DNA of 64,000 bases, from positions 809,590 to 873,589 of the forward strand of contig RPFO01000132.1 of NCBI GenBank assembly GCA_009746045.1, in the 5' to 3' direction. Each line of letters starts with the position of its first letter. Within the stretch, counting starts at the first letter, position 1. Both the position numbers and the translations under genes were made by a program. The DNA is from Mesostigma viride (Eukaryota > Streptophyta > Mesostigmatophyceae > Mesostigmatales > Mesostigmataceae). The notes below the pieces were generated by a model, which saw only the letters and a program-made list of their open reading frames with translations, was not told the origin of the DNA and made no database searches. Below, piece by piece: positions 1-64,000 of this stretch.

Positions 1-1014
1 GCCAAGTCCCAGAACACGGGTACTCAGGCTGTTCCAAAGACACTACCTGATCCCCTGGGCCCCTGGGACTCGATCCAGATGGATTTCGTCGGCCCGAAGA
101 CCAAGAATGGCGACAGCAAGATCTTGGTGTTCGTGGACCGACTCACGCGCATGTGCCACCTGGCCCCCTGTCCGGCTGACCTGACAGCCGAGGGGTTTGC
201 CAAACTGTACCTCAACCACGTCTTCCGGTTCCACGGACTCAGCCGCCAGTTCATCTCGGACCGAGACACGCTCTTCACAGCCCGGTTCTGGCAGGAGTTC
301 TTCGACTGCCTGGGAACCAAGGTGTCGCTAGGGACGGCTTATCACAGCTCGTCCTCCCATCTGGTGGAGCGGCTCAACCGCACGGTTCAGGAAACCATGC
401 GCCATTACACCGACGAGGTGGGCAGCAACTGGGAGGAGTTGCTGTGCTTCGTGGAGTTCTCCCTGAACAACGCACCACAGGCCGCCCATGGCCTCACCCC
501 GTTCTTTCTCAACACAGGAAGGCATCCGCTGACGCCGACCGACTTACTGACAAGTCCGGCGCTGGCGGAACCGGAGGTGCTGCGCACTACTCAGGCAGGT
601 GTGAGCAGCCTGCTGGAGAAGATGCGCCAGGCCCACAACAGTGCGGTTAAAGGGTACCGGGCCGCCGCTGAGCGCAACATGGCTCGCGTGGAAGGCAAGC
701 GGGACTCTAGAGCGCCGGACATCGAGGTCGGGGACTGGGTTCTGGTAGAGGGACCCCAGCTCGGTCGATTCTCCCAGAAGGTGGAAGGGGAGCTCAAAAC
801 GAAGCTCCGGCCCATGTACCTGGGACCTCACCAGGTGCTGGAGAAATGGGATGATGTCATGTTCAAGGTGGACGTGCCCATCTCATGGGGCACCGCGACA
901 ACCTTCCACCGCGACCAGCTCAAGCTGTACCACCAGAACTCGATCCAGGGTAGACTCAATCCCCCGGCTCCTGTGGAATACGACCCGGAGACAGGGGAAC
1001 AGGAGGATGAGGTC
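1..1014 (+). pseudogene. Ty3/gypsy integrase fragment (family D chromovirus)
   Basis: The frame is open from the first base and encodes the integrase core of a Ty3/gypsy polyprotein: first Asp in MDFVGP, second Asp in FISDRD, Glu in LVERLNR. It continues into the C-terminal DNA-binding part (GDWVLVEGP, LRPMYLGPHQVL). It closely resembles the pol at 52563-53495, so both belong to one family. The frame ends just before where that copy has its chromodomain, because an antisense copia LTR begins at 1015; the last codons before the stop at 1027-1029 are LTR sequence. The 5' part of pol lies outside the window. This is a truncated remnant with no point stops in the visible part. Confidence 0.9.
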
Positions 1015-1848
1015 TGTTGGAAAAGGTAGAGGAAACTAATGGGTTTTACACAATGCCTTGTGCTTGGCCTTGCTACCCTTTCACCTTGCAGGTGATGAAA
1101 GACTGAGCTTGAAGACAATGGAAGAGAGACCAGAAAAAGAGTTTTATTTCATAGGCTTAGAGGTTAGGAAAAGAGGTTCAATAGAGGTTGAATGGAGGTT
1201 CAATGGAGGTTCAATAGAGGTACCTGCCCTTAGGGGGCAGTTTCCTTTTATACCTTTTAGGCTAGGAAGGATGACATCAGCAATGACATCATCACAGAAG
1301 CTTGTAGAAACATCCTAGCATATTCCTAGCATATTCCCAGCATATTCTCAGTATATTCCAGGAATATTCCTGGCATATTCTTAGAACATTCCTAGAACAT
1401 TCTAGACATGATCCAATGAGCTGGCATAATAGCTAGATGCCAAGTGTCTACATAATAATGTGCCACATAACATAATTAATAAAGTGACACATCTCTTCTC
1501 CTTGGAGTGACAAGTGTCATGCAATGAGTCTACCCACTTGTCATCATGTAAGTCATAACATGTGTCATCATGAGCTTCCAACACTTGTCAGCTCATGGAC
1601 CAAACACTTGTCCACTAGGCCATAGCACCACTTGTCAATCAAATACGTGATGCTACTAGGCTGACTCAGGTTACAAGTCATCCATGTCCAAGAATAGGAC
1701 TATGGCACATGAATATTGATCAGCTCATTGAGCCCGATTCATCTAGCTTATCATAGCTATCAAATTCCCAGTCCATATGGAATAAATCCAACAAGAAATA
1801 AATCAGGCTGGGATATATTGTGGTCAGGTGGATATAATATCCTTAACA
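1015..1848 (-). repeat. LTR of outer antisense copia-A copy
   Basis: This is the reverse complement of the copia-A LTRs at 2872-3648 and 6539-7313. It begins TGTTGG and ends CTTAACA on the plus strand. It carries an extra stretch near 1120-1210 with short repeats of GGTTCAAT type, and more copies of the GAATAT-type short repeats, so it is longer (834 bp) and more diverged than the LTRs of the inner copy. Confidence 0.85.
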
Positions 1849-2871
1849 CCCCCCTTAGCCACATGGGCACAATGCAAAAGATGTCTGGGTAGGTGGAATC
1901 TCAACACCCCCCTTAACCACATGCTCGTAGCATGCCGTCCAGTTGCTAGCATGGTGCAACTGAAAATGAAGATGCCGTCCTCGTGAAACGCTTGAAGCTC
2001 CAACATGCGGTCATGAGCCGCACTACCGCCACTGATCCCCCCCCGGCAACGCGAATGAGTGTCCTACCATAGCAGCAACGCACTAGCTGCCCATCAATCC
2101 TGGATGGCTGTTACCCAACCCTTGGTTGGAAAAAGTGCTCTAGATGCTACATTCCCCCCTCACTCAAAGCGGCTGCCCATGGACAAAATAGGGGCACGCA
2201 GTCCCACACATATAATACGGCAACACATGCCAACAAAGAAGGTCCTTATGAGCTAACCCAAACGGTATAGAGGTAGGGTAACGGCAACAACACGTGCTGT
2301 ACACACACAAAGCAACATAACATACGCCATCTCACAAAATAAATGACACCAACATCACGTTTTATGCCAAATAAACGGGGTGAGCAAACAAACATATTGG
2401 CAACAAATGCCACACAAACAAGGTGCAATACAACCTTCAACACAAAACAGAGTGGCCATAACAGATAAACATGCTTCATAGCAAAGAAAACAGGACGTGC
2501 AAAACATTACCGCCACAAAGGCGAACACAGGTAACGATTTCTTCGTCACGATTCACAAATCAATGCCCGAGAGTAAACATTACGTCCGACATTACAGCTA
2601 GGCTATGCCGAAGTGCACAGCCGAATTCGACACAAAGGACGTAAGCATTTGCATAAAAGCAATGCTCTCAGCACAAAACAAAATAACACACGCGTCACAG
2701 GCACTTTACTTCCGAAAACAAGTCGTAGACGACGATATAACGGCGCTTCACTACGCCGCAGACCAGTGCCACAAATAGCGTGCAAAACCTCTGGATATAC
2801 ACTCCAGGTAGTCTCGTGGGAACAATGCCAAAATGCGTGGGCCATTGCCACTGAACGCATGGCAAAATAAA
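1849..2871 (-). mobile_element. Internal 3' part of outer antisense copia-A
   Basis: Reverse complement of the non-coding 3' internal region found at about 5510-6538 of the inner element, including the polypurine tract next to the LTR (C-rich on the plus strand near 1849-1858). The last five bases, ATAAA at 2867-2871, are the left copy of the target duplication made when the inner copia-A landed here. The outer element resumes at 7314. Short open frames in this stretch are not conserved as proteins. Confidence 0.85.
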
Positions 2872-3648
2872 TGTTAGGGATATTATATCCACCTGGCCAC
2901 AATATATCCCAGCCTGATTTATTTCTTGTTGGATTTATTCCATATGGACTGGGAATTTGATAGCTTTGATAAGCTAGATGAATTGGGCTCAATGAGCTGA
3001 TCAATATTCATGTGCCATAGTCCTATACTTGGACATGGATGACTTGTAACCTGAGTCAGCCTAGTAGCATCACGTATTTGATTGACAAGTGGTGCTATGG
3101 CCTATTGGACAAGTGTTTGGTCCATGAGCTGACAAGTGTTGGCAGCTCATGATGACACATGTTATCACTTACATGATGACAAGTGGGTAGACTCATTGCA
3201 TGACACTTGTCACTCCAAGGAGAAGAGATGTGTCACTTTATTAATTATGTTATGTGGCACATTATTACGTAGACACTTGGCATCTAGCTATTATGCCAGC
3301 TCAAATTGGATCATGTCTAGAATGTTCTAGGAATGTTCTAAGAATATGCTGGGAATATGCTAGGAATATGCTAGGATGTTTCTACAAGCTTCTGTGATGA
3401 TGTCATTGCTGATGTCATCCTTCCTAGCCTAAAAGGTATAAAAGGAAACTGCCCCCTAAGGGCAGGTACCTCCATTCAACCTCCATTCAAGCTCTTCTCC
3501 AACTATTATATTCTAATAAAGCCATTTATTCTTCCACGTAAATTGTCTTCAACCTCTCTTTCTTTCAGCACCTGCAAGGTGTGTGGGTAGCAAGGCCAAG
3601 CACAAGGCATTGTGTAAAACCCATTAGTTTCCTCTCCCAATCCAAACA
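2872..3648 (+). repeat. 5' LTR of copia-A
   Basis: TG...CA bounded LTR. It contains a TATA box (TATAAAA, 3437-3443), a poly(A) signal (AATAAA, 3515-3520), and upstream a cluster of short repeats with two GAATGTTC inverted pairs (3320-3327, 3331-3338) followed by three GAATATGC-type repeats. Confidence 0.92.
3437..3443 (+). promoter_or_regulatory. TATA box in copia-A 5' LTR
   Basis: TATAAAA lies 72 bp upstream of the AATAAA signal at 3515, the spacing expected of U3 promoter and R-region poly(A) signal in an LTR. The right LTR has the same pair at 7102-7108 and 7180-7185. Confidence 0.6.
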
Positions 3649-3663
3649 TGATATCGGAGGTTT
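3649..3663 (+). other. Primer binding site of copia-A
   Basis: Directly after the LTR is TGATATCGGAGG, similar to the initiator-Met-tRNA-complementary site TGGTATCAGAGC common in Ty1/copia elements, with a few mismatches. Confidence 0.55.
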
Positions 3664-3731
3664 GTTACTGAGGAACAAGAAGACCACTGTGAACCCAGAG
3701 ACATCCAATTCCATTGGCGACTGAAGACACC

Positions 3732-5450
3732 ATGGCTACCAAGGAAGCGTGCTACAAGCAATTCCGGGCAACAAGCAAGTCCATCACAACGTTTGATGGG
3801 CGGTCTCTGAGGAAATGGGAAGAAATCAAGGCTGTGTTGAAGGCCTTAGCATCGGCCTATTGTGACCTGGTCAAGGTCCTAACTGGAGAGGAGGATTCGC
3901 TAAAGGAGGTCAAGACTGCGCTGCTGGAGGCGGAGGAGCTACTGCACGGAAGGCGTTCTGCTCAAGCAAAGGAGGGCTCCCCTAACGGCCAGGTTTTCCA
4001 CACTACTACGAAGAAAAGTGGAGGAAAGAGGCGGTGCAATTACTGCAAGAAGGCCGGGCACGTGGACACCCAGTGCTGGGAGAAGCATCCGGAGCTGAAG
4101 CAAGAACGCAAGAACAAGGCAACGCGACGGAACCAAGCGAGAAAGGAGCACTCACCAGGTGCCAGCGAGGCGCGTATCACCGAGGAGGCTGCGGAGCGGT
4201 CCGGCTTCGTCTTCGCCACCATCGCCGAGTCGCCATCGCCGTCGGATGCTGCTGCACTCACGCAGTATGAAAAGAAAGCACCGACCAGCTGGGTGCTGGA
4301 TTCTGCAGCGAGCTGTCACATGACGCCATGCCCGTCGGATTTCGTGTGCCTGCACCCTCACAACAGGGAAATCGCCGGCTCAGGCGGCAAACTGAAGGCG
4401 ACAGCCATCGGGACTGTCAAGCTGAAGCTGCCGGGCCAGGAGGCAGACGTGCACCTCCAAAACGCGCTGCTCGTTCCAAAGCTGAGCACCCGACTTTTAT
4501 CTGTCGGCCAGCTCGTCAAGGATGGCCACAACGTCGACCTCGCCAAGCGGGTTGCTGTGCTGGACAGCAGGCCCTGCAGCATCGTGACGAGGAACAACAC
4601 CTACTTTTTGCCCGCGCGCGGTGCGGACGCAGCGATGGACGCCATCCCAGAGCTGAAATCTTCGGCGACGAGCTTCAAGGACGTCGACGCTGCCTGTCAA
4701 GGGCAGAAAATGGCGAGCAGCGAGCGCAGCATCTCACGTGCCTCGGGACACGCGGCGGAGTGGCTGGCCGTGGGCCTAACGGTCATACTGGCCATGCTTG
4801 CCCGTGTATGCGGGATCGGGGGCGGCCTACTGGGCATTACTCGCACACTGCGTGGCTTTATATACTCTGCGCCGGCCCAGTGGAAGTTCACGCCAATTCG
4901 AGAAGTTTCCAGCGCAATGGAGAAGTCCGTGTCAGACGCTGAAGTACTTCCAGAAACCGCGGTCCAGAACAGCCCAGTGCAGGCGGAGCGCGTTGTCGCC
5001 GCCAGCATACCAGGTGATACTGGTGCTAGTAACCAAAGTCCGGCGACCAGACCAAAGGCGCGGCGCTCGAACGCTGCCAGCCTAACTGAGGGGGAACAAA
5101 TTCGTGACGCGAGGGCGAAATCGACCATTTTTCTAAGTCCTGGACTGCCAAGTCCGGTGCTGGCGCGAGGCCTCGAGCGAGCCGACAACGACGTGGACAG
5201 CGACCTGTCAGCCACAGTGCTGTCAAGCACCAACGGTCAACTCAGGTGCAAAATGCTGCCAAGGTATCACGTCGGTCAGTTTACGGTGTTCGGCCAGGCT
5301 ATGGCATTTGCAATTGCGCTAGCTGCAACGACCCTTGGAAATTGTCGCCCAGGATGCACAGACCCCACTCCTCAAGGTTGCCTTAATGTTTTGTCTGTGG
5401 GAAATGAACTTGTATGTCGACTTTTGTGTCGTGTTTGCTGGAAATTGTGA
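3732..5450 (+). CDS. Copia-A Gag-protease-like protein with extra C-terminal region
   Basis: I start at the ATG at 3732 (good context, ACCATGGC); the frame is open slightly upstream. In order: a short Gag C-terminal-like part; a CCHC zinc knuckle (CNYCKKAGHVDTQC, about 4036-4077); a copia-type aspartic protease start (WVLDSAASCHMTP, Ala where Gly is usual) with the downstream LLSVGQL motif. Instead of integrase there follow about 270 residues I do not recognise, including a hydrophobic segment (VGLTVILAMLARVCGIGGG, about 4770-4830) and a Cys-rich end. The same C-terminal region is present in the antisense copy at 7379-8024, so it belongs to the element. Complete RNA packaging and proteolysis are plausible roles; the extra domain has no assigned function. 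Confidence 0.8.
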   Translation: MATKEACYKQFRATSKSITTFDGRSLRKWEEIKAVLKALASAYCDLVKVLTGEEDSLKEVKTALLEAEELLHGRRSAQAKEGSPNGQVFHTTTKKSGGKRRCNYCKKAGHVDTQCWEKHPELKQERKNKATRRNQARKEHSPGASEARITEEAAERSGFVFATIAESPSPSDAAALTQYEKKAPTSWVLDSAASCHMTPCPSDFVCLHPHNREIAGSGGKLKATAIGTVKLKLPGQEADVHLQNALLVPKLSTRLLSVGQLVKDGHNVDLAKRVAVLDSRPCSIVTRNNTYFLPARGADAAMDAIPELKSSATSFKDVDAACQGQKMASSERSISRASGHAAEWLAVGLTVILAMLARVCGIGGGLLGITRTLRGFIYSAPAQWKFTPIREVSSAMEKSVSDAEVLPETAVQNSPVQAERVVAASIPGDTGASNQSPATRPKARRSNAASLTEGEQIRDARAKSTIFLSPGLPSPVLARGLERADNDVDSDLSATVLSSTNGQLRCKMLPRYHVGQFTVFGQAMAFAIALAATTLGNCRPGCTDPTPQGCLNVLSVGNELVCRLLCRVCWKL

Positions 5451-6538
5451 GGCGCCGTAAGCGTGCGTTTTCTGGTTCTTTCTTTGTGTTCTTCCAGCAA
5501 TTATGTGCTTATTTTGCCATGCGTTCAGTGGCGATGGCCCACGCATATTGTTATTGTTCCCACGAGACGTTTTCTACGTACCTGGAGTGTGTATCCAGAG
5601 TTTTTGCACGCTATTTGTGGCACTAGTCTGCGGCGTAGTGAAGCGCCGTTATATCGTCGTCTACGACTTGTTTTCGTAAGTAAAGTGCCTGTGACGCGTG
5701 TGTTATTTTGTTTTGTGCTGAGAGCATTGCTTTTATGCAAGTGTTTACGTCCTTTGTGTCGAGTTCGGCTGTGCATTTCGGCATAGCCTGTAATGTCGGA
5801 CGTCATGTTTACTCTCGGGCACTGATTTGTGAATCGTGACGAAGTAATCGTTACTTATGTGTTCGCCTTTGTGGCGGTAATGTTTTGCACGTCCTGTTTT
5901 CTTTGCTATGAAGCGCGTTTATCTGTTATGGCCACTGCGTTTTGTGTTGAAGGTTGTATTGTACCTTGTTTGTGTGGCATTTGTTGCCATGTTTGTTTGC
6001 TCACCCCGTTTATTTGGCGTAAAACGTGATGTTGGTGTCATTTATTTTGTGAGATGGCGTATGTTATGTTGCTCCGTGTGTGTACAGCACGTATTGTTGC
6101 CGTTACCCTACCTCTATACCGTTTGGGTTAGCTCATAGGGACTTTCTTTGTTGGCATGTGTTGCCGTATTATATGTGTGGGACTGTGTGGCCCTATTGTG
6201 TCCATGGGCAGCCGCTTTGAGTGAGGGGGGAATGTAGCATCTAGAGCACTTTTTCCAACTAAGGGTTGGGTATCAGCCATCCAGGATTGATGGGCAGCTA
6301 GTGCGTTGCTGCTATGGTAGGACACTCATTCGCGTTGCCGGGGGGGACGGATCAGTGGCGGTAGTGCGGCTCATGACCGCATGTTGGAGCTTCAAGCGTT
6401 TCACGAGGACGGCATCTTCATTTTCAGTTGCACCATGCTAGCAACTGGACGGCATGCTACGAGCATGTGGTTAAGGGGGGTGTTGAGATTCCACCTACCC
6501 AGTCATCTTTTGCTTTGTGCCCATGTGGCTAAGGGGGG
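5451..6538 (+). mobile_element. Non-coding 3' internal region of copia-A
   Basis: About 1.1 kb between the Gag-protease stop and the right LTR. It has only short, Cys-rich frames that look like chance. It ends in the polypurine tract AAGGGGGG at about 6531-6538, directly against the LTR. Homologous to 1849-2871 on the other strand. Confidence 0.7.
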
Positions 6539-7313
6539 TGTTAGGGATATTATATCCACCTGGCCACAATATATCCCAGCCTGATTTATTTCTTGTTGGA
6601 TTTATTCCATATGGACTGGGAATTTGATAGCTTTGATAAGCTAGATGAATTGGGCTCAATGAGCTGATCAATATTCATGTGCCATAGTCCTATACTTGGA
6701 CATGGATGACTTGTAACCTGAGTCAGCCTAGTAGCATCACGTATTTGATTGACAAGTGGTGCTATGGCCTATTGGACAAGTGTTTGGTCCATGAGCTGAC
6801 AAGTGTTGGCAGCTCATGATGACACATGTTATCACTTACATGATGACAAGTGGGTAGACTCATTGCATGACACTTGTCACTCCAAGGAGAAGAGATGTGT
6901 CACTTTATTAATTATGTTATGTGGCACATTATTACGTAGACACTTGGCATCTAGCTATTATGCCAGCTCATTGGATCATGTCTAGAATGTTCTAGGAATG
7001 TTCTAAGAATATGCTGGGAATATGCTAGGAATATGCTAGGATGTTTCTACAAGCTTCTGTGATGATGTCATTGCTGATGTCATCCTTCCTAGCCTAAAAG
7101 GTATAAAAGGAAACTGCCCCCTAAGGGCAGGTACCTCCATTCAACCTCCATTCAAGCTCTTCTCCAACTATTATATTCTAATAAAGCCATTTATTCTTCC
7201 ACGTAAATTGTCTTCAACCTCTCTTTCTTTCAGCACCTGCAAGGTGTGTGGGTAGCAAGGCCAAGCACAAGGCATTGTGTAAAACCCATTAGTTTCCTCT
7301 CCCAATCCAAACA
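6539..7313 (+). repeat. 3' LTR of copia-A
   Basis: Almost identical to 2872-3648. TATA box at 7102-7108, AATAAA at 7180-7185, ends AACA directly before the target duplication ATAAA (7314-7318). Confidence 0.92.
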
Positions 7314-8024
7314 ATAAACACATAATTGCTGGAAGAACACAATTAAGAAAGAACCAGAAAACGCAGGCTTACGGCGCCTCACAATTTCCAGCAAACACGA
7401 CACAAAAGTCGACATACAAGTTCATTTCCCACAGACAAAACATTAGGGCAACCTATAGGAGTGGGGTCTGTGCATCCTGGGCGACAATTTCCAAGGGTCG
7501 TTGCAGCTAGCGCAGTTGCAAATGCCATAGCCTGGCCGAACACCGTAAACTGACCGACGTGATACCTTGGCAGCATTTTGCACCTGAGTTGACCGTTGGT
7601 GCTTGACATCACTGTGGCTGACAGGTCGCTGTCCACGTCGTTGTCGGCTCGCTCGAGGCCTCGCGCCAGCACCGGACTTGGCAGTCCAGGACTTTGAAAA
7701 ATTTGGCAGCTTGGTCGATTTCGCCCTTGCGTCACGAATTTGTTCCCCCTCAGTTAGGCTGGCAGCGTTCATGCGCCGCGCCTTTGGTCTGGTCGCCAGA
7801 CTTTGGTTACTAGCACCAGTATCACCTGGTATGCTGGCGGCGACAACGCGCTCCGCCTGCACTGGGCTGTTCTCGACCGCGGTTTCTGGAAGTACTTCAG
7901 CGTCTGACACGGACTTCTCCATTGCGCTGGAAACTTCTCGAATTGGCGTGAACTTCCACTGGGCCGGCGCAGAGTATAAAAAGCCACGCCGTGTGCGAGT
8001 AATGCCCAGTAGGCCGCCCCCGAT
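7314..8024 (-). pseudogene. Interrupted Gag-protease C-terminus of outer antisense copia-A
   Basis: The reverse complement of about 4810-5505, that is, the extra C-terminal region of the copia-A protein. It carries a frameshift near 7700, so it reads as two overlapping frames (8024 to 7443 and 7735 to 7379). It joins 2871 once the inner element is removed. Homology stops at 8024, where sequence of the Bc family begins with only a couple of shared bases; the outer copy is therefore truncated and its 5' half and other LTR are missing. Confidence 0.85.
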
Positions 8025-8387
8025 CAAGAGGGCTTTTCTTAAGGGTGACCAGGATCTGACAGGCTAGGCAGACTTGGAGAGATATATCCCTCCTTTCTTT
8101 GTGACTGTACCTGCTGTATGGAGAGCAGAGATAAAGGCCAGGTACCTGAGAATTCTGAAAGGGTTGGAAGGTCTCAGGTCCAGTCCCATCATCTGGAGGA
8201 AGAGCCTAGAGAAGTTCTTGAAGAATACCTGTGGCTTTTCTGTGTCTCCAGTGGATCCCTGTTTGTTCCAAGGGTCCCACAATGGCCTCCCTGTCTTTGC
8301 CTCCCTGCATGGTGATGACCTGCATCTCATAGGTCCACCAGACTGGGTTGAGGCTGTTTTGGCCAAGATCCAGAAGCGGTTTGAGCT
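8025..8387 (+). pseudogene. Bc family RT fragment, first part
   Basis: Decayed reverse transcriptase of the copia-like Bc family, matching 19320-19680 of the better copy. Recognisable are RAFLKGDQ (catalytic block A, Asp lost to truncation), IPPFF.TVPAVWRAE, and the active-site block VDPCLFQG...LHGDDLHLIG. A stop lies after the first block. It breaks at TTTGAGCT where a hAT element is inserted and continues at 9893. Confidence 0.85.
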
Positions 8388-8801
8388 CGGGTTGTTATGT
8401 ACGCCGCACTTTTGCGATAAAATGCGGGATAAAGCATATTATGGGCCTCGACGTATTTTACGCGTATTTTACGTCTGACCACGCGGTTTGGACTTAGAAT
8501 TTTTCGGGGGTACCAGCGGGCAGCGGGCACTGGCGCGGTGCCCAGATTCTGGGCGCGGCGCGCTCACTGCACATTTGAGATTTTTACTACTAGAAGTAGA
8601 TGCGTACAGTTCTTTTCATAAAGCGCAAGCCTTGCAAAATGTTTGGCCGGTAGGAGACAGCTAGGACTAGGTACATAACGCATAATAACAGTGTGCCAGC
8701 AAATGCCAGCTGTGCTACTGACGGTGTACAGTAATGCAATATAGCGACGACGAGGCCATTGCGACTGTGCGACAGTGTGCAGCCATTTTCGATTTGCAGC
8801 C

Positions 8802-9351
8802 ATGAGGAAGAAAGGGCCTGAATGGGATTTCGTTCTCGAGAAGAAAGAAGCAGTCACAGATGCTCTTAGTAACAAAACGCAGTTTGTGTCGAATAAGTTC
8901 TGCTCATTTTGCAACAAGAAGTTCTCATACGGGGCGGGGGCAATCAGCGTATTCCGAGTCCGTGCACACTTTGCCGGAATCGCAGGGGAAGGGATGTTAC
9001 CCTGCGACAAAATTCCACCGAATATCCGGAGCAAGTTTCTCAGGATGTATAACAACAAGTCGCAGCAGTCAGACACCAAGAAGCAGCACAATTTGAACAG
9101 GGCAATGGCGGAGATGGGAGGGGCTGCGCCGGCTGACTTGTCGTCGGTTCCCAGCAAAGGCCAGCTGAGCATCACCAAATGGCTGGTTCCCGTCGACGAG
9201 AAAGGTGTCCAGCTGCTGGCTGCCGAATTTTTTTATCGAGAACGGCATTGCCTTCAATGCGGCTGAGAGCGCCTCTTTCAAGCAGATGGTGGCCGGCATG
9301 GTCCAGTACAGAGGAGGGCACGTCACCCCTCCTTCTCGGCAGTTGTTGGGT
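8802..9351 (+). pseudogene. hAT transposase N-terminus (BED finger plus DUF659-like)
   Basis: From the ATG at 8802 the frame encodes a BED-type zinc finger: CSFCNKKFSYGAGAIS..RAHFAGI.GEGMLPC followed by KIPPNIRSKF, the usual layout of plant and protist hAT proteins. After a linker comes the start of the DUF659-like region. A frameshift at the T-run near 9230 breaks the frame to a stop at 9266; in the shifted frame the match continues (FFIENGIAFNAAESASFKQM, then HVTPPSRQLLGGE) to about 9350. The RNase-H-fold catalytic core and hATC dimerisation region are missing. Confidence 0.82.
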
Positions 9352-9378
9352 GGCGAGTGTGTATGTGTATGGAGCTTG

Positions 9379-9420
9379 TTGTGGGATCCTTGAGAGCACT
9401 TGCTCTCAAGGATCCCACAA
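9379..9420. repeat. Perfect hairpin inside the hAT element
   Basis: Two 20-nt arms (9379-9398 and 9401-9420), perfectly complementary, separated by the 2-nt loop CT. The left arm with upstream sequence (9354-9398) is repeated directly at 9474-9518. Confidence 0.9.
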
Positions 9421-9569
9421 TAAGGTCCTTGTGTCCTATATCCTCTGCTGTTGTGCATTTTGTCAATGATGAATGTGTGTGTATGTGTATGGAGCTTGTT
9501 GTGGGATCCTTGAGAGCATGGTCCGTAGTTGTGTCTTATGTCCTCTCATGCATTATAGAGTGGATGGCT

Positions 9570-9600
9570 TTCCTTACAATTAATTAATTAATTAATTGAT
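9570..9600. repeat. AATT microsatellite
   Basis: A short run of TTAA/AATT repeats at 9579-9599. Confidence 0.8.
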
Positions 9601-9892
9601 TCCTTACAATTCCCGTTGCAGCATGCTCCCCCCTGCATTTAACAAATCATAATCAGATAGGATTGCAGGGCATAAATGGAAGATGTTAATAAATAAGCAT
9701 ATACACCAAATTTCAGTTGTAATAACTGCATGACCATTATCAAGGAGCGTGCTAATTGGGTGACTGACAATTGGACCACAAAAACTGTCGCGCATTTTAC
9801 CACCGCGTATTTTATACCCCCCACGTATAATACGCGTATTTTAAGTCCACGTATTATACCCCGCACACGTATTTTACAACCTGGTAATTGAG

Positions 9893-10776
9893 TTGAGCTA
9901 GGTAAGATACAGCACATGGTGGAGAATGAGCCTATGGTCTTCTGTGGCATGCAGGCTACGTTGTTCCAGGCGCAGGGCTCGTGGTTCATCAAGATGGAGG
10001 GTGGTAAGGACTATCCACAGCAGATTATAGATGCATTGCAGGAGCCCATCACGCAGGCTAGGTGTGCTACCATCAGGGGCATGCTGGCATGGCTTGCAAG
10101 TATATGTGCCCCTGACTTGCTGGTCTTGAGTCGACTTACTGATTCCCAGCTAGTTGAGGTGGGTGCTGAGAGTGTGGTGCAGGCTGTCATGATGTCTCCC
10201 CCTTTTATACTGGGTCCTGTGGATTTGTAGAAGCCCCTTGACATGATCCTCTATGTAGACAGTTCTATGGACAATAGGAAGGTCACAGAGGTCAGGGGCA
10301 GGGCAGCAGCATTAGTTACCCTGGAGCAAGATCACACCTCACTTGTTACCTGGTACAGTCGGTTGCAGAACAGGGTTACACCCAGCAGTGATATTGCTGA
10401 GTGCAGGGCAATCTGTGAAGGGCTGCATACTGCTCTTTACTTGAGGGAGCTCTTCTACCAGCTATGTCTAGTGGCTTCCTGTAGGTTGCAGCTGCACACA
10501 CTGGTGAGGACTGATAGCATGGGCATGGTGCAATTTGTGCACAGGCAGCTGGCCAGGAGCAGGGAACTTGACTACTTGTTGCTCAAGGAGATGTCCTACC
10601 TAGCTCACATTGAACATGTGCCTGGTGTGGACAACCCTGCAGATGCCCTCACCAAGCTGGAGGAGAAGGCGGAGCGGCAGTACCCCCTGCTCCGTGGGCT
10701 CATGGACCCCTTATATACGGGCGGCCATAGAGACCAGGCCTTGCTTCAGCTTGGGTGTCCCCAGTGGGTTGTTTGA
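9893..10776 (+). pseudogene. Bc family RT end and RNase H, second part
   Basis: Continues the RT of 8025-8387. Key strings: MVENEPMVFCGMQATL, GGKDYPQQIIDALQEPITQARC, then a copia-like RNase H with LYVDSSMDNRKVTEVRGRAA, WYSRLQNRVTPSSDIAEC and DNPADALTKLEEKAE. One in-frame stop (TAG, 10228-10230) lies where the better copy has Tyr. It matches 19670-20480 of the second copy throughout. Confidence 0.88.
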
Positions 10777-11620
10777 CCAAAGTACCAAGTGGTGACTGGT
10801 GCTTACTGGTTGACAACCGGTCCTTCAGGGTTAGGTACACCCTCCTGGACAGGAGTTGGTGTGGAATATTGCACTCCTACCAGCTGAGAATCATGCCTGG
10901 CCCTCCCCATGGGGTTCAGAAGAGTCGCCAGGACTTAAGTCGACGCCTTTGGCCTCAAACAGTTAGGCCATGCAAGGGCAACCCGAATGCTGGTTCTTAG
11001 AGGTTGCTGTACATATGTTTTCTAGTGCCTGTTTCCAACCTGTTGCTAATAAAGAACCTGGTTGTGTGACCATGTGGTACATGGTTGGCAGGGAGCCACA
11101 TTCTGGGTTATATAATGCTTGAATAAAACATAATCATGTCATTCTCATGTTGTTCTCATGGTTGTAATGTTTGTCTTGTTCAAAGTTCCAGGTCACCTAT
11201 AAACCTGGAGGTTGGGGTGGGGTTCAATTCCCCAGCAGAGCCACAGCCTGGCATGAATGACTCCTGGGCTTAACACCCAGTGAAGACATGGGCTCCCCAA
11301 GGAGGCAGCATTTACCTAGGTGCTACCTGCTGGGTTCTTTGAGCAGAAGGGAAAGGTTGGCCAAGGCGGGCGCCATAAGAACGGGCGCCTGTGATAACTG
11401 TGAAAGATCAGGAACTCACAATAATACGTTCTTGGCATCCTTTAATCCCAGCCATTGGACTAGGTAATGTGCCTTGACTTTAATCTAGCACCAAGTTCCC
11501 AAGGAAAGGTTGGGAGCTGACCAAGGGGTCAGGGGATAACCTGGGGTGACCTCTGATTCACTGGCCAGTACACCTAGCCTGGTCCAAGGGCATATATGTT
11601 GTTACCCAAAAGGAGGCACG
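10777..11620 (+). mobile_element. 3' tail of first Bc copy
   Basis: Non-coding tail shared with 20508-21450. Landmarks in order: AATAAA (11048-11053), a second poly(A)-like AATAAAA near 11125, a small hairpin (CCAGG...CCTGG), a T-arm-like motif (GGTTCAATTCC, 11221-11231), and GGGCGCC...GGGCGCC near 11367-11390. I cannot place LTR edges. It ends at 11620, where the LTR of element B begins. Confidence 0.6.
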
Positions 11621-12341
11621 TGTAACGACTAAAAATGATCATCTGCATCATCCATAGTCCAAATATGAAAGATCTTTTACCTGGGTTGCTTTCTTGAGTT
11701 ACAGATCTTCAAGTATCCGAGCAACGTTGAGATGGAAATTCCACAGCACGTGATTTAGGGAATCACAACCCCTTGTAGACACAAAGACAAGCTCGTGTAT
11801 AGACGACCTCTGTGGAACTGAAGGACGTATAGCCAAGGGGCTCTCATGAATGGACAACAAAGACAAGCTTTATTATACCATGATGAATCAAAACCAACGT
11901 AGCAACAATGGCGACCCCACGTCCTTGATATCGACGTGCTTGTCGAACTTGCTTCAACCTTAGCCTGAAGAGAACCAATCAGAATCATGGAATTCTATAC
12001 AAGATCTTCGTATCCATCCTAGTCACACAAAACAGAACAACACCACACACAGCCTGGCAGAATCTTTCCATGAGATCCTGAATTTGTCGTAAGCACTAAA
12101 GTCCCAAAGGAGCATTTAAGACTCAATAGTACCGACCAACAAACTATAACCCCACGTGGACTCCTGAGTCAGGCCACGACCAATGAGGGCTCCTACCAGT
12201 CGGTTGACAAAGTATTAGCTCCAAGTACCGTCGTCTTAGAAACCTCCTAACTTTCTCAATACTGATCCAAAAGTCCTCGAATAAAAGCCAAACATTCACA
12301 AAACAAAGGATGTAACAACAAAGTCATTTTTGCTTGTTACA
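11621..12341 (-). repeat. 3' LTR of chromovirus B
   Basis: 721 bp with inverted ends TGTAAC...GTTACA. On the minus strand it is preceded by the purine tract TTGAGGGGGAGA (about 12343-12355). No second copy exists in the window because the 5' side is truncated. Confidence 0.75.
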
Positions 12342-12736
12342 TATCTCCCCCTCAAAACTGGACCTCCCAGGTCCAATAGCCAAACTCTTGAAGGCAGAGT
12401 AACATTGAACAGAAATCCACCATCTCTTGGGAAAAGCAGATGGGTTTTTACATCCCTGGAAACAGGGCCTCCTATCTCATAAACATCTAGTCACAGGTGT
12501 GTACAGCAGACAAGTCACTACCTTATCTACTATAAATCCAGATAAACACAGCAAATAATAGAAGTTCTTCCATTCAGCATTCTGGAACCTGGAACTCTGG
12601 ACTGGAACATCAGAACTGGACTGGAGCTCCCCCATCATCCATCCTGGAATCCCCCCCTCACACCACAATCCAACGCACCTTCCATGCTCTTCCATCATCC
12701 TTCCCCCACCATCTTCCTTCTTCTCAGCTCTGTTCC
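12342..12736 (-). other. 3' untranslated region and polypurine tract of chromovirus B
   Basis: Sequence between the post-pol ORF stop and the LTR. Apart from the purine tract next to the LTR I see no coding signal. Confidence 0.5.
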
Positions 12737-13888
12737 TCACAGGCTATACCAATCCCCATTCACGCCATCCTTGCCCTTGGTCCCAAACAAGGGAAACTGC
12801 TCCACCATGTGAGCCAATTCTGGCCAGTTCCTGCTAACCTGCAGCACCATGCACGCCTCAGCAGCCCCTGCTGCCATCTGGGCAACATAACGCAGGCATG
12901 TCCCTGGGTAGGAGAGAAGCACCACAGACTGGCTTTCAGGATCCATCACCCAAGTAGAGGACGTCTTGTACCTGCTCACCCATGACCTGTACGCCCACCA
13001 GAACTGGAGAAAGGTCTTGACCACTGACCACTTAGCACCTATCAGAGGCACCAACACCCTCAATGGGGTCAGACGAACCTTGAGCTCCATGGTATACTTA
13101 GGCAACCTTGGGCTGCAGAAAAGGTTGGATGTCTCCAAAGGGAAGCACCCTTTGACCGAGCTGGAAGAAGAAGGAGCCAAGTCAAAGTCCCCCTGCTGGA
13201 CTGAAAACTCCAACAACTCCATATAGGAGGCCTCACCCATACTCACTGGCTTGAACTGAGTGAAGGCTCCCTTCAAAGCCTCGGGCAAGGTTGTCAACAT
13301 ATCCTGCCCCTCTGCAGGTCTCATGTCAATCTCAGGTCCTGGGGTCAAGGCAAACATCCTGTGCAACAGGTGGGCCACAAAGGGAGAGCCAATCTCGTAC
13401 AAGCTGGTGTGCAACTGAGACAAGACCTCTTCCACATAACCCTCAGCAGGGCTCACTTCCCCCTCCTCCCTGTTAAGGGCAGCCAACGCCTTGGCCAACG
13501 TCTCACAGTACTCACAGGGCCCCGTGCACTTCCTGTGATCCACATAGGCCACCACGTTCTTGACAGGTACCACATGACGAGGAATCTGAATGATGGGAGT
13601 GCTGCTGGGGCTGAGAGCTATGTTAACACCACTCCCCATCTGGGGCTGGGACAAAGACAACCCCTGAAGAAGCTCCTGTAACTTATCCTGCTTGGAGATC
13701 ACAGAATGCAATTAGAGCTTGTTAATGGCATCCATCTGCTGACCCCTCCTAAGGTCACGCCTGACAATAGTGTCACACAGGGATTCCACATAACTCATGG
13801 GGTTGGAGGCCTCTGGATGCATACCCGTGACCCCTTCCTCCGTGGTGGCTCCCAGGGCCAGGTTGGTGTACAAGGACTCCTCCTCCAT
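12737..13888 (-). pseudogene. Post-pol ORF of chromovirus B, function unknown
   Basis: A frame of about 380 residues in the env position, starting at an ATG near 13888 close behind the pol stop (13924-13926), with one internal stop (TAA, 13712-13714). The frame is the same on both sides of the stop. The first 70 residues are acidic then helical (SKQDKLQELLQGLS); a Cys cluster CTGPCEYC follows; the C-terminal half is rich in Trp and hydrophobics. I see no signal peptide or membrane anchor, so this is not a typical envelope protein, and I do not recognise a family. Confidence 0.6.
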
Positions 13889-13923
13889 CTGGAACCACAC
13901 AGCATGCACGAGGAAACCATTCG

Positions 13924-16860
13924 TTAGTCCTGAGATATAGGAAGGGGAGCAGTGGTTTTCACCAACTCAGTATACCAAGAAGGAAGAGTGAGGCCCTTCT
14001 GTTGGCAATACTCCTGGACCACCTCATGGCAGTGAGTCAAGTCAGACAACCACAGCCACGTGGCAGTAGACTCTAACTCTCCTTTCCAGTGCACCTTGAA
14101 CTGAAGCTGCTTGGTCCTACCCTTTCCTTTGACTCTGTGAGCCAACAGCTGCTCCACTTCATATATCCTCTCCCCCTCAGGATCCAGCTCAAATGGTAAG
14201 GGAGCAGAAAGACGTCCCTGCAAGGTGTTACGTTTATACAACTTGAGCTGGGCCAGGTGAAACACATTAGTCTTGAGCCTCCAGTGGGAAGGCACCTGGA
14301 CTTGAACCACAGTCCCATAGTGGAAGGTGTCCAGTACAGGGAAAGGTCCCAACCACAATGGTTGCAGTTTCCTGCATTGCTCCTTTTCAGGTAGCACACG
14401 GTTAGCCTCCAGAAGCACCAAGTCACCAGGGGCCACAAAAGTGTGAGTAGCCAGCATCTGTTGCCAAGCATTGTTCAAATACTTGTCCTGTGCATGCAAC
14501 ATCTGAGCAGCAACCATACTGTGAGCTTCCTGGAAGGATGCTATCAGCTGGTGGACTGAGGTTAAGCGTCTTCTGAAGGGGCCTTCAGCATCCCTGTCAG
14601 GCAGCTCCAGGTCAAATGGGGTCAAGGGGCACTGGCCATTGCAAATGACAAAGGGAGACATTTGGTGAGGAGCCAGGGGTGAGTTGTTGATAGCAAACTC
14701 TATGAAGGGAAGTCTCCTGTCCCATTCCTTGTTATCATGGGTACAGTAGTGCTTCTGGCATTCCTGTACAATACGGTTCAGCCTCTCCACAGCCCCCGTG
14801 CTGGCACACCTGTATGCTACCCCAAAGGCCAACTTGGTGTCCAGGATGTCAAAGAAGGACTTCCAGAACCCAGACATCCACAAGGGATCCTGGTCAGTGA
14901 TGATCACACGTGGCTTGCCATGCAGTCTGTACACCTCCTTCATGAACAACTCTACACACTGGGCAGCAGTCAGATGGGCATTGCAGGGGATGAGATGGCA
15001 CATTCTAGAGAGCCTGTCCATCACCACCAGTTTCCTGTCATTACCAGCATCAGAAACAGGCAAGCCACAGATGAAGTCCATGGTCACACTGATCCAGGGT
15101 CGGAGGGGAATAGGCATGGCCATAGGAAAGATAGGCACAGCCCGAGTCCTAACCTTATTCCTTTGGCATGAGTCACAGGAAGCCACATAGGCTCTGATGT
15201 CACGAAACATGCCAGGCCACCAAAACCTCTCTTGTACCTCGTCATGGAAAAGCTTAGCATACCCAGGATGACACGCAGTCACGTCGTCATGGAAGCAATG
15301 CAACACAGTAGGGATGGCCATTTCTGGCACATATACCTTCCTGGTCACTACATGGTCAGCATCCTGGGTGTGGACATAAAGGACTCCCTCCCAGTACTCC
15401 ACAGGCCTGTTACCAAAACTTCCCTCCTGAATGGCCTTAGTGGCCAGGTCCTCAGTTTTAGTGAAGGCCTTGATCACGTCTAGCAGGGCAATACTCATAG
15501 GGTTAGGCAGGACTAGCTGTTTGCCAGGTCCTAAGGGCTGCAGCTGCAGCACCTCACCCTCCTGCAGGTGACTAGTGACTAGATGCTTGGATGACAGAAC
15601 ATCAGCCACAGGTGTACGTGACTTCCCCTTGATCTCAGCTGCCAATTCTCTGGATTTGGACAGCATCCCTGGCTCCAGTATCCACTTCCTGGGCCTTCCC
15701 CTCCCCCTACTAGGATTCTCTGTGCTTGATTGCGTTGTGGGAGTGGACTGGCTACCAACAGAACCCTCCTTAGGACTGCCTTGCCGTGACTGGCCACCCA
15801 CCTGGACGCCTGTCAACCCTGGGACAGAGCCCTGGTCAATGAGCATCTCGTGACTAGAGCTAGCCTCTACAGGGGGTGGACTCAGCTTGGAGGTTTGTTG
15901 ACTAGCTGCCTGTGCCCTCGTGACAGCACCACACTCAACCACAGAAACCATGGCAGCACAAATATCCAGATCCTCGTGAAATGCTCCCATCAGATCCCTT
16001 CTCCTAGAGAGGGCGTCTGGCACCACATTCTGTGAGCCTGGGACATACTGCACAGAGAAAGGATAGAATCCCCCTAGGTACTCCATCCACCCCGCCATCC
16101 TCTTGCTCATCCTACTCTGTTCTAGCACATGCACCAAGGGCCTGTGGTCAGTCATCAGTGTGATAGACTCTTGCCCTAGCCCATCTGTAGCACTGCTAGC
16201 AACAGAAAACTGAGCTCCCTTCAACAGATGCTCCCACTTGTGACATGCCACCACTAAGCCCAACAACTCCTGCTCGTGCACAGGGTAGTTGCGTTCAGCT
16301 GAGCTCATGGTTTTAGACATGTACTCCACTGGCTGTGGTCCATAACCATGGTCTTGCATCAGCACAGCACCTATGGCGCCTTGAGAGGCATCTGACCTAA
16401 CCTGATAAGGTAGATCTGGATTAGGACCCACTAGCACAGGGGTGGATGTGAGCTTCTGCTTCAACAGGTCAAAGGCCTGCTGGCACCTATCTGTCCACTC
16501 AAACTGAACATCCTTCTTGATCAACTCAAGCAAGGGGGTGGAGATGGCAGCCATGTCAGGGATAAAACGCCTGTACCACCCCACCATGCCCAGGAAGGAC
16601 TTGACATCATGTGCAGACTGCAACACAGGCCACTCAAGGATGGCAGCAATCTTAGCATTGTCAGGTGTCATACCCAAGGAGCTCAACTTGTACCCTAGGA
16701 AACCCACTTCATGCCCCCACTCCACCTTAGACCTCTTGACGGACAAGTGGTATTGCTGGATGACCTTCAGGACCTCCTCCACGTTCTCCAGATGCTCCTT
16801 GAAAGTCCTTGAGTGCACCAGGATGTCGTCCATGTAGGCCACCACGCAGGTTCTGAACAC
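13924..16860 (-). CDS. Chromovirus B pol: RT end, RNase H, integrase, chromodomain
   Basis: 978 codons without a stop. Order: RT from the catalytic YMDDIL motif onward; RNase H (RSDASQGAIGAVL, AERNYPVHEQELL, MTDHRPL); the zinc-binding integrase N-terminus (H...H, then CDSCQRNK); the integrase core with Asp in VTMDFICG, Asp in IITDQDP and Glu in GAVERLNR; a DNA-binding region; and a C-terminal chromodomain (YEVEQLLAHRV...FKVHWKGE...TWLWLSDL). The chromodomain places it among chromoviruses, whose chromodomains guide integration to modified chromatin. The intact frame points to recent activity, although the RT N-terminus is lost, so this copy is not functional. Confidence 0.92.
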   Translation of the reverse strand: MFRTCVVAYMDDILVHSRTFKEHLENVEEVLKVIQQYHLSVKRSKVEWGHEVGFLGYKLSSLGMTPDNAKIAAILEWPVLQSAHDVKSFLGMVGWYRRFIPDMAAISTPLLELIKKDVQFEWTDRCQQAFDLLKQKLTSTPVLVGPNPDLPYQVRSDASQGAIGAVLMQDHGYGPQPVEYMSKTMSSAERNYPVHEQELLGLVVACHKWEHLLKGAQFSVASSATDGLGQESITLMTDHRPLVHVLEQSRMSKRMAGWMEYLGGFYPFSVQYVPGSQNVVPDALSRRRDLMGAFHEDLDICAAMVSVVECGAVTRAQAASQQTSKLSPPPVEASSSHEMLIDQGSVPGLTGVQVGGQSRQGSPKEGSVGSQSTPTTQSSTENPSRGRGRPRKWILEPGMLSKSRELAAEIKGKSRTPVADVLSSKHLVTSHLQEGEVLQLQPLGPGKQLVLPNPMSIALLDVIKAFTKTEDLATKAIQEGSFGNRPVEYWEGVLYVHTQDADHVVTRKVYVPEMAIPTVLHCFHDDVTACHPGYAKLFHDEVQERFWWPGMFRDIRAYVASCDSCQRNKVRTRAVPIFPMAMPIPLRPWISVTMDFICGLPVSDAGNDRKLVVMDRLSRMCHLIPCNAHLTAAQCVELFMKEVYRLHGKPRVIITDQDPLWMSGFWKSFFDILDTKLAFGVAYRCASTGAVERLNRIVQECQKHYCTHDNKEWDRRLPFIEFAINNSPLAPHQMSPFVICNGQCPLTPFDLELPDRDAEGPFRRRLTSVHQLIASFQEAHSMVAAQMLHAQDKYLNNAWQQMLATHTFVAPGDLVLLEANRVLPEKEQCRKLQPLWLGPFPVLDTFHYGTVVQVQVPSHWRLKTNVFHLAQLKLYKRNTLQGRLSAPLPFELDPEGERIYEVEQLLAHRVKGKGRTKQLQFKVHWKGELESTATWLWLSDLTHCHEVVQEYCQQKGLTLPSWYTELVKTTAPLPISQD

Positions 16861-16861
16861 A

Positions 16862-18143
16862 GGTCTTGCAGGATCACACAGATGGGCAATATCCTTGAAC
16901 CTGGGATTCCTGAGATCAGGAGAGATCTAAGGCAGAGAGTTCCCTGTCAGATGACCGGACGAACAGTTGTACATAGTAATGGGGGTGTCCCTCTTGTGCA
17001 GCAGCAAGGGGTTGGGAATGATGAGGTGCTTCCACTCAATGATTGCAATAACGCTGCTGCAGCAGTGGAATTCCCTGTGCCTGTGGCAGGTGCAGGGTCT
17101 CCAGTCGTTGGGGTTGGCTCTGGGAGTCAAGCCGCCAGACTGGAAGGACCTGCAGCTTCTGTGGGAACCGGGGCTGGCTCTGGGAGCCGAGCTACCTTGG
17201 AGGAGGTCCCTGGAGCAAGAGATAAGCAGGTGGGTCGTGCTATCCCAAGCACACAGTCTTTGTCACGTTCCTCTCTGTGCAGCCAGGCTGACAGGGGGTT
17301 GAGCTATGCTCAGGCTGGAAACACTCTACACCATATATTTGGCCACTCTAAGCAGGCAGAGATGTTTGCTTGGAAGATTGGCAAGGAGCCTTTGCTTGAG
17401 GCCTGCAGTGCAGCTGCTCAGAATTGTGTCTGTCAGGAGAATGCTGTTCGCCTCCCACAGTCCCATGCCAGAGAACCTGCTAGAGAGCGGGGGGATATCC
17501 AGGTGGACATCCAGCATATCAGGGGCATGTATCTGTTGGTGGGGGTGGATAGGTTTAGCAGATATAGGTTGCTGACCATTCTTCCTGGAATGCAGGAGCA
17601 TCAGCTGTTGATGGGTCTCCAGTCTTTGTTGCCAGGCTTTGGGGTGTACACCAAGGTGCAAGCTGACTTGCAGTTTGACTGCTTGATCAAGCTGGCTGAC
17701 CAGCTTCCTTGTAAGTTGGTAGTGGTCCCTAGGGAATGCCATGGGCAGCAGGGAGCTGTAGAGAGATCTATACGTGAAGTAAAAACAGTGGTGCTAGCAG
17801 CTAGGAGTGTGCCTGTTGTGGCATCAGCTCTAGAGAAAGCAGCTTGGTGTAAGGGGATTGAGGAGCAGCTTAACCACAGGGTAACCTATTACTATGATGG
17901 TGTGGCAGTCTCTCCCCTGGCATTGCAGTTTGGTATGCTATCACAGGACGTGGTGGCAGCCTGCCTGAAGAAGGCAGACAGGGTGTTTTCCAGATTGAGG
18001 CGTAAGGACAAGGGTTGGAAAATGCTGAGGCCCCAGGTGGGACTGAGGGTCAGGATGTGGAAGGAACCGTCATTACCAGGCAAGCGTGGCAAGTGGCAAG
18101 ATGGGCAGGTAACCCATGTTGAGAAGCTAACCATTCTTGTCTG
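16862..18143 (+). pseudogene. Bc element: pre-integrase and integrase
   Basis: Open frame of the second Bc copy. A Gly/Ser/Ala-rich stretch with two similar units comes first (about 17080-17220). Then a pre-integrase zinc region (LHHIFGH..., CVCQ) and an integrase core: first Asp in IQVDIQHIRGMYLLVGVDRF, second Asp in VQADLQFD, Glu in GQQGAVERSIREVK, followed by SPLALQFG. The frame loses register near 18130; the next domain continues one frame back. The true 5' end, Gag and any 5' LTR are not visible, as chromovirus B abuts at 16860. Confidence 0.8.
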
Positions 18144-20507
18144 GTGGCTTTGGAGAGTAATCCCAAGCACGTGTACAGGCTATCCTGGGCTCACGTCAAG
18201 GAGAGAAGGCCAACTGCAATCTGGCCTGAAGACGGCCCTGATCCTCCCTTGGAGGGAGATGAGCAGGATGAGAGCCAGGCAGCAGATGCTAACCCACCAT
18301 GCTTGGATTATGGTCTGTCCTGGATGGATGAGGGTGAGCAGGAGTCTGCTGAGACGTCTGTCACAAGGCCAGAGGTGGCCAGGGCTGCACCACAGTCCAG
18401 GGGGCTGCTTATGGCGGACATCATTCGAGCTCTGCAGAACAGCAAGCGTGATCCCAAGGTATCTAAGCTCACGGGATGGGGGTCATGTGGGGCACCAGCA
18501 CTAGAAGTGGATACCAACTCACAGGTGTCCATTCTAAGGGTAGAGGATGCTGCAGGCTTGCAGTGGTCATCCCCTAGCTGCCTAGCTGTGTCTGATTTCT
18601 CTGGGAATGTGTCCATGAAGATCTTGGGAGAAGTGAGTGTGCCTATCCTGGGGGTGCCCACCACGTTCAGTGTGGTTGAAGGGTATCAGGGGCCTGCCAT
18701 TCTAGGTCAGAACTTCTTGTGCTTACCAGGGGTGAGGATATCCTCTGAGGAGCTAGCATTAGAAGGGCAGGGCCGCCTTCCCTTGCAGAGATATCGCTAC
18801 TCCCAGGGTCTTAGTGTGGCTGTAAGGGCTGTGAGGGGTCTAGAGGCAGAGGGTCCTGATACAAAGGAGCCCATTGCTGGGGACCTGCTGATCCTCCCTA
18901 CTACGTTTGACCCACGTGAGTTGGGTGTGCAGAGGTACCAGATCCCAGGAACGAGTCCTGTACCTTGGCGCAAGCTAGTGGAGATGATGCAAAGCCCCAA
19001 GATGGCTAAGGCATGGACTCTTGGCTTTGTTGCTTCTGGGCATGAGTGGATAGTTGCCAACTGTGCAGAGCCTGTGGATGTCCTCCCTGAGGATCACCAG
19101 CTGCTCAGATTGATGTTTGTCCTCAAGCTCAAGGAGGTAGATGGCGTGCAGGTGCCACATGTTAGACCAGTTGTGACTGAGTACCATGGCACTGGACAGT
19201 TAGCAGATGAGGAGCTTTACACACCAGGGATGCTGCATGATACATGGAGGATTTTGTTGTGCATTTACTTGTCTTTTCTGCAGAAGGGGATACCCTATAG
19301 CTCTGTGTTGGTAGATTTCAAGAGGGCTTTTCTTAAGGGTGATCAGCAGGAAGCACAGGATACTTGGCGCACAATACCCCCTTTCTTTGTTAAGGTGCCT
19401 GCAGTGTGGAGGGCAGAGCTGAAGACGAGGTATTTGAGGATTCTCAAAGGCGTGGAAGGCCTTAGATCGAGTCCCATCATCTGGAGGAAGAGCTTGGAGA
19501 AGTACCTCAGGTCTGTCTGTGGTCTCTCAGTCTCTCCAGTTGATCCTTGTCTGTTTCAGGGTAGCTATGAGGGGCTGCCAGCGTTTGCCTCCCTGCATGG
19601 TGATGATCTGCATCTCCTGGGCCATCCCACTTGGCAAGAGTTGACTCTGGCCAGGATCCAGAAACGGTTTGAACTGGGTAAGATCCAGTACATGGTTGAG
19701 AATGAGCCCATGGTGTTTTGTGGAATGCAGGCGACCTTGGTCCATCAGCAGGGTACATGGTCCATCCAGCTGGAGGGTGGTAAGGATTATCCTCAGCAGA
19801 TCATAGATGCCTTGCAGGAGCCCATCACCCAGGCCAGATGTGCAACAATACGAGGTATGTTGGCATGGCTGGCCAGCATTTGTGCTCCTGACCTGTTGGT
19901 ACTGAGTCGGTTGACCGATTCCCAACTGGTTGAGGTGGGTGCTGAGAGAGTGGTAGAGGCTGTTCGCATGTCTCCCCCTCTCATGCTGGGTCCTTTGGAT
20001 TTGTACAGGCCTTTTGACATGATGCTCTATGTGGACAGTTCTATGGATAGTAGGAAGGTCACAGAGGTCAGGGGCCGTGCAGCAGCATTAATATCCCTGG
20101 TGCAGGAACAGTCCTCTCTGGTCTGCTGGTACAGTCGGTTGCAAAACAGGGTAACTCCCAGCAGTGACATTGCTGAGTGCAGGGCAATCTGTGAAGGGCT
20201 TCATACTGCTCTTTACTTGAGGGAGCTATTTTACCAGCTATGTCAAGTGGCTTCCTGTCGGTTGCAGATGCACACACTGGTAAGAACTGACAGCATGGGC
20301 ATGGTGCAGTTTGTGCACAGGCAGCTGGCCAGGAGCAGGGACCTTGATTATTTGTTGCTCAAGGAAATGTCTTGCTTAGCTAACATTGAACATGTGGCTG
20401 GCGTGGACAACCCTGCAGATGCTCTCACCAAGCTGGAGGAGAAGGCTGAGCTGCAATACCCTTTGCTTCGTGGGCTCATGGCCTCCAAGGGGGGAGGGCC
20501 AGAGTAG
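18144..20507 (+). CDS. Bc element: aspartic protease, RT, RNase H
   Basis: 787 codons. After a linker comes a retropepsin-like domain (ALEVDTNSQVSIL at about 18505-18545, ending AILGQNFL), with Asn where the usual D[ST]G has Gly. Then a copia-type RT: LVDFKRAFLKGDQ, and an active site reading LHGDDLHLLG instead of YVDD. A copia-type RNase H follows: LYVDSSMDSRKVTEVRG, SSDIAECRAICEGL, VRTDSMGMVQFV and the terminal DNPADALTKLEEK. The protease therefore sits between integrase and RT, unlike the usual copia order (protease, integrase, RT, RNase H). This is the best copy of the family here and explains the fragments at 8025-10776. Confidence 0.85.
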   Translation: MALESNPKHVYRLSWAHVKERRPTAIWPEDGPDPPLEGDEQDESQAADANPPCLDYGLSWMDEGEQESAETSVTRPEVARAAPQSRGLLMADIIRALQNSKRDPKVSKLTGWGSCGAPALEVDTNSQVSILRVEDAAGLQWSSPSCLAVSDFSGNVSMKILGEVSVPILGVPTTFSVVEGYQGPAILGQNFLCLPGVRISSEELALEGQGRLPLQRYRYSQGLSVAVRAVRGLEAEGPDTKEPIAGDLLILPTTFDPRELGVQRYQIPGTSPVPWRKLVEMMQSPKMAKAWTLGFVASGHEWIVANCAEPVDVLPEDHQLLRLMFVLKLKEVDGVQVPHVRPVVTEYHGTGQLADEELYTPGMLHDTWRILLCIYLSFLQKGIPYSSVLVDFKRAFLKGDQQEAQDTWRTIPPFFVKVPAVWRAELKTRYLRILKGVEGLRSSPIIWRKSLEKYLRSVCGLSVSPVDPCLFQGSYEGLPAFASLHGDDLHLLGHPTWQELTLARIQKRFELGKIQYMVENEPMVFCGMQATLVHQQGTWSIQLEGGKDYPQQIIDALQEPITQARCATIRGMLAWLASICAPDLLVLSRLTDSQLVEVGAERVVEAVRMSPPLMLGPLDLYRPFDMMLYVDSSMDSRKVTEVRGRAAALISLVQEQSSLVCWYSRLQNRVTPSSDIAECRAICEGLHTALYLRELFYQLCQVASCRLQMHTLVRTDSMGMVQFVHRQLARSRDLDYLLLKEMSCLANIEHVAGVDNPADALTKLEEKAELQYPLLRGLMASKGGGPE

Positions 20508-21450
20508 ACCAAACAGCCTTGCTCTAGGTGGGAGGCATCCCAGTGGGCTGGGCAGCCACGTGGTGGCTGACAGCAGGTCCTTCAGAGTTCAGACACACAC
20601 TCTGCTGGACAGGGGTCAGGGTGGAGTCACTCCCCTGGCTGAGAATTTCGCCTGGCTCTGTCATGGAGCTGCAGAAGAGTCTTAAGGACTTTGTAATGGG
20701 CCTTGGGTCTTCATGGAATGGACCCTGCAAGGGCAGCCCAAGTGTTGGCTCTAACAGGTTGCTGTACATTTGTATATATTCTCTGTAACCAACCTGTTGC
20801 ATGCTAATAAAATCCCTGGTTGTGTGACCATGTTGGACGTGGTTGCCAGGGGCCTCACTATGGGTTATACTCTTTATAATAAAACATAATCTTGTTATTG
20901 TCATGTCTTGTTGTTTGTGATGCTCAGTTCCAGGAGCTGATCCAAACCTGGAGGATATGGGGTGGGGTTCGATTCCCCAGCTGACCTCAGCCTGGCATGT
21001 ATGAATCCTGAGTTATCCCTCAGTGAGGACATGGGCTCCCCATGTGTTGGCTAACATTTGTCAGGGCTCTCTCAGTCTTTGGAAGGATTTAAAAGATAAA
21101 GGAGGCTCCGTGGCGGGCGCCATATGAACGGGCGCCTGTGATAACTGGATGACCAGGAACTCACAATAGTACGTTCATGGACTCCTCTATCCAAACTCCT
21201 CTGACTAAGTGAAGACCTAACTTTAATCTACACCAGGTTCCCAAAGAAAGGGTTGGGATGTCATGTGGGTCAGAGGGCAACCTTTGAACCAATGAGCAGG
21301 CCTAGCTAATATTTGGAGGCACCTCAGGTTCCAAAAGAAAAGGCAGGTCTGGTCTCTGGGAGGGATCAGATGTCTGAAGGCTTGTGGGGACAGTGGCTGA
21401 TAGGTTCTCAGGCTGGTCCAAGCTCCAAAACAAGAAAGGGTTGGAGTTAG
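20508..21450 (+). mobile_element. 3' tail of second Bc copy
   Basis: Same order of landmarks as 10777-11620: AATAAA (20806-20811), second AATAAAA near 20878, hairpin CCAGG...CCTGG, T-arm-like GGTTCGATTCC (20966-20976) with a 5-bp TGGGG/CCCCA stem and 7-nt loop, and GGGCGCC pair near 21117-21137. The right limit is uncertain. Confidence 0.55.
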
Positions 21451-22269
21451 CATATTGGGGCACCAATGTGCTAGATGGATGCAGGTTGAGGAGACCTTTC
21501 CAACGCCGTGTCAACCGCCTAGAACAGACAAGGGACTAGAAAGTTATCAAGTCCCGAAGTACTGCCGACCGGTGGGCGAGGGCGGTGCACACTCAGGGCA
21601 TAGTGGACAGGACACGTGGCAGGCCGTGCCTGCACAGGCTTAGCCTGACTCTCACGTGACTGGGACACAGTGTACTGAGGGCGCAACGGTACTGTGGCTA
21701 GTAGAAGCCAGTAACCAGCCAGCAGGTCTGCAAGGATGTAAGTCCTTGCAGGACTGTGGCAGGTCCTGTGCTGTCCTAGACACAGGATAGCCAGAGATTC
21801 CTGTATGCTGCCTGCAACAAGGATGCAGGGCAGCGATACGAGGCTCTGGCAAGGTAGCGTTGCACAGCGTTGCTCATGACCGAGGAACAAGGATGGAACG
21901 AGGTTGCATATAGCTCGGGGCTCAACGAGGCAACGAGCGTCTTCACACACGAACCTTGGTCGTCACGACGAGTGGCGAGCCTATCGAGGGTCGTAGGCCT
22001 GGTGTGAGGATAAAGGTTGCTAGCCAGCAGCCTAGGGTCAGTCCAGCCAGCAAGACCAGGAGCTCACAAGCTCTGCTGACGAGTTGCTGCGCAAATTCGC
22101 AGGTGGCCGGATGCGGCCGCGGAAGAGCCATCATCAGGCTCGGCCGCGTCTGCGGCATCCAGTTGGTTGAGGGCATGCCCAGCTTGCTGGTAGGCGCTTG
22201 GGGGCGCCTTGGTTGGGTTGTTGGTACAGCCGGGGCTGTTGGCGCGCTTGTTGCAAGCGTCGGGCACGC
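21451..22269 (-). other. Remnant downstream of family C gag
   Basis: On the minus strand this follows the gag gene. Short frames suggest a continuation of Gag in a shifted frame (22279 to 22064) and a hydrophobic stretch (about 22100-22010). No protease or RT is visible, so the element is gag-only or truncated. The rest, 21451-21940, has no recognisable feature. Confidence 0.35.
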
Positions 22270-23296
22270 TCACCCGCATGCACTGGGAGCTGTGCGCATA
22301 TTTCGCGCCGGTGGTGGCCTCGAGGCCATTTGCGGGGAGGCCGCTTGGAAGTTGTTGCGTTGCACAGGCGGGGCCTGGTCCAGCTGCAGCGGAGGGAGAT
22401 CAGGGCACTCGCGTTTGATGTGCCCCACGCGGTTGCAGTGGTAGCACTGAATCCGGGAAGTGTCCCAGGCATTAATGTCCAGGACCTCGCACTGTAGCTC
22501 ATCCACCCACACGGGGGCGAATCCCAGCTCATTGAGTTCCAGTGCATTCACGCGGGGTTTTGGGGTCCGCTGCACCAAGGGAGCTATCTCCGCTAGGTAG
22601 GTCTTGATGTCCTGCAGGTTCCATTGAGCCCAGGAGAGGTGGGCGAATTTCCGCTTCACCTCATCCCGGAATTCGGGCTGCAAGCCCTCATAGAACCTTG
22701 CCAAGGCTTCTGGGCCCATCAGGTCATCAACCCGCCCAGCTAGAAGCTCGAACTTGGTCATATATTCCCGATAGCTCAGGTTCCCCTGCTTGAACGCCCC
22801 AAAAGCCTCTCGGTCCAGCTTGTCTTGGTCGGGTGGCAGGTACTTGGCCCGTGCTTGCCGAAATAATTCCGCCAAGCTGCTGGGGAAGCCATTGGCCAGG
22901 GCGCTTTCGCAGTGGAGAGCTTGTCTCACATCGGGAGCCAGTGCCTCGCTGGACACCAGCTTGACCTTGATATCCTCGTCTAAGAGCTTGCGATTGTATG
23001 TCTCCCAGATGTCGATCTTCTGAGACACTGCAATCTCCCAAGCCTCAAACTCTTGGTACGAGCAGTCGGGTTTAAACTTGGGAATATCCGACAGCTTGGG
23101 CAACGGTGGTAGTCACCCTGCATTGTGAGTATCATCGTCATGATGGCCCATGATACTCGCAGGTCTCCCAGGCCCGGCCACACCTTGCGAGGTGTGCCCA
23201 CGCGGGTAACCTGCCGGGGGGCTGCACTCATCCTCACCCGGGTGCTCATACCCATGTGGGTAGTGGGCGCGGCTTGCATGATGATGGGCGGCGGTG
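22270..23296 (-). pseudogene. Family C Gag, C-terminal part with zinc knuckle
   Basis: Capsid-like Gag of a Ty3/gypsy element (FEAWEIAVSQKIDIWE...REYMTKFELLAGRVDDL...ARFYEGLQPEFRDEVKR) ending in a CCHC knuckle (CYHCNRVGHIKREC). The frame continues upstream through 23104-23296 with a single TGA (23113-23115) and then, across the inserted element S1, into 46969-46693. Together with 47819-47452 it forms one Gag frame of roughly 550 codons, split by two insertions. Confidence 0.88.
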
Positions 23297-24336
23297 TGTC
23301 ACGTCCGTGATCATTTACGTCCGTGCACTCAAGAAGTTACGCGGTTGCCGTAATCGGAATTGTTACCGACGTTTGGTTGGTTCCGATTTAGTAGGCCGCA
23401 GGCTTTGTTCCTTGGGCCGGTGTGGAGCGCCGCGCCGGAAAGGCCTGAATTTCTAGAGTGACAGTCTTAGGTGACCTGACTTAGGTTCAGGCGCAAGACT
23501 TTGGGGCGCAAAGCCTTGGTGGCTTGCGCAATATTCCGGTGCGTGACATTTGGCAGTTACGAATCTTTTGTATTGTCCAGACGGAATGATGTTCAGTCCA
23601 TCGGACAAAGCTAGATACGCAGATCGTAGTGTGCGGTGTGCTGGCTCGCACGTGGCTGTCGAACAGACTTGCTAAGCATTTTGCTGGCAGTCTAACTGCA
23701 CGTCAGGCGGGTTGCTGGCAAATGCGACAGCGCATGGATGCCGGGATTTTTGGAGGTATTTAGGAGCACGGCAGCGGCCATGGTGGTCGTTGTTCGCTCG
23801 TTACTCTCCCTCACAACTTGGTGTTGTCGTCAAGGGGTTTAATAGTGGAACAATCCGGAGCAGCCCCCGAGAGTGGTTGCAATGAGTAATTGTCATGAGA
23901 TTGGTTGACGGAAGTGATAACTGTTTGGTTTCGTCAAGATGATGTGTGTATTGTGGGCGAGACTCGGGAAGGAACCCGGTCGTCGTTGGCCAGTGAGCCA
24001 TAGCTGGGGTAAGCGGGATAGGTAGACAGGATAGGGGGCGCTAAAGGGCACTGCCAGCCGTAAGCCAAGCGGAGCAGTGTGGCGTCACCCGAGGCCTGCT
24101 AGGTTATCAAGAACCGCTTAGCCTTATTTGGACAGTGACGCACAAGTACGACATTATACGACTAGACAACACTTGTATTCTTGTCGATGTCTTTTGAAAT
24201 TAAATGTGAATGGTTTGGTTGCTTTCCAAATATATAAAGCATCATGGTTTTATTCTACACCTGGCTGGCTACGGAATTGCCTGTCATGAGGTCGGCGGCC
24301 AAGTATGTCCGTGACCTGCATCTCACAGGATTTTAA
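23297..24336 (+). repeat. S1 repeat A1
   Basis: Starts TGTCACGTCC and ends TTTTAA. It matches A2 (24740-25352 plus 43490-43534 plus 46214-46603) with few differences. It has no B segment attached, unlike A2. Confidence 0.9.
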
Positions 24337-24648
24337 CGAGCGAACAACCCTTGGCGGGTTCAGTTCGGACAGTCTGAGCCGGAGATATACCCAAGCTGCT
24401 TGCAGTATCAAGCACTTGGAAGAGGATTAATAAATTATCCTTTAAAAAGCTATGAAGAGGATTCGGCTTATCCTTGAAAAAGCCATGAAGAGGATTATGC
24501 TTATCCTTGAAAAAGCACTGAAGAGGTTATTGCTTAGCCTATTTGAAAAGCATGTGTGGTCCTGCCGTGGGATTTTTTTTTTCCCTATGTGATCCTCTTT
24601 TTTTTACTTTTTGGCTCTTCCCATTTTCGAGCTAAAAAGTGGGGGGGA
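24337..24648 (+). repeat. S1 internal region with 33-bp repeats and purine tract
   Basis: Non-coding. Three degenerate tandem copies of about 33 bp with core GCTTATCCTTGAAAAAGC (about 24412-24550), then T-rich sequence, then the purine tract AAAAAGTGGGGGGGA (24634-24648) directly before B1. Confidence 0.75.
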
Positions 24649-24737
24649 ATATAGTGGATCACACACAAGAGTACTCTATTGCTATGGATATGCCTTCCAA
24701 GTGATAGGCTAGGATATAATGGCACGCAAACGCGACA
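24649..24737 (+). repeat. S1 repeat B1
   Basis: 89 bp, repeated as B2 at 46604-46692. It ends GCGACA, followed by GC and then the TGTC start of A2; the junction GACAGCTGTC is a perfect palindrome. Confidence 0.9.
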
Positions 24738-24739
24738 GC

Positions 24740-25352
24740 TGTCACGTCCGTGATCATTTACGTCCGTGCACTCAAGAAGTTACGCGGTTGCCGTAATCGG
24801 AATTGTTACCGACGTTTGGTTGGTTCCGATTCAGTAGGCCGCAGGCTTTGTTCCTTGGGCCGGTGTGGAGCGCCGCGCCGGAAAGGCCTGAATTTCTAGA
24901 GTGACAGTCTTAGGTGACCTGACTTAGGTTCAGGCGCAAGACTTTGGGGCGCAAAGCCTTGGTGGCTTGCGCAATATTCCGGTGCGTGACATTTGGCAGT
25001 TACGAATCTTTTGTATTGTCCAGACGGAATGATGTTCAGTCCATCGGACAAAGCTAGATACGCAGATCGTAGTGTGCGGTGTGCTGGCTCGCACGTGGCT
25101 GTCGAACAGACTTGCTAAGCATTTTGCTGGCAGTCTAACTGCACGTCAGGCGGGTTGCTGGCAAATGCGACAGCGCATGGATGCCGGGATTTTTGGAGGT
25201 ATTTAGGAGCACGGCAGCGGCCATGGTGGTCGTTGTTCGCTCGTCGGTTACTCTCCCTCACAACTTGGTGTTGTCGTCAAGGGGTTTAATTAATAGTGGA
25301 ACAATCCGGAGCAGCCCCCGAGAGTGGTTGCAATGAGTAATTGTCATGAGAT
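24740..25352 (+). repeat. S1 repeat A2, first segment
   Basis: Second copy of A, interrupted at AGAT (25349-25352) by S2. Resumes at 43490, is interrupted again at 43534 by the gag-only copia, and ends 46214-46603. Confidence 0.9.
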
Positions 25353-26490
25353 TGTCACGGACGCGCGCTATGTCATCCGGGCGCCCACTATGCACAAGAC
25401 CGGTGACGTGCGCAAGGAATTTGTCTTCTACGCATTTTCGACAAAGGCTAGTGACCGGGGGGGGACACTAGCACTTGCAGCATAAGAGCGGACGAAAGTG
25501 TACGTGCACGCGCGCCGGGCCAGGCACAGCTGGGCGCGCAGCACTGACTTGAGCGGACGGCAGCACAAGTGTGCAGCGTCGAGAGGATCATACGCGTGTT
25601 AGTGGACAGCTGGAGCTGAAGCTGGACTGCTGGACTTCAACAGCGCCGAGGCTATTGACAGGCCAGGTGTCTTTGTGGTGTAGAATAGCGGGTCAACGTT
25701 ATGAGGACTGGACAGAAAATGGAAAAGGACAATTTGCGGTGCGGAGCCAGATCGCTGGAATGAATGCGAAATCGCTGGCAGCCCTAAAAAGGGATTTCTT
25801 CTAGAAAGGAACGATTAGACGCAATGTTTGCTGGGCCACTCACACGCAAGGTGTGAGCGTGCAGATTGTCTGAAGGATATTATGCTTCGACCTTGCTGGA
25901 CGTGACTCAATGTCGGACATTCCCAGGGACAGAAATGCCGGAGCCTCTAGGAGATGAGATCGGCAACAGGGTAGCAATTTAGATTTGTCGGGATGCCTTC
26001 CTGCTTTTGTTGGCATGTGTGGTAGAAAGCCAGGACGGCAACTGGAATGCGGTTTCTATTCGCATGGTTCAGGCAGCAAGATAGTTTTGGCATTCCTGGC
26101 TGGACTGACAAGTGTGGCGTGTGTCATGCGTGTGGCATGACGAATGGTTTGGTTCATAGTCGAAGAGGACTCTCACGCAGCGTGTAGTCTCTTCGAGTCT
26201 CTCGTTAGTGGCCTTCGTGTTTCTCCCTTTCCTTGGGAGCAAGGCCGGTAGCATGTCATGGAGCGCTGCCTAACTGCGGGCTCGTGAGCATGGAGTGCAT
26301 CGATATTGAGACTATCAACGTGTTGTAATTGTATTAACTTTCTCAATAAACTCCGCATGTGCGGCTTCATCATCAGACTGTGCAAAGTATGTGTTTTGAA
26401 AGCATTATTCTATAGCAGGGGAGGCAATAAGGTGGTTATCAGGCACGAGGGACAGTTCCTTGTCCTCGGCTGAGAGCCCTCCTTTCTTTA
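25353..26490 (+). repeat. S2 repeat A1
   Basis: 1138 bp, starts TGTCACGGACG and ends CTTTCTTTA, with AATAAA at 26345-26350. Directly after it comes CTCGAAGAGACTACC; I see no TGG-type tRNA primer site there, but an 8-bp palindrome (AGACTACC C GGTAGTCT). It matches A2 (42207-43343) almost completely. A 77-codon frame (25571-25804) recurs in A2 only because the repeat does. Confidence 0.9.
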
Positions 26491-26785
26491 CTCGAAGAGA
26501 CTACCCGGTAGTCTGCTTCCTTCTGTTCGAAGCCAAGACGTTGGCTTTAGTGTTTAGCAACCATCAGCAGTACAGGGAACGGCCTGGCTGACAGTTTGTA
26601 AAGGAAGTGTCTTGAGACAGATTTTAAGAAAATAGAACTAGCCAGAATTTGCTGGCTCTTGTCTTTTTCTGGCAGGCTAGTCGAGTCGTTATCCTTGACA
26701 CCTGTTATAAAGCCTTTGGTTGTTGCTTCTTCTCAGCGAAACCTAGGCTTGTTGGTTCTTGTTTTGCCCATCGGTCAGCTGGTGC

Positions 26786-28458
26786 ATGCCACTGACGCGA
26801 GCGCAGACTCGAGCCATGGCAGATGCAAATAGAGCAGATGCCGACACGTCCGCTCCGGGGTCGAATGGCGGGATTCCTCCCGCCGTACCCGCAGTGGGTG
26901 AGAGTCGCGACCAAGAAGCGCCGCTGAGTATGGTGGCGCTGTTCGCGCAGATGCAAGCGCAGATGCAGCAACAGTCGCAACAGTTGCAGCAGCAATTGGC
27001 GCTGCAGATGCGGGAAGTGACCGACAGATTGGTGGCCGTAGAGGGTCGTCATCTGCAGTCCACACCATGGGACGGGCAGGCATCGATGCCGGGCCCCAGT
27101 GGTGTTGCCGCGGAGCCGAGGGAGCGGGACCAGCCGCCAACCTCAGGTAATGCGGCGGGAAGGGCTTCGATGGAACCGGGGGTTTTGGCTGGGTCGCTAA
27201 CCCAACACGACTTGCTTGGTGAGGCGGATGGTCAGCCACGGGGCGAGTATACGCTGGCGCCCAGGCGCCTGCCTTTCGATCAAGCGCGAGACGGATTGCA
27301 CGAGGAGAACGGGGCAGGGCTGGCGCGCGCGATGGACCCACACAGGGGTGCACCAGGACGCATGCTGCCAGGCGGGGCCTCAATTCCGTTTGGGCGAGGC
27401 GGTGGGGCGCTGACCGGCGGGTCGACTGCACGGTGGTCAAGTGTGCCAATCGGGCGCATTCCGCCCATGGAGGACATAACCACGCCGCTGGCTTTCCGAG
27501 TACGGGAGGCAGCACGACCAAGCACGCTGGCGCAGGGACGCGCAGCTCAGCGACCGCCGGAGGATGCCGATGGGGTGCAGTACCCGCAAAGGGTGCGCCT
27601 CATACCGGAAGGCGCGAAGATGCCCACCCTACCACGGGTGGACATGCGCGAGAAGTTCTCCACAACCGGCAATCTGGCCACGCTGGCGCAGGCCTACAAC
27701 GCGTACAAGTCATGGATTGATCTGCAATACATGACTACGCAAGGCGCTGTAATGCATGAGTTTGTGATGAACAACATGCATTTTTTCTTTCACGGCCTTA
27801 CGCTGAGGCGAGTGGCTAGGCTGGTGGAGCAGTGGAGAGAGGTCTCGCTGTACACGCGTCACACGGACGTGTGGTTCGGCTTCGACGGGCGTGGCCAGCC
27901 CGACTATGACAACATCATGTATGGTGTCGACCCTGCCGAGGAACTGTGGGGCCTCCTTCGCCAGGAATACCCGGTGGAGACCATCAAGGCAGAGCGTGAG
28001 TGGCGCAGTTTCAAGATAGCCGAGGGTGAAACCCCGGAGCAATCTTACGAGCGCCTCATGGAGTTCGCCGGCGAAGTGGAGGACTGGTCCGAAAAGCTGG
28101 CGTGTCAGAAATGGCTGCAAGCGCTAGGCTCCAAGGAGATGGAGCTGCCCACGCCGCCCAACGGCCAGCCGTGGCGATTGCGGTCACTGTGCATTGAGGT
28201 CAGGGCCATGATGCGACGACACGCGCAAGGCCGGATCTCGGTAAGCACGGTGGTGGCCGAGCTGCAGGCCAAGGTCGACGCGCTGACCAAGGCCAAGTCG
28301 GGTGAGTCGTCTGCCACAAGACAAGCGCGCCCGCAAGGCGGCCACGGTGCTAGCAGGAACCAAGGGGGGTCTCGCAACGCCTCATCGCATGATGCAACCC
28401 AGGGTAACGCCGCTGGCGGCAACAAAGACGCTGCCGCCCCGACGCGAGCTGGGGGGGC
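26786..28458 (+). CDS. S2 Gag, N-terminal frame
   Basis: Start taken at the ATG at 26786 (an alternative is 26816). A Gln-rich coiled-coil stretch (MQAQMQQQSQQLQQQ, about 26950-27010) precedes a long low-complexity linker and a retrotransposon Gag capsid region (AEELWGLLRQEYPVETIKAE...EGETPEQSYERLMEFA, about 27935-28070). The frame is useful up to the G7 run at 28451-28457. Beyond it this frame loses the expected zinc knuckle, which appears one frame back. The change of frame is either a one-base error or a programmed -1 shift. Confidence 0.8.
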
Positions 28459-29310
28459 ACGTCCTCACAGACGGGTACTAGGACGGATGCGCGCAAATCG
28501 GGCTGCTTCCTTTGCGACAAGGATGGGCACCTTAGTCGCGAGTGTCCAAGCCGCTGCACGAAGCCGCATGGGGCAGACACGAAGTGGCACCTGATGAACA
28601 AGTGTCCAGCCGCGGGCATCAAGACGGTCCACTTCGCCGAGATGGCGGGCAAGACCGACTCGATGGAAGCCCAGGTGGCTGCCATCAAGCATGGTGAGGA
28701 GGCGACGGCGCCCCCCAACCAATTCGAGACGGTGTACCGGGAGGACCCATTCTGGGCGCCCATGCCGGGTGACGTCGAGATCAACGCTGCGGAGGCTACC
28801 AAAGGCAAGCAGGCACGCAGCCCGCTTTCTTTTCAGCAGGCACCCATGTTGCCTGCCGGGCAGTTGCCCGCGTCCTTTTCCATGCCGCTGGCTGGGGTGC
28901 AATCTGCTTTTGAGCATGCGAACCCTGCTGGGCTGGAGCAGCGTAGGCGATTGGCGCCTGTGTACCCAATGCCGTTCATTGTGGACGTACCCATGTTTTC
29001 AGCACGGCAGGTGGTCGACACCTTCGGGCAGAAGGGGGTTGAGTGGCTGGGGTCGGTTGTGTCCGAGATCCAGTTGTTCGCAGATGGGCATGATGTGCGC
29101 ACCTTGCGCAATTCTGAGTCCGTCACCTACGGGCGCCAGCCGGTAGAAGCCGCAGTGCCCGTGGTGCAAGCGGGAGTGGTCAGCACAAGTAGCCAGCAGC
29201 GCACTAGTGCAGTCCCCAGGTTCCCACGGTGGTTCCATACCCCAATGGTGAGCCGTCCATGGCGTTCCAAGCAGTTGGAGCCTGTGGAGATGTATGGAGC
29301 GACATGGTGA
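28459..29310 (+). CDS. S2 Gag zinc knuckle and linker frame
   Basis: In the -1 frame after the G7 run the sequence encodes a CCHC knuckle (CFLCDKDGHLSREC, about 28502-28543), then a second His/Cys stretch and about 240 residues of linker of no known family. It overlaps the pol frame by 82 bp (29229-29310); pol is again one frame back, as in elements that use -1 shifts between gag and pol. Confidence 0.7.
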   Translation, partial: TSSQTGTRTDARKSGCFLCDKDGHLSRECPSRCTKPHGADTKWHLMNKCPAAGIKTVHFAEMAGKTDSMEAQVAAIKHGEEATAPPNQFETVYREDPFWAPMPGDVEINAAEATKGKQARSPLSFQQAPMLPAGQLPASFSMPLAGVQSAFEHANPAGLEQRRRLAPVYPMPFIVDVPMFSARQVVDTFGQKGVEWLGSVVSEIQLFADGHDVRTLRNSESVTYGRQPVEAAVPVVQAGVVSTSSQQRTSAVPRFPRWFHTPMVSRPWRSKQLEPVEMYGATW

Positions 29311-32250
29311 CATGTCCGTTGGTTGGCGCAGTCAAGCTTGATAGCGGTGCTCAGCCGCTAGTCATCAGCACGGACTTGGCCACCATGCTGAACCTGACCT
29401 ACGAGAACGGTGGCTTAGTGGAAAGCCCCGTGTCTGTGTCAGGTTGGCAGGGTCCGGCTAGTAAGCCGTACGCTATGACGGCGGTTAAAGTCAACGTGAT
29501 TTTCAATCCGTTGCGCGCCTCTAGCATGACCACCGTGTCCGCGTATGCGCTGGTGGTCAACAAGTGTGGATATTCCGCACTACTCGGGGTGGATGTCCTT
29601 GCTCGCGCCATGGTTCAGGTGGACTATAGGGCGGAGGAGGCATCTTACATCCCTGATTGGGATGGGGCTGGCCTGAAGCGGGCCAGCGTGCCGGTCTCAT
29701 GCTTCAGTTCTTCAGCCGGGGCTGCACGCCTCAACCCTTCCGCGGCTGCGGGCGTGGTGGAGGTCAGCATGGTGGAGGTACGGGCGGCGGGCTCATCGGC
29801 GTGGGACAAGCATCGGACGGTGCTGCCCCAGCCAACGGCGAGCATTGCCAAGATGCGCACGCAGTGGTCGCTGGATGCTGTGACGTCCACGCGGCAGCTG
29901 GCTATGCGCAAGCGGGTAACTGAAGCCGTCATCACCATTCCTCAGATGGCCAGCCATGGCCTCACTTTGCTGCAACCGGGTGTCTCGGAGGCCCAAGGTA
30001 ATTTTTCTGCTGCAATCTTACCGCAGGCCCCTGATTTTGCCAAGGGTGCGGTAGTGTTGGAACTGTTTGCGGGGATCGGAGGGGGCATTGCAGGCTTTTT
30101 GGCCGCAGGCGGCGTGTGCCGTAAACTCATCGCGGTAGAGCCATCGCACAAGGCGCGTCAGGTGTACTTCAGTCACTGTGGCGTGTTGTCGCGAGAGTAT
30201 CCCGCGCAGTTTCCGCCATCAGCATGGCGTGACCCGTTTGGGGAATGTCCTCAAGATATCCGAGCCATCGGTGAGGTGCAGGTGCAGCAGTTGTTGCGCA
30301 GGCATCATGCCATCGACTTGGTAATTGCGGGTTGGGAGTGCCAGGGCCTGAGCCAGGCAGGGCAAGGGCGGGGGCTAGCCGATCCGCGTAGCGCGCTGTT
30401 CTGGGAACTGTTGCGTGTGGTGGGACTGTTGCAGTCGCGTCAGCCCCATCCGCCTGCGTATCTGTTTGAGAACGTTGTGGCGGGTGACAGCCCACATCAG
30501 GCGGTGCGGGAGGACTGGGCTACAATCGTGGCACTCCTGGGGGAGCCCATCGTGTGTGACAACGCAGGGCTGGGTGGGCTCACGCATCGTTTGCGTGCCT
30601 ATTGGACCAACGTGGCGTGTGCGACCGATGTGCAGGCGGTCTTGGGGGCCGTAGCAAGGCAGCATCCGAGTGTGTCTGCGGAGGTAGCATTGCCTTCCCA
30701 CCTAGTCACGCAGAAGGTGGATAGCGAGGATCGCCCACCGTATGCACGCGTCAACCGGGTCGGGAGCCCCATGTGTGCACTGCCGACCCTGGTCAGTTAC
30801 CAAGGGTCGACAGCATACCGTGATCGGGGTAAGGGTCTCGTTTGGGACACTACCACCGGTCTGTTGGTGCAGCCACCCGCAGAATTTCGTGAGGCCAGCA
30901 TGGGTTTTCATGTCGGGGCCTCGGCGCTGCCGGGCGTGCTCGAGAGTGAGCGCTGGTCTTTGATAGGCCAGGCTATGTCGGTGTTGCAGGTCGGGTATGT
31001 GCTGCTTGCATCGGTTGCCGTGCGCCAGTCTGGGGGGGCGTCCCCAGCCAATCCGCCTCAGCAGGTTGAGGCGCGCGCAGCCAAACTGAAGCGCCCTGCA
31101 GCGACGGGGACTTCATCAGCATGGGGGTGGCGTCTGCGACAGGTGTGGACTATCATTCTCATGACCGCCCTGCTGACCAGCACCGTGCTGGCCGGCGAGC
31201 CCACGCTGCATCGGGTAATACACCGTGCGGCACGCGAGGCTCCGGCGGTGGGTGTCACACCAGGCGTGGCAGCCTTTTCCTTGTTCCACGACGATGCGGC
31301 TAGGGCGCCGCATCTTGAGGCACATGCGGTAGCTGTGGGTGATCCCGCGGATACGCACCCCTGGGCTATTGGCGAACACCTTTCTGATGCGCAGCGCTCA
31401 GCCATGCTAAAGTGGCTAGGCACTGCAAGGGGGGCCTTCGCTTTCACAAGTGATGAACTGGGGTGTTTCAATGGTGGGACCATGCGTGTTCCATTGGACA
31501 CTGACACCCCTTTGTTCCGACGCCAGCATCGCCTGAGTCAGGCCGAGTTGGATTTTGTAGCCGAGCAATGCAAGGAGTTAGAGGATGCCGGTATCATCAG
31601 GCAATCTTCCTCCAGCTATGCCGCTGCCGTTGTCGTTGCGCCCAAGAAGGACGCTATCACCGGGGCATGGACGGGTATGCGCATGGCCACCGATCTGCGG
31701 TTGCTGAATGCACACACACCCGTGGACCGTTACCCCATGCCACGTGTGGATGATGTCCTGGATAAGATATCTCCTCATGTGAAGTTTGTGTCCTCGCTGG
31801 ACCTGCGTAGCGGCTTTCATCAGATCGCAGTTGCGCCGGAGGATCAGCGGAAGCTTGCATTCTGGGGGGGCGGCAATTTGTATGAGTGGGTGCGCATGCC
31901 CTTTGGGCACCGCAACGCTAGTGCTGTTTTCCAACGAGCTATGGACAAAGTGCTTGCAGGTCTTCCTTTCGCCGCTTGTTACATTGATGATGTAATCGTC
32001 TTTAGCGCGACATTTGAGGAGCACCTGGCGCACTTGGAGCAGGTTCGCTTGGCTCTCGAGGAGCATAATATGCGGCTGCACCCTGAGAAGTGCAAGTTCG
32101 CCCAGCGGACCCTCTCATTCCTTGGTCATCAGATTGTGCCGGGTGGCCGGACGCCTGATGCCGCCAAGGTCGAATCCATTGTGCAGGCCGCCGTACCCAC
32201 GGATGTCTCAGGGGTGCGGGCGTATTTGGGTTTGGCTGGCTATTACCGAG
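29229..32250 (+). CDS. S2 Pol, N-terminal part: protease, cytosine-5 DNA methyltransferase, RT
   Basis: Residues counted from 29229. Aspartic protease: VKLDSGAQPLVIS (catalytic Asp 38) and ALLGVDVL. Cytosine-5 methyltransferase, about 270-590: motif I FAGIGGG (280-286, cofactor binding), motif IV WECQGLSQAG (nucleophile Cys 371, Glu where Pro is usual), motif VI LFENV (Glu 414), motif VIII HRLRAYW (453-459), a short target-recognition stretch, motif IX EFREASMGF (552-560) and motif X-like SLIGQAMSV. A hydrophobic segment (VWTIILMTALLTSTVLA, about 639-656) follows. RT starts near 760, with LDLRSGFHQI and catalytic YIDDVIVFS near 917, and reaches GYYR, where a DNA transposon interrupts it. The codons rejoin exactly at 39654. 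Confidence 0.93.
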
Positions 32251-32364
32251 CCCTAAGCTCGTCTGGATTTGTACTAGAACACTACTACAAATTGAGATTT
32301 TTCAAACTTTGTTATTTAGGGCCTCTCGTAAGTCCAAAGCATGTAGGTTATTGTCCCAACATGT

Positions 32365-33115
32365 TGTGACACCGTGACACCGTGACACCGTGACACCGTG
32401 ACACCGTGACACCATAACGCTAGTATTTTACGATTTTGTATGGTGTCACAAGGTAATGTGGCGCCCATGGGGTTGCAACAATGATATTACATTGCCCAGA
32501 AGCACTGATTAACATGAGGTGACATTGTGACACCGTGACACCGTGACACCGTGACACGATGGCACCATAACGCTAGTATTTTACGATTTTGTATGGTGTC
32601 ACAAGGTAATGTGGCGCCCATGGGGTTGCAACAATGATATTACATTGCCCAGAAGCACTGATTAACATGAGGTGACATTGTGACACCGTGACACCGTGAC
32701 ACCGTGACACCGTGACACCGTGACACCGTGACACCGTGACACGATGGCACCATAACGCTAGTATTTTACGATTTTGTATGGTGTCACAAGGTAATGTGGC
32801 GCCCATGGGGTTGCAACAATGATATTACATTGCCCAGAAGCACTGATTAACATGAGGTGACATTGTGACACCGTGACACCGTGACACCGTGACACCGTGA
32901 CACCGTGACACCGTGACACCGTGACACCGTGACACGATGGCACCATAACGCTAGTATTTTACGATTTTGTATGGTGTCACAAGGTAATGTGGCGCCCATG
33001 GGGTTGCAACAATGATATTACATTGCCCAGAAGCACTGATTAACATGAGGTGACATTGTGACACCGTGACATCGTGACATTGTGACACCGTGACAGCATG
33101 ATAGTGACAATATGA
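32365..33115. repeat. Left octamer array with 145-bp higher-order unit
   Basis: Runs of GTGACACC alternate with a unit of about 145 bp (CATAACGCTAGTATTTTACG marks each, at about 32413, 32566, 32752 and 32945). The octamer runs grow from about 3 to 9 copies. Open frames here are by-products of the 8-bp period. Confidence 0.95.
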
Positions 33116-33811
33116 CACGATAGCACTAGCATTTCATGATTTTGTTGTTTAGTGCCACAAAGTATTAACGCAACATTAATGTATTATGCAACCATGTATA
33201 AATAAAAGAAAATTTATGAATATGATGGATGACCAATAATCCCTATTACATGGCCTAGCAAACTTGCATCTGCCAACTGTGTCTCTCTGCCTCTTTAATA
33301 TCAAATGCAAGATAAAATAATGTATAAATTAGCTTAAACTTACCTGACAATGATTTGCATACAGCTTTCTTTAATGCAGAATCTGGTGCCAAGCAAATGC
33401 CGTATCAAAACCATACATGCCCAATCTAATATGAACCATAATAATCGTGTTGCCCCGACTCGTCTACATCTTGCGAGTAGGGTGGCCTTTTCCGCGGTGG
33501 AGCCTGGGCATGTGCCTGGTTGTGGGGCCGGCCGGACGTGGGCGTTGTAGGCCCACGTCCCTTGCTCATCAAAATGACTATGACCCATGAAATGAGAATC
33601 CCTGGCTGCATAACCTCCTCCCTCATCACTCATCACAGTGATGTTGCCAGTCTTGCTCCCCGGCGGCCTTGGGGATTTGGGGCCTCGGCTTTGTCTTCCT
33701 TGGAGATCTCCTTAGAGGGGGGGCTGCGGCATAACGGTAAGTGCCGTCATTGTAATGCTGCACGGGCTCAGGGTTCTCAACGTAGGTGGTTTGTTGCAAT
33801 GTGCCGCGACC
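33116..33811. other. Unassigned segment of the DNA transposon
   Basis: AT-rich at 33116-33340. On the minus strand 33636-33340 there is a short frame (GGGYAARDSHFMGHSHF...) that could be an exon downstream of 33812-34429; this is unproven. Confidence 0.3.
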
Positions 33812-34429
33812 TCAAGGCTGATGTGTATCAGCTGCCGACCCTTCGCCAGGCTGTGGATCGTACATGCCGGCATGGTATACATAAGCATTGGCCGCTTGCC
33901 TGCCAGCGGCAGTAGGCTGGGCATGCATTCCTTGGTCGTACGGCGCGTACACACCGTGCTCGCCGTACGGTTCCCCCTCCCGATCCAGCTGCCTCGGCCC
34001 ATCCATTGCGACTGCGCGCGCGCGTGGCTCTTGTTGACGGTGTGCTGGTTGCAGTCCTGTCACTTGGCCATGGGCCGCGCTGAAGCTTTCGCGTTGCCCC
34101 AACGCGGCAGGCGCAGCGGGCCGGCGAAGCTCCGTGCCAACGCCAGTGCTGGAGCTGGGTGCAGCACTTGCTGGGGTGGATGGCATTCTTCGTTGGTTCT
34201 CCAAAGCATTGACCCTCTCGGTCAGGGCCTTAACCTTGACGTACACGTGCGATTTCTTATTCCCCCGCCCTTCATCACCTACGGGTGTCCCCGCATCAAC
34301 TGCGCTCTCAGTCTCCTCCCCCGTTGGCCGTGCTACGCCCGTTCCATCGTCATGCTCCGCACACAACGGTCTGAAAGTGCCAAAAAACAGCCTTATAACT
34401 CCTGTACGATGCAAATATTGTCGAAACAT
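33812..34429 (-). CDS. Unrecognised protein with short coiled coil
   Basis: 205 codons inside the DNA transposon. A heptad-like helix (VYVKVKALTERVNALENQRR) is followed by a Pro/Ala/Gly-rich, Tyr- and His-containing tail. There is no nuclease or zinc-finger signature. It may be an accessory protein of the transposon or a captured piece. The first 20 or so residues look non-coding, so the start is doubtful. Confidence 0.4.
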   Translation of the reverse strand: MFRQYLHRTGVIRLFFGTFRPLCAEHDDGTGVARPTGEETESAVDAGTPVGDEGRGNKKSHVYVKVKALTERVNALENQRRMPSTPASAAPSSSTGVGTELRRPAAPAALGQRESFSAAHGQVTGLQPAHRQQEPRARAVAMDGPRQLDREGEPYGEHGVYAPYDQGMHAQPTAAGRQAANAYVYHAGMYDPQPGEGSAADTHQP

Positions 34430-34639
34430 GCTAGATCTTGGTAGGTAGCATGTTCAGGACACCAGTAGAAGGATTGCAACTTTCCGGACTTACCGGACCT
34501 CAGCTGACCTATTTTTGGCATTTCTATTTTTAGCAGTTTTCCAGATTTTAATATAAACAAATACATTCTAATATGCAAATAAAGAGTTCTTGACCTGGCT
34601 GTTTGCAAGTAAGTTGATACTCATGACTAATGACTGTAC

Positions 34640-35165
34640 ACAAGATCTGATGGTCATCCAACCGCATTTGGTAACAAAATGCCACCAAATGCTAGCAAAA
34701 ATGTGCGTTTTTTGTATTTTTCATCACATTTCATTGCAGTTTCCATACAAGCTGTGCTCGGTTGAGGCTGGAAACTTGTAGGCATCTTAAACATCATTAT
34801 TCTAGACATCCCACAAAAATTCAGGTCCATCATAGGGTATTTGATGTCAGTTTGCTCACAAATGTTACCAAAAATGCACGTTTTTCGTATTTTTCATCAC
34901 ATTCCATGGCAGTTTCCATACAAGATGTGCTCAGTTCAGGCTGGAAACTTGCATGCATCTTTGCCATCATTATTTTAGACATTCCACAAAAATTCAGAAC
35001 CATCAGAGGGTATTTGATGTCAGTTTGCTCACAAATGTTACCAAAAATGCACGTTTTTCGTATTTTTCATCACATTTCAGTGCAGTTTCCGTACAAGATG
35101 TGCTCTGTTGAGGCTGGAAACTTGCATGCATCTTAGCCATCATGATTTTAGACATTCCACAAAAA
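34640..35165. repeat. 173-bp tandem repeat, about 3 copies
   Basis: The marker AAAATGTGCG/AAAATGCACG recurs at 34698, 34871 and 35044, giving a period of 173 bp. Flanks are diverged. Frames in it (for example 34762-35136) are repeat by-products. Confidence 0.85.
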
Positions 35166-35775
35166 TTCAGGCCGATCATGTTCTATTTGGTAGAGCTATC
35201 AATGCCATACCTGCCAGTTTCCATTACAAATTCTTACCCATGGATGCGAAACTGCCAGTGTGGAATATCAAGGAGACAATCTGGTCAACTCAAATAAGAT
35301 GACTCACTAAAACATGGAAACCATTCACGAGTGATGTAAGACAACCCGTCCAGGAGACATACATAAAAGTTCATTGATATAGACACAGCTGACAATATGC
35401 ACATGTGGCCATGTGGATGCTCACGCAATTTCTATTATAGGGAGGAGCTTGCTGAACATAATATTGGCAGCTGTCGCATGCATGGCTAGAAAGGTCATTT
35501 TACACGTGCACCCACAGCATGCCAAGTAATGTAGTTGCAAATTACTCAACACGCGGCATGGCGCTGATGCGTTTGCGCGCCCTCATCTCGGTATCGCTAG
35601 CTAGGAGGTAGTGGCACCTCCCTGCACAATCTCTGCCTGACCTTGTCAGCCTTCATGCACTGTGTCAACATGGACACCCCCACACCCTTGCCCTTGGCAT
35701 CACAGCCAAGCTTTCGACGGTGGTTGGTGAAGCTCTTGGTGTCCTCCTTGCGCATGTGGTGCATGTGCAAGTTAC
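35166..35775. other. Sequence between satellite arrays
   Basis: No gene recognised. The end (35600-35760) borders the GTGA array. Confidence 0.4.
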
Positions 35776-35927
35776 TAAGTGAGTGAGTGAGTGAGTGAGT
35801 GAGTGAGTGAGTGAGTGAGTGAGTGAGTGAGTGAGTGAGTGAGTGAGTGAGTGAGTGAGTGAGTGAGTGAGTGAGTGAGTGAGTGAGTGAGTGAGTGAGT
35901 GAGTGCGTGCGTGCGTGCGTGCGTGAG

Positions 35928-35975
<48 letters not shown>

Positions 35976-37175
35976 TGAGTGGGTGGGTGGGTGGGTGGGT
36001 GGGTGGGTGGGTGGGTGGGTGGGTGGGTGGGTGGGTGGGTGGGTGGGTGGGTGGGTGGGTGGGTGGGTGGGTGGGTGGGTGGGTGGGTGGGTGGGTGGGT
36101 GGGTGGGTGGGTGGGTGGGTGGGTGGGTGGGTGGGTGGGTGGGTGGGTGGGTGGGTGGGTGGGTGGGTGGGTGGGTGGGTGGGTGGGTGGGTGGGTGGGT
36201 GGGTGGGTGGGTGGGTGGGTGGGTGGGTGGGTGGGTGGGTGGGTGGGTGGGTGGGTGGGTGGGTGGGTGGGTGGGTGGGTGGGTGGGTGGGTGGGTGGGT
36301 GGGTGGGTGGGTGGGTGGGTGGGTGGGTGGGTGGGTGGGTGGGTGGGTGGGTGGGTGGGTGGGTGGGTGGGTGGGTGGGTGGGTGGGTGGGTGGGTGGGT
36401 GGGTGGGTGGGTGGGTGAGGGAGTGAGTCCACGAGTGAGTGAGTCCACGAGTGAGTTCACGAGGGAGGAAGGGAGGGAGGGAGGGAGGGAGGGAGGGAGG
36501 GAGGGAGGGAGGGAGGGAGGAGGGAGGGAGGGAGGAGGGAGGGAGGGAGGGAGGGAGGGAGGGAGGGAGGGAGGGAGGAGGGAGGGAGGGAGGGAGGAGG
36601 GAGGGAGGAGGGAGGGAGGGAGGGAGGGAGGAGGGAGGGAGGGAGGGAGGGAGGGAGGGAGGGAGGGAGGGAGGGGAGGGAGGGAGGGAGGGAGGGAGGG
36701 AGGGAGGGAGGGAGGGAGGGAGGGGAGGGAGGAGGGAGGGAGGGAGGGAGGGAGGGAGGAGGGAGGGAGGGAGGGAGGAGGGAGGGAGGGAGGGAGGGAG
36801 GGAGGGAGGGAGGGAGGAGGGAGGGAGGGAGGGAGGGAGGAGGGAGGGAGGGAGGGAGGGAGGGAGGGAGGGAGGGAGGGAGGGAGGGAGGGAGGGAGGA
36901 GGGAGGGAGGGAGGGAGGGAGGGAGGGAGGAGGGAGGGAGGGAGGGAGGGAGGGAGGGAGGGAGGAGGGAGGAGGAGGGAGGGAGGGAGGGAGGGAGGGA
37001 GGGAGGAGGGAGGGAGGGAGGGAGGGAGGAGGGAGGAGGGAGGGAGGGAGGGAGGGAGGGAGGAGGGAGGGAGGAGGGAGGGAGGGAGGGAGGGAGGGAG
37101 GGAGGGAGGGAGGGAGGGAGGGAGGGAGGGAGGGAGGGAGGGAGGGAGGGAGGGAGGGAGGGAGGGAGGGAGGAA
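35776..37175. repeat. Giant tetranucleotide microsatellite block: GTGA, GTGC, GGGT, GGGA
   Basis: Four arrays in succession: (GTGA)n about 35778-35905, (GTGC)n about 35906-35976, (GGGT)n about 35978-36416, a short mixed spacer, then (GGGA)n with interspersed GGA about 36463-37175. All are G-rich on the plus strand. Long frames on both strands (for example repeated THPP, SLPP or GGWV) arise from the repeat and are not genes. Confidence 0.97.
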
Positions 37176-38135
37176 GGGAGTGGATCGGTCACTCACAGCA
37201 GTTTATTCCCACCCCAGCAGGGCCCCTCCCTCACATCCGGCTGCAAAATCTGCTTGATGTCGCTTCTCTCTAGAATAAGCCGCACAGCCCTGATGCGAGC
37301 AAACGGCTCGCCATCATACTGTCGCTCACTGATGCTTTATACGCGCTTTCCGTAAGATGAAAACATGACGGAAAAGAGAGACTCGGGGAAAGGGGATACG
37401 GTGAAATACTTGTCTGCTACCGGCCGGGGTTTCAACAGCGAAGAAATTCGCACCTGAATGTGCACATACCACTCCGTCACGTCGACAACGGTCTTGCATC
37501 GCAATCGTTTCACAGACGCGGCAGCAAAAATTGCTGGCGGCATTGACATGCTCGCCGCAGTTAACGAACGTGCGGAGGTCCGTTTTAGCCCCTGACGCCA
37601 CGGCGTCTTTGATGCCAAGAACGCCTGCAAAAGACACGATATCGGGCACAAAAGCACTTAAAAACGGATTACGGGTCTGCGACGCCTGGCCCAGCCTAGA
37701 AATTGGATTAAAAATCGCGCCAGCTCGGTTAAAGCAAACTGAGCCGGTAATGAAAAAAGTGCTTCGGTCAAGGCCTTAAAAACTAAAAACTGCGTCGGTT
37801 AGAGTCAAAAACCAGATGTTAGGGCGACTTTCATCGGGAAAATTTTTTGCTGCAGGTAGGTGGGGTCGAGAGAAAATCGGCGACAAAACAGGCACCCACC
37901 TGTGAATGACGCCAAAATGGAAGGACTCCGCAGAATTTGTGGCGAAAAAAAATAACGGCAAGTAATATATGACCCTAGGAGCATACACTAAAATTTCCAG
38001 CCTCGATACTGCCTTTTTATTCGCTAGCCATTCTTAGCTATCCTGACCAGAATGGCCGATGAATGGTTGATAATTTCCTCGGGGATTGAAAGGAAATACC
38101 TGCTGCACACCTTGTGACATCGGTTGTGACACCCA
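37176..38135. other. Unassigned segment of the DNA transposon
   Basis: A minus-strand frame at 37649-37326 (SFAGVLGIKDAVASGAKTDL..., with CCRVCETIAMQDRC) looks more protein-like than its surroundings but matches nothing I know. Otherwise no feature. Confidence 0.3.
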
Positions 38136-38420
38136 TGTCTCAACATGTTTGTAGTTGGTTTGTAGTTGGTGTCTCGGTGTCTCAGAAACTCGTGGTCCGC
38201 ATTGAGTGGGTGTCACGGTGTCACGACATCTGATTGGCCCGGTTCAGATTCGCCCCAAATTAAAAAAAAAAAAAAACGAATTAAAAAAAAATTAAAAAAA
38301 AAACGAATCTGAACCGGGCCAATCAGATGTCGTGACACCGTGACACCCACTCAATGCGGACCACGAGTTTCTGAGACACCGAGACACCAACTACAAACCA
38401 ACTACAAACATGTTGAGACA
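38136..38420. repeat. Large perfect palindrome
   Basis: Arms of 117 bp (38136-38252 and 38304-38420), essentially perfect, around an A-rich 51-bp centre with poly-A runs. The arms contain GGTGTCACGGTGTCAC in the left arm and its complement in the right. Confidence 0.92.
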
Positions 38421-38636
38421 CCGTGACACCGTGCGCTTTCACCCCGAATTCACGAGAGCGGCAGCGATGGTGATCGCTGCCAAATGAGGTAACATGGGCT
38501 AAACAACTCGGGCAGACCGGGCTGGCGTGACATCCCGGTCTGCCATGTTTTATTCCCCCCCACACATGGCGTGGGGATCTACGTTTGCCATCTGCCAACG
38601 TAGAAATAGATGGGGAGGGGGGGGGACAAATGATGT

Positions 38637-39041
38637 TTGCAACATTGCCCAGTTGACATAGCCATGGCGAGACCCGGCGTTTTCATGGAGCCCAGTGCGG
38701 GGGCGCTGGGTTGGCAGGTTTTGGGAATGTTCTTCTTGCTATTACTCCTGGGCGTCGTCGTGTTCAATATGATGGCGAGGCGCGGGGTCCGGTTATCTGC
38801 AGCCGCCGTGTTGGCGAAATGCACCCAGGATTCGTCCTTGGCTGCGGCACTTTGCAGGGACTGGGACTGTGGTTGTGGCCGCCATTGTTTGAGAAGCGTG
38901 CATTTCGAGGAGCTCAGGACGATGAGGACCGACATGTGGTCTAAGAAGCCTGCGGATCGGAAAGAGTTTATAAAGAACCAGCTTTTTCAGGCCGGCCAGG
39001 GAGAAACTGAAATCCCGGCAAGTGATTTCATGACAAAGTGA
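38637..39041 (+). CDS. Small membrane-segment protein with Cys/His motif
   Basis: 134 codons; an ATG at 38664 is an alternative start. A transmembrane-like helix (VLGMFFLLLLLGVVVFNMM) lies in the N-terminal third. C-terminally there is CGCGRHCLRSVHFEELRTM, then a basic Trp-containing stretch ending KEFIKNQLFQA. The Cys-to-helix pattern resembles short N-terminal segments of several eukaryotic transposases, so it may be a transposase exon of the host element. No splice sites are proven. Confidence 0.4.
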   Translation: MQHCPVDIAMARPGVFMEPSAGALGWQVLGMFFLLLLLGVVVFNMMARRGVRLSAAAVLAKCTQDSSLAAALCRDWDCGCGRHCLRSVHFEELRTMRTDMWSKKPADRKEFIKNQLFQAGQGETEIPASDFMTK

Positions 39042-39319
39042 TTTTGATGGTTGCTTGCATGCATATTAAGTGAGACAGCTATTCCTGGACGCATGGCGTG
39101 CCAACATATATAAGTTGTTACCAGATATTAATCACATGCCCTATTGAAGCGACGTTGGACCGCATAAACGAGGAATGGCTGAACTTGTCATGACCCGGCA
39201 AGGTACCTACACGCACAACAAGAATACATCAACATGAGACGATATATGGTGAGATGACCGAGATGTATGGAGAAATGAATGTCTCTACTAGGATTATTAT
39301 GAAGGTGTATACGTGGTAT

Positions 39320-39535
39320 TTGCGGTGTCACGGTGTCACGGTGTCACGGTGTCACGGTGTCACGGTGTCACGGTGTCACGGTGTCACGGTGTCAGAAGCA
39401 TAGGTAAAACTTGCAATGACCCATTGAATACATCATCCCCATTAATAATCACTGCATACCTGCAAAGATGTGTGTTTATATGCATTTTGAGGTGTCACGG
39501 TGTCACGGTGTCACGATGTCACGGTGTCACGGGTC
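39320..39535. repeat. Right octamer arrays (GGTGTCAC)
   Basis: Two runs of GGTGTCAC (39325-39394 and about 39491-39531) in the orientation opposite to the left arrays, near the right terminal repeat. Confidence 0.95.
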
Positions 39536-39653
39536 CTATGAACTTCCCCTTCCTCAGAGACTTAAGTGGAAACTTTAAATTCAATAAAATACAACTTTTC
39601 AAAATGAACTACAAATTGCGTGTTCTAGTACAAATCCAGACGAGCTTAGGGGA

Positions 39654-42035
39654 GGTTACATTGAGAACTTCAGCAGCAAGGTGAAGCCCTTGACCGAGTT
39701 ACTCAAGAAGGGGTGCGTGTGGGCGTGGGGTCCCGCACAGCAACGCGCCATCGAGACAATCAAGCAGGAGCTCACGTCGGCCCCGATTCTGCGCGCCCCT
39801 GACTATGCTTTGCCGTTTGTGTTATATACCGACTGGTCCAAGGTAGGACTGGGTGCGGTCTTGGCGCAAAAGGATGGTGATGGGCGCGAGCACGTTATTG
39901 CTTATGCTAGTCGCAGCAACAACCCAGCGGAGAGCCGGTATTCTTCCTATGAGGGGGAGGCACTGGCTGTGGTGTGGGCCATCAAGCACTTTCGCCCGTA
40001 TTTAGTTGGGCGCGTGTTTACTCTGGTGACAGACCACCAGCCGCTTCAGTGGCTAATGACCAACACCAACCTGACGGGTAAGCTCGCCCGATGGGCCATG
40101 ATTATCCAGGAGTACCACATGACCATTGTGCATCGGGCCGGCAAGGACCATGTCAACGCCGATGTGCTATCCCGATACGCCATGCCTACCACTGTTGACC
40201 ACACTGGAGCCCGGGCCATGGGTGCCGAGGGCTCGTCGGGTTCTGTGGTCTTTGTGAACGCTGCTGGGTATGCGGCCGACGATGAGGAGGAGGCGTGGTG
40301 GCGCAGTGTCGAGTACTCTGTGGCGGACTTCGGCATCAGCGACGACCCGGTGCGGCCGTCGCCATTCACGCCATCCAAAGCTGTGTGCGCTATGGAAGAG
40401 GGTAGGTCTCTGTCCTTTGACATTGATCCTTCTCTGCAGCAGCTGATCGCTGTGCAGGCTCTCTTAGCGCGTAGCTCTCTTGCTGATTGCTACACCGCTG
40501 ATATCTGGCTAGATGGTCGAGTTTTGGAGCAAGTGCAGGGTGCTGTCTTGACTCCTACTCCAGTCGATTGGACTCCTGCTCAGAAGGCGACGGAGTTGAA
40601 CAGGGTGCAGCACAGGGCTGCAACCTATGGTTGGGAAGATGGGGTTTTGTACAAGCTGTTGGGCAAGCGTAGGGTGGTCGTCCCACCGCCTGACAAGCGC
40701 GTTGCTATAGTGCAGGCGTACCACGAGCGGTATGGTCACTTGGGTGGCAATCGCACGCTCAGCCTCGTACGGACCAGCTATTGGTGGAATAACATGCGAC
40801 ACACAGTGGCCCAGGTAGTGGCCAGCTGTGTCCCGTGTGCTCGAACCAAGGCTAACTTTAGCGCAGATCATGGTGCCAAGGAGCTGATGTCGCTTCCCAT
40901 CAAGGGCTTGTTTTATCGCTGGCACGTCGATCTGTGCGGGCCGTTTCAGGAGAGCCCTGACGGCAACCTCTATGTCATGGTATGCGTGGAGAGCTTTAGC
41001 AAATGGGTTGAGTTGATCCCCATTGCTGACAAGCATGCCGCTACCACAGCGAAGCATTTTGCAGACATCATCACCAGGTTTGGGGCTCCCGCGGAGGTAG
41101 TCACGGACCAGGGTGGTGAGTTCAGGGGTGAGTTCCAGGAGTTGCTGGATGGATGTCTTATTGATCACCGTCGCACTTCTCGGGAGCATCCTCAGGCCAA
41201 TGGTTTGGCTGAGAGATTGGTGCAGACCGTCAAGCAGGCGCTGCGCAAGTGGAGCCTGCAGGTGCCGGAGTCGGCCAGGTGGGATCGCGAGTTGGCATGG
41301 ATTGCCATGGGTTATCGCATGTCTCCCCAGGAGTCTCTCGCTACCTTCTCCCCGTATTTCCTTCTGTTCGGGCGTAATCCTCTTTTGCCTACGGAGGCAC
41401 AGGTTGCGCACCCCGAACCCATGGCCTTCGACAACGCTCAGCAATTTTTGGTTGAGGTGCTGGCCAGGGCAGAGACTTTTAAGAAGGTCATGCCCATCGC
41501 GATGAACAACTTGTTCATTGCTCAGCACAGGGACTCCCTGCGTTACGCTCAGCGCCGGGGGGGCGCATACATGGCTCGCCAGCTGCGGTTTAGGCCAGGG
41601 CAGTATGTTTTCCTGCGCACTCAGCTGAAGCACACTTTGGATGTGGAGGCGGGGCCCACCATTTTGCGCATTGTGGCTATCAAACCATCGGGAGTGGCAA
41701 TTTTGGAGGGCGCCGACGGGAGCCGTACGACAGACAACCTCAGCAATCTCAGTCCCTGCTCACTGCCCAATTTGGTCCACGACCTCCAACCGCACACATC
41801 TCGCCGAGTCAAGGACGCCCAGTGTCAGGTTTGTCACCGGGTCGATCAGGCGGAGTCCATGTTATTGTGTGATCAGTGTAACTGTGGTTGGCACATGCAG
41901 TGCTTGCAGCCAGTGGTCACCAGCATTCCGGAGGGGGATTGGTTTTGTCCAGTGTGCACCGCTGCGCAGTTTACCTCCCGCAGCTTGACTGCGGTCACCG
42001 CTGCCCTTGTCTTGGTACGATCGCTGTCTTCGTGA
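39654..42035 (+). CDS. S2 Pol, C-terminal part: RNase H, integrase, PHD finger
   Basis: Continues RT after the insertion. RNase H: LPFVLYTDWSKVGLGAVLAQ, SSYEGEALAVVWAI, VTDHQPLQWL, DVLSRY. Integrase: HHCC zinc region (HERYGHLGG, CVPCARTK), core with Asp in WHVDLCGPF, Asp in VVTDQGGEF and Glu in NGLAERLVQTVK, then a DNA-binding domain. At the C-terminus is a C4HC3 PHD finger (41823-41964): CQVC, CDQC, GWHMQC, FCPVC with correct spacing and the Trp before the last Cys pair. Chromoviruses carry a chromodomain in this place. PHD fingers bind histone H3 tails, so a role in choosing insertion sites is a reasonable inference. Confidence 0.92.
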   Translation, partial: GYIENFSSKVKPLTELLKKGCVWAWGPAQQRAIETIKQELTSAPILRAPDYALPFVLYTDWSKVGLGAVLAQKDGDGREHVIAYASRSNNPAESRYSSYEGEALAVVWAIKHFRPYLVGRVFTLVTDHQPLQWLMTNTNLTGKLARWAMIIQEYHMTIVHRAGKDHVNADVLSRYAMPTTVDHTGARAMGAEGSSGSVVFVNAAGYAADDEEEAWWRSVEYSVADFGISDDPVRPSPFTPSKAVCAMEEGRSLSFDIDPSLQQLIAVQALLARSSLADCYTADIWLDGRVLEQVQGAVLTPTPVDWTPAQKATELNRVQHRAATYGWEDGVLYKLLGKRRVVVPPPDKRVAIVQAYHERYGHLGGNRTLSLVRTSYWWNNMRHTVAQVVASCVPCARTKANFSADHGAKELMSLPIKGLFYRWHVDLCGPFQESPDGNLYVMVCVESFSKWVELIPIADKHAATTAKHFADIITRFGAPAEVVTDQGGEFRGEFQELLDGCLIDHRRTSREHPQANGLAERLVQTVKQALRKWSLQVPESARWDRELAWIAMGYRMSPQESLATFSPYFLLFGRNPLLPTEAQVAHPEPMAFDNAQQFLVEVLARAETFKKVMPIAMNNLFIAQHRDSLRYAQRRGGAYMARQLRFRPGQYVFLRTQLKHTLDVEAGPTILRIVAIKPSGVAILEGADGSRTTDNLSNLSPCSLPNLVHDLQPHTSRRVKDAQCQVCHRVDQAESMLLCDQCNCGWHMQCLQPVVTSIPEGDWFCPVCTAAQFTSRSLTAVTAALVLVRSLSS

Positions 42036-42062
42036 TGGGGCCGGTCGCCAGCGAGGGGGGGA
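42036..42062 (+). other. Purine tract of S2
   Basis: GCGAGGGGGGGA (42051-42062) ends exactly where B1 begins, in the position of a plus-strand primer. Confidence 0.75.
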
Positions 42063-42204
42063 ATCATGGGACAGGTCCTCGCCCACCCCACAGGGCATGC
42101 AGTTAAGGCAGGCACATCAGCTCAGCTCATTTGGGTTTTACCAAATTAAGCTGAGTGGCCAGCCGCCATGGTGGCGCCGGAGATTGTGGCACGCAGACGC
42201 GACA
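42063..42204 (+). repeat. S2 repeat B1
   Basis: 142 bp, repeated exactly in length as B2. Ends GCGACA, followed by GC and the TGTC start of A2; same palindromic junction as in S1. Confidence 0.92.
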
Positions 42205-42206
42205 GC

Positions 42207-43343
42207 TGTCACGGACGCGCGCTATGTCATCCGGGCGCCCACTATGCACAAGACCGGTGACGTGCGCAAGGAATTTGTCTTCTACGCATTTTCGACAAAG
42301 GCTAGTGACCGGGGGGGACACTAGCACTTGCAGCATAAGAGCGGACGAAAGTGTACGTGCACGCGCGCCGGGCCAGGCACAGCTGGGCGCGCAGCACTGA
42401 CTTGAGCGGACGGCAGCACAAGTGTGCAGCGTCGAGAGGATCATACGCGTGTTAGTGGACAGCTGGAGCTGAAGCTGGACTGCTGGACTTCAACAGCGCC
42501 GAGGCTATTGACAGGCCAGGTGTCTTTGTGGTGTAGAATAGCGGGTCAACGTTATGAGGACTGGACAGAAAATGGAAAAGGACAATTTGCGGTGCGGAGC
42601 CAGATCGCTGGAATGAATGCGAAATCGCTGGCAGCCCTAAAAAGGGATTTCTTCTAGAAAGGAACGATTAGACGCAATGTTTGCTGGGCCACTCACACGC
42701 AAGGTGTGAGCGTGCAGATTGTCTGAAGGATATTATGCTTCGACCTTGCTGGACGTGACTCAATGTCGGACATTCCCAGGGACAGAAATGCCGGAGCCTC
42801 TAGGAGATGAGATCGGCAACAGGGTAGCAATTTAGATTTGTCGGGATGCCTTCCTGCTTTTGTTGGCATGTGTGGTAGAAAGCCAGGACGGCAACTGGAA
42901 TGCGGTTTCTATTTGCATGGTTCAGGCAGCAAGATAGTTTTGGCATTCCTGGCTGGACTGACAAGTGTGGCGTGTGTCATGCGTGTGGCATGACGAATGG
43001 TTTGGTTCATAGTCGAAGAGGACTCTCACGCAGCGTGTAGTCTCTTCGAGTCTCTCGTTAGTGGCCTTCGTGTTTCTCCCTTTCCTTGGGAGCAAGGCCG
43101 GTAGCATGTCATGGAGCGCTGCCTAACTGCGGGCTCGTGAGCATGGAGTGCATCGATATTGAGACTATCAACGTGTTGTAATTGTATAAACTTTCTCAAT
43201 AAACTCCGCATGTGCGGCTTCATCATCAGACTGTGCAAAGTATGTGTTTTGAAAGCATTATTCTATAGCAGGGGAGGCAATAAGGTGGTTATCAGGCACG
43301 AGGGACAGTTCCTTGTCCTCGGCTGAGAGCCCTCCTTTCTTTA
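42207..43343 (+). repeat. S2 repeat A2
   Basis: 1137 bp, nearly identical to A1 (25353-26490). AATAAA at 43198-43203. Confidence 0.92.
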
Positions 43344-43485
43344 ATCATGGGACAGGTCCTCGCCCACCCCACAGGGCATGCAGTTAAGGCAGGCACATCA
43401 GCTCAGCTCATTTGGGTTTTACCAAATTAAGCTGAGTGGCCAGCCGCCATGGTGGCGCCGGAGATTGTGGCACGCAGACGCGACA
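43344..43485 (+). repeat. S2 repeat B2
   Basis: 142 bp copy of B1. Its end, GCGACA, is the right end of S2, directly followed by the duplication AGAT (43486-43489). Confidence 0.92.
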
Positions 43486-43534
43486 AGATTGGTTGACGGA
43501 AGTGATAACTGTTTGGTTTCGTCAAGATGATGTG

Positions 43535-44169
43535 TGTCAGAATGTTTGGTACTTTTTCTGCTGTTCGTCTTACCGGCAATATTTTCAGTTCATTTTGACA
43601 AAGTCCGATGTAGTATAAATCGGCATTAAATATATTTCCATCGGTGTTTGCTGACATCCGTACCGTACCTAGTGGTACTGTAGCCGCCTGACAAAATTTG
43701 CCTGGATCCGCGCTTTGCGCCGACCCTATGTCCACTAAGTGCTGCCCTGGAGGCGCAATGTCTTTGTACTTGCATACTAGTGACCCGACGCATCATTTTA
43801 GTGTTGATGTAAGCCACCCACCTGTGTGTGGCGGCTGGATGCACTCTAACTTATACCGTAGATCATTTCCAGATCGACGGATACTGTGACAGTGTGTTTT
43901 TCCACTTAATGTTGCCCCTGCAAATTTCATGGCTACCGAGTTGGTCGGCTGAGCCACAGTCTCATTAAGGCGTGACAGCCTAGTTGGCTGGTTGTTATTA
44001 ATGCCGAGTTGGCATCTGTTTATTGCCTAGTTGGCATCTTGCCTAGTTGGCCTCTGTTTACCCAAACACCTAGTTGGTGTCACCTCTTATTATTAATACA
44101 AACGAGACTGATTACAAAGGTCCAAGATCTTCCTCCAATACGCACACTTTTTATATGCAGTTTTCAACA
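43535..44169 (+). repeat. 5' LTR of gag-only copia
   Basis: Starts TGTCAGAATG, ends TTCAACA. Contains five or so copies of a CTAGTTGGC-type short repeat near 44015-44085. Confidence 0.93.
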
Positions 44170-44178
44170 TGGTATCGG

Positions 44179-44606
44179 GATGACGAGTTACCTTTGTATT
44201 CGGTTTCTCGAGACCTCCCGGTTCTGCCACGACTCTCACGAGTCAGCCATTTCGTCACATCCGAATAGGTGGGGCTTTTCATCCCATCCCGCATCCGGAC
44301 CAGTTTGTCGAGGTTTACTTTTCAGCTGTTGAGTTCGGGGGCCTAGCCACACGCGTCGTATATAAAGGCAACCGTTTCATCTATCGAGACGTCGTCAACT
44401 ATCTCTACACGAAGACTGAGCGCCTCCTTACCCGCCAGCGGAATCAGCCTGATCCGGAATACCCAATCTTTGTTACCTTTGTCGATTCATCTTTTGGAGT
44501 CCGTTCCTATGATGCCGAAATTTGGCGCACTGTAAACGACATGCTTTACGACTGGCAATTGGTTCGGACTGCCACAGTGGAACATTATACACCAATTAGT
44601 GCGTAG
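44179..44606 (+). other. Open frame without ATG upstream of gag
   Basis: About 142 codons, open between the primer site and a TAG at 44604-44606, in the same frame as gag (44649). It has no early ATG. Composition is protein-like (VEVYFSAVEFGGLATRVVYK, FIYRDVVNYLYTKTERLL, IFVTFVDSSFGVRSYDAEIW). I do not recognise it; it could be a captured piece or an old N-terminal extension. Confidence 0.4.
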
Positions 44607-44648
44607 CTTTTTCACAGTACGCCAGCTTTCTTCTCAATCGTCTTTTCA

Positions 44649-45533
44649 ATGGCCGCTCCAGCTGTCGTTCGAGGCATCAAGGAGGGTACAGTGTTGGGTG
44701 CACTGAAGCATTTGTCTTTTGATGGCGAGAGACTGAACGATTTCCCTGTTTTTAAACTCAAGGTCGAGGGGACCCTGAGGGCCATTGGATATGAGGATGC
44801 CCTGAAGGGCACAGGCGTCATCAACGAGCAGCAACAGCGCCTCGGCTATGCATCTCTTTTGTCAGCTGTAAACGGGACTGCAGCTCTGCACGCAGCCCTG
44901 GCTCCAAACGGTTTACTTCACGAAGCGTGGGCAATTCTGGTTGATGTATATGGCCATGATCAGACCACCTCTACACACCAGGCGACGACGCTCGAGGAGC
45001 TGCTGGCAACTGAAAAGGTGCCAGTAGAGAAGGTGGCAGCCCACCTCAACGAGATGGAGCGGAAGTATCTCGAATACAACAAGCTGAGCAGTAACAAGCT
45101 TCACGATTCTATCCTGGTGACAAGCCACCGCAGACGCCTTCCAGCGCTATACGGCCCTGTCCTGGCAGCCTATAACCTTCCAGTAGACATCTCATGGAAG
45201 GATTACAAGGCAGCAGTGCTCAAGGCTGACGATCATCTGCGGGTCAACCGTAACGGTGCAGCATCTTCGTCCAGCACCACCAGCGGTACCGTCTACACCA
45301 CCCAGGTCGCCTGTCCTCACTGCCAAGAGGACCTGGATGAGACTGTCTTTCACACCGCAGGTCCGAAGGTCAAGACCTGTTCACACTGCCGTCGCACCGG
45401 GCATACCAAGGAGCGGTGCTGGGCTCTCCACCCTGAACTGAAGCGGGCCAAGAGTGTGGCCAACGCCACCCTGGATCTCCAGAAGATGAACCTGGATCAG
45501 GAGCCTGAGCTCCCCCCTGGTTTTGTTTTTTGA
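44649..45533 (+). CDS. Copia-type Gag
   Basis: 294 codons from an ATG at 44649. Copia-type Gag: LSFDGERLNDFPVFKLKVEG, EAWAILVDVYG, LEELLATEKVPVEKVAAHLN, and a CCHC knuckle (CSHCRRTGHTKERC, about 45382-45423) followed by WALHPELKRA, which resembles WEKHPELKQE after the copia-A knuckle. A second Cys pair (CPHC) lies 22 residues before the knuckle. It stops 40 bp before the right LTR, after which only a purine-rich stretch remains. An intact Gag without enzymes suggests that it is mobilised in trans. Confidence 0.9.
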   Translation: MAAPAVVRGIKEGTVLGALKHLSFDGERLNDFPVFKLKVEGTLRAIGYEDALKGTGVINEQQQRLGYASLLSAVNGTAALHAALAPNGLLHEAWAILVDVYGHDQTTSTHQATTLEELLATEKVPVEKVAAHLNEMERKYLEYNKLSSNKLHDSILVTSHRRRLPALYGPVLAAYNLPVDISWKDYKAAVLKADDHLRVNRNGAASSSSTTSGTVYTTQVACPHCQEDLDETVFHTAGPKVKTCSHCRRTGHTKERCWALHPELKRAKSVANATLDLQKMNLDQEPELPPGFVF

Positions 45534-45573
45534 GCAGTTCCTTCCTGCAGCCCCGCCTCACAGCATGGGGGTG

Positions 45574-46208
45574 TGTCAGAATGTTTGGTACTTTTTCTGC
45601 TGTTCGTCTTACCGGCAATATTTTCAGTTCATTTTGACAAAGTCCGATGTAGTATAAATCGGCATTAAATATATTTCCATCGGTGTTTGCTGACATCCGT
45701 ACCGTACCTAGTGGTACTGTAGCCGCCTGACAAAATTTGCCTGGATCCGCGCTTCGCGCCGACCCTATGTCCACTAAGTGCTGCCCTGGAGGCGCAATGT
45801 CTTTGTACTTGCATACTAGTGACCCGACGCATCATTTTAGTGTTGATGTAAGCCACCCACCTGTGTGTGGCGGCTGGATGCACTCTAACTTATACCGTAG
45901 ATCATTTCCAGATCGACGGATACTGTGACCGTGTGTTTTTCCACTTAATGTTGCCCCTGCAAATTTCATGGCTACCGAGTTGGTCGGCTGAGCCACAGTC
46001 TCATTAAGGCGTGACAGCCTAGTTGGCTGGTTGTTATTAATGCCGAGTTGGCATCTGTTTATTGCCTAGTTGGCATCTTGCCTAGTTGGCCTCTGTTTAC
46101 CCAAACACCTAGTTGGTGTCACCTCTTATTATTAATACAAACGAGACTGATTACAAAGGTCCAAGATCTTCCTCCAATACGCACACTTTTTATATGCAGT
46201 TTTCAACA
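45574..46208 (+). repeat. 3' LTR of gag-only copia
   Basis: 635 bp, nearly identical to 43535-44169, preceded by GCATGGGGGTG. Confidence 0.93.
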
Positions 46209-46213
46209 ATGTG

Positions 46214-46692
46214 TGTATTCTGGGCGAGACTCGGGAAGGAACCCGGTCGTCGTTGGCCAGTGAGCCATAGCTGGGGTAAGCGGGATAGGTAGACAGGATA
46301 GGGGGCGCTAAAGGGCACTGCCAGCCGTAAGCCAAGCGGAGCAGTGTGGCGTCACCCGAGGCCTGCTAGGTTATCAAGAACCGCTTAGCCTTATTTGGAC
46401 AGTGACGCACAAGTACGACATTATACGACTAGACAACACTTGTATTCTTGTCGATGTCTTTTGAAATTAAATGTGAATGGTTTGGTTGCTTTCCAAATAT
46501 ATAAAGCATCATGGTTTTATTCTACACCTGGCTGGCTACGGAATTGCCTGTCATGAGGTCGGCGGCCAAGTATGTCCGTGACCTGCATCTCACAGGATTT
46601 TAAATATAGTGGATCACACACAAGAGTACTCTATTGCTATGGATATGCCTTCCAAGTGATAGGCTAGGATATAATGGCACGCAAACGCGACA
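46214..46692 (+). repeat. S1 repeat A2 last segment and B2
   Basis: A2 ends at 46603 and is joined directly to B2 (46604-46692). Matches 23945-24336 and 24649-24737. Followed by the duplication GGTG. Confidence 0.9.
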
Positions 46693-46969
46693 GGTGGCCG
46701 CTGGGTGCTGCGCTCGTGGGTCACCCGGAGCCAGGCGGTCGTATGCTGAGTTGGGGAGGGCGATCGCCTCCCCTGCGACCCCGAAGGAAGACCGACCGGT
46801 CCGTGCGGTGCCCTGGCCCTGCCCAGCCATTGGCGAGGCATGGCCGAAGGGGCTAGCCCCAAGGGGTCCAGGCGCATGATAGGACGCCCGATTCGCAGCG
46901 CGGCGAGACCGCGATCGGCTATCATACAAGGGTGGCGCCGGGGCGCTGCTGGGCCAAGTGGCCAATGTA
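46693..46969 (-). pseudogene. Family C Gag, middle part
   Basis: Minus-strand continuation of the Gag frame between the two insertions: Ser/Arg/Pro-rich (YDSRSRSRRAANRASYH...). It joins 47452-47819 across the MITE when one TA is removed, and 22270-23296 across S1 when one GGTG is removed, in frame both times. Confidence 0.85.
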
Positions 46970-47449
46970 CACTACAATACGGTTCGTAGGAGACGCGAAA
47001 TGAGTGAGAATGTTACCCGAGCGGTAACGAGGATTCGCACCGTTGATTTTAACATATGTTTCTTTTTTTGCGCCATTTGGCGAGCATCGACTGGAGCCTG
47101 AACCTAGCGGGGGGAATCGTGCGGGGGAATCTTGCGGGGGAATCTTGCGGGGAAAAATTCCGAACGTGAATTTAGCGAAGTCCTACTACATTTTGCTTGG
47201 GTACACGGTACTACAGTTTCGTCACTGAAAATTTTCTGTAGTTGCGTTGGTGTTTCGTACGTTCCGCTGAAATTTTCGTGTTCAGTACCCAGATCACAAT
47301 TTGATCCGGGCGCAAAATGATTGGCTGTAAGGTACGAACCAAAAACGAAATTTTAGTATCTAAGTTCCGCAGCGCTTGCTGAATTTGCCCCGGAAGCCCG
47401 GGGGCACTTTCCCCGCTGAAAAAGGTGTCCGCGGAAGCGTATTGTAGTG
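46970..47449. mobile_element. 480-bp MITE in family C gag
   Basis: Terminal inverted repeats CACTACAATACG and CGTATTGTAGTG, flanked by TA on both sides (46968-46969 and 47450-47451). The CACTA ends suggest the CACTA superfamily; the TA flank would also fit Tc1/mariner. No coding capacity. G-rich short repeats GGGGGAATC lie near 47110-47150. Confidence 0.82.
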
Positions 47450-47451
47450 TA

Positions 47452-47819
47452 GGTTGCGGCAGCACCGTAGGCAGGGCCCCACTCCTACCGTAGTGCAGGG
47501 TAACATTATTCCCCTGCGCCCCCGCGCCGGCTCCTACACCAAGGGCCGGACCCGCCGACAATCCCGCGATGGATGTTCCACTTGGTGGTCCATTAAGGGG
47601 ATTCGCTACGGGGCTATCAGGTGGTGCGCCGGCAGCCGCCGATGAATTCCCTCCCAAACGTGGGGTTTGTGCTGGGGATGACCCCCTAGAGCCACGCTCA
47701 CTACTCGGTCGTGAGTGATTTTGGGTAGCTCTCTCTGCCGCCTCGAGTGCTGCCACGAGGGAAGGGGCAGGAGAGAAGCGATGGGCCTCTCGTCGCCCTC
47801 GCTCAATACCGTCAGCCAT
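47452..47819 (-). pseudogene. Family C Gag, N-terminal part
   Basis: Starts at the ATG at 47819 (MADGIERGRREAHRF). Ala/Ser/Pro/Gly-rich, with a helical stretch (LVAALEAAERATQ). Continues at 46969 after the MITE. Confidence 0.8.
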
Positions 47820-50800
47820 CGCGTGGTGGCTGGTAAAGTGTGAAACAATGTGCCTTTAGTCTTGGCAGGGTGATGAATTAATAATAATCCTCACACACAC
47901 CCACAGCTTCCAAACAGGTTACACAATGCTCTAACAAGGGGGGTAGGGCATGTTCCTTGTTAGCCTGCAATGTACCTGGTTGTCCATGCGAATCCGCTGG
48001 AAGCGCAGTCCCTTGAACGACCGGTGCTGGAATAGATCCGTGGAAGCGTCCTCTCGGGCACTGTCACGCGAACCGGGTCACGGGGACCGAGCACCAAAAT
48101 ACGTCAATTAAGGGGACGGTCCCGGCGCGAATATTTTGGCGCCGAAAAATTCGCGGTACCCGTCCGTACCGTGAAAAAGTGGTGCACGGGGCGCGCACCC
48201 CTACCGGAGCTGGCCATGGCGACGTGCTTTCAGGCAGAGTAGAAAAAGATAGCTCGCGGAATGCAGAGAAACTGAGCGAATCTTAAAGACGATGAGTAAA
48301 TGATACTACTTCGTAGCGGAGTTCGCGTTTTTTGCAGTGTCGATGATTTTATTGATGACCATCGCCACGGGGGTCCAATCTGATGTTTTCGTCGAGAGGA
48401 ATAAATTAGAATGCACGCCGGCGGCGGTGATTGTCAGGTTTTATGGGCTTTACCTAGCGTCAAGGATGCGTTTAAATCGTTATTGGTAAAGCTTTAAAAA
48501 ATTTGCTGGGTTTCGGCAAGATTTCCGTCATGATCGGTAAGACACTCTCCAGGCTCGCGGGATGCGCGTCTTATTATTCCATGGAAGGTTGTTCTTTCTT
48601 GCGCCGCTGGGCGAAGGACAATTCCGGTAATGGTACGATCGTGTGATCAACGTGACCCTATGAATGTTTCGCTTCCTTTATGGGTTATCAACGCAAGTTT
48701 TCGGCTTCTTTCCGTGCAGTTAGCGCCAGGTATAATGCCATTCCGTGCTGCGCATCGCCAGATTCCTGGCACCTTTCAGTGGTTTTTATGTACGTTGCAT
48801 GGCTGGGATGTGTCAAAGCGTGACCGTGGCATATCGTCAAGTTGTCAGGGATTTGCTGAGTGGTTTCTTGGAAGGAGATTGCTAACAGCACTCAGTTTTG
48901 TGTGAATATTGACGCGGCCTTTCTTAGCAGAGGCTTCATTGTGGTTAGAGGCTCACAAGCTTGAGTTTGTTTCTTGGCAAACAATTGCGCTGGAAAGAAA
49001 GGTGGCAGTGGTTTTTCTGAGGGGCATACTGCATGGGTGGAACTGCACGTAGGTAGGGGTTATCGTTGTCTTGTTGGCCTTTCTCCCACTAAAATGGGAG
49101 AGCCCTAATTCATATGCTAGCAAGGCAAGGTAACCATGGTAAGAAGCCTTGGCAAGCAGCATGTATGATAATTCTGCTTTCTCTGTGGACTGTCTGTTGT
49201 TACCCTTGTTGGGCAATTAGTGGATATGGCTTTCTAGGGTGTGTTTGAGCTTGGTTTTGGGATGATGCCCACACCATAAACCTGGAATATGCTTTAGAAG
49301 TGTTGGCTAGGCATGTAGAGCTACCTGCCTCATTGTTGTGCACACACGCAACAGGTTGCCCGTGTCGAGGTAAGGCAAGGGCACATGACGTGCCCAGCCA
49401 CCTCCTTGTACATTGTGGTCGAATTGGGCATGGTCAGGAGCCTTTTGGATGGCATAGGAAGTGTTAGTGTGCCTTAATACTCACTAATGCCTTCCTTTAG
49501 TTCCTTAGCGTCTGCACAGGTGGCCAACTGCCAAAATTAATAACTGCTACAGCTGAGCTCAGAATGCCACCAAACTTTGACAGTGCCTTCTATGGTCATG
49601 ACAGAATTTGACTTGTGCTTTTCAGGCCTAATTGATGTGTTATGAGTGTGTATGGGGACGCCCCGCCTAAAAAAGCGTATTTTTGGCCCAAAAATTAATA
49701 ACTCAAAGGGATGTGCTGATTTTGTTGATCCAATTAGGTAGAAACAATGTCCCATGACATTTTTATATGGGGTGTGCTTTTTTCATGCAACTGGTTCTCC
49801 CACTGTTCTGGGCAAGATGTGCCCCGGACAGCGTTTTTTTCTATTTTTAGCTCATAGCCGGTGTATGGCTGGGGGTAGTACCCCCAACAAGTGGTGGTAT
49901 GCATGCCCAAACATCATGTTTATGGTCCCCAAACATCATTCAGTGGTTGTCAGTTGCATTTCTGTAGTTATTAGGGGGGGTAAGTTTTGATATATTTCTA
50001 TGGGACCCTCCCCTTAAGGGACGTGAGATATTCCTGCAGCTTGCCGGAGCTGACAGTATATATCCCAGATATAGGGTGTGAGGCAATGGCCAAGACGCCA
50101 AATAATGCGTGAAATCGCAACCCACAAAGCGTTTCCTTATAAAGCATGCAATATAAGGAGATTCGTTTCCGGACGAATCCCTTAGGTCAACCGGACAAGG
50201 CCAGGTTGGGGCGTGCAAGAACCACAATATGGGTAACGGGTATGGACAGTTAGGATTGTGGGGATCCGACCCCCACAATGAATTACTGCAAGCGGAATTA
50301 GTAAGGGTTCCGGCCCTTATATAATTCCGTTGCTGATCCGGATCAGATTACAGAAAAACGGGACGGGATAGAGGCCACTAGGAAAGTTTCCTCCGAGTCC
50401 AGTTTAACACGTATGGCTATTTAAAATAGCGCCTTAGTGATTGAGAATGAATGCGAAAGACCTTTGACTTCCTATGCGTCACAGCGCACAATGGTGGCTT
50501 AAGAATACTTGTTACACAATACGAATAAGCTCAAACCCGGAAAACCGGTTTCGTATATTACAATGTAACCACACAGATTAAAACACTCAATGCGGGAAGA
50601 CTTACACCCAGTAGGCGAGGGATTCACACTCGAGCCCACAGGAGATTTACACTCCAGGATTAAGCGATGGTAAATAATCTGTAGAGCAACGTGGTAAATT
50701 ACGATACAAGGTCCGGATTGCTGGCATAGCTCGTGCCTTGCCTATTTTGTCCCTTCGTCCCCGTTGGCGGCTGCGCCTGGCGCTGCCAACCAGGTATGAC

Positions 50801-51121
50801 GTGAGGTCCGCGGGGAGGGGCTTCTCGAACCGTCTAGAACACATTAAAGACCAGGACGGCTAGAGGCCTCTCCTGAAAAATATCCAAATGTCCGTAGGAA
50901 CCATCATAACGCATGTGCAGTGCCAATTGGCTGTCCCGTAACTCCCGTTCAGGCGCTAGGTCTGCCTACGGCGCAAAGGCCAAGTTCGTCAGCAAAACTT
51001 CTACACTTACTTCCACACGGATTGCCTCGGCTGTTAACTAAACTATGGCCTCGGCACTGGCGCCGGATTACGGTCGGCGCCGATCGACCGGGATGGATAA
51101 TTTATATTTACCACAAACGGC
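47820..51121. other. 3.3 kb without a recognisable gene
   Basis: Expected to include the 5' untranslated part of family C; on the minus strand TTTTGGTGCTCGGTCCCC (about 48086-48104) could be a primer site, which would put an LTR to its right, but no second LTR copy is available. A stem-loop (CGCGAATATTTTGGCGCCGA) lies near 48136. 48200-51121 has no long frame, no clear repeat pairs and no RNA gene that I can support. A hairpin around GGGGATCCGACCCCC lies near 50270. Confidence 0.4.
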
Positions 51122-53762
51122 ATGTTGCATCCGTGCAACACTAAAGTTCGTTCTGGTAGGAGTGTACCATTTTTAGGACATGTTTTGTCAGATGCCGGTG
51201 TCGCTACCGACCCGGATAAAACTAAGTCAATCCAGGATTGGCCTACCCCTACTGACGTTAAAAGAGTACGTAGTTTCCTAGGTATTGCTTCCTACTATAG
51301 GCGTTTTATCCCTCGTTTTGCAACCGTAGCAGCCCCTATCAATCATTTGTTAAAGAAAGATATCCCCTTCCTCTGGAGTAGCGAGTGTCAATCTGCTTTT
51401 AGTTGTTTAAAATCCCTACTCCTCACTCATCCCGTTCTCATCCTACCCGATACTACAAAACCCTTTGCGGTAGCTACAGACGCTAGTAAGGTAGCTATAG
51501 GTGGGGTCCTTCTCCAGGAGCAGGGTCAGGGCTTACAGCCAATTGAGTATATTTCTAGGACGATGCTCCCCGCGGAGCGCAACTATCCTGTACACCAGCA
51601 GGAACTGTTAGCTGTGGTGTATTGTTGCCACGCGTGATTTCTTAAAGGTGCCCAATTTGATGTTTGTCTGAATGAACCCTGTGAGATAGATCCTTATAGA
51701 TTAGTTATACAAACGGACCATCGTCCCCTTACCCATCTTCTCTCCCAACCCAACCTTACCCCTCGTCAAGCGCACTGGATGGAGTTTTTAGCACAGTTTT
51801 CCCCTTTTAAACTTCAGTATGTTAAAGGTGTAGATAACATAGTGCCTGATGCCCTCTCCCGCCGCGCAGATTACTCCTTTTTCGAGGACTTAGATGTTCT
51901 CAATACTACTCTAGTTCCTACCACTCTTGGTGTACCCCCTTATGGTGAACTACCGGATGATGAACAATATGCCTACCTCTTTCGTACTGCTGTTCGTATG
52001 CCTGACCTCCTTTCTCACGTAGGACTCTCTCTCCCGTGTGAGGCCCTTCCTGCATGTGGTCCCTGTGGGGGGGGGAGGGGAAAAATAAAATTTCTATACC
52101 GCTTAGCCATATAGCGACTAGGTCAGGAAAGTCCTATGATAATATAGTCCCTCTAGGACCTCCCCTTCTCTTTGGCAAGGCGGTAGGAGACCTCTTTAAA
52201 CCTGATATAGATACTTCTGTAGCGATGCCTACCTCTGATCTCGAACGCCTTATCAGTAGATTTACGGCCACTGAGCCGGAAGCTTTAGCTGCTATTGCCT
52301 CCCATCCCCAACAGTTAGGCAAATACCCCTGTAAATTTGTAGGTGGGTTTTTATATGTGCAGTTAACAGATTCTCCCCGGCCTCAATGGCGCCTTTATGT
52401 CCCTCCTATCTGTCGCTCCTCCTTGCTTTTTGAGTTGCATGATTTAGCTGCTCACCAGGGCGGTAAACGGGTACGGGATCTAGTAACCCGTTCCTACTAC
52501 TGGCCCTCCCTCTTATAAAGGATGTAGATGAATATGTTAGGACCTGCCAATCCTGTCAGGAAATGAAACCTAGCAATGTAGGGCAGATAGCCGAGCCTAG
52601 GACCCTTCCTGATCCCATCATGCCATGGGATTCCCTTATGATGGATTTTGTAGGACCTTTTAGAAAGAACGATAAGGGTAATGCTCAGATCCTTGTGTTT
52701 GTAGATCGCTTTACGCGTATGTGCCATCTCGTGCCTTGCCCCCTTGAACTCACCGCACGCGATTGTGCCCGCCTATACCTCAATAATGTTTATAGATACC
52801 ATGGTTTGAGTAGGCAGTTTATTTCTGACAAAGATAAGTTATTTACTTCAGATTTTTTGCAGCAGTTCTTTGCTGCTATCGGTACCAAGGTCACCTTCGG
52901 TACTGCCTACCACTCCTCCTCTTCTCATTTAGTAGAACGTTTGAATAGAGTAGTGGAAGAAGCTCTGTGGCACTATGTGAATGGTTCTGGGAGTGATTGG
53001 GAGGATTATCTATGTCTGGTAGAGTTTTCCCTTAACAATTGCCCTCAGGCCGCTCATGGTTATACGCCCTTCTTCCTAGACACAGGTAGACAACCTCTTA
53101 CCCCTACCTCTCTCCTAGCCAGTCCTTTAAGAGACAAGGATGATGTGTCCCGAGATACTGTAGAAGGTGTGCAGGCGTTATTAGATAAGATGAAGAATGC
53201 CCACGACAATGCTATTGCAGGGTATCATAGGGCGCAGGCCAAGTACCTTGCTAGGTTGCGTGCCTCATTAGATAGGAGAGCACCTGAGATAGAAATAGGA
53301 GATTTAGTCTTAGTAGAAGGCCCTCGTGTTGGCCGATTCGCCCACAAGTTCGAGGCTGAACTTAAAGTGAAACTCAGGCCCGCCTTTTTAGGACCCTTCC
53401 GTGTGTTGTCTAGAGTAGGTAATTTCCTGTATGAGATAGACATCCCTACCTCTTGGCAAACCCATTCGCGCACCTTTCATAGAAGCCAGCTATAGCTTTA
53501 CCACCAAAGCACGTTTGATGGTAGAGAGTTAGCCCCTGCCCCTTTAGAGCATGATCCTGATACTGGCGAGGTAGAGGACGAGGTAGAGAGAATGGTGGCC
53601 CATAGAGACATTAAAAGAGGCCGCGGTACTCAACGCCAGTATAAGGTTAAATGGATGTATGCTCGTAGCGAGGTAGATAAAGTCTGGTACACGGAGAGTG
53701 AGCTAGATGGGTGTAGTCGCCTTTTGCAGGAGTATAAAACCCTGCATAATTATAAGCTCTAG
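51122..53762 (+). pseudogene. Chromovirus D pol: RT end, RNase H, integrase, chromodomain
   Basis: RT is present only from its last block (VPFLGHVLSDAG...DPDKT). RNase H: ATDASKVAIGGVLLQEQ, AERNYPVHQQELLAV, then a TGA (51636-51638) where Trp is expected, QTDHRPLTHLL, PDALSRR. A frameshift lies in the G-run near 52068-52080 and another near 52510, inside the integrase zinc region. Integrase core: MMDFVGPF, FISDKDK, LVERLNR. A TAG lies at 53494-53496, after which the frame goes on into a chromodomain (VERMVAHRDIKRG...YKVKWMYARSEVDKVWYTESEL), ending at TAG 53760-53762. Four breaks make it non-functional. Confidence 0.9.
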
Positions 53763-53791
53763 TTGTAGACCTTCTCCTCTCTTATGTTACT

Positions 53792-56158
53792 ATGTCTGCT
53801 GTCGACGGGCGGTTGGTTGTCCCCTTCCCCTCCGCAGCCGTCATGTCAGAGCCTACCCCTTCGTTGGAGTCCCTGCCTACGGCTCCTGATCCTGAGCTGT
53901 ATTATGAGGTCCTTCCGGGTCGTTGGGTCTCCAGGGCCAGCTACCCTGGCGGCCGCATCCACTCTGCCCTGCAGGCGAACCATGCAGCTCTGGTTCGGGC
54001 AGCTCTTTTCGGGGTCTCCTGGTTTGGTCCGGACCCACAGGACCCACAGCAGTTGGTTGTCCACAGCTTCGACGATGCTGGGCACTGCGTCCTTGAGTGT
54101 GGGTCCCGCTGCCCTGCCATTGGGCAGATAGATGCCATCCTCCAGTGTCCCAGGATCTTCTCCTACCTTTCTACCCCTGTGGGGCGCTCTTGCCTCAGGG
54201 AGGTTTTCCAGTGGCTCCCGGTAGAAGGTGACGCTGAGTTAGATGACAACCCCTGTGACCTCCTGCGGGCTGTCGAGTTCATGGAGATTGCGGACCAGTC
54301 TGCGGGGGTGTTACCATATGGCGATCCTTCTCCTCTGGATGCACCGGCAGAGTCGCAGTATACTCCTGAGTATTCGGCCTCAGTAGCAGCTTCCTCCGCC
54401 TCAGTGTCGGCGCCTTCTCCTGTTCCGTCATCGCCGGTGTCGACCCGACGCGTGTCAGTGGAGCCGTCGCCTACCCCTCCGGGCGTGGATCCAGAGTCTG
54501 CCAACCTTGCGGCTACCGTGTGTCTGCAATGCAGGCCCAGATCCAGTCCCGAGTTAGCCTCGGCATTCGGGGCCTTCATGGCGTCTCAGTCGCCTGCTGT
54601 CGTTGCGCCTGGTGTGGCGCCTGTTGCTGCTGCTTCGCCTACCCCTCCTGTTGCTTCGGCGACTACGGCTTCGCCTGCGCCCCAGTGCGAGCCCTCGGTC
54701 GCTGTGGTTTCGTCTGCTGCGGCGGCTCCTACGCCTCCTGCTGCCTCCGCGCCTGTGACCGCCTTACCTGCGCCTCCGCGCGAGTCTCCTGCCCCTGCGA
54801 TCTCGCCCGCCGTCGCTGCTTCCGAGCCTTCACAAGCTCAGTCGCAGCCGTTGCGGGGCTTCTTTGGCGATGCGAGTGGGTTGCCCAGGCTCTGGGAGGG
54901 GGGTCCCCCGCAACGGATTCAAGTGCCAGACTGGAGTCTGGATGGCAGCCAGTTTTATGGTAAGGTTCCTGTCCCTACGGGCCCCATTTTCAACATGTGG
55001 CCCGAGGGTGCGCCTCCAGCGGAGGCCGGGGCGTCAGCTGCGGTTGCAGGTCTGTCGCGGCCTCCTGCGGTGTCGGCTCCCTCTGTGCGTGTGCAGGATC
55101 CTACCACTGTTTCGGTTCCTGCCCCTTCGGCCCCTCGTTCGCTGGCTTCGGTTGTTAGGACCAGCGGTGTGGATCAGCGCGCCCTCGATCCGCGCTGCCG
55201 ACTCCCTAAGGGAGTTGTCCCAGGGCGACCGGGAACGTTCCCCCTCCGTGGTGCATGCCACGCCGGAGTCGCGAGACTCGCCCGTTCCCGGGTATGGGAT
55301 GTCTGCGCTCGCATGCCGACAGTGTGACCTCCCGCGCGTCGCTCCGGAGCTGTCCATTTCGCCCATGTCCTATGGGTTTTCCCAGGTGTGTCGGGCCGCG
55401 TGACCGTAACCTACCCATTGATACTGACCGGCCTCCTTTTGACATGGTTATTTTAGCAGATCCTGTGTTCCAGGGTGAGATCCTGGTTCGTCGTGTCCTG
55501 TATCGCTGGGCGAGGCGTCATAACGACTTGGACACCTACGGTGGTTACCAGTGGGCTTACCCTCCGCCCCTGGGCATTATGGCCTCAGATGCCCTTACGG
55601 TCGAGTGACCTGCCGCGCCTGGTGCTACGTATGGTGCGGTGCACCTGCAGCCCCTTCTGGAGTGGGATGCCCGCCGCCCAGTGCCACTCCCGGGCCAGGG
55701 CCTGGATTCCCGTGGCCATCCTCCCCCTCGGGCTAGCGACTATCTAGAGACGTTTGGGTCGCGACATGCAGTGCGCTCGTCGGTGGCGCTCACATGAGAT
55801 TCGGCATATCAGGTTGTGGCCGGCTAATGTGGAGCCTCTGCTAGATCTGTTCTTCCCGACGGGTCTGCGTCATCGGATCCGGTATCATCGCCTACTCCTT
55901 CGGGCTCTCTGTTTGATGGCGGTAGAGCCTTTCCTACGCCTCTTTGCCTGTGGCTTCTTAGACTGGGCCCGGGGCCAGGTGGTCCTAACGCAGCATAGGT
56001 ATTACTGGGCCTTTCTGGGCCTTTTTCCTGATGGCGTGTGGGCCGATGTTTTCCTCACTGTAGATAGGCATGATCACGCGGACGACGTGGCCCACTACCA
56101 TGCGTATCTGGATGTTCTGCTGGCCTCGCGTGGTACCTACCAGACTGATGGCAACTAG
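53792..56158 (+). pseudogene. Post-pol ORF of chromovirus D, function unknown
   Basis: Begins 29 bp after the pol stop. The first frame (53792-55327) has a folded-looking N-terminal part of about 160 residues (ELYYEVLPGRWVSRASYPGG..., HCVLECGSRCPAIGQIDAIL) and a long Ala/Pro/Ser/Val-rich linker. The reading then shifts near 55200 to other frames with further protein-like stretches (VILADPVFQGEILVRRVLYRW; 55754-56158 with VEPLLDLFFPTGLRHRIRYH). Read together it would be near 790 codons. No signal peptide or anchor. Position matches the post-pol ORF of chromovirus B, but I see no clear similarity between them. Confidence 0.6.
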
Positions 56159-56529
56159 ATAGAGGGCCTTAGGCCCGACCTGAGGGTGTTGTCCCTCCGG
56201 TATATAGAGTCGCCCTCATATTCTGGCCAGTTGATTGGTCGTTCTTAGTCCTTGGTGCTGACTTTGTTCACTCTGTGTGTCCTGCCCAGTGCCGTCCCTC
56301 CCGGCAAGGCCTCCGTGTCAGGCAGTTAGGGGATCCTCCCACCAGGCTTGGTGCTGGTTAACCCTACACCACTCGGGGTGGAACCGAGTTAACTTGTTGG
56401 TGCTTTGTATCTTGGATGGCCCGTCGATTGTGTTGGAGTCGGTTGTGTTGGGTGCGTTAGGCTATTCCTACCCCTTTGTTTCCTCCCTGTGCGTAGGGAG
56501 AGGGCTCCCTACCTTTGTGGGGGGGGAGG
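56159..56529 (+). other. 3' untranslated region and purine tract of chromovirus D
   Basis: No coding signal. Ends in the tract GTGGGGGGGGAGG directly before the LTR. Confidence 0.6.
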
Positions 56530-57082
56530 TGTTACGTCGCGTAACAATCTGTTGTAGTTACGGACGTAAATTAGGTCCTTTGCCTCGGTCGTCCCTAGGT
56601 TTACGTGTAGTTGTACTGGTGGACACTGTTGTCCTCGTAACAGTACCGTGGTGCATTGGATGCTTTTGGCGTCGCGCCGCGTACTTTAGTAGCGGTCCTT
56701 ATCCTTCGGGTAGAATGTAGTGGACCAGCGTGCATCTGTGCATTTGTAGGCGAGGGCCATGTCGGCCCGAGCATGCTGGACCGTTGGTGATCATTTATGC
56801 ACGTTCTACCCCTCGTGTTGGCACTCGGCGTGTGTTAAATGTATTACTACATATTAGCTTGGGTCATGGCAGTGTAGTTGTGTTTCCTTCCTCTATTCCT
56901 GGAGTAAACGGGTTTGTGTAAATGGCTTATGGCGTATTACAGTAGTACGTACGTAAATGCACTGAGATCTGGATCGTCTCGTTCGTCTTTCGCTAGGGGT
57001 TTAACTAGAGGCGGCCTTACTAGTTTAGGTAGCATTAGGCCGGTTAGAGGTAGAGGTGGCGGTAGAGGTTTGAGTCGTAACA
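56530..57082 (+). repeat. 3' LTR of chromovirus D
   Basis: 553 bp with inverted ends TGTTACG...CGTAACA, next to the purine tract. The opposite LTR is not found in the window. Confidence 0.7.
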
Positions 57083-57098
57083 GCTTTTTCATGATCTA

Positions 57099-59775
57099 CA
57101 GTCATACCCGCGTTAAGTTACGATTCTCAACCCGTGTTTTTTTACAACGCGATACATCGCGTTGTAGGGTTAGAACGCGATGTATCGCGTTGTAATCTGA
57201 CACGTGGCAAGCCTATTAAACATGCGATTTTTGGTCTGAAACTTTCAAAATAGGTCAGAAACATCTCATAGAATTCAAGAAAAAATCCTGGTATTTTTGG
57301 TATTTTTTTTGTGACAGCTGCAAACAAATATGTACCACTGAAATCAGGCATTTTTGCGGGACGAAGGTGAAGACGACGGCGATGGCGGCAGGGAGATCTC
57401 GCCAGTTTTCGCGCGAATTTCAGTGGCTGTTGGGTAGCACGACCATGATGATGCGTTCAAAGGTTGATAATTAGGTTTCTACGAGTTTGTTGAGGTATTG
57501 GGGCAAAGGAAACGTAGTTTTTTCCAGTTTCTCACCCAACTTTCATGCGGAAACCCTGGAAACCGACATACATATTATTACGTCAAGACTCGGGTCTGCT
57601 GCGGCACCATGCTTGGTATTTCCATGGTGTTTCGACTTCTTAACACATGTTTATTCATTCCGAACGCCCGGACTCTCGGCTAAACCGATATTTGTGCAGA
57701 CTTTTATTGGGTAGCTCCGGGCATGATGGTGCCTGCAAATAGCGTAAGGCGTGACCGTGGCTATTGCTACGGTATGCTGTATTTTCCTGGAAATGGCCTC
57801 TGCCACCGGCTCAATAGTGCTTGCAGGCGTAAGTATATCGTATTTCTACCTAGTTTCTGCCAGTTTTCCACTTATTTCTACCGACCTCTGCCCAGCCTCT
57901 CTAAGACCGCCATCCTACTCGACGTTGCTTGCATGTCAGCCATAGCAGGTTGCAGTTGTGCAGTATTTAGGTGCTGTATACGTCGTCAAGCCGTGCATAT
58001 ATCGTGAGGATTGGATGTTGATGGTTTATACTGCGTTGATTGTGCAAGAAGATCAGCTAGGTGCCCATAATCATGGTGTATAATCATGTGTTGTTAGCAT
58101 CTTGCCACCATTTGCTAGCATGCATTCCAGCGTCATCTTTGCCTGCATGTAAGCTCATGGATCACTCAACCTATCCAAGCCTTGCATTACACGTGCCTCT
58201 TTCTTTCAGTATTGCACGCGTTATGGAATGAAAACCCAGCACCTCCGTTCCCACGAGGCATGTGCTCAACACGTTGTGAGAGTGGATGATGCTTTGGCTA
58301 TGGCTGCCTGATTCAGTCATATCAGGTCATCCAGTCATGATGTTTGATGCATGTTTCATGCAGTATAACTTATACAACACCTATTTTCAACGTTTTGACC
58401 CTCCAAGCTCACTATGGCCCCGTTTATGGGGCTCGTGTCGTACGTTGCGTAATGTTGTGAAGGGCTCTCATGTTTCCCACTGCGTTGTACTGCGTTGTAA
58501 TTGTGATGCTAATGAAAAATAGCTCCAGTACGTGGCCCAATGGGCCTGAGTTTTGTTTCACAGAGCCTGCATATGTTGCCCATAGCTCGTGCAAGAAGCC
58601 AGATTTTTTTCATGAACCATTTGTGAATAAGCACATGACTTGTGACCTAGGGTCAAGAAATCGCGGTCATGGTCAGACCCCCCTGTATTCAAACCAGTGT
58701 ATCTCTCTAATGAATAAGCATTTTGTAGGTCTGAGTAGCTCAAAAAATCCTTTGATTTATGGGCTTTCAGGAAAGTATATACATGACCATGAAAAAAAAA
58801 ATTCCTTAGGTGCTAGATACGCGTTCTAAAAAAAGCTTACAACGCGATATATCGCGTTCTAATTAAAAAGACACGGGTTAAGGTTACGTACCCGCGTTAA
58901 GTTACGACGCCGAAGTTTGGGCGGCGACCGTAACTTAAGCCTGGGTGCCACCGTAACTTAACCCGGGTATGGCCCAATTTGAAGGCGTAACCTGGGCGTA
59001 AGGCCACTTTTGACCGCGAAAATGGACAAGTCCGGACGAATGAACCCGCCAACTGTGATGGTTTTGCAATGTGACATGTCGGCGGCAAAGTACAACTGAT
59101 CATCTCAACTGATAAAAATCCTCTTAGCGAAGTGCATGCAGGTTGCCCGCAATGAGGCAAGTCACATCACACTGGTGTACCGTCATGCCGAAAGCACAGA
59201 AGGGCAAAGACAAGGAAAATGAGGCCGGGGACAATGTCCATGATAAATGGAAGGCGTTGTTATTATACAACCACGGGTTGTCCCGTTCCCTGACAAGGAC
59301 GCATGCCTCGCCGTCAGCTGCAACGTTATTATTGTTGACATGCAGGCCATTGACAGTGAAGGACGCTTCCCTCACCATGACTGTCCCCATAGTCAGTTGT
59401 TTTGCCACTGCAAGCAAATGTGAGGCCGGCTGGAAATAGGGATCCGCTACCGAGTCTAGTTGTCGGTTTAGGGGTTGAAACACGGTAGTTTGGTAAAAAA
59501 TGCAGGCACTGTGTGGCGGCTACACCCGGCGTATACCTCACCGCCGGCCTTGACCAAAATATCTAGCCTGAAACTTGCCTGAAAAATGGACTTTCGGCGA
59601 CTTTGATGCTGCAGCTGGATCGGGCTTGACGAGAGCTGTCGATTGCCGTATAGAAGTCCGTCAGAGGAGGAGGGGGTGGGCTGCTAGCCTAATTCTACCA
59701 TTTAAGTTACGTACCCGCGTTAAGTTACGACGCCCTGAAATTGGCGGCGATCGTAACTTAACGCGGGTATGACTG
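57099..59775. mobile_element. Pogo/Tc1-like DNA element, TA-flanked
   Basis: Terminal inverted repeats of about 26 bp starting CAGTCATACCCGCG, flanked by TA (57097-57098 and 59776-59777). The start CAGTCAT and TA target fit pogo/Tc1-mariner. Palindromes of ACAACGCGAT type lie near both sides (57148-57193, 58839-58862). The right terminal block occurs twice (about 58888-58975 and 59710-59775). A plus-strand frame of 84 codons starting MPKAQKGKDKENEAGDN (about 59185-59439) is unassigned. No DDE transposase is visible. Confidence 0.75.
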
Positions 59776-59777
59776 TA

Positions 59778-60016
59778 CAGTCATTCACGCCTTAAGTTGG
59801 GTTCGTGGTTTTTGAGGGGTCAACCCAACTTAAGGCGTGAACCCAACTTCACTTAGTAAGGCGTGAATGACTCTACTAAATTCTACTAATTTGAACTAAA
59901 GATACTTAAACATAATATTCTGAACTACTTTGAACTTAGAACGCCGGAATTCAATTCGACCCAACTTAAGGCGTGAACCCAACTTAAGCCAACCCAACTT
60001 AAGGCGTGAATGACTG
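59778..60016. mobile_element. 239-bp pogo-like MITE
   Basis: Inverted ends CAGTCATTCACGCCTTAAG and complement, flanked by TA (59776-59777 and 60017-60018). It shares its left TA with the right end of the previous element. Internal partial copies of its own end sequence occur at about 59820-59875 and 59960-59985. Confidence 0.85.
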
Positions 60017-60184
60017 TACTGGGCCGTAACCAGGTATTCACCATTATGCCCCACGGCGACATCTCGTTGTGAACTCACGCGTAGGTAATGATGCCACCGT
60101 CCATGTCCCAGTGCCCCGATAGTACCACCGATACTAACTAATAGTACCACCGATACTAACTATACATCCGGCGATCAGAATACA

Positions 60185-61047
60185 TCCGGCCCTCGGCCAC
60201 TATAGATTCTCTGCTGCCCATGTGCGGCGTGGGACACAACAACAACAACAACAACATTGCCTGAACGTTGCCGGCCACTATAGATTCTCTGCTGCCCCTG
60301 GGCGGCGTGGGACACAACAACAACAACAACATTGCCTGAACGTTGTGTGATTCTCTGCTGCCCATGTGCGGCGTGGGACACAACAACAACAACAACATTG
60401 CCTGAACGTTGTGTGAAAGACTTCCGACCAATGGATCGCCGAGTCTCCATTGGTCTCCATTGGTCTCCATTCTGGGCTGACGCCTTTCCAACCCCCTGGG
60501 GGATTTTTTAAAACTAACTGTGACGTGGACGGTTGCATCAATACAAACACCCGCGCTGAACTTGCTTGGTGTGTCCTACAGTAGCACAGGCTGAGCAAAC
60601 CCCAAGAGATGAATATGTCAGTCAGTCAGTCAGTTATTAGTTGTATCCCACGCCACATGTGTTAGTTAGGTGAATCCCATGCCGCACGGCGCACATGGGC
60701 AGCAGAGTCTATAGTGGCCTCGCCACGTGCAGTGCTGTCAGAGAAGTCAGAGAGCTCACGGGAAGCTAGGGGAAGGCTGAATAATAATTTGTCATCGAAT
60801 GACACCACGTGGCCGTTAAAAATTGAAAGAGTTTCGTGTTCAGTGCAGTTTAGCCAAAAGGACAATGTTCATTGTAGCCACGTCGTCTATTCGTTCCTGA
60901 AATGCTTGGACGGATGTTCCCTCCTAACTTCGCTGAAACTTCCCAGGTTGAAGGTCTGAGCGGTTTTTGGGCTGCTCAGATTGTTGTTGTTGTTGTTGTT
61001 GTGTCCCACGCCGCCCAAGGGCAACAGAGAATCTATAGTGGCTGCTC
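60185..61047. repeat. Repeat cluster with (CAA)n-containing units, direct and inverted
   Basis: Three direct copies of a roughly 65-bp unit (TCTCTGCTGCCC...GCGGCGTGGGACACAACAAC...GCCTGAACGTTG) at 60200-60415, a partial inverted copy near 60650-60720, and a full inverted copy with (GTT)n at 60980-61047. The outer copies face each other, so the cluster may be a fold-back type element. Confidence 0.75.
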
Positions 61048-61348
61048 AGATTAGTGGCCGCCGCGTGTTTTTTTGCATTATCCGCCGGTCCTCACGTGCA
61101 GCCTTCAAATTTTTGTGGCGACCCGGCCGAATTCTGCTGAATTCAGACGTGGGGCCGGTGACACGACGCACTGTGGACGATATTTTACTTTAACTCCTGC
61201 GCAGCTCGCAACATTTCAAGCACGAAAGGAGCTCAAGACAGTCACAAAGCGGGGCATAGAGTTTCGATGCGCTGTTAGAGCCCCCACAATTGGTGTGTGT
61301 TTGCCTCGTACCGTGCCGCAGCTGCAGGTAACCTTGCCCGCGGCCGTC

Positions 61349-62305
61349 ATGGGAAGCGGCTCGTCCACAGCCATTGCGCGGCGCAATCCGTTCGAAGGAC
61401 AGACGTCGCCTCGATCGGCTTCCATTACTCGTGTCCTGCATGCCTGGCCTTTCAGGCGTAATGCTGTGCTTAGCTTCGAAGAAGCGTGCACGCCGGAGCT
61501 GTTCCCAGGCACATCTGTGCAAAACTGTCGGTGTGGACAAAATGTGCATTCTGACCGCGAGTCTCCCAATGTCAATTTGTCAGGAAGTCATGCATCCCCC
61601 GATGCCGCACTCGTGCCGGCCATGATCGACCTGCTGGACGTGCTCGAGGCCAGGGTGGCTGCTGGCCGCTCCAAGCTGTCTTTGCACGCCTTGCCTTTCC
61701 TGGTCACGTGCCGCGAGACGGTCGCCTCCCGCAGGGACGATGTCCGCCAGTGCGCGTCTGCGTTGCAAGCCCTGGGCGCACAGCTTCAAATCAGCTGCAT
61801 GCACGAAGTTACATCGGGGACGTACGGTCACTCCTCCTGTGCTGCCGAGGTGGAACTGGTTTATCAGCTGGTCCTCAGCATTCGGCAGGCCACCCCCGGT
61901 GCCGAGATGGAAGTTGCCGAGTCCCTGCTCTCTCTCGCCCACTACTACCGCGCACGGGGCCGCTACAACGAAGCCAGTGACTACTTCCAACGCCTCACGG
62001 CCGTCATCTCATGCCACGCGGGTGCCGGCCACCCCTTGCTCGCGGCCGCCCTCAGCTCCCTCACCGAGACGTTGGCACTCGCAAACAAGTACCGGGAGGC
62101 GGAGAATGCATGCAAGTGCGCCGTTGCCATCGCGGCAGCCACCCTAGGGGAGCAGCACCACCGCACGCAGGGGTACCGGCGCAGCCTGGAGGCTGTGCGG
62201 CTGATGAAAGCGCGGTACGAGAGCGGGGCGATGTGGTCGGTGGGGCGTGACAGGTGGCAGGCTGTGGTTTCCGCCGTCCTGAATCCCAACGTTGCGCCAG
62301 CTTAA
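61349..62305 (+). CDS. TPR protein with possible N-myristoylation (host gene)
   Basis: 318 codons from the ATG at 61349; the frame is open upstream to 61073 but that part is not protein-like. The N-terminus MGSGSSTA fits an N-myristoylation signal (Gly 2, Ser 6). Residues about 190-290 hold tetratricopeptide repeats of the kinesin-light-chain type: AESLLSLAHYYRARGRYNEA and LSSLTETLALANKYREAENACKCAVAI, followed by LGEQHHRTQGYRRSLEAV. Such repeats bind protein partners; a membrane-anchored adaptor is a reasonable guess, no more. No introns are needed. It has higher GC than the flanking sequence and is the only convincing host gene here. Confidence 0.75.
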   Translation: MGSGSSTAIARRNPFEGQTSPRSASITRVLHAWPFRRNAVLSFEEACTPELFPGTSVQNCRCGQNVHSDRESPNVNLSGSHASPDAALVPAMIDLLDVLEARVAAGRSKLSLHALPFLVTCRETVASRRDDVRQCASALQALGAQLQISCMHEVTSGTYGHSSCAAEVELVYQLVLSIRQATPGAEMEVAESLLSLAHYYRARGRYNEASDYFQRLTAVISCHAGAGHPLLAAALSSLTETLALANKYREAENACKCAVAIAAATLGEQHHRTQGYRRSLEAVRLMKARYESGAMWSVGRDRWQAVVSAVLNPNVAPA

Positions 62306-63710
62306 ACACACAACTCAGGTGCTGTGACTGGGCGCGCCCACCATTTAGGCTGTTTCCAGCCCTTTGGCAAAAGGAAAATTTACCCCGTTTTTTCAAGGTC
62401 TGGTGTAATTATATACAAGACCTCTCCTTTAAACATTTAGGGACGTCCTTCTACCACGCATCCTGCTGGTATGCTGCGCTGGATTGCTCCTAACAGGCGG
62501 AGCTGACTGGGGGGAGGATGCAACGGGATATTTTATTGACTGTCTCTAGCTTAAGATGCAGAACTTTGCACAATGGTGCAGAGTTTTGCAGAGTTGCGCA
62601 ATCATCGGCCGGTGTTGACATGCACCCCCCCCGCTCCTATACCCGATTCTTGAATGGCGTGCAGACGGCAGCCAATACTTTTTTGTGGCCAGGATTCATG
62701 ACAGCGACGATGGTCTTGGGTTCAAGCTGATCATCGTCGGGTGCCATTTGTAAATATTGACAGCTAGTTAGGGTCAGACCAGAATCACTGCAATGTCATC
62801 CTGTCGCAGGGACTTTCTGGCATGGTCGGGCCAGTGGGACCCCGAGGCTCCGCTTGACCGACAATGCGGACCAGTGCTGGCACGTAGGAGTCCTGTGCAC
62901 GCTTCCCATCGCAAGCTGCCAGGCCGGGTCCCTTCGTGCATGCATGTAGATGTGTATATAGGTCCTGTTCGGTGAAACCGTTGTTGTGCATGCAGAAACA
63001 CTGGTGGGTTTTCTGAACCTGTGCTGTTGCAGAGTCTGAGGCCTGCACTGATTGGGGCGTCTCAACTTGCTTGCGCATTGTAGTTTTAGCCAGCTGGGTC
63101 AAGCCCATGGTGGGCGAGTGACACGCTTGATGGCGTAGCACTGTTCATTTCCTTTGCCATTTTCAAGGGTCAAGATGTTACAGCCCAGACCTTTTAATGG
63201 GCGTAACAAGGACACTGATATAGCTGGGTGTGACGGAAGCGATGCGTCCTTGCCCGGCCAAAAATAATCTAGTGTATTCATGACGCATGCAGCACACACT
63301 GTACAGTGCATGTGAACAAAGACCACACACACTGTCGGATAGACACTGGTGGAGGAGACAAACGGATGACCCTATGGGGACATGGTGCTGGTGATCTTCT
63401 GAATGACAGTAGGTAGATCAAATAAACAACCAGCACAGGTCAGAAATATGGAGAAATTGGACCATGCTGTTGTTATCTGATTGGGAATTAATGGAGGTGG
63501 AAATGTGTAGATTAGTAACCTGGTAGAGCTCTCCCCTGTAAACTACATTCATATTTATTCTATTATAACTACTTTCTTGAAAGAGCTTTTTACGGATCTG
63601 TAAAGTTAGGGCCCGAAAAATACAGATGGCCAAGTAAGTAAGTTCCATTACTGGCGCGAAAATATGCCGAGCTATTAATTAATTAATTAATTAATTAGTT
63701 AATTAGGAAC
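62306..63710. other. Intergenic stretch after the TPR gene
   Basis: No long frame or repeat family recognised. A TGTAA motif at about 62403-62407 could act as the poly(A) signal of the TPR gene, as in green algae. A (TTAA)n run lies at about 63675-63700. Confidence 0.45.
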
Positions 63711-63736
63711 ATAACTCCGTTGGGAGTATATGTAGC

Positions 63737-64000
63737 ACATAGCCCTGAGCGCCTGAAGGACACCGCCATCGCCATTGAGTGCATGCAAAACACCGCAGGC
63801 ATCACCGGCGTGCCAAATCAGAAAATCACCGCCCAGGCGGTGAAGGACATTGCCGCCAAGCCAGCCCCCGCTGACCCAGGCGGCGACACCCCTCCCACCC
63901 AGACCTGGGCGGACCTGCTCAAGCACCACACCACGGCCTCCACCACCTCCACCATCGCGGCACAGCTCAAGCAACAAGCCCTCGACCTCCGCGAGGAGGC
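63737..64000 (+). CDS. Possible exon running off the right edge
   Basis: A frame starting after ATAG near 63737 (possible splice acceptor) is open to the window end for 88 codons: RLKDTAIAIECMQNTAG..., IAAKPAPADPGGDTPPTQTW, TIAAQLKQQALDLREE. GC-rich third positions and an Ala/Lys/Glu-rich helical end look coding. I do not recognise the family; it could be a host exon or the start of a retroelement ORF. The open minus-strand frame opposite is probably its shadow. Confidence 0.4.

Follow-up and report, generated by a model that had tools for sequence, protein, structure and literature searches.

The locus described here raises the question of how a retrotransposon with a DDE integrase and a short target duplication could come to carry split direct repeats. 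The element, S2, occupies 25353-43485 of the window, by which is meant the whole 64,000-nt stretch of Mesostigma viride DNA that was analysed (assembly GCA_009746045.1, contig RPFO01000132.1, positions 809,590-873,589 of the forward strand), and all coordinates are those of the window. S2 begins TGTC, ends GACA, lies within an AGAT target duplication and is built in the order A1-internal-B1-GC-A2-B2:

25349-25352 (+): left AGAT, copy of the S2 target duplication
25353-26489 (+): S2 repeat A1, 1137 bp
26184-26198 (+): exact complement of the primer site inside A1; probable RNA 5' end serving as self-primer
26490-26504 (+): S2 primer binding site, adjoining A1
26759-28594 (+): ORF1, in the gag position, without Pfam match
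28594-29310 (+): ORF2, without Pfam match
29229-32250 (+): pol part 1, with a weak aspartic protease match (below cut-off), C5 cytosine methylase and reverse transcriptase
32251-39651 (no strand): nested 7.4-kb DNA transposon, terminal inverted repeats CCCTAAGCTCGTCTGG..., target duplication GAG
39655-42035 (+): pol part 2, with RNase H, H2C2 zinc domain, DDE integrase (rve) and C-terminal PHD finger
42055-42061 (+): G7 purine tract, adjoining B1; proposed plus-strand priming site
42062-42204 (+): S2 repeat B1
42201-42210 (no strand): palindrome GACAGCTGTC; proposed integrase cut site, including the GC linker
42205-42206: GC linker between B1 and A2
42207-43342 (+): S2 repeat A2, two substitutions and one gap relative to A1
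43343-43485 (+): S2 repeat B2, 143/143 identical to B1; A2/B2 is the proposed end-to-end joint of the cDNA
43486-43489 (+): right AGAT, copy of the S2 target duplication

The sequence-only reading that preceded this analysis had placed A1 alone at the left end and B1-GC-A2-B2 at the right; coordinates and repeat identities bear this out, the 1138 bp it gave for A1 arising because the base after A1 (an A) is common to both copies. It had also taken the outer limits from the AGAT duplication, and these limits are now established by an empty site in the same window, as S2 is nested in a further element, X, whose repeat A1 (23297-23949) crosses the target site uninterrupted, AGAT being present there once. 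X has the same split-repeat layout and a GGTG duplication, whereas its A and internal sequences are unrelated to those of S2:

23297-24335 (+): X repeat A1, containing the S2 empty site; target duplication GGTG at 23293-23296
24336-24647 (+): X internal region, 312 bp; primer site 24336-24348, complementary to 23789-23801; G7 at 24641-24647
24648-24737 (+): X repeat B1, followed by GC at 24738-24739
24740-25352 (+): X repeat A2, first part, resuming at 43490-43534 and 46214-46602, being split by S2 and E3
43535-46208 (+): E3, an ordinary LTR element given for contrast; LTRs TGTCAG...CAACA, primer site TGGTATC, target duplication ATGTG
46603-46692 (+): X repeat B2, followed by GGTG at 46693-46696

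The palindrome which the sequence-only reading had recognised at the B-GC-A junction (CA GC TG) is likewise found in both elements: the window contains two copies of GACAGCTGTC, one at the B-GC-A junction of each element, while in 100 shuffles its mean count was 0.14 and two occurrences were seen in two shuffles only. Further features of the locus not included in that earlier reading are the transposon nested in pol, the enclosing element X and the self-complementary primer site adjoining A1.

The coding content of S2 is that of a Ty3/gypsy element. The two pol ORFs have Ty3 proteins as their best solved matches, reverse transcriptase, RNase H and integrase follow one another in the Ty3 order, and the integrase, for which Ty3 and PFV integrase are the best solved relatives, has D417, D476 and E511 as its aligned DDE residues. 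The rve match, these residues and the fixed 4-bp duplication uphold the earlier description of a canonical DDE integrase with a 4-bp target duplication. The methylase (DNA_methylase match) has the motifs FAGIGGG, ECQG and FENV. A tyrosine-recombinase element was considered and rejected, as no such recombinase was matched in the 12 S2 ORFs scanned (a subset, of at least 150 aa). The 7.4-kb gap in the pol of this copy is not a part of S2 itself, its inverted ends and GAG duplication identifying it as an insertion. Searches of other sequence by tblastn found no relative among viral contigs (two protein scans) and three weak reverse transcriptase matches among plasmids. Short patterns matched 11 and 2 contigs (L001-L013), none of which gave a blastn match to X or to either S2 end, and these were judged to be chance.

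Where S2 departs from Ty3/gypsy elements is in its ends, which are not identical LTRs with the priming sites beside them: the primer site adjoins A1, yet the purine tract adjoins B1. In both S2 and X the 13-15 nt that follow A1 are exactly complementary to a stretch within A. The complement measures 15 nt in both, whereas of 4664 control positions for S2 one reaches 15 nt and five reach 13, and of 4668 for X none reaches 13; predicted leader folds are dominated by the pairing of the primer site. The ordinary elements E3 and C1 of the window have primer sites TGGTATC and TGATATC, self-complements of 6-7 nt only, and tracts that adjoin the right LTR. A tRNA primer for S2 was rejected, there being no TGG-type site at A1 such as these two elements have. 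The purine tract had been said to precede B1, and a G7 stands directly before B1 in both S2 and X, the plus strand of the 64 kb holding 14 G-runs of at least seven. With a primer site adjoining A1 and G7 before B1, the expected LTR of the cDNA is therefore B-GC-A, as against an integrated element which starts with A and ends with B; this is the discrepancy that the sequence-only reading had pointed out.

We consider it most probable (about 0.86) that S2 belongs to the Ty3/gypsy-type LTR retrotransposons and that its integrase attachment site has shifted to a position inside the LTR, so that cDNA ends are joined and the product is then cut at B-GC-A. We infer the cDNA, priming and circle steps from sequence. 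Transcription would start in A1 and end in A2, and the RNA 5' end would fold onto the site adjoining A1 and prime the minus strand as in Tf1. Plus-strand synthesis would begin at the G7 before B1, giving a linear cDNA with B-GC-A as its LTR, which starts AATC and ends CTTTCTTT. The two ends of one cDNA, or of two cDNAs, would next be ligated to produce A/B joints in a circle or concatemer. The integrase would then cut the CA^GC^TG palindrome in the left LTR with loss of the GC, inserting an A-start and a B-end with a 4-bp duplication, and the product would be A-internal-B-GC-A-B. Cutting of a one-LTR circle, or of a linear cDNA at both sites, would give A-internal-B copies, and copies of this form do exist (duplications GCAT, CGCG and AACC).

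The copies of S2 were surveyed across the 440-Mb assembly, in which duplicated haplotypes and gaps are present, using best-scoring rather than random matches. The 40 best-scoring right ends of the S2 family comprise 25 with B-GC-A-B, three with B-GC-A and then something else, one tandem, four in which B runs directly into the flank and seven that are unreadable. The finding that would have made S2 a one-off, an ordinary LTR pair in other full-length copies, was seen in none of the 33 readable right ends of this sample. A 4-bp duplication is present at 30 of the 33 loci read at both ends, the exceptions being L064, L070 and L080, the last of which is probably L071 assembled a second time. The duplication count excludes loci at which one end is lost, incomplete or rearranged, L069, L075, L078, L081, L087, L092, L160 and L166 being among them; in L160, A2 breaks off at position 836 and leads into unassigned sequence. 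The left ends of L059, L061, L067, L068, L074 and L089 are absent from the survey, and 17 of 34 stretches taken at guessed places held no S2- or X-family features.

The A2/B2 joint is where end joining would be expected to leave its mark. Among the 25 B-GC-A-B right ends the joint is exact in 19 and scarred in six, and it is exact at seven further loci (L150, L151, L153, L158, L159, L161 and L165); in L157 about 120 nt of A are lost. Some scars are small changes, some contain 8-13 nt of the primer site, and others hold B segments from other families. L068 and L081 (the latter rearranged and close to a contig end) retain 13 nt of primer site, the complement of 26186-26198, and L024 retains 8 nt; L055 has an inverted X-family B inside the joint (88/89 nt), and L068 ends in a third-family B of 98 nt, of which only the last 19 nt match the B of X. 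In addition, locus C133 is an end-to-end heterodimer of an X-like element and S2 flanked by GGGG, in the order GGGG, A-int-B-GC-A (X-like), B-GC-A-int-B-GC-A (S2), X-family B (90/90), GGGG. Both of its joints are exact, its target duplications match, and it contains the predicted S2 cDNA layout whole. Its X part is a variant, with A matched only over positions 1-585 (94%), and the locus, on a 40-kb contig, could be misassembled. The scars and the heterodimer would be difficult to account for without joining of cDNA ends; together with the lack of an ordinary LTR pair, they support the earlier proposal that the ends of a B-A cDNA are joined and reopened at B-GC-A.

The joined form may be a circle, a linear concatemer or a ligated B fragment. 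From a symmetric two-LTR circle, cleavage in the other LTR would be expected too, yielding A-B-GC-A-int-B, so that the absence of this mirror isomer, in 40 left ends and in 42 exact A/B joints, counts against it. Of these joints 26 were placed by exact-match coordinates and a further 16 by reading, and they represent no more than 39 independent insertions, three having flanks in common with others. The absence of the mirror isomer suits a possible but less favoured order of events in which the integrase first cuts the left LTR of the linear cDNA, and host end joining then attaches a freed B, from the same or from another cDNA, to the A end at the right, with no closed circle. The inverted X-family B in L055 and the third-family B ending L068 are what free B fragments predict. 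However, in 25 of the 28 sampled loci where A2 does not run into internal sequence an own-family B comes next (in L055 after the insert), so attachment would need to be mostly in cis; moreover, the X-like element of C133 is complete, and a circle of two cDNAs accounts for this locus without a third molecule.

Very improbable, in our view, is closure of the DIRS/PAT type, in which a circle would be closed between B2 and A1 on B1-A2 as internal template, a DDE integrase standing in for the tyrosine recombinase. The order A1-internal-B1-A2-B2 is that described for PAT and Ngaro (accounts in PMC4157794 and PMC3783388), and the Fig. 4 legend of de Mendoza et al. (2018, PMC5890265) gives a DIRS-element structure for the repeats of KnitGypsy-Dnmt3 of Klebsormidium nitens, a presumed relative into whose Gypsy pol a cytosine methyltransferase is inserted. 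Against this, such closure does not account for two families in which A terminates at a self-complementary primer site and B begins directly behind G7, or for the scars and foreign B segments at A2/B2, and the scanned S2 ORFs lack a recombinase match; S2 further differs from PAT and Ngaro in its DDE integrase, 4-bp duplication, primer site, purine tract, GC linker and joining scars. That S2 arose as a unique rearrangement or an assembly mistake from an ordinary LTR element, or is such an element with a deletion, can practically be dismissed, for although near-identical repeats are a usual trouble spot in an assembly with gaps and duplicates, the layout is common to two families and many copies, and 4-bp duplications flank 30 of 33 loci.

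Joining of the ends followed by cutting at B-GC-A, the reading preferred here, may be set beside several known systems. A chromodomain is a mark of chromoviruses, and Tf1-type elements carry ordinary LTRs; S2 has a PHD finger, with no Chromo match in the five ORFs scanned by Pfam. What S2 shares with Tf1/Sushi elements is a primer site adjoining the 5' repeat and complementary to a stretch upstream in it, as those elements are described in PMC4600332 and PMC6317226. Cleavage of palindromic LTR-LTR junctions is reported for the integrases of PFV and HIV-1 (PMC1180852, PMC1905944), and that of S2 would likewise cut between CA and TG; the GC would be lost just as, in the PFV model of 2005, two nucleotides disappear on the way from the LTR-LTR junction to the provirus (PMC1180852). 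S2 differs from retroviruses in having the palindrome inside every LTR copy and in the predicted absence of integrase sites from its cDNA ends. The description of KnitGypsy-Dnmt3, in the available portions of PMC5890265, gives no primer site, tract, cut site, target duplication or mechanism, and in the literature searched, as far as its available text goes, no published mechanism was found for a split-repeat layout with a DDE integrase, the layout itself appearing in that one legend.

Whether joined-end (circular) DNA is a precursor of integration was an early question of retrovirology; integration through the circle junction was proposed for SNV in 1984 and later abandoned (PMC11054761), linear DNA being shown to be the active retroviral form. 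As the S2 family appears to use joined ends, with a cut site in every LTR, the idea becomes directly testable and, if this reading is true, the 1984 pathway would be realised in nature. It also offers a way to account for split direct repeats where a tyrosine recombinase is lacking, and indicates that a DIRS-type element is not to be diagnosed by this layout alone. In full-length copies the joint between the cDNA ends is preserved, at times along with a piece of the copied self-primer. It seems likely that S2 and X belong to a lineage, with both autonomous and non-autonomous members, which is unable to integrate from linear cDNA ends and for which the joining of ends, of one cDNA or of different ones, is required before the pre-fused site inside the LTR is cut. 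In that case the A2/B2 joints would preserve, throughout the genome, a fossil record of joined cDNA ends.

The split-repeat Ty3/gypsy-type retrotransposon S2 begins with its repeat segment A1 alone and ends with B1-GC-A2-B2, an arrangement proposed by the sequence-only reading and borne out by the coordinates of both repeats.

25353-43485, element S2, termini TGTC...GACA
25353-26489, repeat A1
32251-39651, nested DNA transposon, 7.4 kb, with inverted ends
42055-42061, G7 tract, between internal region and B1
42062-42204, repeat B1, then the GC linker
42207-43342, repeat A2
43343-43485, repeat B2

A1 and A2 differ by two substitutions and one gap, whilst B1 and B2 are identical; the purine tract noted before B1 is the G7, which abuts it. 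AGAT flanks both sides, and the outer limits set by this duplication hold, the target being a repeat whose other, uninterrupted copy in the window carries a single AGAT. The ORFs match a C5 cytosine methylase, a Ty3-like reverse transcriptase, RNase H, H2C2, an rve integrase and a PHD finger, with a weak aspartic protease match under Pfam's cut-off. The expected DDE integrase with a 4-bp target duplication (TSD) is confirmed by the rve match, the D417, D476, E511 triad (numbering of the second ORF) and AGAT on both sides. The methylase sits within gypsy pol (29229-32250) and retains the motifs FAGIGGG, ECQG with its cysteine, and FENV, ECQG replacing the usual PCQ. The PHD finger lies at the integrase C-terminus (41823-41957), which in chromoviruses is occupied by a chromodomain, and may guide target choice.

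The 7.4-kb element, whose inverted termini are CCCTAAGCTCGTCTGG and which is flanked by a duplicated GAG, separates reverse transcriptase from RNase H and, because it interrupts pol, this copy of S2 is broken. The spacing of 9450 in three pairs of A copies elsewhere in the assembly, against 16854 in S2, is that expected of the S2 layout without the insertion. The nested transposon carries inversely oriented 8-bp repeat arrays, (GTGACACC)n, close to its ends, a 1.4-kb simple repeat of GGGA/AGTG type and a palindrome with 117-bp arms (38136-38420); no Pfam match was found in the two ORFs of at least 150 aa scanned. At another locus (L099, C1402:202651-204280) sequence resembling its end by eye immediately precedes the last A bases and primer site.

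The repeat invaded by S2 is itself A1-internal-B1-GC-A2-B2: this element, X (23297-46692), is flanked by GGTG on each side, has just 312 bp of internal sequence and harbours both S2 and E3 within its A2. No convincing similarity between X and S2 was found by blastn in A or the internal sequence; the 3' portions of B are alike (22/26 matching in the final 26 bp), and GACAGCTGTC is present at both B-GC-A junctions. E3 (43535-46208), an ordinary LTR element, has a 5-bp TSD, ATGTG, and a single gag-like ORF (44649-45533), with nothing above Pfam's cut-off. Elsewhere in the window, a Copia-like element (1025-8025; LTRs 2872-3648 and 6539-7313) adjoins inverted copies of its own sequence.

In S2, the 15 nt immediately 3' of A1 are exactly complementary to 26184-26198 within A1; in X, 15 nt, 13 of them past the A border, are complementary to 23789-23803 of its A1. 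Complementarity to the S2 A reached 15 nt at 1/4664 other window positions and 13 nt at 5/4664, and to the X A 13 nt at 0/4668. In the predicted leader folds the primer site has a pair probability of at least 0.96 at 13/15 positions in S2 (the others 0.61 and 0.48) and at 11/15 in X (0.34, 0.43, 0.76 and 0.81), and G7 directly adjoins B1 in both. In contrast, the left LTR is followed by TGGTATC in E3 and by TGATATC in C1, both ordinary LTR elements of this window; their tracts lie immediately before the right LTR, and their self-complements measure 6 and 7 nt. Under the general scheme of reverse transcription, the primer-site and G7 borders of S2 and X would give a cDNA LTR of B-GC-A; 13-nt remnants recurring at joints suggest a self-primer of that length.

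The 440-Mb assembly holds duplicated haplotypes, and copies were sampled as best-scoring matches; three loci (L176, L178, L189) have the right flanks of others (L083, L077, L076, respectively). Exact matches, with a slash marking a border, numbered 216 for G7/B, 237 for B-GC-A and 73 for A/B, and 0 for reversed-pattern controls. Among the 40 best-scoring internal right ends (39 fetched plus S2), 25 read B-GC-A-B, one was tandem, four were B/flank, three had B-GC-A then something else (L068, L081, L088) and seven were unreadable (gaps or contig ends). Of 40 left ends, 34 begin flank/A, two are B-GC-A-internal (the C111 tandem and C133 heterodimer) and four lack A or have it truncated (L099, L105, L113, L130). 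Forty scored A copies, overlapping with these samples, comprised 24 flank/A/internal, 12 B-GC/A/B, two B-GC/A/internal, one flank/A/B and one B-GC/A/X-family B. Exact B-GC-A followed 74 of the first 100 listed G7/B sites; of the other 26, five read as B/flank (L061, L074, L082, L085, L155), the rest being a contig end, the rearranged L081 stretch or unread.

The suggested test, whether every copy shares the S2 layout and a 4-bp TSD, gave 27/33 and 30/33, respectively, among S2-family loci (counting S2 itself) for which both ends could be read; the count omits loci where one end is absent, incomplete or rearranged, and three TSDs (L056, L150, L153) were matched by eye. The TSD is absent at L064, L070 and L080, the last probably a second assembly copy of L071, since their right flank is the same. 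The other forms are three A-internal-B (L082, GCAT, with a deletion within its A; L085, CGCG; L155, AACC), one tandem dimer (C111, CAAT), one heterodimer (C133, GGGG) and one solo A-B (L024, AGCT).

If transcription limits and priming are as we infer, joining of the cDNA ends would create the A/B joint, and A2/B2 should then be the primer-site border exactly against the G7 border. The joint is exact in 19/25 sampled and scarred in six: one base is added (L058), altered (L064) or missing (L075, L086), two or three are missing (L067), or an inverted X-family B is inserted (L055, 88/89 nt). Seven further loci have an exact joint, and L157 lacks ~120 nt of A. At L068, 13 nt of primer site precede a 98-nt B; L081 has an inverted A end with the identical 13-nt piece (46/46 nt), and L024 retains 8 nt. 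At L160 (C1613:2674072-2676072) A2 breaks off close to the self-primer, at position 836, and gives way to other sequence; a partial cDNA may have been joined here.

The order of parts in the heterodimer C133 is GGGG, X-like A-internal-B-GC-A, S2 B-GC-A-internal-B-GC-A, X-family B, GGGG. Both joints are exact: ACATTATTTA, which closes the X-like A at the border also present ahead of its primer site, lies against S2 AATCATGG, and the S2 A end against X AATATAGTGG. The predicted S2 cDNA layout is whole, with B-GC-A at each end; the terminal B is identical to that of X (90/90), whilst the X-like part is a variant whose A matches only at positions 1-585 (94%). Insertion would follow from a single cut at the left X-like site, and we are aware of no other simple way to produce C133.

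Integrase is proposed to cut at CA^GC^TG. The suggestion that a two-LTR circle is opened at B-GC-A gains, as regards the joining of cDNA ends, from the joint scars and the heterodimer. However, two identical cut sites should yield the mirror isomer, A-B-GC-A-internal-B, equally often, and it was found at none of 40 left ends and 0/42 A/B joints (0/26 by exact-match coordinates, 0/16 more by reading). A speculative explanation for its absence is that the left LTR is the first to become double-stranded and undergoes an early cut.

A DNMT-bearing gypsy element with a DIRS-like repeat layout, similar to that of S2, is described in one legend of PMC5890265, the only paper on KnitGypsy found. No proposal of such a mechanism was recognised among titles and abstract openings, few of them from subscription papers, that deal with two-LTR circles, split repeats, self-priming or the joining of ends. 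A 1984 circle-junction claim, later displaced by linear DNA, is recounted in PMC11054761, and palindromic circle junctions are reportedly cut by PFV and HIV-1 integrases (PMC1180852, PMC1905944).

An S2-like integrase probably mobilises X. The right-end B of the S2-family copy L068 (C1106:7208164-7209924) belongs to a third family, ending GGCACGCAAACGCGACA; its last 19 nt match the X B and the remainder neither the S2 nor the X B, and the attachment site is thus common to further families.
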